From a virus: a stretch of 41,118 nucleotides of DNA. The translations under genes were made by a program, and so were the position numbers. The notes under the pieces are model-generated. The model was not told the origin of the DNA and ran no database searches. It saw only the letters and a program-made list of their open reading frames with translations. Shown here piece by piece: positions 1 to 41,118 of the stretch (the first letter of the stretch is position 1; the number at the start of each line of letters is the position of its first letter). The stretch spans positions 1 to 41,118 of the IMG/VR virus record IMGVR_UViG_3300027896_000094; one strand, given 5' to 3'.

Positions 1-18
1 CAGGGTAGATACAGCCAT
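1..18 (-). CDS. Start of a gene cut by the left edge, probable major capsid protein
   Basis: An ATG at 18-16 on the minus strand is preceded by a strong ribosome binding site (AGGAGG, about 7 bases upstream) and opens the frame MAVSTL, which runs off the window. It lies just downstream of the scaffold-like gene. In tailed phages the gene after portal and scaffold is usually the major capsid protein. The product itself cannot be seen, so that identity is inferred from position only. Confidence 0.45.
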
Positions 19-46
19 TGGGTGGCCTCCTCATGGAAGTGGGTTA

Positions 47-985
47 CTAGGCACTCATTGCCTTCTCTCCAGCCTCGATCAGCTTTTGAGCGTCCGCCAT
101 GCGGCCGTTGGTGATGAGCTTGTGCACGTCAGCCTGGAAGGTGTTCTGGTTGAAGACCGGGCCGGCATCTTGTGCGCCACCCGTTCTTACGACCGCGTCA
201 GGTGCGACTCGATCGGGTACTGCCAGTTCTCCCTGGGACGGCTTGCGTACTGCCTGCCCCTTCACTACCTCTGCCTTAAAGCGAGTAAGCACACTCGCTA
301 CGAACTTTGTACTATACATGATTGGGTTACGCAACGCAAGCACTTCCTCCTCAGATTGCTTCTCTGCCCACGCCAGGATACGCGGATCCCCGAACAACTC
401 GTCCGGGTTCTGCCCTTCGAGAGCCTTTGTCAGCGCGGTCCTGTGCTCATTGACCTTGGCGTCCTGACCGAACTGAACGCGGGCATCTTCGAACTGCTTG
501 AGGGTGGCCTTGAATGAATCGAGCTCGCGCAAGATCTTGGCGTTCTGGGCCTTAGCCACCTTCTCAGAGATCTTCGTGACGGTCTCGAACTCCTTCTCCT
601 CGTCAGTGAGACCGTAGTCGGTAGGTCCCTCTGGCACCTTGGGCATCGCGGCCAGACTGGTTCTGAGCTCCTCATTTTCGCGCTCCAGCTGCTGGGCGCG
701 CTTCTGCGCGGGGTTCAGCTCCTGCTCGTAGAAGCTAAGCGTACGCTTCATGTTCGCCAGCTGATGCTGGAGTTCTTCAAGCTCGCCCGGCTTGAGCTTC
801 TGCTCCTCCACCCGGGGCGGGGGCAGGGCGAGGGCAGGATCCGGATCTGACGAGGGCGGCATACCCGGATTCTCCAGGCCCAAGGCCTCGAGATCCACCT
901 CGCCAGCGTCGATCCTGCGCTGCTCTTCCTCAAGTGCCGCCAGGCTTTCGGCGTCCTTCTCAGCTCGTGTTTTTCCTCTGGCCAT
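47..985 (-). CDS. Scaffold-like acidic coiled-coil protein
   Basis: A 312-residue product. The N-terminal half is rich in Glu, Gln, Lys and Leu with long predicted coiled coil (roughly residues 60-190). A Pro/Asp/Ala linker lies at about 35-60, and a short C-terminal basic/helical segment ends in a DVHKLI..GRMADAQKLIEAG pattern. This charge-rich helical architecture between portal and capsid is typical of internal scaffolding proteins that template procapsid assembly and bind capsid through a C-terminal helix. The ATG at 985 is chosen because GGAGG sits about 5 bases upstream; the frame stays open a little further upstream without a better site. No protease motif is seen. Function is inferred from composition and position. 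Confidence 0.65.
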   Translation of the reverse strand: MARGKTRAEKDAESLAALEEEQRRIDAGEVDLEALGLENPGMPPSSDPDPALALPPPRVEEQKLKPGELEELQHQLANMKRTLSFYEQELNPAQKRAQQLERENEELRTSLAAMPKVPEGPTDYGLTDEEKEFETVTKISEKVAKAQNAKILRELDSFKATLKQFEDARVQFGQDAKVNEHRTALTKALEGQNPDELFGDPRILAWAEKQSEEEVLALRNPIMYSTKFVASVLTRFKAEVVKGQAVRKPSQGELAVPDRVAPDAVVRTGGAQDAGPVFNQNTFQADVHKLITNGRMADAQKLIEAGEKAMSA

Positions 986-999
986 GTTTTCCTCCTTGT

Positions 1000-1203
1000 T
1001 TACCCTGTGATGAGTGTGCAAAAGTCCCGGACACCAGCGATCTGGCCCTGGACAAACCTGAAGTCGCCGGGGTCTTTCACGCCCTCCAGCGTCTCGTGAT
1101 ACTCCTCGATCAGAACATCCCTGTAGTCTGAAATTACCTCAGTGGATGACTGTAACAACATGCCGAACCGTTGCATTTTTTCTTCGCGTGTGCGGTTGCT
1201 CAC
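1000..1203 (-). CDS. Small hypothetical protein between portal and scaffold
   Basis: A 67-residue, mostly helical charged protein (MSNRTREEKMQRFG start) with no recognised domain. Its ATG overlaps the portal stop codon by 4 bp (ATGA), which implies translational coupling, and the scaffold-like gene starts 15 bases after its stop. Position suggests a head-assembly accessory role, but nothing in the sequence proves it. Confidence 0.7.
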   Translation of the reverse strand: MSNRTREEKMQRFGMLLQSSTEVISDYRDVLIEEYHETLEGVKDPGDFRFVQGQIAGVRDFCTLITG

Positions 1204-3593
1204 TGGCTAGCTCCTGTGGGACCGGGGAGTCCTGCGCCGCCGACGTCTGCCGGGTTGGTCGCGGACCCAGGTGGGATTGAGGACGAGTAGCGCTCAGGGT
1301 GCTCGACAAGCGATTCAGCCTTGGGCGTACCTAGGGACTTAACGCCGAGGGGCAGGGGCGCCATGACAACCCCGCCAGGGGTTGCTTGGGGGGCTGACTG
1401 TGGGGGAATGGCCCCGGGCTGCCCGGGACGCCATGTAGGCCCACTGGGGGCGTTGGGTGCGGCCTGGCCAGGCTGCTGTTGAACCCCGGCGTCGGGGACA
1501 TCTTGGCCGGAGCCGTCTGGGTTGACGTCCTTCTTCATGGCGGCGACGTCCGTAGCGGACTCGAACTGCCGGTGAGCGGTCAGAGTCTCCTCTCGCATGA
1601 TGTTCAGGGCTGCAGCTGTAGCCGGTTTGCCATCCACCATCTGGAGCTCTTCCATGGCCGCTTCGAGTACCACAGGGTAGGCCGCGGAACCCTTGTCGGT
1701 TTCGGACAAGACCTTCAACTTCGCGTCGCGGAGCGGAATCTCGGGCTTCATCTGGGGCTGTTCCTGGGCCTTCGCATCTGCCTGGGCCTTCGCCTTCTTG
1801 GCGGCATCCGCATCGTTGAGGAAGATGTTCTCGCCAGTGAGGGAGAACGCGTCTTCGAAGATCTCGCCGATACGCTTGTCGTTGAAGCGAGCCTGCCAGT
1901 AGCTGTTGTTGCCCACGGCCTTCATCATCTCCAAGATGCTGTTGACCCGAGCCATCTTCGCCACGAGCCCTTGCAGCGCACTGGAAGAAACCACGTAGTC
2001 GGCGTCGATCTCATCGCTGAACTCGTAGGTCAAATAGAAGTCAGCCATCTTCTCCATGGCGGGGATGATGAAGTTCTGCTCGATGTTGCTGACCACGGTC
2101 TTGAACGGGTTGGTGGCGTTGTTCCACTGCAACTCGGCGCCCCCAAGTGTACGGTTGTGCGTACCGGTGGAGTTGTTACCCATGAGGAAATCCGGCACGC
2201 CAGTCTCCTCTTGAGCCCACGCGCGCGCGGCCCCCTGGCGCTCGAGACATTCCTTCAGGATGTTGGGTGGATAGAAGATGTCCACCGGCTTCTGGGTCCC
2301 GCCCACGGCATTGTTGACGGGCCACATCTTGCCGGGATGGGGCTTGCACATCTCGATACCGAGCTTCACGCGGCTCATGTCCACCACGGTCTGCGGCCTG
2401 GCGATGCTGGCCATCGTGTCATTCGCGGCGCGCTCGCACGCGGACCCAGCAGCCTGGGACGAGAACATCAGCTCGGGAACGCCAGAGCCCCAGATCGAGT
2501 GGATGTTCTTCCGGTATTGCGTGATGTAGAACGGCAGGCGATCCTGATGGAATTCGCTCACTGTGGCGCGGATCACCTGGCCATTGCAGACCATGATGTT
2601 CGCGGTGTGCATGGCGTTGGGGTCGTCCATGTTGATCTCGTCGGGGCTGACTCCATAGAGCTCAAGCTCCTTCGCGGTCTTGTGCATCCAGAAATCGTAA
2701 ACCACATACCGATGTCGGTAGGTGTACATCTGGTTGTTGTTGTTCGCGATGATGAGGTCCGTCTCCCAGGGCTCCGGGGTCCAGTTGCCGTCAGGGGCGT
2801 GCTCCATGACGTAGTCAATGCGGTTCTTCATGAACCCACCGACGTCACGCATGCTGCTCAGCCACGCCTTGTTGGTGACTCTCCGGCGGCAGACATAGAG
2901 GCAGTCTGGCACACTGCGCGCACCGGGATCAGGATACACATCGAACATTGAAACGTGTTCCCACTCGGGGTAAATGTAGGCCTTCCTCTTCTTGCCCTTG
3001 CCGCGGTGTTTGTGCATCCGCTCCTTGGGGAACGGGCCGAAGAAGCACATGCCGCCGAAGGCCACGTCGTCGTAGATGCCCGCCAGCAGCTTGTCTCTGA
3101 GCTTCGATTCAGCAACGCCATCGCAGATCTTGGAGTTCAGGTTGCGGCACCGGCGTTGGGACTCGAGGAAGATCTGGTTCTTAAAGGTCGCGTAGTCAGC
3201 ATCGATGCCCTGCTGCGCGTTCTGTTGCGCCAGGAACTCTGTGAATTCAGGCATGAACGGCTCAGGGCTGGTGTCAACCTCCCAGATGTCCTTGCCCTGT
3301 GGCAGCAGAACATCAGAGATGATCGCAAACGCGGTCTGAACCTTGGGGCTCGTCATGTTCACGAACGCGGATGACCAGCCATCCTGAAGCGTGGTTTCTG
3401 GGCCGTACATGCTGCGAAGGTTTCGGTAGGCGCGCATCCAGATGGTGTCCTGGTTGCGCCGCGCGAAACGTGCCGTAAGAAACAAATTAAGTAGCGTTCC
3501 GGCTGCTGAGCCAGGCTCAACGCCTTGCATGATCAGAGTTTCGTCCTTGGTGTCCGTCTCATTCGTAGCGGTGACGTCTGGTTCAGTAGCCAT
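1200..3593 (-). CDS. Portal (head-tail connector) protein
   Basis: A 797-residue protein, in the size class of podovirus/P22-like portals, which form the dodecameric ring at the packaging vertex through which DNA enters and leaves. The N-terminal region (around residues 25-100) has the helical RNQDTIWMRAYRNLRSMYG pattern and the central region has the mixed alpha/beta composition usual for portals. The last ~130 residues are Pro/Gly/Gln-rich and probably disordered. It follows TerL directly, which supports the call. The ATG at 3593 is preferred over an in-frame GTG at 3599 because GGAG lies 5 bases upstream of the ATG. Family assignment rests on size, position and general resemblance, not an alignment. 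Confidence 0.82.
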   Translation of the reverse strand: MATEPDVTATNETDTKDETLIMQGVEPGSAAGTLLNLFLTARFARRNQDTIWMRAYRNLRSMYGPETTLQDGWSSAFVNMTSPKVQTAFAIISDVLLPQGKDIWEVDTSPEPFMPEFTEFLAQQNAQQGIDADYATFKNQIFLESQRRCRNLNSKICDGVAESKLRDKLLAGIYDDVAFGGMCFFGPFPKERMHKHRGKGKKRKAYIYPEWEHVSMFDVYPDPGARSVPDCLYVCRRRVTNKAWLSSMRDVGGFMKNRIDYVMEHAPDGNWTPEPWETDLIIANNNNQMYTYRHRYVVYDFWMHKTAKELELYGVSPDEINMDDPNAMHTANIMVCNGQVIRATVSEFHQDRLPFYITQYRKNIHSIWGSGVPELMFSSQAAGSACERAANDTMASIARPQTVVDMSRVKLGIEMCKPHPGKMWPVNNAVGGTQKPVDIFYPPNILKECLERQGAARAWAQEETGVPDFLMGNNSTGTHNRTLGGAELQWNNATNPFKTVVSNIEQNFIIPAMEKMADFYLTYEFSDEIDADYVVSSSALQGLVAKMARVNSILEMMKAVGNNSYWQARFNDKRIGEIFEDAFSLTGENIFLNDADAAKKAKAQADAKAQEQPQMKPEIPLRDAKLKVLSETDKGSAAYPVVLEAAMEELQMVDGKPATAAALNIMREETLTAHRQFESATDVAAMKKDVNPDGSGQDVPDAGVQQQPGQAAPNAPSGPTWRPGQPGAIPPQSAPQATPGGVVMAPLPLGVKSLGTPKAESLVEHPERYSSSIPPGSATNPADVGGAGLPGPTGASQ

Positions 3594-3601
3594 GCGCACT
3601 C

Positions 3602-5044
3602 CTAATAGCCAGTGATCGGATCAATGGGATTCCACGCATCGTCTACATCGTAGGTCTCGTCAATGAACCTCGCCCTCATGCCACGCAATCGCGCCAGGTG
3701 GAGTGATGTTACCATATAGCGCAATGCGTCGCAAAGATCATCCTTCTTCTTGATGATTTTGCCAGTCTTTTCGTCGTAGCGATACATCTTCAGCTCTGCC
3801 AGTAACTTAGGACAGCTCTCGCTGATGTAGATGCGACCCTCGTCGAAGCGCTGGTAAGTTCTGGCGATGCCAGACATAACGCTTCCGGCAGTGTTGTCCG
3901 CCAGCTGCACGCGACGCGACGCCTCCGGAATCTGGTCCCAGTCTGGACCATCGAACTCGAACTCATACATCCCGTAGAGCGTGGTTCCGTCATTCTTGTT
4001 GGTCTGCAGCGAGGCTGTGTCCATGACGATCATGTAGTCGCCCCACCGCTTGATGGCGGACGCGTGGGTTGCTGGCGGCTTGGCCTCCATGCAGTGCTCG
4101 TCGTAGATGTAGAGGATGTCCGTGTCGTCGTCGTAGGCGCCAACCAGTGCTGCGGTGGGGTGAGTCCAGCCTACGTCCATGGCGATCAGGCGACGGTAGT
4201 GATCGCGAATCTTGAACAGGCGCCCAGAGTAGTCGTCCGGCGGGAACGGGTAGATCTGGCCCCTGCCCACTGTCGGGATGCCCGTGCTCCGAGCCTGCAG
4301 CTCGGACGGGTTGTCCTTGTAGATTTCCAGCATGATGCGGATCGACTCCTCGCTGAGGTGCGGGGCGTCTTCTCGATTCCATCCGGCGTGGACCCTCTCC
4401 ACGATTTCGTCGGACTGGTCCATGAGCCAGTTGTAGACCTCGGACATGCCCTTCAGGGCCGTGAAGCCAATGCACAGCTGCCCGCCAGTCTTGGCCGTTC
4501 TCGCAACAAGTTCCTTCAGAACCTCCATCGGCGGTTCCTCGTCGATGATTACCAGGTCAACAGTGGATCCCTGTAGGCGCTCTCGGCCCTGTTCGGCTGT
4601 CTTGAGGCAGATCTGGGCGGTTCCCAGGGGGTGCTTGACGAAGATCGTGTCCACGGCGCCAGGGACATTGGCACGCTTGGTGATCTTGATGATGTCCTCG
4701 GGCGGGATCATGCCCCCACGGGGGTCATCGGCATTGGGGCCAATGAGCTTGGTCTGAATGGAGTCTCGGACTTCCTCTGACGTCAATCCGACAACGAATA
4801 TGACGGGAGCCCTGTCGGTAATCTTGATTCCGGTGTAGAACTCCGGGTAGATGCACCGAGCCGTCATGGACGCCTTGGCCGCAATGGTCATGCTCTTGCC
4901 GACCTGGTTCCCACACAGGGCCAGGACGATCTTCTTCTTGGAGTTCAGCCACTTCAGCTGCCAGTGGTAGGGTTGGAACTTCTCGAAGGCGCGGCTCGCC
5001 TCACGTCGTAGATGCTCTTTGAGAAGTGCGTCAATAGATGCCAT
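3602..5044 (-). CDS. terL: Terminase large subunit (packaging ATPase-nuclease)
   Basis: A 480-residue DNA-packaging motor that hydrolyses ATP to translocate DNA through the portal and cuts the concatemer. The N-terminal ATPase shows Walker A GNQVGKS (45-51) and Walker B DLVIIDEE with the catalytic Glu (163-170). The C-terminal RNase H-like nuclease shows AMDVGWTHPTA (Asp290), a second acidic strand IVMDTAS (Asp342) and a third acidic motif KKDDLCDALRYM near residue 445. Length and order are complete. The start has GGGGAA about 7 bases upstream. Portal begins 9 bases after its stop. The probable small subunit is not adjacent but lies about 8 kb away on the same strand. Confidence 0.95.
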   Translation of the reverse strand: MASIDALLKEHLRREASRAFEKFQPYHWQLKWLNSKKKIVLALCGNQVGKSMTIAAKASMTARCIYPEFYTGIKITDRAPVIFVVGLTSEEVRDSIQTKLIGPNADDPRGGMIPPEDIIKITKRANVPGAVDTIFVKHPLGTAQICLKTAEQGRERLQGSTVDLVIIDEEPPMEVLKELVARTAKTGGQLCIGFTALKGMSEVYNWLMDQSDEIVERVHAGWNREDAPHLSEESIRIMLEIYKDNPSELQARSTGIPTVGRGQIYPFPPDDYSGRLFKIRDHYRRLIAMDVGWTHPTAALVGAYDDDTDILYIYDEHCMEAKPPATHASAIKRWGDYMIVMDTASLQTNKNDGTTLYGMYEFEFDGPDWDQIPEASRRVQLADNTAGSVMSGIARTYQRFDEGRIYISESCPKLLAELKMYRYDEKTGKIIKKKDDLCDALRYMVTSLHLARLRGMRARFIDETYDVDDAWNPIDPITGY

Positions 5045-5121
5045 GTATGTTCCCCTTTACATTCCGGGCACTTATAGTGTAGCATACCACTGGCTGCGCA
5101 GCCACAACAAAGGAGTTACCC
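5045..5121. promoter_or_regulatory. Divergent intergenic region with a 14-bp palindrome
   Basis: This 77-bp gap separates the minus-strand terL from a plus-strand gene pair, so promoters for both directions should lie here or overlap the genes. It holds a perfect 14-bp palindrome (tggctgcgcagcca, 5091-5104) and an imperfect cacttatagtg palindrome at about 5070-5080 with TATAAG/TATGCT-like hexamers on the minus strand. No clear -35 with correct spacing is visible. An operator or an mRNA hairpin just before the plus-strand ribosome binding site (AAAGGAG) is possible. Confidence 0.4.
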
Positions 5122-5349
5122 ATGAGCCAGTACTCGAACGCACAGACCCCCACCAAGCTCGAGCACGCTGCCGGTGACGGCGGCCCAAAGGACAGCGAAA
5201 GCTCCCACCCGACCGTCTTTGACGGAACCAGTGAGAAGGGCTTCGATGGCAAGCTCGGCGCCGTGACGGCAGGCCACAGCTCCAAGATTGGCAACACTGG
5301 CCACTCTGGTCCTGGCTCCACCAAGCATGGCTCCAAGGTCAACGAGTAA
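5122..5349 (+). CDS. Small Gly/Ser/His-rich hypothetical protein
   Basis: A 75-residue, low-complexity, hydrophilic protein rich in Gly, Ser, His, Lys and Thr, with no hydrophobic core and no known domain; it is probably disordered. A good ribosome binding site (AAAGGAG, spacing 7) supports expression. It is one of two plus-strand genes placed opposite the packaging genes and closed by a terminator, a moron-like arrangement. Confidence 0.65.
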   Translation: MSQYSNAQTPTKLEHAAGDGGPKDSESSHPTVFDGTSEKGFDGKLGAVTAGHSSKIGNTGHSGPGSTKHGSKVNE

Positions 5350-5352
5350 ACC

Positions 5353-5610
5353 ATGAAGAACCTGTCGATCACCGACCGTTACCCCGAGCCGGCTGGGCGA
5401 TGCCCAGAGCAGCGCTCGAAGGCGACCGGAGGCGGCAAGTCCCCCCTGGATCCCATGGGCGCCCACGTCCCTGGCTACTCGGCCGATCCCTGCCAGACCC
5501 CCGGAAACTCCCTGGTTGAGGGCTGCGACTACGCGCCGCTCAGCCGCAATGCCCCGGATGGCCACCTGGCCGTCCCTACTCCCAAGGCCGTGAAGAACTG
5601 CAACGGCTAG
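5353..5610 (+). CDS. Small hypothetical protein, Pro/Gly/Cys-containing
   Basis: An 85-residue protein with about 14 prolines, many Gly and four Cys spread through the chain; little regular secondary structure is expected. It starts 3 bases after the preceding stop and lacks a strong ribosome binding site, so translation probably depends on coupling. A hairpin terminator follows about 35 bases later. Function unknown. Confidence 0.55.
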   Translation: MKNLSITDRYPEPAGRCPEQRSKATGGGKSPLDPMGAHVPGYSADPCQTPGNSLVEGCDYAPLSRNAPDGHLAVPTPKAVKNCNG

Positions 5611-5644
5611 TCTGGCCACCTGCAAACGTGGTGGCACAAAGCTA

Positions 5645-5671
5645 GGGGGCCAATCGCGGCCCCCTTTGCTT
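5645..5671 (+). terminator. Intrinsic terminator after the small plus-strand pair
   Basis: A GC-rich 7-bp perfect stem (GGGGGCC at 5645-5651 with GGCCCCC at 5658-5664, 6-base loop) is followed by TTTGCTT. It would end transcription of the two small genes before it meets the convergent minus-strand genes. Confidence 0.7.
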
Positions 5672-5734
5672 GTCACATGAACAGGATCCGATCCACTTTT
5701 GAGTCGCTGGGCATGTCTACGAGCTTCGGGCGCC

Positions 5735-6229
5735 TCATTTCTCCCCCAGGAGCTCGTCATACAACCCGAGGTAGCCAGCGGCATCTACAACGTTGTCGCG
5801 ATTCTTCTTGTTTGCCTGTCGCGCCAGCTTGCCCAGAACCATGATCATGGCCAGCTCGTCGGCCGTGACGTCGATTCCAACTGCATCACACAGCTTGGCC
5901 CAGCGCCCGAAGTTGTCGTGGACGTTCCCATACGCCTTGGCGCGGTCGCCGTGGATGAGGCCGTCAGCATGGAGCAGGAGGGGCACGTGCGCATCAGGTG
6001 GCGGAATCTCCCTTGGCTTGGAGTCGTCGACAATGCACAAAAGGCCATTGCAGCGCAAAGTCGCATTGTCGACAGGGGTCGCAAAGAATCTGGTCCCATC
6101 GACCAGCGTCACACGCTCGTTGAAGGTTTTTTTGTCGGGCTCCACACTGAGAATGTCTGGATCCGACCTCTTGAACTCGAGCTCCCGGTCGGCCATAAGC
6201 AACGTCGTGAGCCTGCAGTGCTTGGTCAT
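5735..6229 (-). CDS. DUF6378-like protein
   Basis: A 164-residue protein. The C-terminal half (about 88-160) has the pattern DGLIHGDRAKAYGNVHDNFG, then LAMIMVLGKLARQANKKNRDN and VVDAAGYLGLYDELL. This matches from memory the phage/prophage DUF6378 family, a small all-helical domain of unknown function with conserved acidic residues. The N-terminal part (about 1-80) is beta-rich and not recognised. Its ATG overlaps the stop of the upstream HD phosphohydrolase gene by 4 bp, so the two are probably co-translated and may both act on nucleotides. The molecular role is unknown. Confidence 0.6.
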   Translation of the reverse strand: MTKHCRLTTLLMADRELEFKRSDPDILSVEPDKKTFNERVTLVDGTRFFATPVDNATLRCNGLLCIVDDSKPREIPPPDAHVPLLLHADGLIHGDRAKAYGNVHDNFGRWAKLCDAVGIDVTADELAMIMVLGKLARQANKKNRDNVVDAAGYLGLYDELLGEK

Positions 6230-6801
6230 ATTGCGCTCCTGTAGCGGTAGATGGCGTGTCCGCGGTCGTCGTTCGGAAACTTGACGGGAATGCCGGTGAG
6301 GTGGGTGTAGCGCGCGTAGAACCTATTACGAACGCTGTGGAAGGACTCTTCGTTCTCGATCGTCCAGTGCCCGAACGGCTGCTCAGCAGCCCACAGGGGG
6401 TTGCCCATGATCTGCCGGGCCTCAGTGCAGCACATCTCCCAGTCGTAGGGCTTGACCTCCTTCATGAGCCCGATGTCGAGGACGAAGTGCTCGAAGACCA
6501 CTGCGTGGATGCGGTCCTCCAGGGCGCACAAGTCGGGGAACGCCTGCTTCACTGGGGCCACGATGTCACCAATGTAGGCCTCGGACGCGTCATGCAGGAG
6601 GGCCACGAGCGCCAGTCTCCGGGGCACCACGTAGCTCAGCGCCAGGCTGTGCTGTGCAACAGAGTAGGGGATGCGGGAGTGGCCATTGAATCGCAGATTG
6701 TGGCTCAGCGCCCAACCGATATCGAAGATGTCGATGTCATCGGGCTTCAGGTTGTACAGGTCAAGCATCTTGTTGCCATACATTCCGATGTATAATCCCA
6801 T
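6226..6801 (-). CDS. HD-domain phosphohydrolase, YfbR-like 5'-nucleotidase
   Basis: A 191-residue metal-dependent HD-superfamily protein. Visible ligands are the first His in YSVAQHSLALS and the HD pair in ALLHDASEAYIGD, followed by PVKQAFPDL, a layout shared with the deoxynucleoside 5'-monophosphatase YfbR. The likely role is dephosphorylation of deoxynucleotides, tuning precursor pools during infection. The ATG at 6801 is chosen because AAGGAG lies 8 bases upstream; longer frames lack a site. It is divergent from the methyltransferase-like gene, whose start is only about 25 bases away, so the two promoters must overlap the neighbouring coding sequences. Confidence 0.8.
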   Translation of the reverse strand: MGLYIGMYGNKMLDLYNLKPDDIDIFDIGWALSHNLRFNGHSRIPYSVAQHSLALSYVVPRRLALVALLHDASEAYIGDIVAPVKQAFPDLCALEDRIHAVVFEHFVLDIGLMKEVKPYDWEMCCTEARQIMGNPLWAAEQPFGHWTIENEESFHSVRNRFYARYTHLTGIPVKFPNDDRGHAIYRYRSAI

Positions 6802-6826
6802 CTGTCTGTCTCCTTTGGGGGTGCCT

Positions 6827-7417
6827 ATGCTGTTTGTCGGCGATCTGTCCATACAAGATGCTGCGGTGCTCGAAGATCTGGGCAGCCGGGCTACATCAAT
6901 CCTTGAGTTCGGGGTCGGAGGCTCGACTCAGATCCTTTGTGGGGCCGCGCCACACGACGCCACCCTGGCCTCGGTGGACACCGACCCAGAATGGATCGTA
7001 CGCACAGCGAAGAACCTGGACCTTCTTGGGCTCCCGAGGGACCGGCACTGCTTCGTGAACTACCAGACCTGGGTCGAGGAACTCCGTGGGCGCGTATTCG
7101 ACCTCGTGTTCGTAGACGGGGTTGGACAGTATCGCGTCCCCTTCGCACGTGCGGCCTGGAGTCAGCTCGCCATCGGCGGGATCATCCTGTTTCACGACAC
7201 CAGACGCGAGCTGGACCTGAAGGACGTGTTTGGATTCATGCTCGAACGGTTTCATGAGGTCGCTGATCCTTTCATCAACACACACCATAGTAATCTCTCT
7301 GGCTTCCGGCGCAAGGCCCCAGAGCCGTACGAAAATTGGAATGTGACCGAAGGCAAACCGGACTGGGCCTATGGGTTGGTCCCGCCACCTGACAACTGGC
7401 CTTCACTTCTAACCTGA
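6827..7417 (+). CDS. Class I SAM-dependent methyltransferase-like protein
   Basis: A 196-residue Rossmann-like protein. Motif I is SILEFGVGGSTQIL (about 24-37), motif II is ASVDTDPEW with the acidic residue that binds the SAM ribose, and a strand FDLVFVDGVG (about 90-99) matches the post-motif region. A HDT segment follows (LFHDTRRELD). No sequence-specific DNA recognition domain or N6A/C5 signature (DPPY or PCQ) is present, so a small-molecule, glycan or protein methyltransferase is more likely than a DNA modification enzyme. The start is either ATG 6827 or GTG 6821, both behind a G-rich stretch. It is on the plus strand between minus-strand operons, as for an acquired accessory gene. Confidence 0.7.
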   Translation: MLFVGDLSIQDAAVLEDLGSRATSILEFGVGGSTQILCGAAPHDATLASVDTDPEWIVRTAKNLDLLGLPRDRHCFVNYQTWVEELRGRVFDLVFVDGVGQYRVPFARAAWSQLAIGGIILFHDTRRELDLKDVFGFMLERFHEVADPFINTHHSNLSGFRRKAPEPYENWNVTEGKPDWAYGLVPPPDNWPSLLT

Positions 7418-7490
7418 CCGGGTGGTGGACGTCTTTCGTCAGTCTCCACTGAGCCTCGCCCTACCTTACGGTGTCGGGCACCCGGCGGGG

Positions 7491-7751
7491 TTAAGGGGTG
7501 ATGATGGGGCCACCAGCTTTAGGGGCTTCCTGTGCGGCTAGGGGCTGAAAGGGGGGCTGAAAGGGCTGAGCCTCCAGGCGCTTGATCTCGCCAGTCTTGA
7601 GATCGATGCCGTCGCCCTGCTGCAGCTCGTAGATCTTGGAGAGATGAGCGCTCACGAACTGCATGGTGGCCTGTGCTGCGGCCAACGTGGCTTGGGCATC
7701 GGCCACCAGCTGAAGGTCTGCCACGGTTACCTGGTTCACTCGGTCTGCCAT
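7491..7751 (-). CDS. Small hypothetical protein, helical with Pro-rich tail
   Basis: An 86-residue protein. The first ~45 residues form an Ala/Gln-rich amphipathic helix (LVADAQATLAAAQATM), and the tail is Pro/Gln-rich with a QPFQPPFQP repeat. GGAG lies about 7 bases before the ATG. It is the last gene of the long minus-strand operon. No known domain. Confidence 0.6.
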   Translation of the reverse strand: MADRVNQVTVADLQLVADAQATLAAAQATMQFVSAHLSKIYELQQGDGIDLKTGEIKRLEAQPFQPPFQPLAAQEAPKAGGPIITP

Positions 7752-7760
7752 GTGTGTCTC

Positions 7761-7976
7761 CTATGCCCTCACGGGCGGCCGGCGCTTACCTAGCGCCTTG
7801 GGTGGTTTGGGGGAAACGATCATTCCGGACTTCTCGAGGGTCTCCCCCCATTCAAGCCATTCGATCAACTTCATTGCCCTGTCTTGCTTCATGATGATTC
7901 CCCACGGTTCTGACATGTGGCCTTCGGTCCTGCTGAGCATGAAACCTTCTTCTCCGGGTGTCAGGGTCCAGGTCAT
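7761..7976 (-). CDS. Small hypothetical protein
   Basis: A 71-residue protein with several Trp and Met and a basic, Pro-rich C-terminus (KPPKALGKRRPP). GGAG is found about 6 bases before the ATG. It sits between the metallophosphoesterase and the 86-residue protein, all on the minus strand. No domain recognised. Confidence 0.6.
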   Translation of the reverse strand: MTWTLTPGEEGFMLSRTEGHMSEPWGIIMKQDRAMKLIEWLEWGETLEKSGMIVSPKPPKALGKRRPPVRA

Positions 7977-8002
7977 GGGGGCCTCCAGGGGTGACCCCTA
8001 TT

Positions 8003-10000
8003 CTACCGCTTTCTGGACCTCAGGAATGTCAAGTATTCTGCCCCCGCCTCGGCGTCCCAGAAGACCTGGATGCGGTTGATCAGGTCGGCGCTGGGGTCAA
8101 TAACCGTTACAACACAAGGACTTATGTGCTGATCTCGGAACCCCTTGTCGCGCGCGAAGCGATCGTAAATTTTATAGCTGCCGATTTGTAAACAATGGCT
8201 AATTCTGCCGTCATCCGGGGACTTGACCACGCCATAGCCGCATGTGTGCTTGTGCCCACAGATGAAGATATCATCCCTGATGCCAAGCATTGAGGCCTTC
8301 ATGACCGGGTGAGCCACGTTCCACTGGCTGCTGCCCTTGAAGTCATGCCGGGCGTTGATGGTCGTGGCCGCGCCGCTGGGTGAGACCAGGTTCAGCCGGG
8401 CCTCGCTGGGCTCGTAGAGGGCGTTGATCTGGCTCGCGATCCACTCGAGGGGATCGTCGGCGCCAGACCAGCAATTGCCAGTGAAGTAGGCCGATCCGTT
8501 ATTGCGGATCATGAAATTACCGTGCGGAACCGTAAGACACCACACCTTGCCGGTATAGTTTACAGTCGTGGTTGCGCCCTTGGTTTCTGTTTGCAGATCC
8601 TGGCGTCGGACAAGATTCAGGCGCCAGTCATTATCGCGCGCCATCGACATCCGCGCGGACCACCCGTGGGAAACCGCGCAAGCCTGCACGGACCCGAGAA
8701 ATTCACGCTCGCCATGCAGAACACCGCATGTCTTTTCTTGTGGGTTCGCACCGTCCCATGTCCCATCCCCGGCGATTAGCGCGCCTAACAGCACATCGAA
8801 CTGCCGATCCGTTAACTCTTTACTCCAGAACGGCAGCTCGCCCTTCTTGGGTACCCACGACAGCACCTTGCGGCTCCCTGTGGCGTTCAGGCGCCATTCC
8901 GCCTGTGGGAGTGGGGACTTGACGAGATCACGGCCGCAGACACTCTTGATGTCTCGAACGCGCGTAGTGACCGTGTGCTCAATCTGCAAGTCCTGCAACA
9001 GCCTCGTGATTTCGTTACCATCCTTGCTCTGGTAGATCGAAATGCGAGGCGAGTTGCCTTGCCAGCTGATGGACCCCTCAGTCAGGATCCAGCCGGCCAG
9101 GGTGATCTGGTCGTCAGACAGCGTGCAGCCGTAGGTTGACCCAGGGGCCGACACCGGGATGGCCACGCGAGACGGCAGCTTGCCAGCCTGCACGAACTCA
9201 TACTTACCCCACCTCTTCAGCCAATTGCGCTTCTTGGCAAGCACGCGGTGGTTTGGAGTTACCTCCATGGTAATGGACTGGGTCTTCATGCACACCAGTT
9301 CGCCATCGTGGTCGCGCTCAATCCTCCCAAGGATGGGGGACCAGACAGACTTGCCAGTCTCTCGATCGATCGAAAGGACCTGATCATCGTCTCTGATGTC
9401 CTGATAATTAACCCACCCGCGAGCTGTAAGACACTCAGACGATGGAGTTAGGCAGTCATGATTCCCACCGATAAGGTAGATCCACTTGCCCTTCAGTTCC
9501 CGGAGGAACCAGTTGGCAAGGATGAGCGCTTCCTTCGCACTAACCCCTTGTTCTCCATAAAGACGAGAAAGACGACCCACCCAATTATTGCGCGTATCGC
9601 CAATGTTCGCAGCGAACAGCCCCGGTGTGTCCTTGACGGTCTTGATGTCGTGCTTGAGTTTCCTGAGGTCGGTGCCATCGTCGTCGACATGGGGGTCTCC
9701 AAAATGCAGGATGCCGTAGGGTCCGGTGATGGGGACGTCCACGTTGATCAGCTGGCGAGCAACCTCGTAGCTGCGCTTGCGTTCGAACTTCCGCATGCGG
9801 TATTCGATGATCTCTTCGGCCGTCAGCTCGGGGCTGGGGGGCAGTGTGGGCTCGACGGGGTCGGTGAACCCATCGCCAAGCTGGCATGCCTTCCAATCGT
9901 TGTCCCAGCTGTCGGGGGTCGCAACAAGCCCTGCGGCTTTGCGTTGACGACCCCTGGCCTTCTTCCAATTCCTCCAGGCAGCGCCGGTGGGTTTGCTCAC
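8003..10000 (-). CDS. Calcineurin-like metallophosphoesterase interrupted by an intein
   Basis: A 665-residue precursor of which 338 residues are extein. The extein has metallophosphoesterase motifs in order: GDPHVDD (DPH at 102-104), NIGDTRNN (Asp about 135), GGNHD (178-182, split from its continuation by the intein), and FICGHKHTCG near the C-terminus. Such enzymes use two metal ions to hydrolyse phosphodiesters or phosphomonoesters; phage members include nucleases and phosphatases, and the substrate is not predictable here. The real start is the GTG at 10000, which overlaps the stop of the preceding gene (GTGA); the longer open frame upstream only shadows that gene. Excision of residues 183-509 would restore GGNHDCWSG. 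Confidence 0.88.
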   Translation of the reverse strand: MSKPTGAAWRNWKKARGRQRKAAGLVATPDSWDNDWKACQLGDGFTDPVEPTLPPSPELTAEEIIEYRMRKFERKRSYEVARQLINVDVPITGPYGILHFGDPHVDDDGTDLRKLKHDIKTVKDTPGLFAANIGDTRNNWVGRLSRLYGEQGVSAKEALILANWFLRELKGKWIYLIGGNHDCLTPSSECLTARGWVNYQDIRDDDQVLSIDRETGKSVWSPILGRIERDHDGELVCMKTQSITMEVTPNHRVLAKKRNWLKRWGKYEFVQAGKLPSRVAIPVSAPGSTYGCTLSDDQITLAGWILTEGSISWQGNSPRISIYQSKDGNEITRLLQDLQIEHTVTTRVRDIKSVCGRDLVKSPLPQAEWRLNATGSRKVLSWVPKKGELPFWSKELTDRQFDVLLGALIAGDGTWDGANPQEKTCGVLHGEREFLGSVQACAVSHGWSARMSMARDNDWRLNLVRRQDLQTETKGATTTVNYTGKVWCLTVPHGNFMIRNNGSAYFTGNCWSGADDPLEWIASQINALYEPSEARLNLVSPSGAATTINARHDFKGSSQWNVAHPVMKASMLGIRDDIFICGHKHTCGYGVVKSPDDGRISHCLQIGSYKIYDRFARDKGFRDQHISPCVVTVIDPSADLINRIQVFWDAEAGAEYLTFLRSRKR
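8474..9454 (-). mobile_element. Full-length intein with LAGLIDADG homing endonuclease
   Basis: A 327-residue in-frame intein. The N-terminal splicing block starts at Cys (CLTPSSECLTARGW, then DDDQVLSID) and block B is VTPNHRVLAKKR. The endonuclease carries two dodecapeptide motifs, LAGWILTEGSI and LLGALIAGDGTW, each with an acidic residue. The C-terminal blocks are KVWCLTVPHGNF and GSAYFTGN, followed by Cys+1 of the extein. The terminal Asn is present, but the usual penultimate His is Gly, a variation known in some inteins. Cys1, the block B His, the terminal Asn and Cys+1 are all present, so splicing is likely. The insertion falls inside the metal-binding GNHD motif of the host enzyme. Confidence 0.92.
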
Positions 10001-10182
10001 TTGGATCCCTTCTTCATACCCTTGAGGGTTTCGGCCAACCTGGCCTGTTTGCCGACCTTGCCACCCTTGGAGGCAGCGGCTCGGATCTTGGCTTCCGGGA
10101 TCTTCTCGCCTTCGGGAATGCCGAGGCTTCGATGCAGGCCGCCCTTGTTCTTCGTGGCACCGGCGATCCAATTCTTGGCCAT
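9997..10182 (-). CDS. Small basic hypothetical protein (phage MAKNWIAGA-type)
   Basis: A 61-residue Lys/Gly-rich protein beginning MAKNWIAGATKNKGGLHRSLG, with the later segment IPEAKIRAAASKGGKVGKQA. Small proteins of this pattern recur in many phages from memory and have no assigned function; the composition suggests nucleic-acid contact. ATG 10182 overlaps the stop of the preceding gene by one base (TGATG), and its own stop overlaps the GTG of the metallophosphoesterase, so all three are coupled. Confidence 0.75.
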   Translation of the reverse strand: MAKNWIAGATKNKGGLHRSLGIPEGEKIPEAKIRAAASKGGKVGKQARLAETLKGMKKGSK

Positions 10183-10301
10183 CACAGCCCCCTGAAGTAG
10201 TTGCCGACCTTGTTCCAGAAGATCGTGAGGGGGGCCTTGTACTTGGCCCACACCACGAAGCCGGCGGCGATCACGATGAGAATTGCAACGGGGCAGCCCA
10301 T
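10182..10301 (-). CDS. 39-residue single-pass membrane peptide
   Basis: A short protein starting MGCPVAILIVIAAGFVVWAK: one clear transmembrane segment (about 4-18) followed by a basic/aromatic tail ending in NYFRGL. Its stop is fused to the next start as TGATG. No strong Shine-Dalgarno sequence is visible, so coupling to the preceding gene (stop 2 bases away) is probable. Function unknown; tiny membrane peptides in phages often affect the host envelope or lysis. Confidence 0.65.
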   Translation of the reverse strand: MGCPVAILIVIAAGFVVWAKYKAPLTIFWNKVGNYFRGL

Positions 10302-10303
10302 GG

Positions 10304-10438
10304 CTACTTCCGCTTCTTGCGGTGGCCGTCTTTCTTCTTCGCCTCGGCCTTCTTCGCCTCGGCGATGTCCTTGTGCTCGAGCTTCTCGAACCCCTTGAGG
10401 CCGAGCTTCTTCAGTTCCTTCTTGTCGCTGGAATCCAT
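10304..10438 (-). CDS. 44-residue Lys/Glu-rich peptide
   Basis: A highly charged helical peptide (MDSSDKKELKKLG start, EAKKAEAKKKDGHRKKRK end). GGAGG lies 5 bases before the ATG, which strongly supports translation. It may bind nucleic acid through its basic tail, but no family is recognised. Confidence 0.65.
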   Translation of the reverse strand: MDSSDKKELKKLGLKGFEKLEHKDIAEAKKAEAKKKDGHRKKRK

Positions 10439-10453
10439 TGGATCCTCCTTGGG

Positions 10454-10693
10454 TTAGAAAGAGCCCTGGCCCCCTCCGAGGGGTCCGCCACTGCCGCCAC
10501 TGGGCGTCATGGGGCCACCACCGGTCGGGGGCATGGGGGGAAGCTGCGGCATCGGGGGCACGGGTCCCCTGGGTCGCGGCATAGGCTGCGGTTTCTTGGC
10601 GGGCTTGCCCTTCGGCGCAGGCTTGGCTTTCGCCTTGTTCTTCGCCTTGGGTCCCTTGCCTGGCTTCGGTTTTGCTGGGTACGTCTTAGCCAT
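10454..10693 (-). CDS. Lys/Pro/Gly-rich low-complexity protein
   Basis: A 79-residue protein with two distinct halves. The first 40 residues are a Lys/Pro/Ala tract resembling histone-tail or linker sequence (KAKNKAKAKPAPKGKPAKK). The second half is Pro/Met/Gly-rich (PPMPQLPPMPPTGGG). GGAGG sits about 6 bases before the ATG. It is probably disordered, and the basic half could bind DNA. Unknown role. Confidence 0.65.
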   Translation of the reverse strand: MAKTYPAKPKPGKGPKAKNKAKAKPAPKGKPAKKPQPMPRPRGPVPPMPQLPPMPPTGGGPMTPSGGSGGPLGGGQGSF

Positions 10694-10702
10694 GATGGCC
10701 TC

Positions 10703-10909
10703 CTAGGTAAATTGTGCGTCTCCCAGACGGAATGTCAAGGGCTTGACGATGACTTCTTTGAGGAGTTCGATCGCAACCGGCTCGTCGTGGTGCAGCCAGT
10801 CGTCGAGCTCGTTCTGGTCGATCGTCTCGCCGCACGCGCGGCACCGAACGATAGAGCCGGAACCGATATCCCAGTTGGCGTGGTCGCAGTTCGCCGAGCG
10901 CTTACTCAT
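10703..10909 (-). CDS. Small putative zinc-binding protein
   Basis: A 68-residue protein with an N-terminal CDHANWD pattern and a CRAC knuckle (residues about 8-28: C-x-H then C-x2-C), consistent with one zinc site, then a helical acidic segment. A GGAGG ribosome binding site precedes the ATG. It overlaps the preceding 36-residue gene by 8 bp. It resembles the other short CxxC proteins of this operon in design but not in detailed sequence. Confidence 0.65.
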   Translation of the reverse strand: MSKRSANCDHANWDIGSGSIVRCRACGETIDQNELDDWLHHDEPVAIELLKEVIVKPLTFRLGDAQFT

Positions 10910-11012
10910 CTTTCCCTCCTACTTTCGCTTCTTGAAACCAGCCCCACGCCACTCCGCACGCTGCGGCGAGCAGGACCACTGCCGTCAGTATTCCCAGGAT
11001 CCTATCGCTCAT
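10902..11012 (-). CDS. 36-residue membrane peptide
   Basis: A short frame MSDRILGILTAVVLLAAACG followed by VAWGWFQEAK and a charged end. It has one hydrophobic segment (about 5-23) that could be a membrane anchor; the Cys is not in a good lipobox (-3 is Ala). ATGA overlap with the preceding gene and an 8-bp overlap with the next support it as a coupled gene. Function unknown. Confidence 0.55.
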   Translation of the reverse strand: MSDRILGILTAVVLLAAACGVAWGWFQEAKVGGKDE

Positions 11013-11206
11013 GTGGAGAGCTTCTCGTCAACCTTGGTGTATCCAATGTTGTGGGTGACGTGGTCACCGCTTCCCATCGTGTAGTGGATCATTTGGCATT
11101 TCACGCAAACACTGAACTTAACCTTCTCTTCAATGGGCATCAATGGCCCATCGAAGCGACTCACGCCATTCGCCCGGTAGCGTACCCAGCGGTGGTCGCA
11201 GCTCAT
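11009..11206 (-). CDS. Small CxH...CxxC hypothetical protein
   Basis: A 65-residue protein with CDHRWVRYRANG near the start and a CVKCQMIH knuckle in the middle, a plausible single zinc site (C, H, C, C). The ATG at 11206 overlaps the stop of the HEATH-motif gene upstream by 4 bp, which decides the start over a longer frame. No function is recognised. Confidence 0.6.
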   Translation of the reverse strand: MSCDHRWVRYRANGVSRFDGPLMPIEEKVKFSVCVKCQMIHYTMGSGDHVTHNIGYTKVDEKLST

Positions 11207-11574
11207 GGCACCACCGACAGGATGCACTGGGTGATCCACTGGATGGCATAGGCCTCAATCTCGCGGCCAGGGGTCTCCTCGCCCATGGCGGCCTTGGAGA
11301 GCTGCCAGACGTGGGTGGCCTCATGCACGGCAAGGCCGATGCCAATGGCGCGGGCAGCCCCCCTGGGGCGTTTGTTCAGGCACACGACGAAGGTCTTGAT
11401 CCCATCCACCAGCAGGATATGGACGGCGCCATCCGAGCCCTCGGGAACGAACGGATCCTTGACATCGATCCCGATGCGCTTCATCTCGCGGTCGAACGCA
11501 GCCTCGTCTGGCGCCACGCCGAAGACACACGGCCACGGGCCGGCCGAGAAGTAGGTGATGTAAGGACGGCTCAC
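11203..11574 (-). CDS. Zincin-like metalloprotease-type protein (HEATH motif)
   Basis: A 123-residue protein with a HExxH zinc-binding helix, GLAVHEATHVWQL (His84, Glu85, His88), followed about 17-19 residues later by REIEAYAIQW, whose Glu (105 or 107) could be the third zinc ligand. This is the minimal zincin layout. It starts with GTG behind an excellent AGGAGG; the start overlaps the upstream stop (GTGA). There is no signal peptide, so it would act in the cytoplasm or in the virion. It is far shorter than typical peptidases, so it may be an anti-toxin-like or maturation protease, or an inactive fold. Substrate unknown. Confidence 0.7.
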   Translation of the reverse strand: MSRPYITYFSAGPWPCVFGVAPDEAAFDREMKRIGIDVKDPFVPEGSDGAVHILLVDGIKTFVVCLNKRPRGAARAIGIGLAVHEATHVWQLSKAAMGEETPGREIEAYAIQWITQCILSVVP

Positions 11575-11738
11575 GATTCCTCCTGCTTGAACTGGTGGTG
11601 GTAGTTGAGCAGCGGGTGCAGGTCGGGGAACTTCACGTGGGTCCAATGGGGGGAGTTGGGGTCCGTCCCGTCGTCCGTGAGTAAGCCACATACCGGGCAG
11701 TAGTACTCGCCATTGCCTATCCCGACACCGAATCTCAT
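11571..11738 (-). CDS. Small putative zinc-ribbon protein
   Basis: A 55-residue protein with a CPVCG knuckle at about 14-18 and His residues in SPHWTHVKFPDLH that could complete a zinc site. The ATG at 11738 is chosen because GAAGGAG lies just upstream and it overlaps the preceding stop by 4 bp. Unknown function. Confidence 0.6.
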   Translation of the reverse strand: MRFGVGIGNGEYYCPVCGLLTDDGTDPNSPHWTHVKFPDLHPLLNYHHQFKQEES

Positions 11739-12334
11739 GCGCACTCCTTCAGGTCTCTGCCGCTTGCAAGCAAGACGGCCTTGTAGCCCAGGTGAGCACG
11801 GTAGTCCTCGTCGATCCACTCCTTATGCTCGACCAGGTGGCGCTCGTAGTCCGCGGCGTCAATGCCAGCTCTGGCGATCGGGTATCCGGGGCCGAGGCAC
11901 GCGTCCACGTAGACGCCACGCCCATTGGTCTTGGTGTTGCTCACCCGGAATTCATGCCCCAGGGCGTGCGCCAGCCAGCGCATCTCCTGTTCCGGCAGGG
12001 GGCATTCCGCCTTGGGCTTCAGTTTGGCCATGTGGGAGACCCCCTCCTGCAGCCTGGCGAACATCCGGGCGCGCAGGCCGAAGGTGGCCTCGGGGATGGG
12101 GATCGAGTCGTCCTGCTTCACCCACTCCTTGCCCATGATCGGGTCAACCTTCTCGATGCAACCCATGTGGTGCAGGGTCCAGCGCCGCTGGGATTCGATG
12201 CCGGCCTCCGCCGCCTCGACCATGGCCTCGCCGTACTCGGCGTAATACGCGCTGTCGGCGATGTTGATCATGCCGGGGATGACCTGGGTCAGGGCCGGCG
12301 GGCCGAAGGGATCGTAGGGATTAAGGCTGCTCAT
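11735..12334 (-). CDS. Hypothetical protein, 199 residues
   Basis: A soluble, mixed-charge protein with no recognised motif. Helical stretches around residues 25-70 (YYAEYGEAMVEAAEAGIES) and 95-130 are evident, as is a LAHALGHEFRVSN segment. GGAGG lies 4 bases before the ATG. A candidate promoter built from a 16-bp tandem repeat lies 45-75 bases upstream. It starts a tightly overlapped run of genes that includes the HEATH-motif protein. Confidence 0.65.
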   Translation of the reverse strand: MSSLNPYDPFGPPALTQVIPGMINIADSAYYAEYGEAMVEAAEAGIESQRRWTLHHMGCIEKVDPIMGKEWVKQDDSIPIPEATFGLRARMFARLQEGVSHMAKLKPKAECPLPEQEMRWLAHALGHEFRVSNTKTNGRGVYVDACLGPGYPIARAGIDAADYERHLVEHKEWIDEDYRAHLGYKAVLLASGRDLKECA

Positions 12335-12378
12335 TGTGCCTCCATGGGTGGGTTGATCTTGTATGCGTGAAAGACTAA

Positions 12379-12410
12379 GAAAATTAGGCTCAACGAAAAT
12401 TAGGTTCAAC
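12379..12410 (-). promoter_or_regulatory. Tandem 16-bp repeat forming a promoter-like element
   Basis: Two adjacent copies of gaaaattagg(c/t)tcaac (12379-12394 and 12395-12410) differ at one base. Read on the minus strand they give TTGAAC, exactly 17 bases, then TAATTT: a sigma70-like promoter in which the first copy supplies the -35 and the second the -10. The transcript would start about 45 bases before the 199-residue protein. The doubled sequence could equally be a repressor or activator site. Confidence 0.5.
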
Positions 12411-12419
12411 CGAACAGGC

Positions 12420-12698
12420 TCACGCCTTCGTGCATTTCTTGCCTCCGTGTTTGAAAATGGTCCTCACCATGTCGAAGGCGCAGTCGGAGAGATACTCCTG
12501 AGACGCCTCGATGCTGTCGTCGATCTTGTCGTCGAAGTGAAACCACGAGACCTCGGCCTGCGTGATGTCGCACCCACCGAACAGGCGCTTCTTCTGCGGG
12601 GGGACGTAGATCAGCAGCATGCCGCCGCCCTGGCGGGCCAACCACTTGATCTGCTCGTCGGTGATCGGATCCTCTGCGTCCTGCCTCCCCTTGGCCAT
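12420..12698 (-). CDS. Hypothetical protein, 92 residues
   Basis: A soluble protein beginning MAKGRQDAEDPITDEQIKWL, with a GGGMLLIYVPP strand and a KHGGKKCTKA end. GGGAGG lies about 6 bases before the ATG. The same frame is open without a stop back to 12950, but the intervening part overlaps another gene. No family is recognised. Confidence 0.65.
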   Translation of the reverse strand: MAKGRQDAEDPITDEQIKWLARQGGGMLLIYVPPQKKRLFGGCDITQAEVSWFHFDDKIDDSIEASQEYLSDCAFDMVRTIFKHGGKKCTKA

Positions 12699-12700
12699 GT

Positions 12701-12880
12701 TCACCTCCCGAAGATGCGGTCTGCATTCTCCTTCACGGCCCCTGGGCTGAACCTCACCCGCTGGCCGAACTTCTCCACCAGATAGAGCACCTCGTAGTCT
12801 CCGGTGCCCTGGATTTCGACCCCCTCCTTCAGGATGCGCTCGAACTCGCTTCGGGTGATGGTGTTGCGCTTCTCGGTCAT
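12701..12880 (-). CDS. Small hypothetical protein, 59 residues
   Basis: A charged protein MTEKRNTITRSEFERILKEG followed by a beta-like YEVLYLVEKFGQRVRF, compact enough to be a small folded domain. GGGGG lies 8 bases before the ATG. A shorter upstream peptide frame (12950, MSTQVYMEHAIYDLFKQFQK) with its own GAGG site runs into it in a different frame; whether that peptide is translated is unclear. Confidence 0.6.
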   Translation of the reverse strand: MTEKRNTITRSEFERILKEGVEIQGTGDYEVLYLVEKFGQRVRFSPGAVKENADRIFGR

Positions 12881-12953
12881 TGTCAACCCCCTTTTGGAAC
12901 TGCTTAAACAGGTCGTAGATCGCATGCTCCATGTAGACCTGGGTGCTCATCCC

Positions 12954-13586
12954 TCACCTCGCCCCATCCACCGCGGCGTCAATGCGCCGGAGGATCTTCA
13001 TGGCCCTTTTGACCCGCTCGGGGTTGGTACCACGTCCCCCCAGGGGTTTCAGAGGCTCCTTGGGCACTTCCTGCCCCATGGCGAGGGTGTCTGCTTCCGC
13101 CTCCCCCACCTTGGGGTGGATCACCTCGGCGTCCAGGATCCGGCCGTCTGCCAGCATCGCCCGGACCCGCTCGTCGCTACGGGCGGCGGCGGCCAGCTGG
13201 AACCGCAGTTCGTCGTCCGTCAGGATGATCTCCTGGCTCGTGACAGTCTTGCGCTCCTGGAACAACTCAGGCGCCATCCGCTCCGCCACCCACATCGCGG
13301 CATCCGTCTGCATCTTCCCGATCCGGCCGTTCCGCGCACCCCTCATCAGGATAAACGCGCACTCGATGCCAGCTCCTTCGAACGCCGTGCGCAAGGCCTC
13401 GCCAAACGCTGCGTCATACTTCCGCATGTACGCGATCTGGACCGGCGTCGGCATGCCCTCGATGGCGCAGATCTCGTCGATCGGCATCCCCTGCATCAGG
13501 AGTGTCGCCACTGCGTTGCCTACGTCCATCGAATTCAACAATTTGCCGTCAACCACAGTCAGCACTTGAGACCCTCCATCTCGCAT
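12954..13586 (-). CDS. Probable terminase small subunit
   Basis: A 210-residue protein. The N-terminal region (about 20-75) reads like a helix-turn-helix of phage small terminases: VATLLMQGMPIDEICAIEG, then MPTPVQIAYMRKYDAAFGEAL. The middle is a helical segment (AERMAPELFQERKTVTSQEI) of the kind used for oligomerisation, and the tail is Pro/basic. Small terminases bind the packaging site and regulate TerL. It is the first gene of the minus-strand operon, about 8 kb from terL, an unusual separation. A DNA-binding regulator is the alternative. Confidence 0.55.
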   Translation of the reverse strand: MRDGGSQVLTVVDGKLLNSMDVGNAVATLLMQGMPIDEICAIEGMPTPVQIAYMRKYDAAFGEALRTAFEGAGIECAFILMRGARNGRIGKMQTDAAMWVAERMAPELFQERKTVTSQEIILTDDELRFQLAAAARSDERVRAMLADGRILDAEVIHPKVGEAEADTLAMGQEVPKEPLKPLGGRGTNPERVKRAMKILRRIDAAVDGAR

Positions 13587-13674
13587 CTTGCACTCCAGAC
13601 CCCAGTGTCGGTCCGCCCCTGGCCTGTGTCAAGAGGTCGATTTTTTCCTGGGGTCCGTGCCTGCGCGCGAAAAA

Positions 13675-13686
13675 TTTGTATACAAA
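13675..13686. repeat. 12-bp perfect palindrome
   Basis: TTTGTATACAAA is a perfect dyad inside the strand-switch region, about 90 bp from the minus-strand gene start. This AT-rich dyad stands out in GC-rich surroundings and has the size of a dimeric repressor operator. Confidence 0.5.
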
Positions 13687-13853
13687 AGCTGTGGAAGGCG
13701 GCGGCCTTGGAGTGGGGTGTTCTTATTAGACCACCCCACGCTCGTCTCGCTGGACCCACCCCACCACCCCTCGCTCATTGCCTTTCTTTGGGGGTAGTGG
13801 GCCTATACACTCAACCGCACGCCCACTGCTTGCTTGCTGCCTCTTACCCCTCG

Positions 13854-13899
13854 CTCCCCGGCCAGGCGGCTTGCGCCGCCCTCAGGGCCGGCCGGGGAG
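13854..13899. repeat. Nested inverted repeat (cruciform or hairpin)
   Basis: The outer arms ctccccggcc (13854-13863) and ggccggggag (13890-13899) are perfectly complementary over 10 bp. Between them lies a second perfect stem, ggcggc-ttgc-gccgcc (13865-13880). The structure is very GC-rich and lacks a T-run, so a simple intrinsic terminator is unlikely. It abuts the G-quadruplex motif. Confidence 0.7.
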
Positions 13900-13902
13900 G
13901 TC

Positions 13903-13932
13903 GGGAGGAGGGTGGGAGGGTGGGGGTTGGGG
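13903..13932 (+). repeat. G-quadruplex-forming motif
   Basis: Six runs of three or more G on the plus strand are separated by loops of 4, 1, 1, 1 and 2 bases (GGGAGGAGGGTGGGAGGG core). Short loops favour a very stable parallel quadruplex. It lies 57 bases upstream of the first plus-strand gene, in the divergent region. Confidence 0.7.
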
Positions 13933-13988
13933 ATTGTCCCTGATTGCCTGCTTGTGCGGGATTACACGATGAAGATGGAGAAGCAGCC

Positions 13989-14141
13989 ATGAACCCAGTC
14001 ATCGATCGCCTCAAGTCACGCAAGTCTGAGCTACTAGCTGAGTTAGAGCTCGCCAAGCTCGAAGGTAACAAGGAACTCGAGCGCCACATCAAGTTCGATC
14101 TCACCACCATCGAAATCTACATCAAAAAGGAGCAGTCATGA
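13989..14141 (+). CDS. 50-residue helical peptide, first plus-strand gene
   Basis: A short charged helical protein (MNPVIDRLKSRKSELLAEL, then ELERHIKFDL) with heptad-like leucines, possibly a small coiled coil. GGAG is 8 bases upstream of ATG 13989; an earlier in-frame ATG at 13944 has no site. Its stop overlaps the next start (ATGA). Unknown role, probably early expressed. Confidence 0.6.
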   Translation: MNPVIDRLKSRKSELLAELELAKLEGNKELERHIKFDLTTIEIYIKKEQS

Positions 14142-14272
14142 CCATCGCCAAGAGAATCCTCATCGGAGCCGGACACTTTCTGTTCTTCTGGGCAATCATG
14201 CTCGTAGGTTACACCATGATCATGCTCAAGATCAGCTTCTTGATCTTCGTGTGGAGTTGGATCTTCGGATGA
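14138..14272 (+). CDS. 44-residue two-pass membrane protein
   Basis: A very hydrophobic frame, MTIAKRILIGAGHFLFFWAI followed by LVGYTMIML, then SFLIFVWSWIFG. Two transmembrane segments are expected, with a basic N-terminus. AAGGAG lies just upstream of the ATG, and the start overlaps the previous stop by 4 bp. The role is unknown; an envelope-acting early protein is plausible. Confidence 0.65.
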   Translation: MTIAKRILIGAGHFLFFWAIMLVGYTMIMLKISFLIFVWSWIFG

Positions 14273-14365
14273 GCTAAGGAGAGCCCCATCAAGGGGTTGT
14301 CCCCAGCGCATAGAGCCTGGCAGCGCCACGCTGATCGTGGTCACACGTTCATACAGGAGGCCATC

Positions 14366-14788
14366 ATGGCCCGCATCAATCGCAAGTCCTACAGTTCAAC
14401 CATCCCGGCCGATCGGCAAGCGGGATACGCCAAGGTGATCGTCAGCAATCTCGGAGCCAGTGGCTTCGCGCACTACGTGACGGTCCGCGCCTCGTTCGAT
14501 GACGCCGGTGTCATGACCGAGCACTTCGTCGACGTGCTGGTGCACCCAGATCGCGCCATGGACATGGACGTCGAGAAGTTCGACTGCGTGACCATCAATG
14601 GCGCCGTGGAGCGTGACCCCCAGGGTGGAGAGAGCCGCCGAAAGTCCAACACTCGATACGTGTTCGCCCAGAGCGTCACGGCCATCGGCAAGCACCTCGT
14701 CAAGAAGCTGGTTGACGAGACGTCAGGTGAAACAACCCTGGAATACGCAGGCATCGGGCTCTACGCACTGGCAACCGCCGCGGAGTAG
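14366..14788 (+). CDS. Hypothetical protein, 140 residues
   Basis: A soluble protein beginning MARINRKSYSS with a beta-rich middle (AHYVTVRASFDDAG, EHFVDVLVHPD) and a C-terminal helical part. AGGAGG precedes ATG 14366 and decides the start over an upstream in-frame ATG. No known domain. A hairpin follows the stop. Confidence 0.7.
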   Translation: MARINRKSYSSTIPADRQAGYAKVIVSNLGASGFAHYVTVRASFDDAGVMTEHFVDVLVHPDRAMDMDVEKFDCVTINGAVERDPQGGESRRKSNTRYVFAQSVTAIGKHLVKKLVDETSGETTLEYAGIGLYALATAAE

Positions 14789-14798
14789 CCCCGAACAA

Positions 14799-14830
14799 GC
14801 CAGGCCTGGATCCAACCGTCCAGGTCTGGC
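14799..14830 (+). repeat. Intergenic hairpin between two small genes
   Basis: The arms gccaggcctgga and tccaggtctggc pair over 12 bp (one G-U) around an 8-base loop. No T-run follows; the next ribosome binding site starts 8 bases later. It is more likely an mRNA stabiliser or processing site than a terminator. Confidence 0.55.
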
Positions 14831-14848
14831 ACATTCAAGGAGATCGAC

Positions 14849-15064
14849 ATGACCGCAATGTTCATCATCTACACAAGTCCATCAGACGGGTTGACCAAGG
14901 CCAGGAGAGTCACTAATTTCCGCGATGCAGGCATCCTCATCGCAACACTTGAGCGTATGGGAGTGGCAGCCAAGGTGGAAGAAGAGATCAAGCTTCTCCA
15001 CAGCAACAACCTCCCGTTGATCGCCCAGACCTGGGCACCAAACTTCTCAGGCGAAGGCCTGTGA
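14849..15064 (+). CDS. Small hypothetical protein, 71 residues
   Basis: A compact alpha/beta-looking protein (FIIYTSPSDG strand, ILIATLERMGVAAKVEEEIK helix). AAGGAG lies 7 bases before the ATG. It ends this first plus-strand unit: a strong terminator follows 27 bases after its stop. Unknown function. Confidence 0.7.
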   Translation: MTAMFIIYTSPSDGLTKARRVTNFRDAGILIATLERMGVAAKVEEEIKLLHSNNLPLIAQTWAPNFSGEGL

Positions 15065-15090
15065 TCTCAAGGCTATGCAGCAGACATCAC

Positions 15091-15135
15091 AACCCGTGGA
15101 TCCCGAGCCATCAAGGGAAATCCACGGGTTTTTTT
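15091..15135 (+). terminator. Strong intrinsic terminator
   Basis: An 11-bp perfect stem (aacccgtggat at 15091-15101 with atccacgggtt at 15120-15130) with an 18-base loop runs directly into seven T residues (15129-15135). It closes the first plus-strand transcription unit. Confidence 0.85.
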
Positions 15136-15479
15136 ATCCCGTCGTATGGCCGCTCACAGTGAAATGGGCTGGACCCACTGGGATGAAGCAGGAGCAGCGA
15201 CGAACTCAACTTGGCATGATTCTCTCTTTAGAGGGCACTTTTCACTGAATCAACTCTCATCGCACAATCGATTAAAGAAGTATATATGATAGAGGTGAGA
15301 CATATCATACCAACACAAACAACAACATACATACACACACGCCCATGCGCACACACACTTACTTTCTGACTTGACGTGCTTCATATATGCCTTGAAAAAG
15401 GGGGGAAATAACTATGTGATCTATTATTAAGTTTGTTACAATGGTCGTCCGTTGCACTTAACCCTCAGAAGGAGGCCCC
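15136..15479 (+). promoter_or_regulatory. AT-rich promoter region of the second plus-strand unit
   Basis: About 345 bp without a gene, markedly AT-richer than its surroundings, between a strong terminator and a gene with a perfect ribosome binding site. It contains TATATATGATAG (about 15283), an (AC)n-rich stretch (about 15310-15360) and an extended -10 element TGTTACAAT (15434-15442). The extended -10 lacks a good -35 but would give a 30-base leader. This is the most likely site of the promoter for the long downstream operon. Confidence 0.55.
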
Positions 15480-15971
15480 ATGACCCGCAAGCAGCTCACA
15501 AAACGACAGATTCAACTGCGATCCGCCATCAAAGTCGCCATACAAAAAAGCGCGACAGGCGCCCTGCGAGATGTTTACAAACGTCTCCTCAAGAAACGCC
15601 CCAACCTGTCACAACCCTACTTCAACGACACCATCCAGAACATGCGCGACCGGGGTGACATCTACCCAGTTGGCTATGGCGTCTACCGTTGCACCGCAGC
15701 ACCGACGCAGCCGCTCCCATCCGCCGAGCGCCTCAACCCGAGGGTGAAGGCCGTGCTGCGAGCCCAGACTGCAGCCCTCCCGGAGCTCCGCAAGGCAGCT
15801 GGCATGGGACCAGATCTCCCGCTTGGCGAGGGCGCACGCCAGCTGCAGGCCATGCGCGTCGATGACGAGCTGATCGATAAGCTGCTCAAGGACCGCAAAT
15901 ACAAGCAGACCGCGATCGTGGACAGCGCGATCCTCAATCTGAAGCTGAAGGTCACCGTCGAGGTGGTCTGA
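15480..15971 (+). CDS. Probable winged-helix DNA-binding protein
   Basis: A 163-residue basic protein. Residues about 25-70 (ALRDVYKRLLKKRPN, QPYFNDTIQNMRDRGDIYPV, YGVYR) fit a winged helix, with a recognition helix followed by a beta wing of the G-x-Y-x-x-x-G type. The C-terminal region is helical with a final beta strand (LKLKVTVEVV). It is the first gene after the AT-rich promoter region and may regulate it. GGAGG precedes the ATG. Family assignment is structural intuition only. Confidence 0.5.
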   Translation: MTRKQLTKRQIQLRSAIKVAIQKSATGALRDVYKRLLKKRPNLSQPYFNDTIQNMRDRGDIYPVGYGVYRCTAAPTQPLPSAERLNPRVKAVLRAQTAALPELRKAAGMGPDLPLGEGARQLQAMRVDDELIDKLLKDRKYKQTAIVDSAILNLKLKVTVEVV

Positions 15972-16171
15972 TGCTCCCGTCCGAGACGCGCCATAAAGGC
16001 CCCAAGCACGGCGAGGACGAGATCCTCGGCATCGCACTGGTGATCATCTGGCTTACCCTGGCGGCAACCATCACCGTCATGACCGCGCATTACGTCAAGT
16101 TCCCCTGGAATCTCTACGCCATCCTCTGGCTAGCCCTCGGGCTCGTCAGTGCCCTGATGAGGGATGCATGA
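15971..16171 (+). CDS. Two-pass membrane protein, 66 residues
   Basis: A hydrophilic N-terminus is followed by two hydrophobic segments (LGIALVIIWLTLAATITVM and LYAILWLALGLVSALM) with a short loop. Its ATG overlaps the preceding stop by one base (TGATG). Unknown role; it resembles small phage membrane proteins in general and could even be holin-like, but the lysis cassette is elsewhere. Confidence 0.6.
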   Translation: MLPSETRHKGPKHGEDEILGIALVIIWLTLAATITVMTAHYVKFPWNLYAILWLALGLVSALMRDA

Positions 16172-16386
16172 GCTGGCGCACGGAAGAACTCTCTGCCATG
16201 CACCTGAACTGCTACCTCACCATCCAGCGCGGCAGGGGCAAACGATGGCACTGGCAAACCAGGGGGGATGTAAATGAATGCGGGATCACCCGCAGGTTCG
16301 GAATCGAGACCACCCTGAGCGCCGCGAAGGTGAAAGCCATAACCGCCGCAGAGGAGCTGACCAATGACGCCCGAACAACGCCATGA
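16168..16386 (+). CDS. Small basic hypothetical protein
   Basis: A 72-residue protein (MSWRTEELSAMHLNCYLTIQ start) with a Trp/Arg-rich beta-like middle (GRGKRWHWQTRGD) and a helical end. ATGA overlap with the preceding gene. The beta-strand pattern with basic residues recalls the N-terminal domain of some integrase-type proteins, but it is too short to claim. Unknown. Confidence 0.55.
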   Translation: MSWRTEELSAMHLNCYLTIQRGRGKRWHWQTRGDVNECGITRRFGIETTLSAAKVKAITAAEELTNDARTTP

Positions 16387-16480
16387 CCGCGAGACGGCCT
16401 GGGGTTTCATCTCGCTGCTGCTCTTCGCGGCAGCCATCGCGATATCCATCGCGCTCAACTTCCAGGAGGTGCACCGTTGA
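16364..16480 (+). CDS. 38-residue single-pass membrane peptide
   Basis: The frame MTPEQRHDRETAWGFISLLL is followed by FAAAIAISIALNF and a short end, one transmembrane segment. GAGGAG is about 9 bases upstream. It overlaps the preceding gene by 23 bp and its stop overlaps the next TTG start. Unknown function. Confidence 0.55.
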   Translation: MTPEQRHDRETAWGFISLLLFAAAIAISIALNFQEVHR

Positions 16481-16719
16481 GTAGAATCAAGGACTGCAAG
16501 AGGATGACCAAGGCCATCGCGTTGAGTTGTGAAGACTGGAATCGACAAGCGCAGCTGCCCAAGAAAGGTGACTACATGATCCATCCGATCACCGGCGTGG
16601 AGATCTTCCTCACGCAGCCCGCAAGGAACCACTGGTTTGACGCTGGCTCAGTCTTCCTGGCGATCTATGACGCAAGCACGCGCACTCAGATCAAACTCAA
16701 TCGAACGATGAGGTGGTGA
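16477..16719 (+). CDS. Hypothetical protein with TTG start, 80 residues
   Basis: A soluble protein of mixed charge (KAIALSCEDWNRQAQ, then PITGVEIFLTQPARN). The start is a TTG at 16477 overlapping the preceding stop (TTGA), with AGGAGG correctly spaced upstream; no better start exists. No domain recognised. Confidence 0.55.
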   Translation: MSRIKDCKRMTKAIALSCEDWNRQAQLPKKGDYMIHPITGVEIFLTQPARNHWFDAGSVFLAIYDASTRTQIKLNRTMRW

Positions 16720-16720
16720 C

Positions 16721-17008
16721 ATGGACGCGAGAGCGCTACTCACCGACATCATGTGGGATCCAATGAGCCTGAAACATGCCGATAAAGGCCTGAAGATCGG
16801 GACGATCAAGGGATTCGATACGTTCGCGGACAATATAAACCTGCATGAAAAGGTGGCCGGCTATTTCGAGAGCTTCCGCAAGCAGGTCCGACTCACACCT
16901 AAGAAAACCCATCGCTCCATCTTCTATTCCAACGTGGTTGTCGTGAGGGTTAACTTCCAGCAGTACGTGATAGATGCGCGGGACGCGGCCCTGGCCAGCG
17001 AGCTCTAA
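16721..17008 (+). CDS. Hypothetical protein, 95 residues
   Basis: A soluble protein with a FADNINLHEKVAGYFESFRKQV helical middle and a YSNVVVVRVNFQQYVIDA strand-helix end. GAGGTGG lies upstream of the ATG. Unknown function. A 66-base spacer with a cacacg/cgtgtg inverted repeat follows. Confidence 0.6.
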   Translation: MDARALLTDIMWDPMSLKHADKGLKIGTIKGFDTFADNINLHEKVAGYFESFRKQVRLTPKKTHRSIFYSNVVVVRVNFQQYVIDARDAALASEL

Positions 17009-17074
17009 ACCACACGAGGTGCCAGGCCGTGTGACCAACTTGCCCAATCCTGGCTTAGGGCTACAGGAGTTTCC

Positions 17075-17611
17075 ATGTCCACCAAGACCAACGTCCGTGC
17101 CATCCTGACCGCCATGCGTGCCGCTTCCCATAGCGTCAGCCCGCTGGACATCAAGCACGCGACCACCGTCGACCTCAGTACGATCAAGGCCGTCATCAGC
17201 AAACTGGCGAGCCTGCGGTACATCAAGGAGCACCGGGACGTCGTGGGTGTGTACTTCACCCGCAAGCCCAAGCGGGCCGAGATCGACCGCTTCATCAATC
17301 CCAACGAATCCAGCGCCGGCTTGGCTGGTTACTTCGAGCCCGTGGCGTGCCCCGTGGTTGCCGCAGCCATCGGTGCCACCGAGGCCGCTGACACCAAGCG
17401 GCTGCTCAACTACTTCCGCACGGCGCCCCATGCCGCGACAGTCGCCCCCGCGTTCAATAGCATCGTCAACAAGCTGAAGGCCGCCGGCCTCGTCAAGGAA
17501 CACCGCGACAAGCCAGGCAAGTTCTTCACCGTCAGGGCGAAGCGCGCCGTTGTCGACTCCTTCCTGGACGACAGTCTCGGACTGGCGGCTCTCTATGCCG
17601 CTCGTCAGTAG
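17075..17611 (+). CDS. Duplicated winged-helix protein, putative regulator
   Basis: A 178-residue protein made of two similar winged-helix-like halves. The first ends KLASLRYIKEHRDVVGVYFT with RKPKRAEIDRF; the second ends KLKAAGLVKEHRDKPGKFFT with RAKRAVVDSF. In each half a three-helix core precedes the shared KEHRD..G.(Y/F)FT.(R)..KRA(E/V)(I/V)D wing. This tandem arrangement suggests a monomer that binds DNA like a dimer. CAGGAG precedes the ATG. The target is unknown; regulation of this operon or of the strand-switch region is plausible. Confidence 0.65.
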   Translation: MSTKTNVRAILTAMRAASHSVSPLDIKHATTVDLSTIKAVISKLASLRYIKEHRDVVGVYFTRKPKRAEIDRFINPNESSAGLAGYFEPVACPVVAAAIGATEAADTKRLLNYFRTAPHAATVAPAFNSIVNKLKAAGLVKEHRDKPGKFFTVRAKRAVVDSFLDDSLGLAALYAARQ

Positions 17612-18797
17612 GATCCAGCATCTCAGGGATATGTTGAGGACAATGCAGCCGGGCGACGTCGTAAGAGAGCCCCTGCCGCCCACGCAGATCCCTATCGCCA
17701 ATCCCCGGGGGGCCGCAAGCTCCCCGGGTGATCAGGTGGATGCGGATCACTTCTGGCAGCACGAGCCGCCGACACACCTCGAGCGATCATACGAAGATAT
17801 CTCTGAAGAGCTGCTCTCTATGCAAGCCCACCGCATGCCTCGAGAGGTGGGCATGCGAAGACTGCGTGAATATGCAGATCGACTCTCAATGGAGTGCAAC
17901 CCAATCGTTCAGGTTGATCCAAACCGGTTATCGCCCGGCGAAGATGCTCTGCTGTCACCAGGCGCTAGGATCAGAATACGTGCAGCCATGAACAGTGAGA
18001 CAGAGCGGCTTCAATTAGCCCACAGAAATTTAATAGAGAATGCTCGCCAGATGGGCATGCCAAGAATGCAGCCCATGGAGAGCTTCGAGAGTGCGTACTC
18101 ACGATACGGATACCCGCCATCTCGGCACGTCCAGATTCCGGAGGAGGAAATGCCCAATGACCCAGAAACTGGTCCTGGCACTGATCATCGCAAACATGCT
18201 AAGCGGATTCTGGGTGTGGCGCCTGCTGTATCCAAAGAAACACTGGAAAGGCTTGCCATCCCGCAAGAGATATTCTCTTCTCTGGTGGCGACGATAGACG
18301 GCGTGGATCCCACGAACCAGCAAGAACAGAGCGTGGACGATAACTTCACGGCGATCTTCCACCGTGATCTGATCAGGGATATGGGCAAGGACAACGTCAT
18401 TAGTGATGCGACCATCGGTTACGGCCCTGGCCGCCTAGCCTGGGCGAAGATCATAAAAAGAACAAAGGAACAGAAAGGTCCGTTCATCTCCAGGTATCGC
18501 ACCAATTTCAATTTCGCACAGAACGACGATCAATGGAACGGGCTGCTGCCAGTAATCGCGGCGAAACTTCGCGGAGTAGACTATAGAAACTACGTTGAGG
18601 ACCTCTATAACCGACATGGTTGCACAGCCAGTGGCGGCGCATGGCTGGAAGCGGTGGAGCGACCCAACATCCTCTTCACCAGTGTTAGGTCTGCCTTGCG
18701 CGAGCTCATACTCGAGAGCCTCGAGGAGATCTCAAAGGACTACGTGAGACGGCTTGAGAAAGCCAAGCCAGGGAAGGACATACAGCTATGGGCATAA
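17595..18797 (+). CDS. Hypothetical protein, 400 residues
   Basis: A large soluble protein with no recognised domain. The N-terminal half is Pro/Arg/Glu-rich and probably extended (NPRGAASSPGD, PRMQPMESFESAYSRYGYPP). The C-terminal half is helical and more compact (FHRDLIRDMGKDNVISDATI; VRSALRELILESLEEISKDY). The start is uncertain: ATG 17595 overlaps the previous gene by 17 bp, and ATG 17631 is an alternative; neither has a strong ribosome binding site. It opens the block of unknown genes leading to the amidoligase-amidotransferase pair, so it may be a substrate or partner of that pair (inference). Confidence 0.6.
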   Translation: MPLVSRIQHLRDMLRTMQPGDVVREPLPPTQIPIANPRGAASSPGDQVDADHFWQHEPPTHLERSYEDISEELLSMQAHRMPREVGMRRLREYADRLSMECNPIVQVDPNRLSPGEDALLSPGARIRIRAAMNSETERLQLAHRNLIENARQMGMPRMQPMESFESAYSRYGYPPSRHVQIPEEEMPNDPETGPGTDHRKHAKRILGVAPAVSKETLERLAIPQEIFSSLVATIDGVDPTNQQEQSVDDNFTAIFHRDLIRDMGKDNVISDATIGYGPGRLAWAKIIKRTKEQKGPFISRYRTNFNFAQNDDQWNGLLPVIAAKLRGVDYRNYVEDLYNRHGCTASGGAWLEAVERPNILFTSVRSALRELILESLEEISKDYVRRLEKAKPGKDIQLWA

Positions 18798-19273
18798 TGA
18801 GCGAACTGATGGACACCATCTCTGAAGTGATCGACATGAAGTCTGCCTATCGAATCATCCGGCGACCGTATGACGAGGAATTTGCGCGCGCGCACAGCGT
18901 CACGCTGCTCGACATTACAGACAAGCTCTACATCCCGTGCATCTTCTGCGGGACAGACATCGTCGGCAAGATTCTTGTCGGCAAGGTCTATACGAATCAG
19001 CCTGTCTTCTGTGATCTGAACTGTCGATCCAAGCACGCGCTCGTCCGGCTCTCCAAGTTCACCGAGGAGACCAACATCCGGGAAGCGGCGAAGAAGCTAG
19101 TGGCGATGTGCCTTACGGTCGACATCATCGTCAAGGAAACCGACGTCAAGAAGCGCACCACGCCCCTAGTTGTTCGTAAGCTCCTGGCCGAGCACAATCG
19201 CCTGGCCGAGCTCACGCTCGATGTCCTGAAACAAATCCTGAAGGAGGTAACGCATGCCAATAGGGACACTTGA
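18788..19273 (+). CDS. Zinc-ribbon-containing hypothetical protein
   Basis: A 161-residue protein with CIFCG at about 51-55 and a second pair CDLNC at about 76-80, a four-Cys zinc ribbon, followed by a long helical C-terminus with heptad-like pattern. It overlaps the preceding gene by 10 bp and the next by 20 bp. The zinc module echoes those in the amidoligase- and amidotransferase-like proteins downstream. Unknown function. Confidence 0.6.
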   Translation: MGIMSELMDTISEVIDMKSAYRIIRRPYDEEFARAHSVTLLDITDKLYIPCIFCGTDIVGKILVGKVYTNQPVFCDLNCRSKHALVRLSKFTEETNIREAAKKLVAMCLTVDIIVKETDVKKRTTPLVVRKLLAEHNRLAELTLDVLKQILKEVTHANRDT

Positions 19274-19889
19274 ACCTCTGTATCGATACCTCCAATTACA
19301 CAATGGCGCCGACGCAATCTCAGCTGTGATCAACGACATGGAAGCCCTCGCCAGAGGGGGTTTCATCAAGAGTCTCGGAGAGGGTCTCCATGAAACCATT
19401 CAAACCACAGCTTCGGAGATCGAGATCAACGAAACCCTATCGCAGCTCCTGGGCAGGGATATGCCGACATTCTACACCGCCAGCTACCAGGCGCTCGACA
19501 GCAAGATGTTCATCAGCATCTCCAGGGTTGAGCCGGCCGTGAGCCGGACAATCCTCGCGCTCTGTATCAACGAGGACGACAGCGTCACCACGTTCTATCT
19601 GGATGGCGCCAACATGATCGACATGGGGCAGAAGTCCCCCGAGCTCTACAGCTCAACATCTGCCGTCATCAAGACCGCGGATGGCGCCCTCAAGAATGGT
19701 TTTGTGAGATCGTTCACGTCCGTTCGCCAGCGCAGTGAAAGCGAGGTCTATATCAAGTGCGACTTCCGCCTTAGCAGGACCGCCCCGTTCTACATCGCCA
19801 TCCGGGACATCTACGGACGTCAGGATGCGCATGTTGGAGCAACTGCGAAGACGGTCTTCGACGAGCTGGAGGCCACATGCAGCAGATGA
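19254..19889 (+). CDS. Hypothetical protein, 211 residues
   Basis: A soluble alpha/beta protein beginning MPIGTLEPLYRYLQLHNGAD. A beta-rich middle (TILALCINEDDS, TTFYLDGANM) and C-terminal strands (SEVYIKCDFRLSRTAPFYIA) suggest a folded domain. GGAGG lies 6 bases before the ATG, inside the preceding gene. No family recognised. It is the third gene of the block that ends in the amidoligase pair. Confidence 0.65.
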   Translation: MPIGTLEPLYRYLQLHNGADAISAVINDMEALARGGFIKSLGEGLHETIQTTASEIEINETLSQLLGRDMPTFYTASYQALDSKMFISISRVEPAVSRTILALCINEDDSVTTFYLDGANMIDMGQKSPELYSSTSAVIKTADGALKNGFVRSFTSVRQRSESEVYIKCDFRLSRTAPFYIAIRDIYGRQDAHVGATAKTVFDELEATCSR

Positions 19890-20086
19890 TCAACCTCCTG
19901 GCAAACATCGCGGCCAACGCTGAGAATGTGGATGCCTGTGTGGTTGCCGCAGTTATGAAGCCTACTGAAGAGAACCCTGATCCCGTAGTGGAAGTTCTCA
20001 CTGTGGGCGACAGCGCCATCAGCATGTTTGGAATCTCCGAGTTCATCAAGATGGAGATCTACAAGCAGCTGGGGAGGCGCTCATGA
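19877..20086 (+). CDS. Small hypothetical protein, 69 residues
   Basis: A mostly helical protein with one strand pair (ACVVAAVMKP, VVEVLTVGDS). It overlaps the preceding gene by 13 bp, and its stop overlaps the amidoligase-like start. GCTGGAGG lies upstream. Close coupling on both sides suggests that it works with its neighbours; the role is unknown. Confidence 0.55.
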   Translation: MQQMINLLANIAANAENVDACVVAAVMKPTEENPDPVVEVLTVGDSAISMFGISEFIKMEIYKQLGRRS

Positions 20087-21717
20087 TGTGCGCGGCGTGT
20101 GGCGTAGAGGATTCAGTAGCTAGGATGAAACGCTATTGGGATCATAGGGATGGAAGCATTTTTTATGTATGCCTCGCATGCGATAACAACCTGGATCTGT
20201 GGGAGACTGACGACCTCAACCTCAGAGCCCTGCAAAGCCGTGAGACCCCGAGGGTGGAAGCCGTAAACGGCGAGGATATGGACGAAGACCGCAGTACCTT
20301 CGACATCTTCAATGGCGACGGACCGGAATGTAGGTCTGTTTATCATTGCGGTTGCTGCGATGAGACATGCTTTGGCGACCACGTGCGCGTCGTAGATCTG
20401 GTTTATCCCGTGTGTCTTCGGTGTGTGAGAGAGTCCTACCACCACAGCGCGCTGCTTGACCAGTATTTCATCACCCCAGCGGCACGGGCGGCCAGAGAGG
20501 CGGAGCAGCGCGCCTGGCAGAGAGCACCAGTGGTGCCCGCCGCGCCACCCAGCACGAGCGAATCCCCCAGTGGCTACACGGCCACGAAGGGGAGAGCTTC
20601 CGCCCGATTCCTGGACTATCCATACGTGGGGATCGAGTTCGAGCACGCGCCCGTTCAAAACAAAGCCATGGCGTGCAACTCCGGGTCACTGTTCCGCTGG
20701 ATCGCCAACGGCCTGCAGTCACCCGAGAAATCATGGGACCACTTCTTCATGTGCCACAGCGATGGCAGTATTGAAAGCCGAGCCGAGTATAGCTCCTCAG
20801 AGATCGTGTCTACGCCGACCTCTGGAGATCTTCTCGACGCGGTGATCAACCGATTCTACGAGCCTTTCGCAACCAAGATATTTACCCCCGGCCCAGAGAA
20901 TCGAAAGTGTGGGTTTCACATGCATGTCGAGAGCCGTTACCTCATGTGGATGAAGGCAGGGCATGAGGACAGGGATGCGAAGTCAAGGTCGGTCGCCACG
21001 GAGGCACTGGGGTTGATCTATGTTATCTGTCGAGAGTTTATATCCTCTAGCAGGAGAGAGAATCACTTCTGCCGGACGAAGCCCGCGGTGAGGAGCAAGT
21101 CAACTAGCCTCGCCGGGAGCACAGCCATGATCAACGTCTTCGGACACAGTGATTACCCCGCTATCGCTGTCCGCACGATGGGCACGCTGGAATATCGGCT
21201 GTGGCCATCGAGCAACAGCATCCGTAACACCAGGGCTCGCGCAGAGCTCAGCCAAAAGCTGACGGCGCGTTTTGATAGCTGTGTGATGCACGCGAAAACC
21301 CCAGCACCCGAACTACACCCAGAGTGTCTCGAGGGCCTGCGAGCCATCGCTAAACTCTGTGTCGGTGGCGCGCGCCTCGGGATTCCCGATGCGCTGGGTG
21401 AGCTGCTCGGCCTGTCCGACACGACCGTCAGAGATCTGAAGAGCATCCTTGAGCGATACAATCCTTTCACCCACGGGGCGACTCACTTCCAGTTCACGAA
21501 GGAGCAGCTCTCTCACCTCAAAAGCGAATCTACCTTGCACAGCACGGCGATCAAGATCCCAGGCAAGATGCCTATCTCCGAACTTGGCGACACCACCGCG
21601 CAATCGGATCTTATGGAGCCATGGCTGACCTTCGGCGAGTGCGTCAAGTGCTATCCAGCCGCAACCGAAGGCGCGATGCCAGACCTGGTCGCAAGCCTGG
21701 CCACAGGAGGTGATTAA
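20083..21717 (+). CDS. Amidoligase-like (COOH-NH2 ligase) protein with N-terminal zinc modules
   Basis: A 544-residue protein. Residues 1-40 and 83-115 carry Cys pairs (CAAC, CLAC, HCGCCDETC, CLRC) that should form two zinc sites. The core (about 178-400) has the amidoligase signature in order: YVGIEFEHAP (183-187), HSDGSIESRAE (225-235), SSEIVSTPTS (238-246), CGFHMHVES (276-284) and a final GTLEYRLWPSSNS (367-379). This matches the PF12224-type amidoligase family, distant relatives of glutamine synthetase/GCS that use ATP to join a carboxylate to an amine. The invariant Glu, Asp, His and Arg positions appear retained, so it may be active. The next gene is a class II glutamine amidotransferase, joined as TAATG. 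The substrate is unknown. GGGGAGG precedes the ATG. Confidence 0.78.
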   Translation: MMCAACGVEDSVARMKRYWDHRDGSIFYVCLACDNNLDLWETDDLNLRALQSRETPRVEAVNGEDMDEDRSTFDIFNGDGPECRSVYHCGCCDETCFGDHVRVVDLVYPVCLRCVRESYHHSALLDQYFITPAARAAREAEQRAWQRAPVVPAAPPSTSESPSGYTATKGRASARFLDYPYVGIEFEHAPVQNKAMACNSGSLFRWIANGLQSPEKSWDHFFMCHSDGSIESRAEYSSSEIVSTPTSGDLLDAVINRFYEPFATKIFTPGPENRKCGFHMHVESRYLMWMKAGHEDRDAKSRSVATEALGLIYVICREFISSSRRENHFCRTKPAVRSKSTSLAGSTAMINVFGHSDYPAIAVRTMGTLEYRLWPSSNSIRNTRARAELSQKLTARFDSCVMHAKTPAPELHPECLEGLRAIAKLCVGGARLGIPDALGELLGLSDTTVRDLKSILERYNPFTHGATHFQFTKEQLSHLKSESTLHSTAIKIPGKMPISELGDTTAQSDLMEPWLTFGECVKCYPAATEGAMPDLVASLATGGD

Positions 21718-23279
21718 TGTGCGGACTGTCGGGGATCGTCATCACCCAGCCCAAGCTCATTCCCATGGAGCTCGTGAAGACCATTTTCTCACTGCTGATG
21801 GAAGAGAATGATGACCGAGGCGGCCATTCGTGGGGCGCCTGGGGATCCAGGAAGGCTCCGATTCGGGGCCTGGGAAAGTACAGCACGAACAGAGCCCCGC
21901 TGCATGCGTGGTTGAAAGACTTCCGCTTCATGGAGGGAGGGCCGACGTTTCTGTTTGGCCACACCCGCTTTGGAACCCACGGTGGCAGGACGATCGAGAA
22001 CTCCCATCCATTCGAGGAGGGCAACATCACCCTGGCCCACAATGGGGTCGTCGAGGTCGAAGGTTACACTACCGAGGATCACGCCGTGGATTCAGCCAGG
22101 ATCGCCATCGCTCTCACGCAGAAGGGCTATGTGGGCGGGATGGCGTGCGTCATGGGCATGTGCTCGTTGCTCCTGAGCGTGGACGGCCAGCCTCTGGTCT
22201 ATCGCCACGACCAGGTCCTCAACTACGCGCAGTTCCCATGGGGGTCCGCCATCTCCAGCACGTTCTGTGACCTGGAGCTGACTGTGGTCAAGCGCCTGGG
22301 ACTCGAGCCAGTAGGGGGCGTCCAGAACGTCCCAGAGAACACCTTCTGCCAACCTGGCTTCGGCCTCATCAATGTGTCGGCGCCGGGCAAGGAGCGTCCG
22401 AAGTATGTCCCGCCTGAGCCCAAGAAGAGGACCTGGTATGGCGGCCTTGCGGTTGATGAAGACGACGATCGATTCTCGGGGAACAGACACGACATGCGAT
22501 ACGACGAGGACAACGGGGGCATGTGGAAGCCTGGCCATGTCTGGAGCATTAAGCGTGGCCGCTATGTGCCGCAAGAAGAAGCAGATAGCGCCACTATTCT
22601 CAACGGATGGAACACTCGCAGCTGGAACAGAGAGAAGCAGTGCTGGGAGTATCCCGAAATCGTGGCGGGAACCCAGACCGCACTCGGCCTGGTCACCATC
22701 GACAAGACGGCCGCGTCTGGTGGCAGCCAGGAATTTAGTGGCAAGTCCGATCTCCCTAAGGCCAAGGAAATCAAGTCAGTGCGAGCCATTCGGGCGGAGA
22801 TCAAGGCTAAGGTTAAGGCTGAAGCCAAGGCAAGGAAGGCTCGGATCGCATCAGCGAAAGCCGAGGCTGAGTCCATCATCAAGAGGTCCCAGGACAGGCT
22901 TGCGGCAGCTCAAAGGGCTGCAGCGCTCGACACCGAGGACGACGAGCCGATGTTCGAATGCACAGGCTGCGGCTACCCGTGCGCGATTGAAGACATATCC
23001 GTCTGCGTCACTAACTGGTCATCAGGCCTGGAGGTGCCGCTGTGTCTCGATTGCATCACAGATGAGATCGTCAAACAGGGCGAGATCGTGGTTCTCAGGC
23101 CGTTCAATGCGCCGACAGTGACCGCAATGGATGACTTCGGCAATGCCCTTGACGTTCTCGAGGCAGAGATCGTCGAGGCGGATCCAGATATCCCGCCCTT
23201 GGACACGTTGACCGACAAGGCTAAGGAGGAGCTGGAGGAGTACATCACGAAAAACTATGGGGAGCCACGCCATGTATAG
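21717..23279 (+). CDS. Class II glutamine amidotransferase with coiled coil and zinc ribbon
   Basis: A 520-residue protein beginning MCGLSGIV: after Met removal Cys2 is the N-terminal nucleophile of class II (Ntn) glutaminases. Supporting motifs are GHTRFGTHGG (81-90), NSHPFE (95-100) and LAHNGVV (106-112), the glutamine-binding set seen in GlmS, PurF and GATase_6 enzymes. No synthetase, PRTase or isomerase domain follows. Instead the middle (about 330-400) is a Lys/Ala/Glu-rich helical stretch and the C-terminus carries a CTGCG/CLDC zinc ribbon (about 413-445). It should release ammonia from glutamine for a partner, and the adjacent amidoligase-like protein is the obvious candidate. AGGAGG precedes the start. 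It is too divergent in its second half to be a housekeeping amidotransferase. Confidence 0.85.
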   Translation: MCGLSGIVITQPKLIPMELVKTIFSLLMEENDDRGGHSWGAWGSRKAPIRGLGKYSTNRAPLHAWLKDFRFMEGGPTFLFGHTRFGTHGGRTIENSHPFEEGNITLAHNGVVEVEGYTTEDHAVDSARIAIALTQKGYVGGMACVMGMCSLLLSVDGQPLVYRHDQVLNYAQFPWGSAISSTFCDLELTVVKRLGLEPVGGVQNVPENTFCQPGFGLINVSAPGKERPKYVPPEPKKRTWYGGLAVDEDDDRFSGNRHDMRYDEDNGGMWKPGHVWSIKRGRYVPQEEADSATILNGWNTRSWNREKQCWEYPEIVAGTQTALGLVTIDKTAASGGSQEFSGKSDLPKAKEIKSVRAIRAEIKAKVKAEAKARKARIASAKAEAESIIKRSQDRLAAAQRAAALDTEDDEPMFECTGCGYPCAIEDISVCVTNWSSGLEVPLCLDCITDEIVKQGEIVVLRPFNAPTVTAMDDFGNALDVLEAEIVEADPDIPPLDTLTDKAKEELEEYITKNYGEPRHV

Positions 23280-24042
23280 GTTTCACCAGGTTCTTAGCGC
23301 GACACACAGTCCGCACAAGGCCCTCGCAGAATCCACCCCCTCGGCAGCGATGCTGGGGGGGATCTGGATGGAGGCTAACGTCGCCATCAAGATGGGGTTC
23401 GAGCCATGGCTTCCCGACGGGCTCGGGATGGATATGGAGGAGATCGCAAGGTATGATCTGCAGGCCGACCGCGTGGTCGAATGCCTGGACGGTATCCCTG
23501 GGCTGGAGTATCAGCCTGTACTGTCCTGGCCGTGGGGCAGCGACGAAATTGTGTCCGTGCGGCAAGCCGAGGGTCACCCCGACTTCCTGGCCTCTGTTGA
23601 GCACGAGATCATCGACCTCAAGACCACGGAGTATCCGACCGAGGAGCTGCTTAACAGACTTCTCCATTCAATACAGATGTGTTCATATATTGCGGCTTAT
23701 GAGTGTGAGCACGGAGTCATGCCATCGCTCCAGATCATTCTCGCCAGTCGCTTGGTCGAGCCCGAGCCCGTGTTGTTCAACAAGAACGGGACGGTCAGCC
23801 TGTCCGGCCAGAACGCGGACCACGCCTCGCTGCTTGAGGCGGTGTCGCTTATGGGCGACAAGGCCGACGAACGACACTGGGCGATGGTGTACAAAGCGCC
23901 AGTGTGGTGCCCCATCATGGTGGGGACGCTGGACGTGGACGAATGCCGCGAGCTGGCGAGGATCGGGACGATCTTTCTCGACGCCGGCCTTGCCATCTTG
24001 AACACAGGGCTTGCGGAGTCAATCTATCGGCCCTATACTTGA
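23272..24042 (+). CDS. PD-(D/E)XK exonuclease, RecB/Cas4-like
   Basis: A 256-residue nuclease-like protein. The core motif reads GHPDFLASVEHEIIDLKTTE: the first Asp, then Asp-x-Lys on the following strand. The helix LLNRLLHSIQMCSYIAAYE carries the Gln typical of RecB-family nucleases. No Cys cluster for an Fe-S site is evident, unlike Cas4 or AddB. Followed by a Sak4-like ATPase and an SSB-like protein, it probably supplies the 5'-3' resection step of a phage recombination system. Start at 23272 because GGGGAG is 7 bases upstream; it overlaps the amidotransferase stop by 8 bp. Confidence 0.75.
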   Translation: MYRFHQVLSATHSPHKALAESTPSAAMLGGIWMEANVAIKMGFEPWLPDGLGMDMEEIARYDLQADRVVECLDGIPGLEYQPVLSWPWGSDEIVSVRQAEGHPDFLASVEHEIIDLKTTEYPTEELLNRLLHSIQMCSYIAAYECEHGVMPSLQIILASRLVEPEPVLFNKNGTVSLSGQNADHASLLEAVSLMGDKADERHWAMVYKAPVWCPIMVGTLDVDECRELARIGTIFLDAGLAILNTGLAESIYRPYT

Positions 24043-24084
24043 TGCACGGGGCAATGAGGCCCAAGCAAACACAGGAGGTAAACA

Positions 24085-24810
24085 TTGAGAGTAGTTGATT
24101 TCAAGACCCCGATCGCCAAGAAGGCCAGGGCTCACGTCCTGTTGCACGGCGAGAGTGGCGCAGGCAAGACAACCTTTGCGGTCACGGGCGGCCGCCCCGT
24201 GGTGGTGTGCTTGGAGGCCAAGGCGGAAAACACGATCCTGTCGATCAATCCGGACGCGATGTTCATCGTGCCCGAGTCGATCGACGATCTTCGTGCCATT
24301 GCCAAGGCGCTTCGAGACCCAGCCAGCTACGCGAAGGAATTCCCCGGCATCGACAAGGCCACTCGCCTTGTGGTTGATTCGTGGACAGAGATGACGGCCC
24401 TGGTCGGTGGCTGGATTGGTGGCGGGGCTCAGATCAGCCTTCCCCAGTACGGCGATCTTCAGCGGGTTGTCTTCGGGCTGCTCGGCATGGCGCAAGCTGG
24501 CCCGCTACCCTCCATCGTCATCGCTCGCTCTGAGGTTCAGGAGCAGGGTGGTGGGGTGCTGCGGGTGAGCAAGATCGTGCCGGCTAGTCTTGGGAAGTCC
24601 GTCGCCCAGCTCCCAGGCAAGCTCGTGGCCACACTTCAGGCCGTGAGCGTCAATGACAAGGGTGAAACCTACACCATCGAGTCCGGACCCAGCGACTCGG
24701 CCAGAAGGTCAGGTCTGCCCTGGCTTAAGCCATCATGGGATCCAGCGACAGACGGGAATGCTGACAAGATGTTGGCGGTGATCGAAGCAGGACCCAAGAG
24801 AGGGGGCTGA
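24085..24810 (+). CDS. Sak4-like RecA-fold ATPase
   Basis: A 241-residue ATPase with Walker A HGESGAGKT (21-29) and a later acidic strand LVVDSWTEM that serves as Walker B. The family (AAA_24; phage nucleotide-binding protein) includes Sak4, which promotes single-strand annealing together with an SSB. Translation starts at TTG 24085, eight bases after AGGAGG; no ATG fits. Partner genes for nuclease and SSB flank it, which strengthens the recombination role. Confidence 0.8.
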   Translation: MRVVDFKTPIAKKARAHVLLHGESGAGKTTFAVTGGRPVVVCLEAKAENTILSINPDAMFIVPESIDDLRAIAKALRDPASYAKEFPGIDKATRLVVDSWTEMTALVGGWIGGGAQISLPQYGDLQRVVFGLLGMAQAGPLPSIVIARSEVQEQGGGVLRVSKIVPASLGKSVAQLPGKLVATLQAVSVNDKGETYTIESGPSDSARRSGLPWLKPSWDPATDGNADKMLAVIEAGPKRGG

Positions 24811-24811
24811 C

Positions 24812-25039
24812 ATGGCTAGATTCTGGAGATTTCTTGGCCCAGGCAATTACCGAGTCGAGGTAGCCACCCCCGGCGACGAGCCCATCCAAGCCCACATGAA
24901 ACCAGCGCCAACCGTGGGACGTGGGACGTTTATGGAAATCGTTGATGAGAACGGGCTTAGTGTCTATGTAGACACTGATTCGTACGACCATGTCGTTCAA
25001 GTGCCATACGTCAGCAAGCAAGATCGCCACCAGCGATAA
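24812..25039 (+). CDS. Small hypothetical protein, 75 residues
   Basis: A beta-rich soluble protein (MARFWRFLGPGNYRVEVATP, then GLSVYVDTDSYDHVVQVPY). It starts one base after the Sak4-like stop, behind a G-rich site, and sits inside the recombination module between the ATPase and the SSB-like gene. Unknown; possibly a small accessory of that module. Confidence 0.6.
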   Translation: MARFWRFLGPGNYRVEVATPGDEPIQAHMKPAPTVGRGTFMEIVDENGLSVYVDTDSYDHVVQVPYVSKQDRHQR

Positions 25040-25054
25040 CCCAAGGAGAAAAGC

Positions 25055-25597
25055 ATGGCAGACATCAAGTTAGGACTCACGAAGAAGGCCATCGAAGATG
25101 CGAGGGAAACCTACGAAGGTCCTCGAACGCCATTCCCTGCGACCAGGGTGGGGTATACCAAATACACCGCCCTCGTAACCGATCTCGCGATCAAGGAAGG
25201 CACCGGCAACTACCAGGGCCAGGCATGGTTGTGGATCCAGGTCAGCAATGGGATCTACCAGGAATCGATCTTGATCAACCTGGACCCCAGCAACGTGGCG
25301 CCATCGGCCAAGCCGGAGGATGTCGAGAAGATCGTCCAGCGCAATCTGGACACGCTGCTTCGGGTCGTGAAGGTGCTGGACATCGCCAACGTGGCGGGAG
25401 ATGGCATCGACACCGGCAAGTTCGCAGCCGCCAAGGGCACCATGGTCACCTTCGGTGTCCGGCTGGGCGAGATGAACCTGAAGACCGGCTACCCCCGCAT
25501 CTATTCTTCTTTTTATGGGAAAGCAGAGGCCCTGATACCCGTCGACGCTGTGCCAAGTGTTGCAATTACTGAAGATAACTCCGATATACCCTTCTAA
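25055..25597 (+). CDS. SSB-like single-stranded DNA-binding protein
   Basis: A 180-residue protein with a beta-rich middle (YTALVTDLAI, QAWLWIQVSNG) like an OB-fold and an acidic tail ending DNSDIPF, which is close to the classical SSB C-terminal tip (DDDIPF) used to recruit partners. Its position after a Sak4-like ATPase fits phage Sak4/SSB pairs. The protein also resembles DUF669-type SSBs. AAGGAG precedes the ATG. A long hairpin follows the stop. Confidence 0.7.
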   Translation: MADIKLGLTKKAIEDARETYEGPRTPFPATRVGYTKYTALVTDLAIKEGTGNYQGQAWLWIQVSNGIYQESILINLDPSNVAPSAKPEDVEKIVQRNLDTLLRVVKVLDIANVAGDGIDTGKFAAAKGTMVTFGVRLGEMNLKTGYPRIYSSFYGKAEALIPVDAVPSVAITEDNSDIPF

Positions 25598-25632
25598 AAC
25601 TTGGTACGGTCCTCACCAACATTACCGTTCTA

Positions 25633-25661
25633 GCGTCCGCTCCTATTCCGGGGGCGGACGC
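25633..25661 (+). repeat. Strong hairpin after the recombination module
   Basis: gcgtccgc (25633-25640) and gcggacgc (25654-25661) pair perfectly, with three further pairs inside (one G-U). No T-run follows, so this may be a 3' mRNA stabiliser or a Rho-assisted stop rather than a simple terminator. It marks the boundary to a run of small cassette genes. Confidence 0.6.
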
Positions 25662-25711
25662 GAAGTTCAAGCCCCTGCTCGATGCTTTGAAACCCATCCT
25701 GGGAGCCAGCC

Positions 25712-25999
25712 ATGAATGACCTTGAAACTATCCGAGCCACGCTTATGCACCACGATCCAACAATTATTGCCGCCGTGGATCGTCTAGACGCCTTTGTGAC
25801 CGGATGTGTTGCCCGTGGTGGCGAGTTAGTTGCCCGCGTCACCGAACTGGAGGCGGCGTTGAAACCCTTTGCTCGGCACCGCATCTGCGAGGACTCCTGG
25901 TATTCCTGTCCGATGTCTGGAGATGGGTGCTCCAACTATGACATGAAGGGCTGCATCTGCGGCGCGGAGCAAGTCATCGAAGTCCTCAACCCGAAGTGA
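25712..25999 (+). CDS. Small Cys-rich hypothetical protein
   Basis: A 95-residue protein: the N-terminal 55 residues form a helical, coiled-coil-like segment (VARVTELEAALKPF), and the C-terminal part holds five Cys (CEDSWYSC, GDGCSNYD, GCICG), enough for a metal or disulfide site. GGAG lies 7 bases before the ATG. A coiled-coil plus Cys cluster layout recurs in a nearby gene (27429). Unknown function. Confidence 0.6.
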   Translation: MNDLETIRATLMHHDPTIIAAVDRLDAFVTGCVARGGELVARVTELEAALKPFARHRICEDSWYSCPMSGDGCSNYDMKGCICGAEQVIEVLNPK

Positions 26000-26024
26000 A
26001 GATGTCCAAGATAAGGAACCAACC

Positions 26025-26411
26025 ATGAAGATCAAACGAACTGAACGAGGCTGGGCTGGTCACTTCATCGGTGCCCCGTCCTGCCTGTTTCGCCGGAACA
26101 CCCTGCTGGAGTGCGGGGGCATCAAGATCGTGGTTTCAACCGTGGGCCTGATGCAGCACTACAACAAGGACAAGGGCGGCTTCATGGAGATTGGACTGGA
26201 CCGCCATTACGAAACGATGGCTTTCCATTCCGATCCCGATGACCACCGCTACTCCGATGCCAATGTGCAACGGCAAGTCTATTTCAACTCCCCCTGGTCC
26301 ATCAGCGAAGCCGATGCCGATGACCACGCTAACTTCATGCACGAAACCGTAGTCCAGGAGATTGCGGATCGTCTTAAATCTGGTGAAACCTTCCCCACTG
26401 ACCGCGATTGA
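26025..26411 (+). CDS. Hypothetical phage protein (MKIKRTxRGWxGHFI type)
   Basis: A 128-residue protein starting MKIKRTERGWAGHFIGA, then CLFRRNTLLECGG. Proteins of this pattern occur in many phages of enterobacteria and related hosts from memory and have no assigned function. The first half is beta-rich with basic residues; the C-terminal part is acidic (EADADDHANF). AAGGAA precedes the ATG. Confidence 0.65.
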   Translation: MKIKRTERGWAGHFIGAPSCLFRRNTLLECGGIKIVVSTVGLMQHYNKDKGGFMEIGLDRHYETMAFHSDPDDHRYSDANVQRQVYFNSPWSISEADADDHANFMHETVVQEIADRLKSGETFPTDRD

Positions 26412-26429
26412 TCTTGTCCAGGAGGCGCG

Positions 26430-26597
26430 ATGCCCCGAAAGCATAAGAAGCCAGCCCCGCCGCCCATGGATCTCCAGGCGTTCCACAAGCGAATCCTGCT
26501 CACCGCCTACCGCTGCCTGTGGGACATGGAGCCTGGATTCAATCCTCACGAACCCACTCAACCCGGCTTCCGCGCCTTTGCCTACTTCGGCGCGTGA
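26430..26597 (+). CDS. 55-residue hypothetical peptide
   Basis: A frame MPRKHKKPAPPPMDLQAFHK, then a helical RILLTAYRCLWDMEPG and a Pro/Phe-rich end. GGAGG is 5 bases upstream. The leader TTGTCCAGGAG before it recurs before the following genes, so it belongs to a cassette-like series. Confidence 0.6.
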   Translation: MPRKHKKPAPPPMDLQAFHKRILLTAYRCLWDMEPGFNPHEPTQPGFRAFAYFGA

Positions 26598-26617
26598 ATC
26601 TGTCCAGGAGCCCGACG

Positions 26618-26821
26618 ATGCCCAGGCGAAAACCAGAGATTGTGTTCCTCGATGGCTGCCGCGACTTCAAGGCAGGCGATCCGCGACCCGAGGGTTACCT
26701 GGAGGTTCACGCCTGGGCAGAGGTCCAGGTCAAGGCAGGGCTCAACCAGATCGAGTGCCCCAGGTGCAAGCGGTGGCACTTCCCCCAAGAACATCACGAC
26801 ATCACAGCCTGCAAGGGCTGA
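26618..26821 (+). CDS. Small zinc-finger-like protein
   Basis: A 67-residue protein with a C-terminal zinc site CPRCKRWHF followed by EHHD and a final Cys (C-x2-C...H-H/C). The N-terminal part is a short alpha/beta segment (EIVFLDGCRDF). AGGAG 7 bases before the ATG decides the start over a longer frame that shadows the previous gene. Unknown function. Confidence 0.65.
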   Translation: MPRRKPEIVFLDGCRDFKAGDPRPEGYLEVHAWAEVQVKAGLNQIECPRCKRWHFPQEHHDITACKG

Positions 26822-26881
26822 TGTCCAGGAGCCGGAACCATCAACCCAACAACCATCTAGCTTTTGTCCACTGGAGGACGC

Positions 26882-27094
26882 ATGGAAGTCGTAAGGAATA
26901 GAGACATTGGTGATCCGTATGATCGGGAGTGTGATTATGCAGATCGCCTAGATGACCGTGTCGCGGAACTGGAGGCGGCGCTTGGGTTCTATGCCGATCC
27001 TAAAAACTGGAAGGAACACGAAACAGGAATCGGAATGATACCATGCGATGCGATGGACTACGGTTCCCGTGCCCAATCTGCCCTCAACAAGTAA
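26882..27094 (+). CDS. Small hypothetical protein with coiled coil
   Basis: A 70-residue protein with a helical segment DDRVAELEAALGFYADPKNW. The DNA for VAELEAAL nearly matches that for VTELEAAL in the gene at 25712 (a shared 15-base gaactggaggcggcg), suggesting shared ancestry of this segment. GGAGG is 5 bases upstream of the ATG. Unknown function. Confidence 0.6.
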   Translation: MEVVRNRDIGDPYDRECDYADRLDDRVAELEAALGFYADPKNWKEHETGIGMIPCDAMDYGSRAQSALNK

Positions 27095-27184
27095 TATCCA
27101 GAAGCCCCCGCGGTTCCCACGCGTGAAATTTTTTTTCCAGCCGTTTCCGAAAGTGCCCCACCCCTTCAAAAAAAGGAAGCAAAC

Positions 27185-27463
27185 ATGCCCTACATCGAAG
27201 ACAACCCGGATCCAGCCGCAAGGCTGGCACACTACGCATCTCAAGAGAATTGCGACGGGGAACCTTACGACACGATGCGGGCAGGGGCTGATGAGATTCG
27301 CCAACTGAGAGCCGAGCGCGCTCTCCCTGACTTTACTCCAACCCTGCATGAGTTGCAGGCCAAGATCCAGGACCTGGAGTTCCTGCTACTGAAGACCCAA
27401 CACGAACTCGACTACGAAAGGAGCAGGCATGCAATGTCCCCGCTGCCTCAAACTATCAGGTGA
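27185..27463 (+). CDS. Small coiled-coil hypothetical protein
   Basis: A 92-residue acidic N-terminus (MPYIEDNPDPAARLAHYAS) is followed by a long coiled coil (LHELQAKIQDLEFLLLKTQH). AAGGAAG lies upstream. It overlaps the next gene by 35 bp. Just upstream, an 8-base T-run behind a weak CGCG stem could be a leaky terminator. Unknown function. Confidence 0.6.
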   Translation: MPYIEDNPDPAARLAHYASQENCDGEPYDTMRAGADEIRQLRAERALPDFTPTLHELQAKIQDLEFLLLKTQHELDYERSRHAMSPLPQTIR

Positions 27464-27737
27464 TCCCGAGGATGGATCGATCCATACCTGCACGCCCACG
27501 CCACTGGTGCGCAGCCTGGAGGAGAAGATTGACGCGCTTGGCCAAGACCGCAAGGCATACACGGCCCAATACGATCGCGACCAGGTCGAAATCAAGGCAA
27601 TGTTAGTCCGCGTCGAAAGGTTGGAGTTCGCCTTGATCCACGAGATCGGTGACCTTCGGCGCTGCCCGGTGTGCAAGCACAGCTTTGTCCCTAACGATGT
27701 CACACACGATGCGTCCGTCAGGGCGTTCAAGTCTTAG
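27429..27737 (+). CDS. Zinc-finger and coiled-coil hypothetical protein
   Basis: A 102-residue protein with CPRC at the N-terminus plus a later His and Cys (HTC), a coiled coil in the middle (LVRSLEEKIDALGQ to LVRVERLEFAL), and CPVC with His at the C-terminus. Two separate zinc sites joined by a helix are likely. AAGGAG precedes the ATG. Unknown function. Confidence 0.6.
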   Translation: MQCPRCLKLSGDPEDGSIHTCTPTPLVRSLEEKIDALGQDRKAYTAQYDRDQVEIKAMLVRVERLEFALIHEIGDLRRCPVCKHSFVPNDVTHDASVRAFKS

Positions 27738-27757
27738 CCACCGGGAAGGAGGCCCGC

Positions 27758-29053
27758 ATGTTATCTCTAGCGATGATCATCAAGAACGAAGAGCACAATC
27801 TCCATCGCTGCCTGAGCTCCGTGCGGAGCCTGGTGGACGAGATGGTGATCGTGGACACTGGATCAACCGACGACAGCATGGGCATGGCCAGGTCGCTGGA
27901 CGCGCATGTGCATCAGTTCGAATGGTGCGACGACTATTCCGCGGCCAGGAACTTCGCACTTAGCAAGTGCGTCGGGGACTGGATTCTGATCCTCGATGGT
28001 GACGAGGCGCTGTATCCGGAAGACCACGAGTTGATCCGAGCCTGCATGGCGGACGATCGTTATGACATCTACACCCACCCGTTGCGCCATTTCTACCACG
28101 ACGGCAGGGCTGTTGCGCTCGATGAGCCGGTGGTCCGGTGCACCAGTGGCGAGTACCCCTACTGCTCCGACGCCACCAACCGGCGCCTCGTAAGGAACCT
28201 GCCCGGCCTGCACTGGACCGGGCGCCTCCACGAGATGATCTCCCTGCGCGCTGGCGACCACGACCTGCGCATGGGCGAGGCCAAATTCTTTGTCTACCAC
28301 TACGGCCGGCTCGACCGGGAGAACGAGGAGCGCAAGCGTGGGTTCTACCTGGACATCGCCATGAAGGAATACAGGGAGGACCCCAAGAATCCGAAGGCGC
28401 TGTTCAACTTCCTGACGCAGGCCAGGGCTGCCGAAGCCTGGGACAAGATGCTCGAGGCCTCGGAGATTTACCTGGGGCTGGGCGGCCTGGTCCCAGCGAT
28501 CGTGGCCACCATGGTCGGCGAGGCCATGCACCACGCGGGGCGCTACGACGCGGCCCTGCAATGCTTCAGGCTCGTGCTGCTCAAGACGCCAGGCAATGTG
28601 TTCGCCCTTAACCGTGTGGCTATTACGCTTATCAAGCTGGGGAGGATCAACGAGGCACGTCGGTTCCTGTATGAATCCATCATCAAGGAGCCGGCCTTCA
28701 CCTGTTCGCACTTGGTGTGGGCGGAGATGGAGGACGGTATCGGCGACAGGCCGATGGCGATCGAGATCTTGAAGCAGGGCATCACGGATAACCCAACTGA
28801 CACCAAGCTGGCCGAAGCGCTGGCTAAATTAGAGGAGGGAGAAAGACATGGGCGGATACAAGGAGCTCTACGAAGTGGAGCACACGAAGCTGATTGCACT
28901 GAGACGGGATCTCCTGGCCCTTCAGCACACGGAGACCAAGCTGATCGAGTTCATCAAGCTGGCATCGGAAGTTCTGAAGTCGGAGCTGATGGAACGGGAT
29001 CTCCAGTGGGCGACCAGGGATGCACTAGACAAGATAGAGAGCTTCCTGCATGA
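27758..29053 (+). CDS. Family 2 (GT-A) glycosyltransferase with TPR-like C-terminus
   Basis: A 431-codon frame. The GT2 domain starts MLSLAMIIKNEEHNLHRCL with VDTGSTDDS (32-40) for nucleotide-sugar binding and LDGDEAL (79-85) as the DxD-type metal site. Residues about 215-350 are helical repeats (GLVPAIVATMVGEAMHHAG; PGNVFALNRVAITLIKLG) like TPRs. This bacterial-type glycosyltransferase could modify host surface glycans or a phage protein. The last ~65 codons overlap a complete small gene (28848) in another frame and look low-complexity, so the functional protein may end near residue 365. GGAGG lies upstream of the ATG. Confidence 0.8.
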   Translation: MLSLAMIIKNEEHNLHRCLSSVRSLVDEMVIVDTGSTDDSMGMARSLDAHVHQFEWCDDYSAARNFALSKCVGDWILILDGDEALYPEDHELIRACMADDRYDIYTHPLRHFYHDGRAVALDEPVVRCTSGEYPYCSDATNRRLVRNLPGLHWTGRLHEMISLRAGDHDLRMGEAKFFVYHYGRLDRENEERKRGFYLDIAMKEYREDPKNPKALFNFLTQARAAEAWDKMLEASEIYLGLGGLVPAIVATMVGEAMHHAGRYDAALQCFRLVLLKTPGNVFALNRVAITLIKLGRINEARRFLYESIIKEPAFTCSHLVWAEMEDGIGDRPMAIEILKQGITDNPTDTKLAEALAKLEEGERHGRIQGALRSGAHEADCTETGSPGPSAHGDQADRVHQAGIGSSEVGADGTGSPVGDQGCTRQDRELPA

Positions 29054-29066
29054 GCGACACCGCTGA
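28848..29066 (+). CDS. Small coiled-coil protein overlapping the glycosyltransferase tail
   Basis: A 72-residue, strongly helical protein (MGGYKELYEVEHTKLIALRR, then HTETKLIEFIKLASEVLKSE) with its own good ribosome binding site (GAGGAGGGA, 8 bases upstream). It lies wholly or largely inside the 3' end of the glycosyltransferase frame in a different frame. Its amino-acid quality is better than that of the overlapping glycosyltransferase tail. It overlaps the VRR-NUC gene by 17 bp. Confidence 0.6.
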   Translation: MGGYKELYEVEHTKLIALRRDLLALQHTETKLIEFIKLASEVLKSELMERDLQWATRDALDKIESFLHERHR

Positions 29067-29634
29067 TCTCCTCAAGGCCATGCTGGCGCGCCGCACCCCT
29101 GCCACCCAGGAGGAGGCCGAAGCAGCAGTGACCGAGATCCTGGATGAGAACCCACCGATCGACGCCTTCACTGAGGCGATGGCGTTCTTCTGGCGGCGCT
29201 ACGCCACGCACACACAGGGGCCGGAGAAGAAGAAAGCCATCCGCCCAGAGCGCGCCGTACTGGCGAGCTGCAAACTGTGGCTCAAGAAGGTGCCCTACTT
29301 CCGCGTCAAGCGGGTGTCGGTAGGGATGATGAAGACCGCGCAGGGATTCACTATGGCCTTCGGTGGCGTGAAGGGTGAATCAGATCTCATTATCACGCCA
29401 GACGCAGGGCAACCCTTTGAAAGACAGATACATGTGGAGGTCAAGCGGCCTGATGTGATAGTCGAAGGAAAGAAGGTCCAACGCGCCGGCAAACAGTCAG
29501 GCGACCAACGCACATACCAAGAAGAAGTGGAGGCCAGAGGTGACAAATACGTCGTGGTTACAAGCGTGCAAGAACTTCGCGACTTCCTTGAGGCCCTCGG
29601 GTTCCAAGGGTTGCCGAGATGCAAGGGCCGATGA
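29050..29634 (+). CDS. VRR-NUC type PD-(D/E)XK nuclease
   Basis: A 194-residue protein whose C-terminal half fits the VRR-NUC fold: GVKGESDLIITPD (Asp112), IHVEVKRPD (Glu130-Lys132), KQSGDQRTYQEEVEARG (Gln149/153) and a final KYVVVTSVQELRDFL strand-helix. VRR-NUC enzymes (FAN1 and many phage proteins) are structure-specific nucleases; the phage versions may resolve branched DNA. The N-terminal ~100 residues are helical and basic. Its ATG overlaps the glycosyltransferase frame's stop (ATGA). Confidence 0.78.
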   Translation: MSDTADLLKAMLARRTPATQEEAEAAVTEILDENPPIDAFTEAMAFFWRRYATHTQGPEKKKAIRPERAVLASCKLWLKKVPYFRVKRVSVGMMKTAQGFTMAFGGVKGESDLIITPDAGQPFERQIHVEVKRPDVIVEGKKVQRAGKQSGDQRTYQEEVEARGDKYVVVTSVQELRDFLEALGFQGLPRCKGR

Positions 29635-29683
29635 AGGCCAATCCGAAGCGGACGGAACTTCCGCTGAACCAGAGGAGGTAGAC

Positions 29684-29878
29684 ATGCCAGAAACAACCAG
29701 CCTACGGGACGCGGTCTTCGCCCGAGCAGCCAAACCAGGCAAGGCCGGCGCGCGTGTAGTCTCGGTCCGGATTCCCGGTCCCACCTACGCCAAGCTCCAG
29801 GCCGCCGCTGAGGAGGCCGGGGTCAAGCCTGCCGACTTGGTGCGGGCAGCCATAGAGGAGTTCACGACTGGCGCGTGA
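29684..29878 (+). CDS. Ribbon-helix-helix DNA-binding protein
   Basis: A 64-residue protein with an RHH motif: the strand RVVSVRIPGPTYAKL, then helix AAAEEAGVKPADLVRAAIEEF. Such dimeric proteins are transcription regulators or partners in toxin-antitoxin pairs; no toxin gene is adjacent. A perfect GAGGAGG site precedes the ATG at 29684, which decides the start over a longer upstream frame. It is the last gene before a terminator and the start of the replication unit, which it could regulate. Confidence 0.75.
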   Translation: MPETTSLRDAVFARAAKPGKAGARVVSVRIPGPTYAKLQAAAEEAGVKPADLVRAAIEEFTTGA

Positions 29879-29890
29879 CGCTAGGCAAGC

Positions 29891-29928
29891 GAGGGGAGGG
29901 GGGTTAAACCTCTTCCCCTCTCTTTTTG
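29891..29928 (+). terminator. Intrinsic terminator before the replication unit
   Basis: A 12-bp stem with two G-U pairs (GAGGGGAGGGGG with CCTCTTCCCCTC) around a 6-base loop is followed by TCTTTTTG. It separates the recombination/modification genes from the replication genes. Confidence 0.7.
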
Positions 29929-30022
29929 TACTCGTATGGCCGACCTGGGGAGCAGCGATGAAATTCTCAGTGTTGCGAATTGCCCCTTGCGTACCACCCA
30001 TCCCCGACCCATACTCTCACTC

Positions 30023-30042
30023 CGGTCAAGGAGGCTTGACCG
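30023..30042. repeat. 8-bp inverted repeat in the replication-unit leader
   Basis: cggtcaag-gagg-cttgaccg is a perfect dyad whose loop contains AAGGAGG, a ribosome binding site-like sequence without a well-placed start. It lies 35 bases before the 30-residue gene. It could be an operator for the neighbouring RHH protein or an RNA hairpin. Confidence 0.5.
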
Positions 30043-30076
30043 ACCCATCAACCAATCGCTACCGGGAGGGACGGCC

Positions 30077-30169
30077 ATGAGCGAATCACCTACAGCGCCG
30101 GTGACCACTGCCTGCGTCCACGCCTCAGCTCCCGGTAGCAGGCCAACCAGAAAGAGAGTGTGTGTGTGA
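30077..30169 (+). CDS. 30-residue leader-like peptide
   Basis: A short frame MSESPTAPVTTACVHASAPG ending in RKRVCV, preceded by GGGAGGGA. The stop overlaps the next GTG start (GTGTGA), so it may serve mainly to couple translation. No function is recognised. Confidence 0.4.
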   Translation: MSESPTAPVTTACVHASAPGSRPTRKRVCV

Positions 30170-30474
30170 GCAGCAAGACGGTCCAACTGTTCGGCAAGGA
30201 TGTCAAGATCAGAACTGGAGAGGGCGGTCAGGTGATGTTCGATCGGGAATCGTTCATGAATGCAATGGGAAAGGCGAGGGCTCAGCGTATCTTCAAGGAA
30301 TTGCGGGAGATGCTGGAGTTCCTGGGCGAGGATGGCGCAGACGAGCTGATCAATGGCGGCAAGGAGCGGCTCCTGTGCGGCCTAGTCATGTCCAACAAGG
30401 GCGCATCGGATGACCTCAAGGCGTATGCCATGGCGTGGTCTGATGCACACGAGCTCCTGACGGAGGGCGCGTGA
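30166..30474 (+). CDS. Hypothetical protein, 102 residues
   Basis: A helical, soluble protein (KTVQLFGKDVKIRTGEGG start; FKELREMLEFLGEDGADELI middle). It starts at GTG 30166 (overlapping the preceding stop) or the in-frame GTG at 30160. It is the first sizeable gene of the replication unit, so a role in replication initiation or loading is possible, but no motif shows it. Confidence 0.6.
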   Translation: MSSKTVQLFGKDVKIRTGEGGQVMFDRESFMNAMGKARAQRIFKELREMLEFLGEDGADELINGGKERLLCGLVMSNKGASDDLKAYAMAWSDAHELLTEGA

Positions 30475-30695
30475 GATTCGATCCCGAGTCTGCCCGTGGC
30501 TACATGGACGCGATTGAATACCTCCGCTCTTGCCCCGATGGTATGCGCATCCTACGGGAAAACATGCACGCAGATGGGTTGGCCATGATCAATCGGGCCA
30601 ATGTTCTGTGGGAACAGTGCATCGTGTTGCGCGTGACGTGCAACAGTATGGTTTCAGGCAACGGTCTTCCATGGAACGAGGGCGGTGTCCGGTGA
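30471..30695 (+). CDS. Small hypothetical protein, 74 residues
   Basis: A helical protein (ESARGYMDAIEYLRSCPDG; HADGLAMINRANVLWEQCI) starting at GTG 30471, which overlaps the preceding stop by 4 bp; GGAGGG is just upstream. Its own stop overlaps the PrimPol start. Unknown function. Confidence 0.6.
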   Translation: MRFDPESARGYMDAIEYLRSCPDGMRILRENMHADGLAMINRANVLWEQCIVLRVTCNSMVSGNGLPWNEGGVR

Positions 30696-31498
30696 CCCCT
30701 GCCGACCTCGTCGAACTCGGACTGAAGCTGTTCCCCATCACCGGGGGTAAGCGTCCGGCTTTCGCGGGATGGCAGCGGTATGCCTGCAACAACACCCTAG
30801 CCGACTTGCGCAACGACTGGCGCAAGGGCTTCAGGGCTTTCGGGATCTACCTGCGGCCGTCCCGGCTCGTCGTGTTCGACTGCGACAACCAGGCGGCCAC
30901 GGCCTGGGCGGAAGAGAACCTCCCCCACACCCCGATGATGACGCTGACCAAAAGGGGACTCCACAGGTTCTACCGTCTGCCGGAGGATGCCCCCACACCG
31001 AAGGACAACCGGCCCGTAGCTGGCGTGGCGATGGACCGGAAGGCCAAGGGCTACGTGGTGGCCCCGGGCAGCGTCTTGGGGGGCTATGTTTACAAAGCGT
31101 CGGCGTTTTGGGACACGCCCATCGACGAGCTTCCTGTTTACCCGGTGGACAAGCTGCCCCCGGAACGGGAACCTCTGTCGTGCCGGGTCATCATCCCGGA
31201 CATGGAGCAGACGGAGCTTGGGTCCACGATTGGGGAGTGGTTCATCGAGAACTCCGAAGACAGCATCTCTGGAGAGAATGGGTCGCGCCAGCTCAAGCGG
31301 GCTGCGAGCTTCTTCGTAAACGGGCTTGGGCTTAGCCTTATCGCTTCGGAAGCGTGGCTGTCAGAGTGGAACCATCGCCGCGCCCAGCCGCCATGGGGCG
31401 ACAAGGAGCTTGGACATGCGATAGAGACGAGCATCCGTGAGGGTGCAATCACCGGTCGCCCTCGCGGATGGGCCTACACTGATTGGGCACGATCATGA
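30692..31498 (+). CDS. Primase-polymerase (PrimPol) N-terminal domain protein
   Basis: A 268-residue protein in the bifunctional primase/polymerase (PF09250-type) family. Conserved elements are LKLFPITGGKRPAF (12-25), LVVFDCDNQ (59-67, the metal-binding D-x-D), LTKRGLHRFY (85-94, nucleotide-binding His) and GYVVAPGS. A C-terminal helical PriCT-like region (about 185-265, PPWGDKELGHAIETSI) follows. The enzyme makes primers and possibly DNA for the helicase encoded next. Start is GTG 30692, overlapping the previous stop; the longer frame is a shadow. Confidence 0.85.
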   Translation: MTPADLVELGLKLFPITGGKRPAFAGWQRYACNNTLADLRNDWRKGFRAFGIYLRPSRLVVFDCDNQAATAWAEENLPHTPMMTLTKRGLHRFYRLPEDAPTPKDNRPVAGVAMDRKAKGYVVAPGSVLGGYVYKASAFWDTPIDELPVYPVDKLPPEREPLSCRVIIPDMEQTELGSTIGEWFIENSEDSISGENGSRQLKRAASFFVNGLGLSLIASEAWLSEWNHRRAQPPWGDKELGHAIETSIREGAITGRPRGWAYTDWARS

Positions 31499-33267
31499 AA
31501 ATGGACGCAGCAACAGCACAGAGAACACTCGGCATCATCATCCAGCAGGAGTTTGGCAGGACCCTGGAGGATACAGACAAGGGGCCAGTCGTTATCTGGG
31601 GCGCGTGCCTGCTGCCTATTGGGTGCTTCGACAAGCACGGCGAGAAGGGGTTCGTGGTGGATGCGATAACAGCCACCAGGCCAGACACCCTTCGCCGCGG
31701 GCTTATGCTCATGACGTCAGACACCAGCGGTGCGCGCTTCCCAACGTGGTGCATACAGAACGGCCTGCCCCCTCCAGACTCAAAGAATGTCCGCAAGATC
31801 AGCGGAGCCCTGGTTGTAGACCCGGCATCCGAGGAGCCGGTCATCTACGTAGACGGGGTGGGTGAGGTGGAGCATGGCGTATGGGCTCTCGCCAATGGCG
31901 TCATGGTCAACGGAGAGTTCGTTCCGATGGAGCGTGGCACACACTGTAGAACCAGCATGGGCACGCGGGTCGTCTTCGCTCCGTCCCTCGCCTGCGAAGA
32001 GACGTGTGGATCGGCTCCTCTCGACGGCAATGACCAGGTTAGAATATCCGAATGGGCAGAAGACGTAGTCAGGTTGTTCAATTCTCCCGCGCCCCTGGTT
32101 TGCGCCGCGTGGGTCAGGGCTTCTGTCTTGCGTTCCAGGATGGAGAGTAAGGATGCCCAGCTTCCCGCCCTCTACATCTGCGGTGACAGCCACCGTGGCA
32201 AAACTCTCATGGCCACCATCCTCCAGCGTATGCTGGGCAATAGGGGTGAGAGTCCACACGCCAACATGACGTCGGCCTCCAACGTGGGGATCTTCCTGGC
32301 GGCGGCGTCAAGGTCGTCACTTCCCTTCGTGATCGACGAGGTCAAGCCGTATTCAGGGATGGGCGACAACGATCTTGTGAAGTCACTGGTGAACGGAGAG
32401 ACCCCGATCAAGTCCACACGCAGTGGCAAGCTGCGCTCGGCCATCAAGATCAAGTCCATGCCAATTCTGGTGTCTGAGTTCGTTCCGGCGGACACTGGCA
32501 GCATCACCAACCGGCTGTTCACCATGAATCTGGTTGGGCTCTCTGCCCACTTCAAGAAAGAGGATGTCTCGAACTGGGTGTGGTGCGCAGACCGGAACCA
32601 CGCACTCTACGATCACTGGTCCCACTCCATCTACCGTGACGCTAGCGTGATGACCGACGAGCACTTCACGGAGCTGTGGGACTCAGCCAGGCGGGACGCC
32701 TCTGTCATCTGTGACGAGACGTGCATGACCCTCAACCGAAGCGTAACCGCCACCACCATTGCGCTTATCGGATTCAAGTTGCTGAACAGGGATGCAGGAG
32801 GCAGGCTGGACAGTCTCTACCTGGACTTCTGTGAGTCACTGGCCATCTGCCTGCGTAGCATGAGTCGGATCATCATGGAAGTGAGCCCCATCGGGCGCTA
32901 CATCTCGGCACTCCGCAGCGGGTGGGCATCCCTGGAGGGACGCTACTCTAAACTGGTGTGTGACCGGGTGTTTACCTATTCCGAAGATCATGGCCTTATC
33001 GTGGACCATGTAACGCTTCACGGAATACTGATCGACTCACGAAGGTTGGATCCCACGCTCATTGGGAACCTGTCGACAGTGGCCATGGGACTTGAGGCCG
33101 AGGGATTCACCAAGATCACCACCGCGGGACGCATGCGAGGTAGACACCACATGGCATTTTCAAGGCTCTCGAAACAGGTCTGGATGCACGACTTGTCCAG
33201 GCTCCTAACCGTAATGGACTGCTCGTGCGCGAAGATGATTGCGCACCTTTCCGAAACAGAGGAGTGA
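31495..33267 (+). CDS. Superfamily 3-type replicative helicase
   Basis: A 590-residue ATPase. Walker A is CGDSHRGKT (about 229-237) and Walker B is LPFVIDEVKP (about 276-285), followed by a sensor-like SMPILVSEF segment. The spacing and the GDSHRGKT form fit the DUF927/SF3-like helicases that accompany PrimPol in phages and plasmids. The N-terminal ~190 residues are a beta-rich accessory region and the last ~200 helical. The ATG overlaps the PrimPol stop (ATGA), so the two are co-translated. I see no DNA polymerase gene in the window, so the helicase may work with PrimPol or the host polymerase. Confidence 0.82.
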   Translation: MKMDAATAQRTLGIIIQQEFGRTLEDTDKGPVVIWGACLLPIGCFDKHGEKGFVVDAITATRPDTLRRGLMLMTSDTSGARFPTWCIQNGLPPPDSKNVRKISGALVVDPASEEPVIYVDGVGEVEHGVWALANGVMVNGEFVPMERGTHCRTSMGTRVVFAPSLACEETCGSAPLDGNDQVRISEWAEDVVRLFNSPAPLVCAAWVRASVLRSRMESKDAQLPALYICGDSHRGKTLMATILQRMLGNRGESPHANMTSASNVGIFLAAASRSSLPFVIDEVKPYSGMGDNDLVKSLVNGETPIKSTRSGKLRSAIKIKSMPILVSEFVPADTGSITNRLFTMNLVGLSAHFKKEDVSNWVWCADRNHALYDHWSHSIYRDASVMTDEHFTELWDSARRDASVICDETCMTLNRSVTATTIALIGFKLLNRDAGGRLDSLYLDFCESLAICLRSMSRIIMEVSPIGRYISALRSGWASLEGRYSKLVCDRVFTYSEDHGLIVDHVTLHGILIDSRRLDPTLIGNLSTVAMGLEAEGFTKITTAGRMRGRHHMAFSRLSKQVWMHDLSRLLTVMDCSCAKMIAHLSETEE

Positions 33268-33270
33268 CCC

Positions 33271-33594
33271 ATGTCACAGAACGACGTCTCCCAAACCGTC
33301 AACTCGTTCATGCTCCGTAGCGCCCCAACACTGGTCGAGGCCACGCCCATGGGGTACGACATCCTGAAGTCGGTCGCCTCGAACCTTCTCTTCTACCTCA
33401 AGACCTCGCGCGAACACGCGGCCTACGCAATGAACTGCAAGTACGGCCACATCTACACCAACGCCTGCATCGTGACCATCATCAACGAGGCGATTGCCGA
33501 CGAGGTCAACCAGCGTATGCGGATAAGCCAGGTGCGCAGGGAGAAGAAGATCGTGGCGGGTCGCCAGTCTCAGCCGGTGCTGCTGAGCGCATAA
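33271..33594 (+). CDS. Hypothetical protein at the end of the replication unit
   Basis: A 107-residue helical protein (VNSFMLRSAPTLVEATPMG; ILKSVASNLLFYLKTSREHA) with a basic C-terminus (MRISQVRREKKIVAG). GAGGAG precedes the ATG, 3 bases after the helicase stop. It might be a helicase accessory or DNA-binding protein; no domain is recognised. Confidence 0.65.
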   Translation: MSQNDVSQTVNSFMLRSAPTLVEATPMGYDILKSVASNLLFYLKTSREHAAYAMNCKYGHIYTNACIVTIINEAIADEVNQRMRISQVRREKKIVAGRQSQPVLLSA

Positions 33595-33729
33595 GTTTTG
33601 TGTCTGATGATCTTGTTTGCACCTAGCTCTTCCCCAATAACGCTGGCAGGAAACTGTTTAGATGGGGGCTCGAGCTTGCCGTGGTGAACGCCGGATGCCA
33701 CCTCGAGGGATGGCTGGGACACAAGAGAG

Positions 33730-33752
33730 CGCCCCCATTACGGGGGCGTTTT
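33730..33752. terminator. Terminator between convergent units
   Basis: A 7-bp GC stem (CGCCCCC, 5-base loop ATTAC, GGGGGCG) is followed by TTTT on the plus strand. The minus-strand spanin-like gene ends right here, and the same stem read from the other side has only a weak T-run, so it mainly stops the replication transcript. Confidence 0.75.
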
Positions 33753-34114
33753 CATACCGGCTCGTCTGGAGCGAAGGTGGTGACGGCCCCTTCGCCAAGC
33801 ATGATCTTCACGGCCCTGCCTGCGGCGCCCGGCAGCTCGCCAGAGAAGTCGATGAACGCAGTCTGCCCGTCGCGCATCGCCATCGGGCGGGTGGAGAAGT
33901 GGAACTCACGGACGAGGTGCCACTGCCCATCCTTGCCCTGCACTTCAAGCGCCACGGTGCCGAGCTGGATGTGAGCCTGTTTGCAGAAGGCGATCCCATC
34001 CTTGTCTGCAGTCTGCGGGGCCTCCCTTACAAGCGCGGCCTTTGGTTTGGTGGTCCTGCAGTCACATGATGTCAAGGCGATAATCCCTATCGTGAGGGCG
34101 GCAAGGGCGCGCAT
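33752..34114 (-). CDS. Outer-membrane lipoprotein, o-spanin candidate
   Basis: A 120-residue protein with a type II signal: MRALAALTIGIIALTSCDC, lipobox LTSC with the acylated Cys at 17. The mature part is beta-rich. Located at the end of the lysis cassette after a membrane-anchored coiled-coil protein, it fits an outer-membrane spanin partner (Rz1 role), which fuses inner and outer membranes in Gram-negative hosts. It is longer and less Pro-rich than classical Rz1, so a different phage lipoprotein is possible. The start is coupled to the preceding stop (TGATG). Confidence 0.6.
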   Translation of the reverse strand: MRALAALTIGIIALTSCDCRTTKPKAALVREAPQTADKDGIAFCKQAHIQLGTVALEVQGKDGQWHLVREFHFSTRPMAMRDGQTAFIDFSGELPGAAGRAVKIMLGEGAVTTFAPDEPV

Positions 34115-34692
34115 CAGCGGGCCACCAGCTTGACTATGCCTATCAGGATGGCCACTGCCCCGCCACCCTCGATCCGGCCTTCCTGCTTCCAGGTCTCCGC
34201 GGCCTTCTTCCAGGAGTCAGTGGCGGCCTGCTGTGCCCTGGCCTGGCGAAGCCTCAGCTCAGCGGTCTGCTGCCACTGGTTACGGTCCTCGATGAGGGCT
34301 CCATTGATGGCCTCCAGCCCCTTGATCTGGTCGTCCTGCCTGGCGATCTCCACATCCTTGGCCGCATCCAGTTCGATCAGTGCGGCGTGCTCGGGAGTGA
34401 TTGAAGCCGGCGCCGGCGGAGGCTGGCTGTCGATCACGGCCTGCAGCCGCTTGACCTCAGCCTTGGCTGCGGCCACGGTCTTCTGGTCCTTGGCGTGGGC
34501 AGCGGTGAGCTTGGCGACCATGTCGTCCTTGGCCACGGCCTGCCCTTGGCTGACGTCCGCCACACTGGTAGCCGCCTGGGCCACCACGTCCGCCACTACA
34601 GCCCTGGTCGTTCGGAAGTGGCCGTAGATAGAGAAGCCGACACAGAGGGCGAGAACTGCGAATGATGCGTAGAAACACATTCTGAGGGTCAT
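34114..34692 (-). CDS. Inner-membrane spanin-like (Rz-type) protein
   Basis: A 192-residue protein with one N-terminal transmembrane segment (CFYASFAVLALCVGFSIYG, about 6-24) and a long periplasmic Ala/Gln/Lys-rich coiled coil (about 45-180), the topology of i-spanins. A second hydrophobic stretch at the very C-terminus (AVAILIGIVKLV) is unusual for Rz and could be a membrane contact. Start ATG 34692 has GGGAGG upstream and overlaps the holin stop. It partners the lipoprotein encoded next. Confidence 0.65.
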   Translation of the reverse strand: MTLRMCFYASFAVLALCVGFSIYGHFRTTRAVVADVVAQAATSVADVSQGQAVAKDDMVAKLTAAHAKDQKTVAAAKAEVKRLQAVIDSQPPPAPASITPEHAALIELDAAKDVEIARQDDQIKGLEAINGALIEDRNQWQQTAELRLRQARAQQAATDSWKKAAETWKQEGRIEGGGAVAILIGIVKLVAR

Positions 34693-34958
34693 TGGGCACC
34701 TCCCTCGGGCGTGTCGCCCTTGCCCCCGCGCCACTTGTCCACAGCGGACCATCCGGCGCCGCCAAGACTGACAGAGAGTAGCAGCCACTTGAATGCGTTG
34801 ACCCACTGGTCGGTGATGGGGCCGCTGTGCATCTCCCGGCTCAGCCAGCAGACACTGGCCAGCACGATCAGCCCGAAGGCCGCCAGCTTCATGTCTCGGG
34901 TGGGATCCTTGGAGTTGATCAGTCTGGAGATCAGGCCTTCTTTCTTTTCTTCTGGCAT
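34689..34958 (-). CDS. Putative holin
   Basis: An 89-residue protein with a basic N-terminus, two hydrophobic segments (KLAAFGLIVLASVCWLS; FKWLLLSVSLGGAGWSAV) and a charged C-terminal tail: class II holin topology. Holins form membrane lesions that release the endolysin. The location between endolysin and spanin genes supports the call. GGAGG precedes the ATG. Confidence 0.7.
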   Translation of the reverse strand: MPEEKKEGLISRLINSKDPTRDMKLAAFGLIVLASVCWLSREMHSGPITDQWVNAFKWLLLSVSLGGAGWSAVDKWRGGKGDTPEGGAQ

Positions 34959-34967
34959 GTATGCCTC

Positions 34968-35480
34968 CTATTCTGTGAGTTTATGCACCACCTCTATGAA
35001 CTTGTCCCAGCCGACGAGGCCGCCGTTCACGATCTTGCGTACGCGCTGCCAGTCGTTGTTGTTGGCGGCTGTGTCAGCGTGGTTCTCCTTGAAGTACAGG
35101 GCCAGCACGCGGGCGGCCACGGGCGGCACCGCTGCCAGGTCAGGCGTCCCGACCAGGCTCTCCTTCAGCACGTTGCCGAAGTGCTCGTAGTTCACTTTCC
35201 AGGTCAGCTGGATGTAGCCGCGCCCGTAGTAGCCGCTCGCCCAGTAGCGGGACTGGAGCCGCCACAGGCTGGGCTGCCTGTTCTCGTCGGCCTTGCGCTC
35301 GGTGGCCGGCAGGAACGAGCTGGTCTCCACCGCGACCGTGGCAGCTGCCGCGGCCTGGACATGGGGGGAGTTGATCTTGAACTCCGTCAGGGCTGCGAGG
35401 ATGAGTGGCCACGCCACTGCTACGTTCTCGGCGGGCGCCCCAGTGGCGGCAACGATCTGGTCAACAGTGAGGTTCGCCAT
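34968..35480 (-). CDS. Endolysin, GH19 family (chitinase-like muramidase)
   Basis: A 170-residue protein with the GH19 layout: VETSSFLPATER with the likely catalytic Glu52 and second Glu61, and YYGRGYIQLTWKVNYEHFG (84-102), the conserved GRGYIQLT substrate-cleft motif. Phage GH19 enzymes cleave the glycan backbone of peptidoglycan. There is no signal peptide, so it relies on the holin. ATG 35480 is used because GGAGG lies 5 bases upstream; an in-frame GTG at 35483 is an alternative. It overlaps the preceding stop. Confidence 0.88.
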   Translation of the reverse strand: MANLTVDQIVAATGAPAENVAVAWPLILAALTEFKINSPHVQAAAAATVAVETSSFLPATERKADENRQPSLWRLQSRYWASGYYGRGYIQLTWKVNYEHFGNVLKESLVGTPDLAAVPPVAARVLALYFKENHADTAANNNDWQRVRKIVNGGLVGWDKFIEVVHKLTE

Positions 35481-35830
35481 CACAGCCTCCGTGTGAAGAA
35501 GGCCCCTGCCGCAGCGGCACAGACCAGGACGATCAGCTGCCAGAATAGCCCCAGCTTGTTCTTCACGGCGGCCTCATGGTCTCCACGCAGCTTATCGACA
35601 TCGCTTGTGACGTTGGTGTAGTCCTTCTCGTGGCGATCTAGCCGTTCGTTGATCGACCGGATGGAACCCGTCATCTCTCCGATCAGTCGCGCCTCGTCGA
35701 TGCGAGTGGTCATCAGGATGTCGAGCTTCGTGCCAACCTCTTTCACCTGGTCAGACAACAGCCTGAAGTCACCACGCACAGAATCGACGAAGCTATCGAA
35801 CTCTCTCACTGCAACGAATTCACCTGGCAT
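35480..35830 (-). CDS. Coiled-coil protein with C-terminal membrane anchor
   Basis: A 116-residue protein: a helical, coiled-coil cytoplasmic part (SFVDSVRGDFRLLSDQVKEV; SIRSINERLDRHEKD) and a single C-terminal transmembrane segment (GLFWQLIVLVCAAAAGAFF) with basic end. This layout is common in phage genes just before endolysin (XhlA-like). It may act in lysis timing or as a holin-associated protein. GGAGG precedes ATG 35830. Confidence 0.65.
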   Translation of the reverse strand: MPGEFVAVREFDSFVDSVRGDFRLLSDQVKEVGTKLDILMTTRIDEARLIGEMTGSIRSINERLDRHEKDYTNVTSDVDKLRGDHEAAVKNKLGLFWQLIVLVCAAAAGAFFTRRL

Positions 35831-35865
35831 GGGCACCTCCACCTACATGGTTGACATCATAACAG

Positions 35866-36912
35866 CTATCCCACTTTCCATGACACGCCATCGTGGTAGA
35901 CCGGCGTAATTACTGCCCCACCACCAACGACAGCAGCACCGTAGGTTGGGGCAAGTGCATTGGTAACCATGGCCCGCATACCGGACGAACCGGAAGGGAG
36001 GCCCGCGACAGTATAGGTGGAAGTTGTCGCCGTAGTTGCCGTGAGCGCACCCATGGAGACGGTGCCATTCACCGCAAGCCCACCCGTGCCCACAGAAACA
36101 AGCCCACCCAAGGGGTTCAGTTGTAGCGGGTAGGCGTTACCGTTCGACGTTCCGTGCTTAACCTGAAGGCTGACAGGATTGCCGTTGCCCACCTCACACG
36201 CGATAGCTATTTGCACATGACCGCTGCCCCTGAAGTTAGCAAGCGCGGTAGAGTTCGCGTTGAGGGACGCAGCGCCATAGCCACCATAGGGAATATCCAG
36301 GTAGGTGTTGATCTGGGCACTCGCAGCCGTGAGCGCACCGGTTGCAGATATGGAGGCCACGATTGCAGTCCCACCGTCGCAAAACTTGACCCCTCCTGAC
36401 CCTCCCCCGTAGTTCATGTAGATGGAGTTGGCTCCAGGCGGGGTAAGGATCAAGTTCCCCGTCGCTGACGAAACATAGCCGTTCGTTGTAGTTAGCTGGA
36501 GCGCCGTGACCGTCCCCGCGAACGCCATGTTCACTGTCCCGGTCGGGACATACATGATGTAGAGCGTGTTGCCTGGATTGACCAGCGAGAAGTCATAGTA
36601 CGGTCCGGATTTAGACCACAGCATCAATCCATTTGCAGTGGAGTCGTAGCCGATGGAACCGGCAGCGGGTGGATACGAAGATACCGCTACGGTAGTCGCC
36701 GAGAGCGCGCCCATGGCCAGGTTCCCAACCCCCGTGTCCCCGGCCTTGTTGATGGGGGTGAACGGCAGGTCGGCCGCCACGAGCGCTCGCAGCACAGCCA
36801 CGCCAGACGAGCCGTTGGGGGTGGCGAGGACCAGGTTCTGTGTGCCGGACGGAGACGGTCCTGCCGGGCCGGTAGCCCCGATCTGAAGTTTGATGGCAGC
36901 GTTAGTAGCCAT
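35866..36912 (-). CDS. Tail fibre-like protein with short collagen-type motif
   Basis: A 348-residue Gly/Ala/Thr-rich, beta-structured protein. A short GATGPAGP collagen-like stretch lies at the N-terminus (12-19), and recurring segments MGALSATTVAVSSY and MGALTATTATTSTY suggest repeats. The C-terminal domain ends GGGAVITPVYHDGVSWKVG, a pattern common at the ends of phage tail-fibre or receptor-binding proteins. It is the last gene of the tail block before the lysis cassette, so it probably forms a host-recognition fibre. GGTGA precedes the ATG. Confidence 0.7.
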   Translation of the reverse strand: MATNAAIKLQIGATGPAGPSPSGTQNLVLATPNGSSGVAVLRALVAADLPFTPINKAGDTGVGNLAMGALSATTVAVSSYPPAAGSIGYDSTANGLMLWSKSGPYYDFSLVNPGNTLYIMYVPTGTVNMAFAGTVTALQLTTTNGYVSSATGNLILTPPGANSIYMNYGGGSGGVKFCDGGTAIVASISATGALTAASAQINTYLDIPYGGYGAASLNANSTALANFRGSGHVQIAIACEVGNGNPVSLQVKHGTSNGNAYPLQLNPLGGLVSVGTGGLAVNGTVSMGALTATTATTSTYTVAGLPSGSSGMRAMVTNALAPTYGAAVVGGGAVITPVYHDGVSWKVG

Positions 36913-36915
36913 GGG

Positions 36916-38172
36916 TCACCACTTCTCCAGCCACTTGAGACTACATACAGCCACAGCTGTTCCGCCAACTGCCGTGCAAACCAGTGTCATCACGTCTTGG
37001 AAATTAAGCAGCCCCGAGTAAGACAGGATCAACTGCTTGATGGTCGAGCTGTTGGTGGATGAGGCCTTAGCACTGGCGCTACCGCTAATCAATCCGGAAT
37101 CCAACACGGTCCCGCCAGACACTGCCGTCGCACTGCTGTCCACGTCAGCTATGCTGTTGGTGGCATTGAGCGCGGTATAGGATGCACCCGTGAGCGTCGG
37201 GTTGAGTACAAGTTCCCAGAAGATGGCGTTCAGTCCGGAGATGTAAATGTCATACTCTGCCAAGGATATCTGCCCCGTGTTGCGCACACTGTTGGGTCCA
37301 GTGGTCTTCGCCCTCACGGAGATCACAGGCTTGCGTGCTGCCGATGAGATAGAGAGCCCCGCGGGTCCGTTGTTGTAGCAGTACTGTTTGCCAGCATTGA
37401 TCTCAGAACCACCGCCCGTGGTGACCGAGGTGCATATATGCCGCAGCGTGGCCGTGCCACTCGCTGTGCCGGTGTTCGTATTCTCAAACCGAACCGGCAG
37501 ATTTGCGGTGGTCATGTAGACGGTCGAGGCCGCGTTCGCGTTGTTGAAGTAGTGCGCGGGGTAGAATACACCAGCGATATCGAAACCCACACGCACGCGG
37601 CCCACGCCCAGCCACTGTAAGTCGATCACCAGAATTTGGGCCTTCGCCCAGTCGATGGTTATGCCAGACGGTCCGGTGCCGTCGAACTTGTCCACGTTCC
37701 ACGAGGCCTGCGCCACCTTGTTGGCATCGCTGACCGATCCTCCCGCGTAGGTTCGTTGACAGAAGCTGACAGTGCTGCCAGCGAGCTCGAGGAAGATGCC
37801 GTTGCTCGCGTCAAACAGTCCGACGCGCCTGGTGTTGTTCGTTACCGTGGCGCCGCCATCCATGCAGAAGGTTGTAAAGACCACTATGCCGTGCCCTGGC
37901 GTGTAGCGGTGGAACAGCCGCGTCTGGCGAATGGCTGATGCGGTCGATCCCGTGCCACCCGTGGACATCTGGATCGTGGACTCATTGGGCAGGAAGGTGT
38001 TTGCACCGGTGCCTACGAAGGCGGAATCCCATACCGTGGCGTCGTCGCCATACTGCTGTTGTGACGAGAACAGGACCTCGCTCGCGGACACCTTCACGCG
38101 TCCGAAGGCCGAGATCGCGCCAGCGTCAGCGAAGACGATTGGGAATGTTGCGCCTGGAAGAACTACGCCCAT
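36916..38172 (-). CDS. Large tail/fibre structural protein
   Basis: A 418-residue beta-rich protein (MGVVLPGATFPIVFADAGAI start) with many Ser, Thr, Gly and Ala and little charge, typical of receptor-binding or fibre proteins. No known motif is certain. AAGGAG precedes ATG 38172, which overlaps the preceding stop (TAATG). The longer upstream frame is a shadow. Confidence 0.6.
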   Translation of the reverse strand: MGVVLPGATFPIVFADAGAISAFGRVKVSASEVLFSSQQQYGDDATVWDSAFVGTGANTFLPNESTIQMSTGGTGSTASAIRQTRLFHRYTPGHGIVVFTTFCMDGGATVTNNTRRVGLFDASNGIFLELAGSTVSFCQRTYAGGSVSDANKVAQASWNVDKFDGTGPSGITIDWAKAQILVIDLQWLGVGRVRVGFDIAGVFYPAHYFNNANAASTVYMTTANLPVRFENTNTGTASGTATLRHICTSVTTGGGSEINAGKQYCYNNGPAGLSISSAARKPVISVRAKTTGPNSVRNTGQISLAEYDIYISGLNAIFWELVLNPTLTGASYTALNATNSIADVDSSATAVSGGTVLDSGLISGSASAKASSTNSSTIKQLILSYSGLLNFQDVMTLVCTAVGGTAVAVCSLKWLEKW

Positions 38173-38870
38173 TAGATGCTCCTTGTCAAGACTGCCGACA
38201 TAACCATGTTGCCGGAGTAGGTGTAGACGATGGTGCTCTGGGCAAGTACCGTCACGCCATCGCTGTAGAATACCTTCCTCACCTCCTGGGTGCAATGACC
38301 TGACGTGTAGGTGTAGTCAATGCTCTTGAGGAGGACCGGACCAGCGATGCTCCAGGATTCCTTGGTGACCACACTGCCGGTCCACGTCACGGCGTAGGTC
38401 GTGCTGGGGGACATGGGCTCGCAGTCCAGCAAGAAGTCCAGAAGCGAGGCGTAGCTCGTGGCGGCCGACAGCTGGGACGGGCGGAAGGGCAGGACCATCC
38501 CGGTCGTGGTGCTGAGCGCGAACAGGACGGGGTTGGAGTAGTTGCCCACCGTGACCGGCTCAGTGGCGGTGATGGCGCCAGCTGAGGAATCGGACACGAA
38601 GTAGTACTGCCCGGCCGTGAGCCCGGACAGGCCGGTGATCAGCCCCAGCAGGCACACGCTGAAGTTATCGACCCCAATGTAGTACACCAGGCCGATCCCC
38701 AGGGTGGTGGCAGCATTGGCCTCGGCCAGAGCCCAGGCTGAACCAGTGAAGTAGACCACCTTGCCCGTGGTGAACCCATGCGCTACCTGGTGGACGGCCA
38801 CATACAGGCCGTCGTTGGTGGCCTCAGCTACGAGGCCACTGGTTCCGATGGATAGCGCTTTCTGGATCAC
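38172..38870 (-). CDS. Tail-associated protein, paralogue of its neighbour
   Basis: A 232-residue beta-rich protein starting with GTG (MIQKALSIGTSGLVAE). Its first 15 residues match the adjacent protein (MAIQKLLVVGSNGLEAE), pointing to a shared N-terminal attachment segment or duplication. The rest is Gly/Thr/Ser-rich (VVYFTGSAWALAEANA). Probably a virion tail or fibre-base component. The start is coupled to the preceding stop (TAGTG). Confidence 0.6.
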   Translation of the reverse strand: MIQKALSIGTSGLVAEATNDGLYVAVHQVAHGFTTGKVVYFTGSAWALAEANAATTLGIGLVYYIGVDNFSVCLLGLITGLSGLTAGQYYFVSDSSAGAITATEPVTVGNYSNPVLFALSTTTGMVLPFRPSQLSAATSYASLLDFLLDCEPMSPSTTYAVTWTGSVVTKESWSIAGPVLLKSIDYTYTSGHCTQEVRKVFYSDGVTVLAQSTIVYTYSGNMVMSAVLTRSI

Positions 38871-39409
38871 TACGCCCTCACGATTCCGGGCGCCTCGTCA
38901 AAGTTCACAGTGACGTAGGAGCCGCTCACTGCCGCGATCCACCCGAGCTGCTGGAGGAAGTTCCCAGTGGCGGCGGGCGGTGTCTTGGTGATGGTGCCAG
39001 CGGTGCTCAGGAACACGGGGGCGCCAGCGTCGGCCACAGTGAAGGACCCCAGGGGGATGAGGTTGTTGGCGCCAGTGAGGTAGACCAGCGCGGTGCCGGC
39101 GATTGACACTCCCGCCAGGACGTAACCCTGGGCAGGCTTGGTAGCGTCCGTGCAGTCAGCCTTGCGGACATTGACGGCGCCGGTGTTGTTCCAGAAGCTG
39201 ACGAACATCCCGGCAGTCAGGGTGTCGGACGACGGGCACGACACAGTGTCCGGGCCGATGCCGGTGGGCATCATGGTTAGGTCGATCTGACCCACGCCGT
39301 TGAGGGCGACGGTCGCGCCCGCGCTACCAGCCCCCGCGCTGGCGGCGAGGGGAGTGTACTCGGCCTCCAGGCCGTTTGATCCTACGACTAAGAGCTTTTG
39401 GATAGCCAT
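38870..39409 (-). CDS. Tail-associated protein, paralogue of its neighbour
   Basis: A 179-residue beta-rich protein (MAIQKLLVVGSNGLEAEYTP). After the N-terminal element shared with the downstream gene, it continues as a Gly/Thr/Ala-rich domain (GIGPDTVSCPSSDTLTAG). GGAGG precedes the ATG. Likely part of the tail-fibre complex. Confidence 0.65.
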   Translation of the reverse strand: MAIQKLLVVGSNGLEAEYTPLAASAGAGSAGATVALNGVGQIDLTMMPTGIGPDTVSCPSSDTLTAGMFVSFWNNTGAVNVRKADCTDATKPAQGYVLAGVSIAGTALVYLTGANNLIPLGSFTVADAGAPVFLSTAGTITKTPPAATGNFLQQLGWIAAVSGSYVTVNFDEAPGIVRA

Positions 39410-39418
39410 GGCTGCCTC

Positions 39419-40084
39419 CTATAGGGCGATGGGCTGGGTTGGAGTGAAGACGAAGTGGGTGCTGTCGATCTGCCGGGCGATGATTACCAGCCAAACATCA
39501 CCGGCGGCTGCTGTTGGAACGACAGACGTAAGGGTTCCCGTCTGGCTCAAGAAGTATAGCGCGCCCGCCGGCAGGGCAAGTGGGGTCGTGTAAACCAGTT
39601 GGGATTCCGTGGCCACCGGGACGACCGCCGCCGCCACGCCGCTCTCCAGGGTAAGACCATCAACGAATGGCGGCGCCACGTCCAGGCTGGTCACATGCTG
39701 GGCCACGCTGAGCACGAGCTGGTAGGGCTGGTTGGTGGCGAAAGTATTGCCAAGCGTGGCGGTGTAGCTTATCGTTGGGTTGGTTGATCTTACGAATACA
39801 CCGACCCCCGTGCCCACATACTCCACCATGGTCAGGTGGTAGTAGCTCAGGGGCGCGCCGCCCTGGATGCCCGTCAGGGAGTTGTGGTCGGTGGGTGACG
39901 GGCTGCCGCCACTGCCCCCGCTACTGGCCGCCAGGGAGGCCACAGGGGACCCGCCGAGGAGCGGGACGGTCTTCGTGGGGCTCGTAGGTCCCTTCGCTTC
40001 AACGGCATCCCAAAGGCGGTTTAGCGCCACGTGGAGGGACACGATGCTGGTGTCGGTGGGGAGGTGCCGGCGGAAGACTACCAT
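39419..40084 (-). CDS. Tail fibre/adaptor protein with HNSLTGIQGG motif
   Basis: A 221-residue protein. The DHNSLTGIQGGAPLSYYHL segment (about 67-85) is a familiar pattern in phage fibre and baseplate-adaptor proteins, followed by a beta-rich C-terminal domain (residues about 95-221). The N-terminal ~35 residues are a helical attachment-like segment. It overlaps the stop of the preceding large virion gene by 7 bp. Confidence 0.65.
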   Translation of the reverse strand: MVVFRRHLPTDTSIVSLHVALNRLWDAVEAKGPTSPTKTVPLLGGSPVASLAASSGGSGGSPSPTDHNSLTGIQGGAPLSYYHLTMVEYVGTGVGVFVRSTNPTISYTATLGNTFATNQPYQLVLSVAQHVTSLDVAPPFVDGLTLESGVAAAVVPVATESQLVYTTPLALPAGALYFLSQTGTLTSVVPTAAAGDVWLVIIARQIDSTHFVFTPTQPIAL

Positions 40085-41118
40085 ACTTCCCTCAGGATCG
40101 GGTTGCGCTTGCGATAGATCTTCATCCAGTCGAGCAGGAGGGCATTCTTTTCCTTGGCTTCCGCGGTGTAGCCAGAACCCTCGCGCCCTCCGATGTAGTC
40201 CTCCATGAGATCCCGCTGACGATCTGTGGCGGCACGATACGCCTGGCGCCAGATGGTCTTGTTCTTGTCTTCGGCGCTACGCAGCATGACGATGAGTGGA
40301 TTACGGAGTTGCCCGGTGGCTGGGTTGAAGTAGGATCTAATGATGCGCTTGTACTCGCTGGACGTGATGGTCCCATCGTCCTGGAGTTTCTGCAGTTTTG
40401 TTGAGTCCAGATTCTCGATAAGGTCCTGCTTGGCGGCCGCAATGTGATCGGCCTCGATCTCCGTATGCCCAGAGGTATGCCCGGCGATCTTGCCAACCAT
40501 GGCGTCGTACGCGAGTCTCTCGGCCTCTGTGTCAAGAGTGAAGCTGATGGGTAACGAGCGCGAGCCCGAAAGGCCCATTGCCAGGCGAGTGTAATCGCCG
40601 CTTTCCTTGCCTTTTGAGAAACCGCGCTCCGTAAGTGGAAGCTTGCTTGATACAACATAGGCAAACGATCTGGAGAAGGCGCGCGCGTTGTCCCGCATGA
40701 AGCCATCCCCTTCGTGGACCGCCGTCGCCTTGTTGAAGGCTTTCCCCCACCCGGTATTGGCCATCGACCCCGTAAGTGCCAGAGGGCGACCCATGGGATC
40801 GTGCCCGGTGGTAACCGCCTGGATAGATGACGACACGCCGGAGGACTTGCTCTTGTAGAACTCGGCCAACCTGTTCATCTGCACTTCATAGTTGAACAGA
40901 ACGCTGGGGTGGATGCTGAGGTGAAAGGCGGGGTTGATGATGTCGGGTAGATAGTGTGCCCCAATGGGTACGTATCTTTGGGGGCGCATCACGGATGGAA
41001 CGTCCCGGCCAAGCTGGGGGGCCATTGACTCGAAGGCGGTGTGCCTCATCGAGTCCCATATCCCCATCCCCTCTGGAGGGGCAGTAGTTGCCAGTCCACC
41101 CCAGGTTGCCCCAAGCAG
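40078..41118 (-). CDS. Large virion protein, 5' end beyond the right edge
   Basis: The frame is open to the window edge: 17 codons upstream of the first ATG (41067) lack a stop, and that ATG has no ribosome binding site, so the gene is partial. The visible part (about 346 residues) is largely helical with basic/aromatic patches (EVQMNRLAEFYKSKSSGVSS, WRQAYRAATDRQRDLMEDY), ending RKRNPILREVW. The helical nature and position before the fibre genes suggest an internal virion or tail-tube/DNA-ejection protein. Family not recognised. Confidence 0.6.
   Translation of the reverse strand: MLGATWGGLATTAPPEGMGIWDSMRHTAFESMAPQLGRDVPSVMRPQRYVPIGAHYLPDIINPAFHLSIHPSVLFNYEVQMNRLAEFYKSKSSGVSSSIQAVTTGHDPMGRPLALTGSMANTGWGKAFNKATAVHEGDGFMRDNARAFSRSFAYVVSSKLPLTERGFSKGKESGDYTRLAMGLSGSRSLPISFTLDTEAERLAYDAMVGKIAGHTSGHTEIEADHIAAAKQDLIENLDSTKLQKLQDDGTITSSEYKRIIRSYFNPATGQLRNPLIVMLRSAEDKNKTIWRQAYRAATDRQRDLMEDYIGGREGSGYTAEAKEKNALLLDWMKIYRKRNPILREVW

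Follow-up and report, generated by a model that had tools for sequence, protein, structure and literature searches.

Cluster A1 mycobacteriophages carry an intein in their Bxb1 gp47-type recombination directionality factor (RDF), a metallophosphoesterase, known from gp51 of phage Bethlehem, from Mryolo and from many others, which is 317 amino acids long, sits directly after a GNHD motif and is followed by Ser as the +1 residue. The Bethlehem gp51 intein, which has Gly at its penultimate position, splices completely in E. coli, whereas the exchange G316H slows the reaction and causes precursor to accumulate (Kelley et al. 2016, PMC5050341). In our data set this protein is represented by L105, equated with Bethlehem gp51 by its length of 317 residues and by R157 and G316, which match the published numbering. 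Further described phage inteins reside in DNA methylase (ShiLan/Hannaconda), portal (Belphegor) and TerL (GMA3) genes, and for the inteins of TliVMA, PI-PfuI and PI-SceI solved structures reveal a Hint splicing domain combined with a LAGLIDADG endonuclease fold.

The window analysed here is a stretch of 41,118 nucleotides from an uncultivated virus (IMG/VR record IMGVR_UViG_3300027896_000094), in which a minus-strand gene encodes a phosphoesterase interrupted by an insert of 327 amino acids with Cys as +1 residue. On alignment, this insert belongs to a phage lineage that includes the RDF intein, with which it shares the site after GNHD, Cys1, block F with VWCL.VP, the penultimate Gly and the LAGLIDADG domain at 31 % identity over the full length, whereas the exteins of the two host proteins are just 18.5 % identical. 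The methylase, portal and TerL inteins share with it the signature VWC...R..G...TGN, the penultimate Gly and Cys at F:4, but differ in host gene and site and are only 23–27 % identical; for the three solved structures, the likeness lies in the domain composition predicted for the window intein, at about 10 % sequence identity. This kind of intein is thus already known from mycobacterium phages, and the window copy is a further example. With high confidence we assign it to the mobile class 1 inteins that bear a LAGLIDADG homing endonuclease; its place is the NHD motif of a calcineurin-like metallophosphoesterase from a phage, and its lineage is that of the RDF intein. The features of the locus, with the evidence for each, are as follows.

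8003–10000, minus strand: precursor gene, intein-containing calcineurin-like metallophosphoesterase of 665 aa (open frame; stop codon at 8003–8005)
9455–10000, minus strand: N-extein with the phosphoesterase motifs GDPH, GDTRN and GGNHD (phrog_7339, E 9e-42; PF00149, E 2e-4)
9455–9469, minus strand: GGNHD metal-binding/catalytic motif, directly followed by the intein (GNHD invariant in 24 aligned homologues)
8474–9454, minus strand: intein of 327 aa, Cys1 to Asn327, with class 1 residues and a LAGLIDADG endonuclease domain (open frame, alignment, predicted fold)
9413–9454, minus strand: splicing block A (CLTPSSECLTARGW) with the nucleophile Cys1 (invariant, aligned with 12 relatives)
9248–9259, minus strand: splicing block B, TPNH, with Thr B:7 = T66 and His B:10 = H69 (H69 invariant, T66 nearly so)
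9074–9100, minus strand: LAGLIDADG motif 1, LAGWILTEG (aligns with GWILTDG of relatives)
8762–8788, minus strand: LAGLIDADG motif 2, LGALIAGDG (D230 and G231 nearly invariant)
8507–8548, minus strand: splicing block F (KVWCLTVPHGNFMI) with VWC, F:4 = Cys306 (invariant in the alignment with 12 relatives)
8474–8497, minus strand: splicing block G, GSAYFTGN, with penultimate Gly326 and Asn327 (both invariant)
8471–8473, minus strand: +1 codon TGC (Cys), with which the C-extein begins (the closest empty homologues have GCG, Ala, here)
8006–8473, minus strand: C-extein with the phosphoesterase motifs ARHD and GHKH (conserved columns, identity to homologues)

Translation probably starts at the GTG at position 10000, giving the precursor of 665 aa, as a Shine–Dalgarno-like AAGAAGGG lies upstream and the N-termini of the closest homologues, VRPTG or MKRPTG, match the (M)SKPTG of the window protein at the same place. 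The exteins contain the DxH, GDxxN, GNHD, H and GHxH motifs of calcineurin-like metallophosphoesterases (PF00149, phrog_7339) in the form of GDPH, GDTRN, GNHD, ARHD and GHKH, all five being intact and invariant or nearly so in an alignment of 24 rows, and the C-extein is 51 % identical to a homologue from Pseudomonas phage IME307. These motifs mark the host protein of this uncultivated phage as a calcineurin-like metallophosphoesterase, with a predicted metal-dependent hydrolase activity. We also considered whether it is an RDF of the Bxb1 gp47 type and rejected this, given the extein identity to the RDF stated above and the lack of an integrase: neither a resolvase nor a serine or tyrosine integrase was found in the 41-kb record, which is possibly a fragment.

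The insert is read in a single minus-strand open frame, GGNHD/CLTPSSECLTARGW ... VWCLTVPHGNFMIRNNGSAYFTGN/CWSG (slashes mark the splice junctions), and since intein-free homologues run uninterrupted through GGNHD/xWSG, it represents a precise in-frame insertion. An intein of 327 residues at 8474–9454 in the GNHD motif of a metallophosphoesterase, with both LAGLIDADG motifs and the splicing blocks visible, had been proposed in an earlier note on this DNA; open frame, alignment and fold bear this out to the base, and motifs and blocks all align with those of relatives. Modelled alone by AlphaFold2, the insert reaches a mean pLDDT of 91.9, and the best PDB matches of this model in Foldseek are endonuclease-containing inteins (TliVMA with E 3e-15, PI-PfuI and PI-SceI). 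Library profiles score weakly and below cut-off (TIGR01445, E 0.018; LAGLIDADG_3, E 0.031), which is no argument against an intein because the mycobacteriophage type scores low too; the Pfam Intein_splicing profile, which gave no match in the window's own record, misses this lineage. Our identification therefore draws on the alignment with relatives, the insertion site and the predicted fold.

Several residues point to class 1, namely Cys1, the C-terminal Asn327 followed by a +1 Cys, and the TxxH of block B (T66-P-N-H69), and they are joined by the Hint splicing fold of the predicted model. The penultimate position is occupied by Gly326 instead of His; a penultimate His is common in class 1 inteins but not obligatory, and its absence does not exclude class 1 because the splicing-proven RDF relative also has Gly. 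A block-F His can usually stand in for the penultimate one, and no conserved His was found in block F, His311 of the window intein being variable among the aligned relatives. Position F:4 holds Cys, which ranks second in frequency at this position (PMC4031507). Both LAGLIDADG motifs retain acidic residues. Homology strongly suggests class 1 splicing of the window intein as well as homing by its endonuclease.

For this intein we infer the following course of events. The 665-aa precursor would be made first, Cys1 would attack the Asp–Cys bond, the N-extein would be transferred to the +1 Cys, and Asn327 would cyclise with neither a penultimate nor a block-F His, so that GGNHD-CWSG is ligated and the metal site restored. 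The endonuclease would cut empty alleles around the conserved GGN-AAY-CAY-GAY, and repair would copy the intein together with the adjoining +1 codon. Before splicing the phosphoesterase is likely to be inactive, since the insert separates GDPH, GDTRN and GNHD in the N-extein from ARHD and GHKH in the C-extein; the AlphaFold2 model of the precursor (pLDDT 78.6, with low values at the two splice junctions) is too uncertain to indicate whether the metal site forms before splicing. Decay of the endonuclease is seen in two relatives, L091 with GNG in motif 2 and L139 with the whole domain lost, and as such members may be inactive, the activity of the window's endonuclease is not certain.

The 82 homologous loci surveyed, which lie on viral contigs, in one phage and on one plasmid, have an uninterrupted NHD site with the single exception of L011; the three closest exteins, L005, L006 and L007 with 82 %, 80 % and 72 % identity in the N-extein, are all empty. 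A single-sequence query with the window intein retrieved one distant locus, so that alignments were needed for the rest, and searches with intein alignments yielded eleven more NHD/NHG-site relatives on environmental phage contigs. Copies at the same site are carried by L086 (the contig of L011), L087, L088, L089, L090, L091, L133/L134, L138, L139 and L140/L141, with L150 at GNHG. The environmental inteins of L086–L091, L134, L138, L139 and L140 likewise read NHD/C...GN/C or S in metallophosphoesterases, and we found no description of them in the searchable literature; the hosts in L091, L139 and L140 are phosphoesterases much more distant than the window's. Where the full length could be measured, their identity to the window intein spans 34–57 % (L087 57 %, L086 56 %, L088 50 %, L134 48 %, L089 43 %, L090 41 %, L091 39–40 %, L138 34 %). 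The window intein thereby extends the tested RDF intein to a site-specific family across very different phage phosphoesterases. Scans of a collection of genome contigs with two intein alignments returned no relative, so that this collection provides no example in a prophage or host.

Some of these relatives deserve mention in their own right. L139 (2501–2977) harbours, again at NHD, a mini-intein of 159 residues from which the endonuclease has been lost while Cys1, GN and a +1 Ser remain; this makes it a candidate for compact splicing tools. The same-clade intein of L150 (2501–3454; +1 Ser) lies at GNHG, not GNHD, of a distant phosphoesterase that is unrecognised by Pfam, yet displays the motifs GDWQLG, GNHG and GHYH. 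A related intein in L159 (2501–3421) occupies another metal motif, GHTH, of a different phage metallophosphoesterase with an uninterrupted GNHD (GH/C...VTQN/TH, penultimate Gln), so that inteins have entered phage phosphoesterases at two different metal-binding motifs. L001 (3578–6919) contains a GDP-mannose dehydratase-like phage gene with apparently two inteins, ending in SGN/S and VHN/S, in one open frame.

In a tree of 23 inteins the thirteen NHD/NHG-site inteins fall into one supported set (96/93) that includes one additional gappy methylase mini-intein, and a single clade of the thirteen is not rejected (AU p 0.31); the RDF inteins grouped weakly with the others in a first tree (45/0) and more firmly with more rows. 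By this phylogeny the NHD/NHG-site inteins form essentially one clade. The host exteins of carriers, in contrast, are scattered among empty ones, a single clade being rejected (AU p 6e-87) and at least four changes being forced in a tree whose empty rows were picked for closeness to the window and are thus a biased sample; for cutting of empty alleles by the endonuclease this scatter is indirect evidence. Inteins are more alike than exteins in distant hosts (39 versus 26 % for L091, 31 versus 18.5 % for the RDF), and both identities are about equal in near ones. That the inteins form nearly one clade while carrier exteins are scattered and the nearest exteins are empty indicates repeated movement of the intein, repeated loss or both, which the trees do not separate.

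Occupied and empty alleles differ in the residue following the motif. After clustering at 90 %, the +1 residue of the 26 empty homologues is Ala in 11, Leu in 10, Cys and Gly in 2 each and Met in 1, versus Cys or Ser in all seven carriers (Fisher p 8e-6, to be read only as a guide as the rows are related). The RDF subfamily behaves alike, with GNHD/LRAREYL in the empty Bxb1 gp47 and SkiPole, GNHD/ERP in the empty Xena and CosmicSans, and GN/SRARDYL in carriers. According to the earlier note, intein-free homologues lacking GGNHDC at this position would speak against the intein; they do keep GGNHD, but this is seldom followed by Cys, the usual residues being Ala, Leu, Met and Gly, which is a property of the acceptor site and no evidence against an intein. 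Splicing needs a +1 nucleophile by established chemistry (PMC4031507), and Ala, Leu, Met or Gly at +1 cannot support it; an occupied allele therefore has to depart from the majority of empty alleles at this residue, and the contrast offers a simple testable case of an intein bringing its own splice-acceptor residue. Most simply, co-conversion may carry the +1 codon along with the intein; alternatively, only rare Cys or Ser alleles were invaded, and the two empty alleles reading CWSG (L008 and L043) are compatible with either course. Raised DNA identity beside the insertion, a trace of co-conversion, was not seen, the nearest empty alleles being already too diverged. A more far-reaching scheme, which we put forward tentatively and consider rather doubtful as a whole, has intein and +1 codon as one mobile unit homing repeatedly into Ala, Leu, Met and Gly alleles, with co-conversion importing Cys or Ser, the empty Cys alleles L008 and L043 as scars of lost inteins, and Asn cyclisation proceeding without a penultimate or block-F His, perhaps through Cys F:4 or a conserved block-F Arg.

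The earlier note had further suspected that the penultimate Gly may slow or condition splicing, and from this follows a reading in which the intein is kept because such splicing switches the phosphoesterase on. The position inside the metal-binding motif with conserved motifs divided between both exteins would suit it, as would the persistence of the endonuclease-free mini-intein L139 at the same site in another phage and the tuned splicing in phages discussed by Kelley et al. (PMC5050341). At this very site, however, the Gly form of the RDF intein splices completely and His is what slows it (PMC5050341). Gly-Asn moreover terminates all same-site copies and 32 of the 34 relatives inspected at many sites, including those in unrelated methylase, portal, terminase, polymerase, nucleotidyltransferase and reductase genes, the exceptions being L159 (Gln-Asn) and a poorly aligned plasmid match (Gly-Ser). 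The penultimate Gly is hence a lineage trait and no defect of the window copy, and since the closest homologues are intein-free, function does not depend on the intein. We regard a role of the intein as such a switch as improbable; control of the window enzyme's activity by splicing as such is plausible, but such a tie is common to nearly all active-site inteins and does not set the window's apart.

The missing penultimate and block-F His and the endonuclease decay in L091 and L139 might suggest that the insertion has degenerated and lost splicing, so that neither the phosphoesterase nor the endonuclease would work. Such decay is very improbable, as the frame is uninterrupted, every splicing nucleophile and the acidic residue of each LAGLIDADG motif are in place, and the extein motifs are intact and conserved. 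We give still less credence to a class 3 intein in which Cys F:4 would be the first nucleophile. Class 3 requires a WCT triplet without a position-1 nucleophile (PMC5050341, PMC4031507); Cys306 at F:4 and a Thr at G:5 supply two of the three residues, but B:12 is Val, not Trp, and Cys1 is present and invariant in relatives, so the window intein falls outside this class.

A profile search revealed no further intein of this lineage in the window, and tRNA and Rfam searches gave no matches. On the same strand as the intein gene, a YfbR-like/dNMP phosphatase gene and a DUF6378 gene lie at 5735–6852, and beyond these follow a terminase (3602–5044) and an SU10-type portal (1200–3599), with Roseobacter phages (about 25 % identity) among the known phages nearest to this portal. 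The plus strand encodes a glutamine amidotransferase/GFAT-like protein (21717–23279), a glycosyltransferase-like protein (27758–29053) and, in adjoining genes at 30530–33267, a Prim-Pol domain protein (PF09250) and a DUF927/primase-helicase-like protein, a pair that likely constitutes a replication module.

Follow-up and report, generated by a model that had tools for sequence, protein, structure and literature searches.

What reaction might be catalyzed by the products of two joined viral genes, one resembling an amidoligase and the other a class II glutamine amidotransferase (GAT)? The genes lie in IMG/VR record IMGVR_UViG_3300027896_000094, all 41,118 nucleotides of which were analysed and are referred to here as the window. 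A sequence-only reading of this DNA assigned the two proteins to these enzyme classes and proposed that ammonia released from glutamine might feed a carboxylate ligation; profiles, folds, conserved residues and the pairing of the genes support both the assignments and, as an idea, the proposed chemistry.

Organization of the gene pair

As the same reading claimed, the genes are joined at TAATG, which spans 21715-21719 and is common to the ligase stop codon and the GAT start codon (Table 1). The Shine-Dalgarno-like AGGAGGTGA is located directly 5' of this overlap at 21705-21713. Both ORFs are full length, and the motifs quoted earlier for the two proteins are present in the sequence. The ligase has CxxC pairs beginning at residues 3, 30, 89, 111 and 520, and the GAT has them beginning at residues 415 and 443. 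The Cys-rich modules of the ligase are likely to bind zinc.

Table 1. Positions of the ligase and GAT genes and of their features in the window
Feature	Positions	Strand	Basis
Amidoligase-like (glutamine-synthetase-fold) ligase gene	20083..21717	+	ORF, 544 aa; hhalign and fold matches
Ligase N-terminal CxxC...CxxC module, C3/C6/C30/C33	20089..20181	+	Sequence; putative zinc binding
Ligase second Cys-rich module, C89, C91/C92, C96, C111, C114	20347..20424	+	Sequence; putative zinc binding
Ligase catalytic domain, residues 178-460; GIEFE, DGS, EIVS, HMH, LEYR	20614..21462	+	Alignment columns, fold
Shine-Dalgarno-like AGGAGGTGA and TAATG stop/start overlap	21705..21719	+	Sequence
Class II GAT gene	21717..23279	+	ORF, 520 aa; PHROG 4736 and hhalign
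GAT Ntn glutaminase domain, residues 1-226, nucleophile Cys2	21717..22394	+	pLDDT, fold match
GAT C-terminal zinc ribbon, C415/C418/C443/C446	22959..23054	+	Conservation in other phage GATs

Assignment of the ligase

Profile comparison and structure modeling identify the predicted product of 20083-21717 as a diverged glutamine-synthetase-fold ligase of the phage amidoligase superfamily. The protein has no Pfam match at E ≤ 1, falling short of the 22-bit cut-off of PF12224 (Amidoligase_2), and gave nothing against PHROGs or NCBIfam. A PF12224 search of the record also returned no match, with eight other records in the same search all matching, although some of these matches require neighboring stretches to be summed. 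Pfam comparison, which the sequence-only reading had named as a check on both proteins, with a lack of matches as a refutation, gave nothing for Amidoligase_2 and a sub-threshold match of the GAT to GATase_6 (PF13522; 22.2 bits, E 1.5e-4, curated cut-off 27 bits), and it was deeper profile and fold tests that bore out the classes. When compared by hhalign with a profile of 12 known phage amidoligases, the ligase gives 92.5% (E 4.9e-7) and a score of 59.3; the highest control scores are 24.1 among 64 other window ORFs (those of at least 150 aa that could be scored) and 22.3 among 50 shuffled versions of the ligase protein. A plain HMM of phage amidoligases gives only E 0.0015, and no glutamine-synthetase-fold match was found when PDB chain sequences were searched with the amidoligase profile. 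For this protein, profile-profile and fold comparison were the only approaches to work well.

Structure prediction, another check named earlier, yields a glutamine-synthetase-like fold for the ligase and an Ntn glutaminase fold for the GAT (mean pLDDT 60 and 66, respectively), with low confidence in the N-terminal CxxC module of the ligase. The ligase model aligns with 1tt4, a predicted glutathione synthase (Z 11.0, 219 residues aligned, rmsd 4.2), with YbdK (1r8g; Z 10.8, 226 aligned, rmsd 4.8), and with Dop, glutamine synthetase and PafA (Z 9.6-10.6). All 50 of the fold matches listed belong by title to the glutamine-synthetase superfamily, GmaS and glutamate-cysteine ligase being further members among them, and the matches span residues 145-468. 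Known family rows were present in the alignments underlying both models, so the fold evidence and the alignment evidence are not independent.

We aligned the ligase with 32 of 38 ligases from the cassette loci described below, near-duplicates being left out. Of 11 residues shared by all 32, ten are kept; the exception is Y313, where the other 32 phage amidoligases have Glu. In addition, A362 occupies a position that is Asn in 31 of the 32. Glu-318, five positions away from Y313, could take the place of the missing side chain.

Assignment of the glutaminase

The product of 21717-23279 is a predicted class II glutaminase on the basis of profiles and its modeled fold. It matches PHROG 4736 (5.9e-15) and a profile of known GATs (2.4e-20), and hhalign gives 98.7% (E 3.4e-16). 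The model superimposes on the GlmS glutaminase 1xff (Z 22.3, 206 residues aligned, rmsd 3.2), and pLDDT means for ten-residue blocks of residues 1-210 range from 71 to 93. The protein begins MCG, so retaining the candidate nucleophile Cys2, and R84, T87, H88, H97, N109 and G110 pair with GlmS R73, T76, H77, H86, N98 and G99, of which we take R73, T76, N98 and G99 to be glutamine-pocket residues. The GAT is thus like the glutaminase domains of GlmS and PurF in its Ntn fold, N-terminal Cys and glutamine-pocket residues. No attached synthase domain was found by Pfam or in the sequence, the C-terminal part carrying a Cys ribbon instead.

The GAT was also aligned with 32 of 39 locus GATs, leaving out near-duplicates, one split gene (L053) and one that runs off its locus (L046). 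Asp-125 is kept in all 32, and Cys2 is present in 27, with gaps in the other five because several of the sequences have been given a later start. The window GAT departs from the family at four conserved positions: R163 (Asn), V167 (Pro), T182 (Ser) and F183 (Glu). Each of the ribbon cysteines is kept in 30 or 31 of the 32, and we therefore rejected the possibility that the ribbon is unique to the window. As a result, the earlier claim of extra zinc modules in both proteins stands in that both have CxxC pairs, but the GAT ribbon is not extra, being common in the family.

Relationship to the phage amidoligase cassette

Iyer et al. (2009) are credited by later papers with predicting the phage amidoligase cassette. 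In its phiEco32/LUZ24-type form this comprises a COOH-NH2 ligase, Amidoligase_2, a class II GAT, an ATP-grasp enzyme and a gamma-glutamyl cyclotransferase. We chose 39 IMG/VR loci by GAT motif and by tblastn to the window GAT, a set that has near-copies of phages resembling LUZ24 and phiEco32 among its members. In 38 of these loci an amidoligase lies no more than 5 kb from the GAT, and in 34 of the 38 it is upstream and shares the strand of the GAT; the remaining locus (L039) has a GAT with no detected amidoligase. Conversely, an amidoligase with no GAT detected nearby occurs in phages AR1086-1 and My-WqHQDG and in a Porphyromonas phage, the ORF adjoining the AR1086-1 ligase not being a GAT. 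In a scan of genome contigs, two loci showed a GAT-like ORF but no amidoligase match in the stretch examined, and a search for a fused ligase-GAT ORF was negative among the loci gathered up to that point. The pairing has been annotated in phages since at least 2012 (PMC3517423, available text) and is published for LUZ24, phiEco32, RIO-1 and OM43 phages, with substrates given only as suggestions in the accessible parts of these accounts (PMC3890496, PMC3517423, PMC5498523, PMC10580990). The presence of amidoligase and GAT in both published phages and IMG/VR loci led us to reject a novel pairing. The sequence-only reading had not recognised the arrangement; in fact the pairing is published, and the layout of a zinc-module ligase with a GAT is present in public records such as that of Marvin.

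The window resembles the cassette in its adjacent amidoligase and GAT, in the usual order, and in the C-terminal zinc ribbon of the GAT. Unlike the cassette, it has no detected COOH-NH2 ligase, ATP-grasp enzyme or cyclotransferase. PF14395 (COOH-NH2 ligase) has no match in the 41-kb record, which may be incomplete, although both control phages match, and our own profile finds none in the window. For ATP-grasp, our own profile detects none in the window compared with 37 of the 39 loci; the Pfam RimK profile is insensitive to the cassette enzyme because it misses LUZ24. PF06094 (cyclotransferase) likewise matches both controls but not the record, and our own profile is negative as well, but this enzyme is a weak criterion for the cassette because it was found in only 17 of the 39 loci. 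Moreover, the window ligase has N-terminal Cys-rich modules, which none of the 38 cassette ligases has. Given that the GAT ribbon is common in the family, only these ligase modules and the undetected partners are unusual.

Two-gene pairs in other phages

Similarity searches gathered seven two-gene pairs, which are not a random sample: the window, ctUh1700, Marvin, MEP402, ctgrD200, MT839723 (a 6.6-kb fragment) and Salgado. AR1086-1, My-WqHQDG and the Porphyromonas phage were left out because no GAT was detected in the stretches examined. A COOH-NH2 ligase was not detected in the six other records. Zinc-like modules are present in the ligases of six of the seven pairs versus none of the 38 cassette ligases; the Salgado ligase has no CxxC, and a cyclotransferase is present in that phage. 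The combination of zinc modules and gene pair seen in the window recurs in mycobacteriophage Marvin, Methylophilales phage MEP402 and three metagenomic phage records. We use "Marvin-like zinc-module two-gene pair" as a working name for the layout of the window, in which a Cys-rich module precedes the ligase domain, the GAT adjoins and no COOH-NH2 ligase is detected. Among the literature matches listed, no title or abstract opening describes this zinc two-gene form, the texts of the Marvin paper and of Iyer et al. (2009) lying outside this scope.

In Marvin, gp105 has a Cys-rich N-terminus and an amidoligase domain and is followed by an adjacent class II GAT, gp106, with C-terminal CxxC motifs; the complete genome has no COOH-NH2 ligase or cyclotransferase match. 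The two genes are separated by 79 nt rather than joined at TAATG, and the Marvin and window ligases have no significant BLASTP similarity (E 0.32). Nineteen Mycobacterium phage records, duplicates included, match gp105. The ligase and GAT genes of MEP402 (gp06 and gp07) overlap, as in the window, with CxxC pairs at residues 275 and 292 before the ligase domain, and its complete genome matches neither the COOH-NH2 ligase nor the cyclotransferase profile; unlike the window, the MEP402 GAT has no CxxC and the ligase has a long unrelated N-terminal region. PF12224 and GATase genes have been described for MEP401, MEP402 and over 30 metagenomic viral genomes, in an account whose available text does not mention zinc (PMC10580990). 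Uncultured phage ctUh1700 (MW202637) also has a Cys-rich N-terminus and amidoligase domain, a class II GAT that is 33% identical to that of the window over 142 aa, a distant portal match (20% over 196 aa) and, in its complete genome, no cassette partners that we could find. It differs in having a 43-aa gene between ligase and GAT and a GAT with no CxxC pair. In a GAT tree, ctUh1700 is the row nearest to the window, but the sister relation is not starred (87/85); the main group, made up of 45 cassette rows, contains none of the two-gene rows, and the window has the longest end branch (3.63). These placements are unsure because the branches are long.

Neighboring genes and relatives

Downstream of the pair are a Sak4-like gene (PHROG 124, 2.3e-10) and a weak PD-(D/E)XK match (E 0.029, below cut-off). 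These neighbors are in keeping with the available text of PMC5498523, in which the amidoligase cassette sits in the replication region, so that placement among replication genes is a further likeness to the cassette. Elsewhere in the window, ORF 8003-10171 weakly matches a thymidylate-synthase family of PHROGs (phrog_85, E 5.1e-4) and ORF 6671-7417 matches Methyltransf_24; no other hint of nucleotide or group modification was seen among the ORFs scanned.

Neither full-length protein has a tblastn match at 1e-5 in 50,697 phage records. The GAT domain alone gives 49 records at E ≤ 1, the best being ctUh1700 (3e-4), and the ligase domain alone gives one, at E 10. IMG/VR scans with single proteins (both members of the pair, the ctUh1700 ligase and two neighbors of the pair) revealed no relative. 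One close relative, 83% identical, was found via terminase; its 24.6-kb record has no ligase match, no GAT-profile match is seen in the 21.4 kb examined, and the genes common with the window lie below ~15.3 kb of the latter, short of the position of the pair.

Proposed function and alternatives

We consider it probable that the two genes encode enzymes of glutamine-fed, ATP-driven carboxylate amidation that are translated together, a reading for which the gene layout, both folds, most active-site residues and the family pairing provide support. Counting against it are the Pfam results, in which neither protein reaches its curated cut-off, the conserved residues replaced in ligase and GAT, the modest pLDDT of models that share rows with the alignments, the PDB sequence search with no glutamine-synthetase-fold match, and the amidoligases and GAT seen with no detected partner. 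Cys2 of the GAT, made N-terminal by Met removal, would release ammonia from glutamine; the ligase would use ATP to convert a carboxylate to an acyl phosphate, which ammonia would attack to give the carboxamide. Here we infer the use of ATP, the transfer of ammonia, zinc binding and the formation of a complex, the Cys-rich modules probably joining the two proteins or docking the substrate. Because the cassette partners for a peptide substrate are undetected in the 41-kb record, the most economical interpretation is one amidation step, acting on a carboxylate that already exists in the infected cell. The identity of this carboxylate and the benefit to the phage are likewise inferred: the leading, tentative guess is a peptidoglycan stem-peptide carboxylate, and protein carboxylates would be the next. 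In the MurT-GatD pair, MurT belongs to the Mur ligases and GatD to the class I glutaminases, and neither is homologous to the phage enzymes. MurT-GatD nevertheless offers a functional analogy from peptidoglycan amidation, with two genes, a ligase and a glutaminase, and amidation of a carboxylate (PMC3267633, PMC5871853; available text). The window mostly broadens the sequence range of a known phage enzyme pair, of which it is a very diverged example. The stripped version, with two genes and one amidation, is also the easiest form to test, and such a test would tell whether the target of the widespread cassette is the cell wall, as papers suggest, or lies elsewhere.

YbdK and glutamate-cysteine ligase, relatives with the amidoligase fold that appear among the ligase fold matches, use amines. 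The ligase might accordingly join an amino acid or amine to a carboxylate, with the Ntn enzyme acting as an EgtC-like gamma-glutamyl amidohydrolase that trims the product. EgtC is indeed among the close folds of the GAT (Z 18.4-18.6), and a phage glutamine amidotransferase is placed among peptidoglycan degradation genes in the available text of PMC5498523. PurF-type folds (Z 18.4-21.4) overlap EgtC, however, and GlmS-type folds score higher (Z 21.2-22.3). Moreover, the GAT keeps its glutamine-binding residues, and no cyclotransferase or COOH-NH2 ligase (Pfam and own profiles) or ATP-grasp enzyme (own profile) was detected for a gamma-glutamyl intermediate, so we regard amine ligation as unlikely.

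The distribution of zinc-like modules between two-gene and cassette ligases, together with the Sak4-like recombination gene, can be read as pointing to a macromolecular target. The modules might tether the pair to a host protein complex or nucleic acid, where amidation of a side-chain or base carboxylate would allow takeover of host transcription or replication, or shield phage DNA. We give this only a small probability; the modules could equally be dimerization elements, the two-gene set is small and was gathered by similarity, and the modification hints in the scanned ORFs are limited to phrog_85 and Methyltransf_24. A broader proposal, which we think quite doubtful, is that zinc-module amidoligase and class II glutaminase form a self-contained phage amidation system that differs from the multi-ligase peptide cassette. 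The zinc modules would guide the two enzymes to one particular macromolecule, and its carboxylates would undergo amidation as the phage takes over the host; such a system would recur in phages of mycobacteria, Methylophilales, and gut and spring communities, with the window as the most diverged example among those compared here. Finally, the strong divergence of the pair, its end branch in the GAT tree, and the replacement of a near-universal Glu and Asn by Y313 and A362 might indicate decay or repurposing, with an inactive ligase and genes kept as a regulatory or structural remnant. We consider this very improbable, since both frames are full length, the ligase retains its ten other invariant residues, the glutaminase retains its aligned pocket residues, and E318 could replace the missing Glu.

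Sequence and fold evidence for the paired enzymes

The ligase and class II glutamine amidotransferase (GAT) genes in the window are a very diverged example of an already known phage amidoligase/GAT type. They are homologous to the other phage pairs and predicted to work alike, and by Pfam cut-offs neither protein is a formal family member. Both open reading frames (ORFs) are present, fused at TAATG as a sequence-only reading had described, and AGGAGGTGA, a Shine-Dalgarno-like stretch, lies directly 5' of the GAT start codon. Genes for a terminase, a portal-like protein, and a virion structural protein make it very likely that the 41,118-base IMG/VR virus sequence is that of a tailed phage; the record shows no direct repeat at its termini in the range of 10 to 200 bases.

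Coordinates of the paired genes and of other features in the window and in compared phage loci
Record	Position	Strand	Feature
Window	20083-21717	+	Ligase gene, 544-aa ORF
Window	21717-23279	+	GAT gene, 520-aa ORF; TAATG overlap with ligase gene
Window	18788-19273		161-aa ORF 5' of the pair; FCS/MYM-like zinc motif match below cut-off
Window	27758-29053		431-aa ORF; Glycosyltransferase family 2 domain then TPR repeats; distantly resembles SunS peptide S-glycosyltransferases
Window	8003-10171	-	722-aa ORF; weak matches to calcineurin-like metallophosphoesterase (Pfam, 22.0 bits) and thymidylate synthase (PHROG 85); match to DNA repair exonuclease (PHROG 7339)
Window	6671-7417	+	248-aa ORF; Methyltransf_24 match, 32.2 bits
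L003 (Mycobacteriophage Marvin)	36627-37988		gp105, amidoligase-like domain (likely)
L025 (IMG/VR phage locus)	5001-9346		One amidoligase flanked by two GAT-like ORFs
L053 (LUZ24-like record)	5001-6099		GAT split into two ORFs, 279 and 134 aa; a single 510-aa ORF in its relatives L054 and L058

The amidoligase class proposed in that reading is upheld by a family-specific profile and by fold matches, although curated profile libraries give no match for the window ligase. In hhalign the protein aligns with a profile built from 12 known phage amidoligases, the window sequence left out, at 92.5% probability (E 4.9e-7, 174 columns). When the comparison was repeated with controls, the ligase scored 59.3, whereas none of the 64 other window ORFs that were at least 150 aa long and yielded a score exceeded 24.1, and none of 50 shuffles exceeded 22.3; a plain HMM from the same 12 sequences reached only E 0.0015. 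An AlphaFold model has a mean pLDDT of 60, with values of 61-93 in most ten-residue blocks of residues 178-460 and dips around 201-220, 331-350, and 401-410. Its top fold match is 1tt4, a predicted glutathione synthase (Z 11.0); YbdK gives Z 10.8, and further matches include Dop, glutamine synthetases, GmaS, plant glutamate-cysteine ligase, and PafA. Judged by titles, 50/50 of the fold matches listed fall in the YbdK/Dop/glutamine synthetase/PafA superfamily, evidence that is not fully independent of sequence since the model was built from an alignment of the window protein with 32 IMG/VR amidoligases, themselves known family members. A viral structure library returned 13 matches at E<=0.001, the five named ones being four amidoligases and a Mycobacterium phage Tesla protein annotated as glutamine amidotransferase. 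Ten of the 11 residues identical in 32 other phage amidoligases are kept, the exception being Glu at 313, which is Tyr in the window, with E318 nearby. Further departures are A362 (Asn in 31/32), S238 (Gly in 31/32), K275 (Arg in 30/32), and A189 (Glu in 30/32).

The class II glutaminase assignment draws on PHROG 4736 (5.9e-15), on alignment with 11 known phage GATs (hhalign, 98.7%, E 3.4e-16), and on fold, but the Pfam GATase_6 score of 22.2 bits lies below the cut-off of 27. The top match of the GAT model (residues 2-226) is the GlmS glutaminase (Z 22.3, 206 residues), followed by human GFAT-1, PurF, and EgtC. Residues of the glutamine pocket and catalytic region of GlmS are paired with window GAT residues in the alignment. 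At four sites where 30-31 of the 32 other phage GATs agree, the window has a different residue (Asn163 to Arg, Pro167 to Val, Ser182 to Thr, and Glu183 to Phe).

A two-gene form with a putative zinc module

The standard cassette for such pairs is of the phiEco32/LUZ24 type (COOH-NH2 ligase, amidoligase, GAT, ATP-grasp, and gamma-glutamyl cyclotransferase), for which Iyer et al. in 2009 are reportedly the source prediction. Among 39 IMG/VR loci kept from a GAT-motif scan, selected by GAT similarity and including near-duplicates, 38 have an amidoligase ORF, which precedes the GAT in 34; COOH-NH2 ligase is found in 39/39, ATP-grasp in 37/39, and cyclotransferase in 17/39. Profiles for these three partners find no match in the window. 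Pfam COOH-NH2_lig and GGACT likewise find none there while matching both LUZ24 and phiEco32; Pfam RimK misses LUZ24 and so is not a fair test for ATP-grasp. COOH-NH2 ligase matches are absent from all seven two-gene records gathered by similarity searches, one of which, MT839723, is a 6.6 kb fragment.

Extra zinc modules had been suggested for both proteins. The ligase does carry CxxC pairs at 3, 30, 89, and 111, N-terminal to its ligase domain, but the predicted C-terminal zinc ribbon of the GAT is common property, with each of its four Cys shared by 30 or 31 of the 32 other phage GATs compared. None of 38 cassette ligases has a Cys-rich module, since CxxC is missing from 36 and occurs just once in each of the other two. 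The module is present in six of the seven two-gene pairs (window, ctUh1700, Marvin, MEP402, ctgrD200, and the faecal scaffold MT839723); the seventh, Salgado, lacks it and has a cyclotransferase. In the GAT tree, the main group, made up of 45 cassette rows, does not take in the two-gene rows, and the window lies next to ctUh1700 on long branches (87/85, not starred).

The arrangement, which the sequence-only reading did not recognise, is thus not new to named records. As in the window, Marvin gp105 has a Cys-rich N-terminus ahead of an amidoligase-like domain, and gp106 is the GAT. Pfam amidoligase scores gp105 at 19.5 bits (E 0.001), below the 22-bit cut-off, and at 22 bits with neighbours in frame. 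Glutamine amidotransferase is the annotation in 18 of 19 Mycobacterium phage records matched by gp105, and for gp105 and its kin this label is, from sequence, likely a misannotation. The pairing itself is published: an amidoligase accompanies a glutamine amidotransferase in UFV-P2/LUZ24-like phages (PMC3890496), in phage tf (PMC3517423), and in OM43 phages, MEP402 among them (PMC10580990), and in PSA-HP1 and others the two are proposed to belong to a peptidoglycan modification cassette against superinfection (PMC5498523).

Predicted function and neighbourhood

The best-supported reading is glutamine-fed, ATP-driven amidation of a carboxylate. The GAT would hydrolyse glutamine and pass ammonia to the ligase, which would then amidate a carboxylate at the expense of ATP. 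Because no peptide-building partners were detected, the simplest version is that a carboxylate which the cell already contains would be amidated once. Peptidoglycan is the leading guess for the substrate, given the published suggestion of a cell-wall change and, by analogy, the two-gene precedent of MurT-GatD. The main interest lies in the two-gene form with its putative zinc module, which offers a tractable way of finding the substrate.

Promoter-like sites in 12500-26500 number 4, against a shuffle mean of 5.8, giving no excess and no promoter evidence in that interval. Neighbours 3' of the pair include a Sak4-like gene and a weak PD-(D/E)XK match, a setting that would agree with expression early or in the replication phase.
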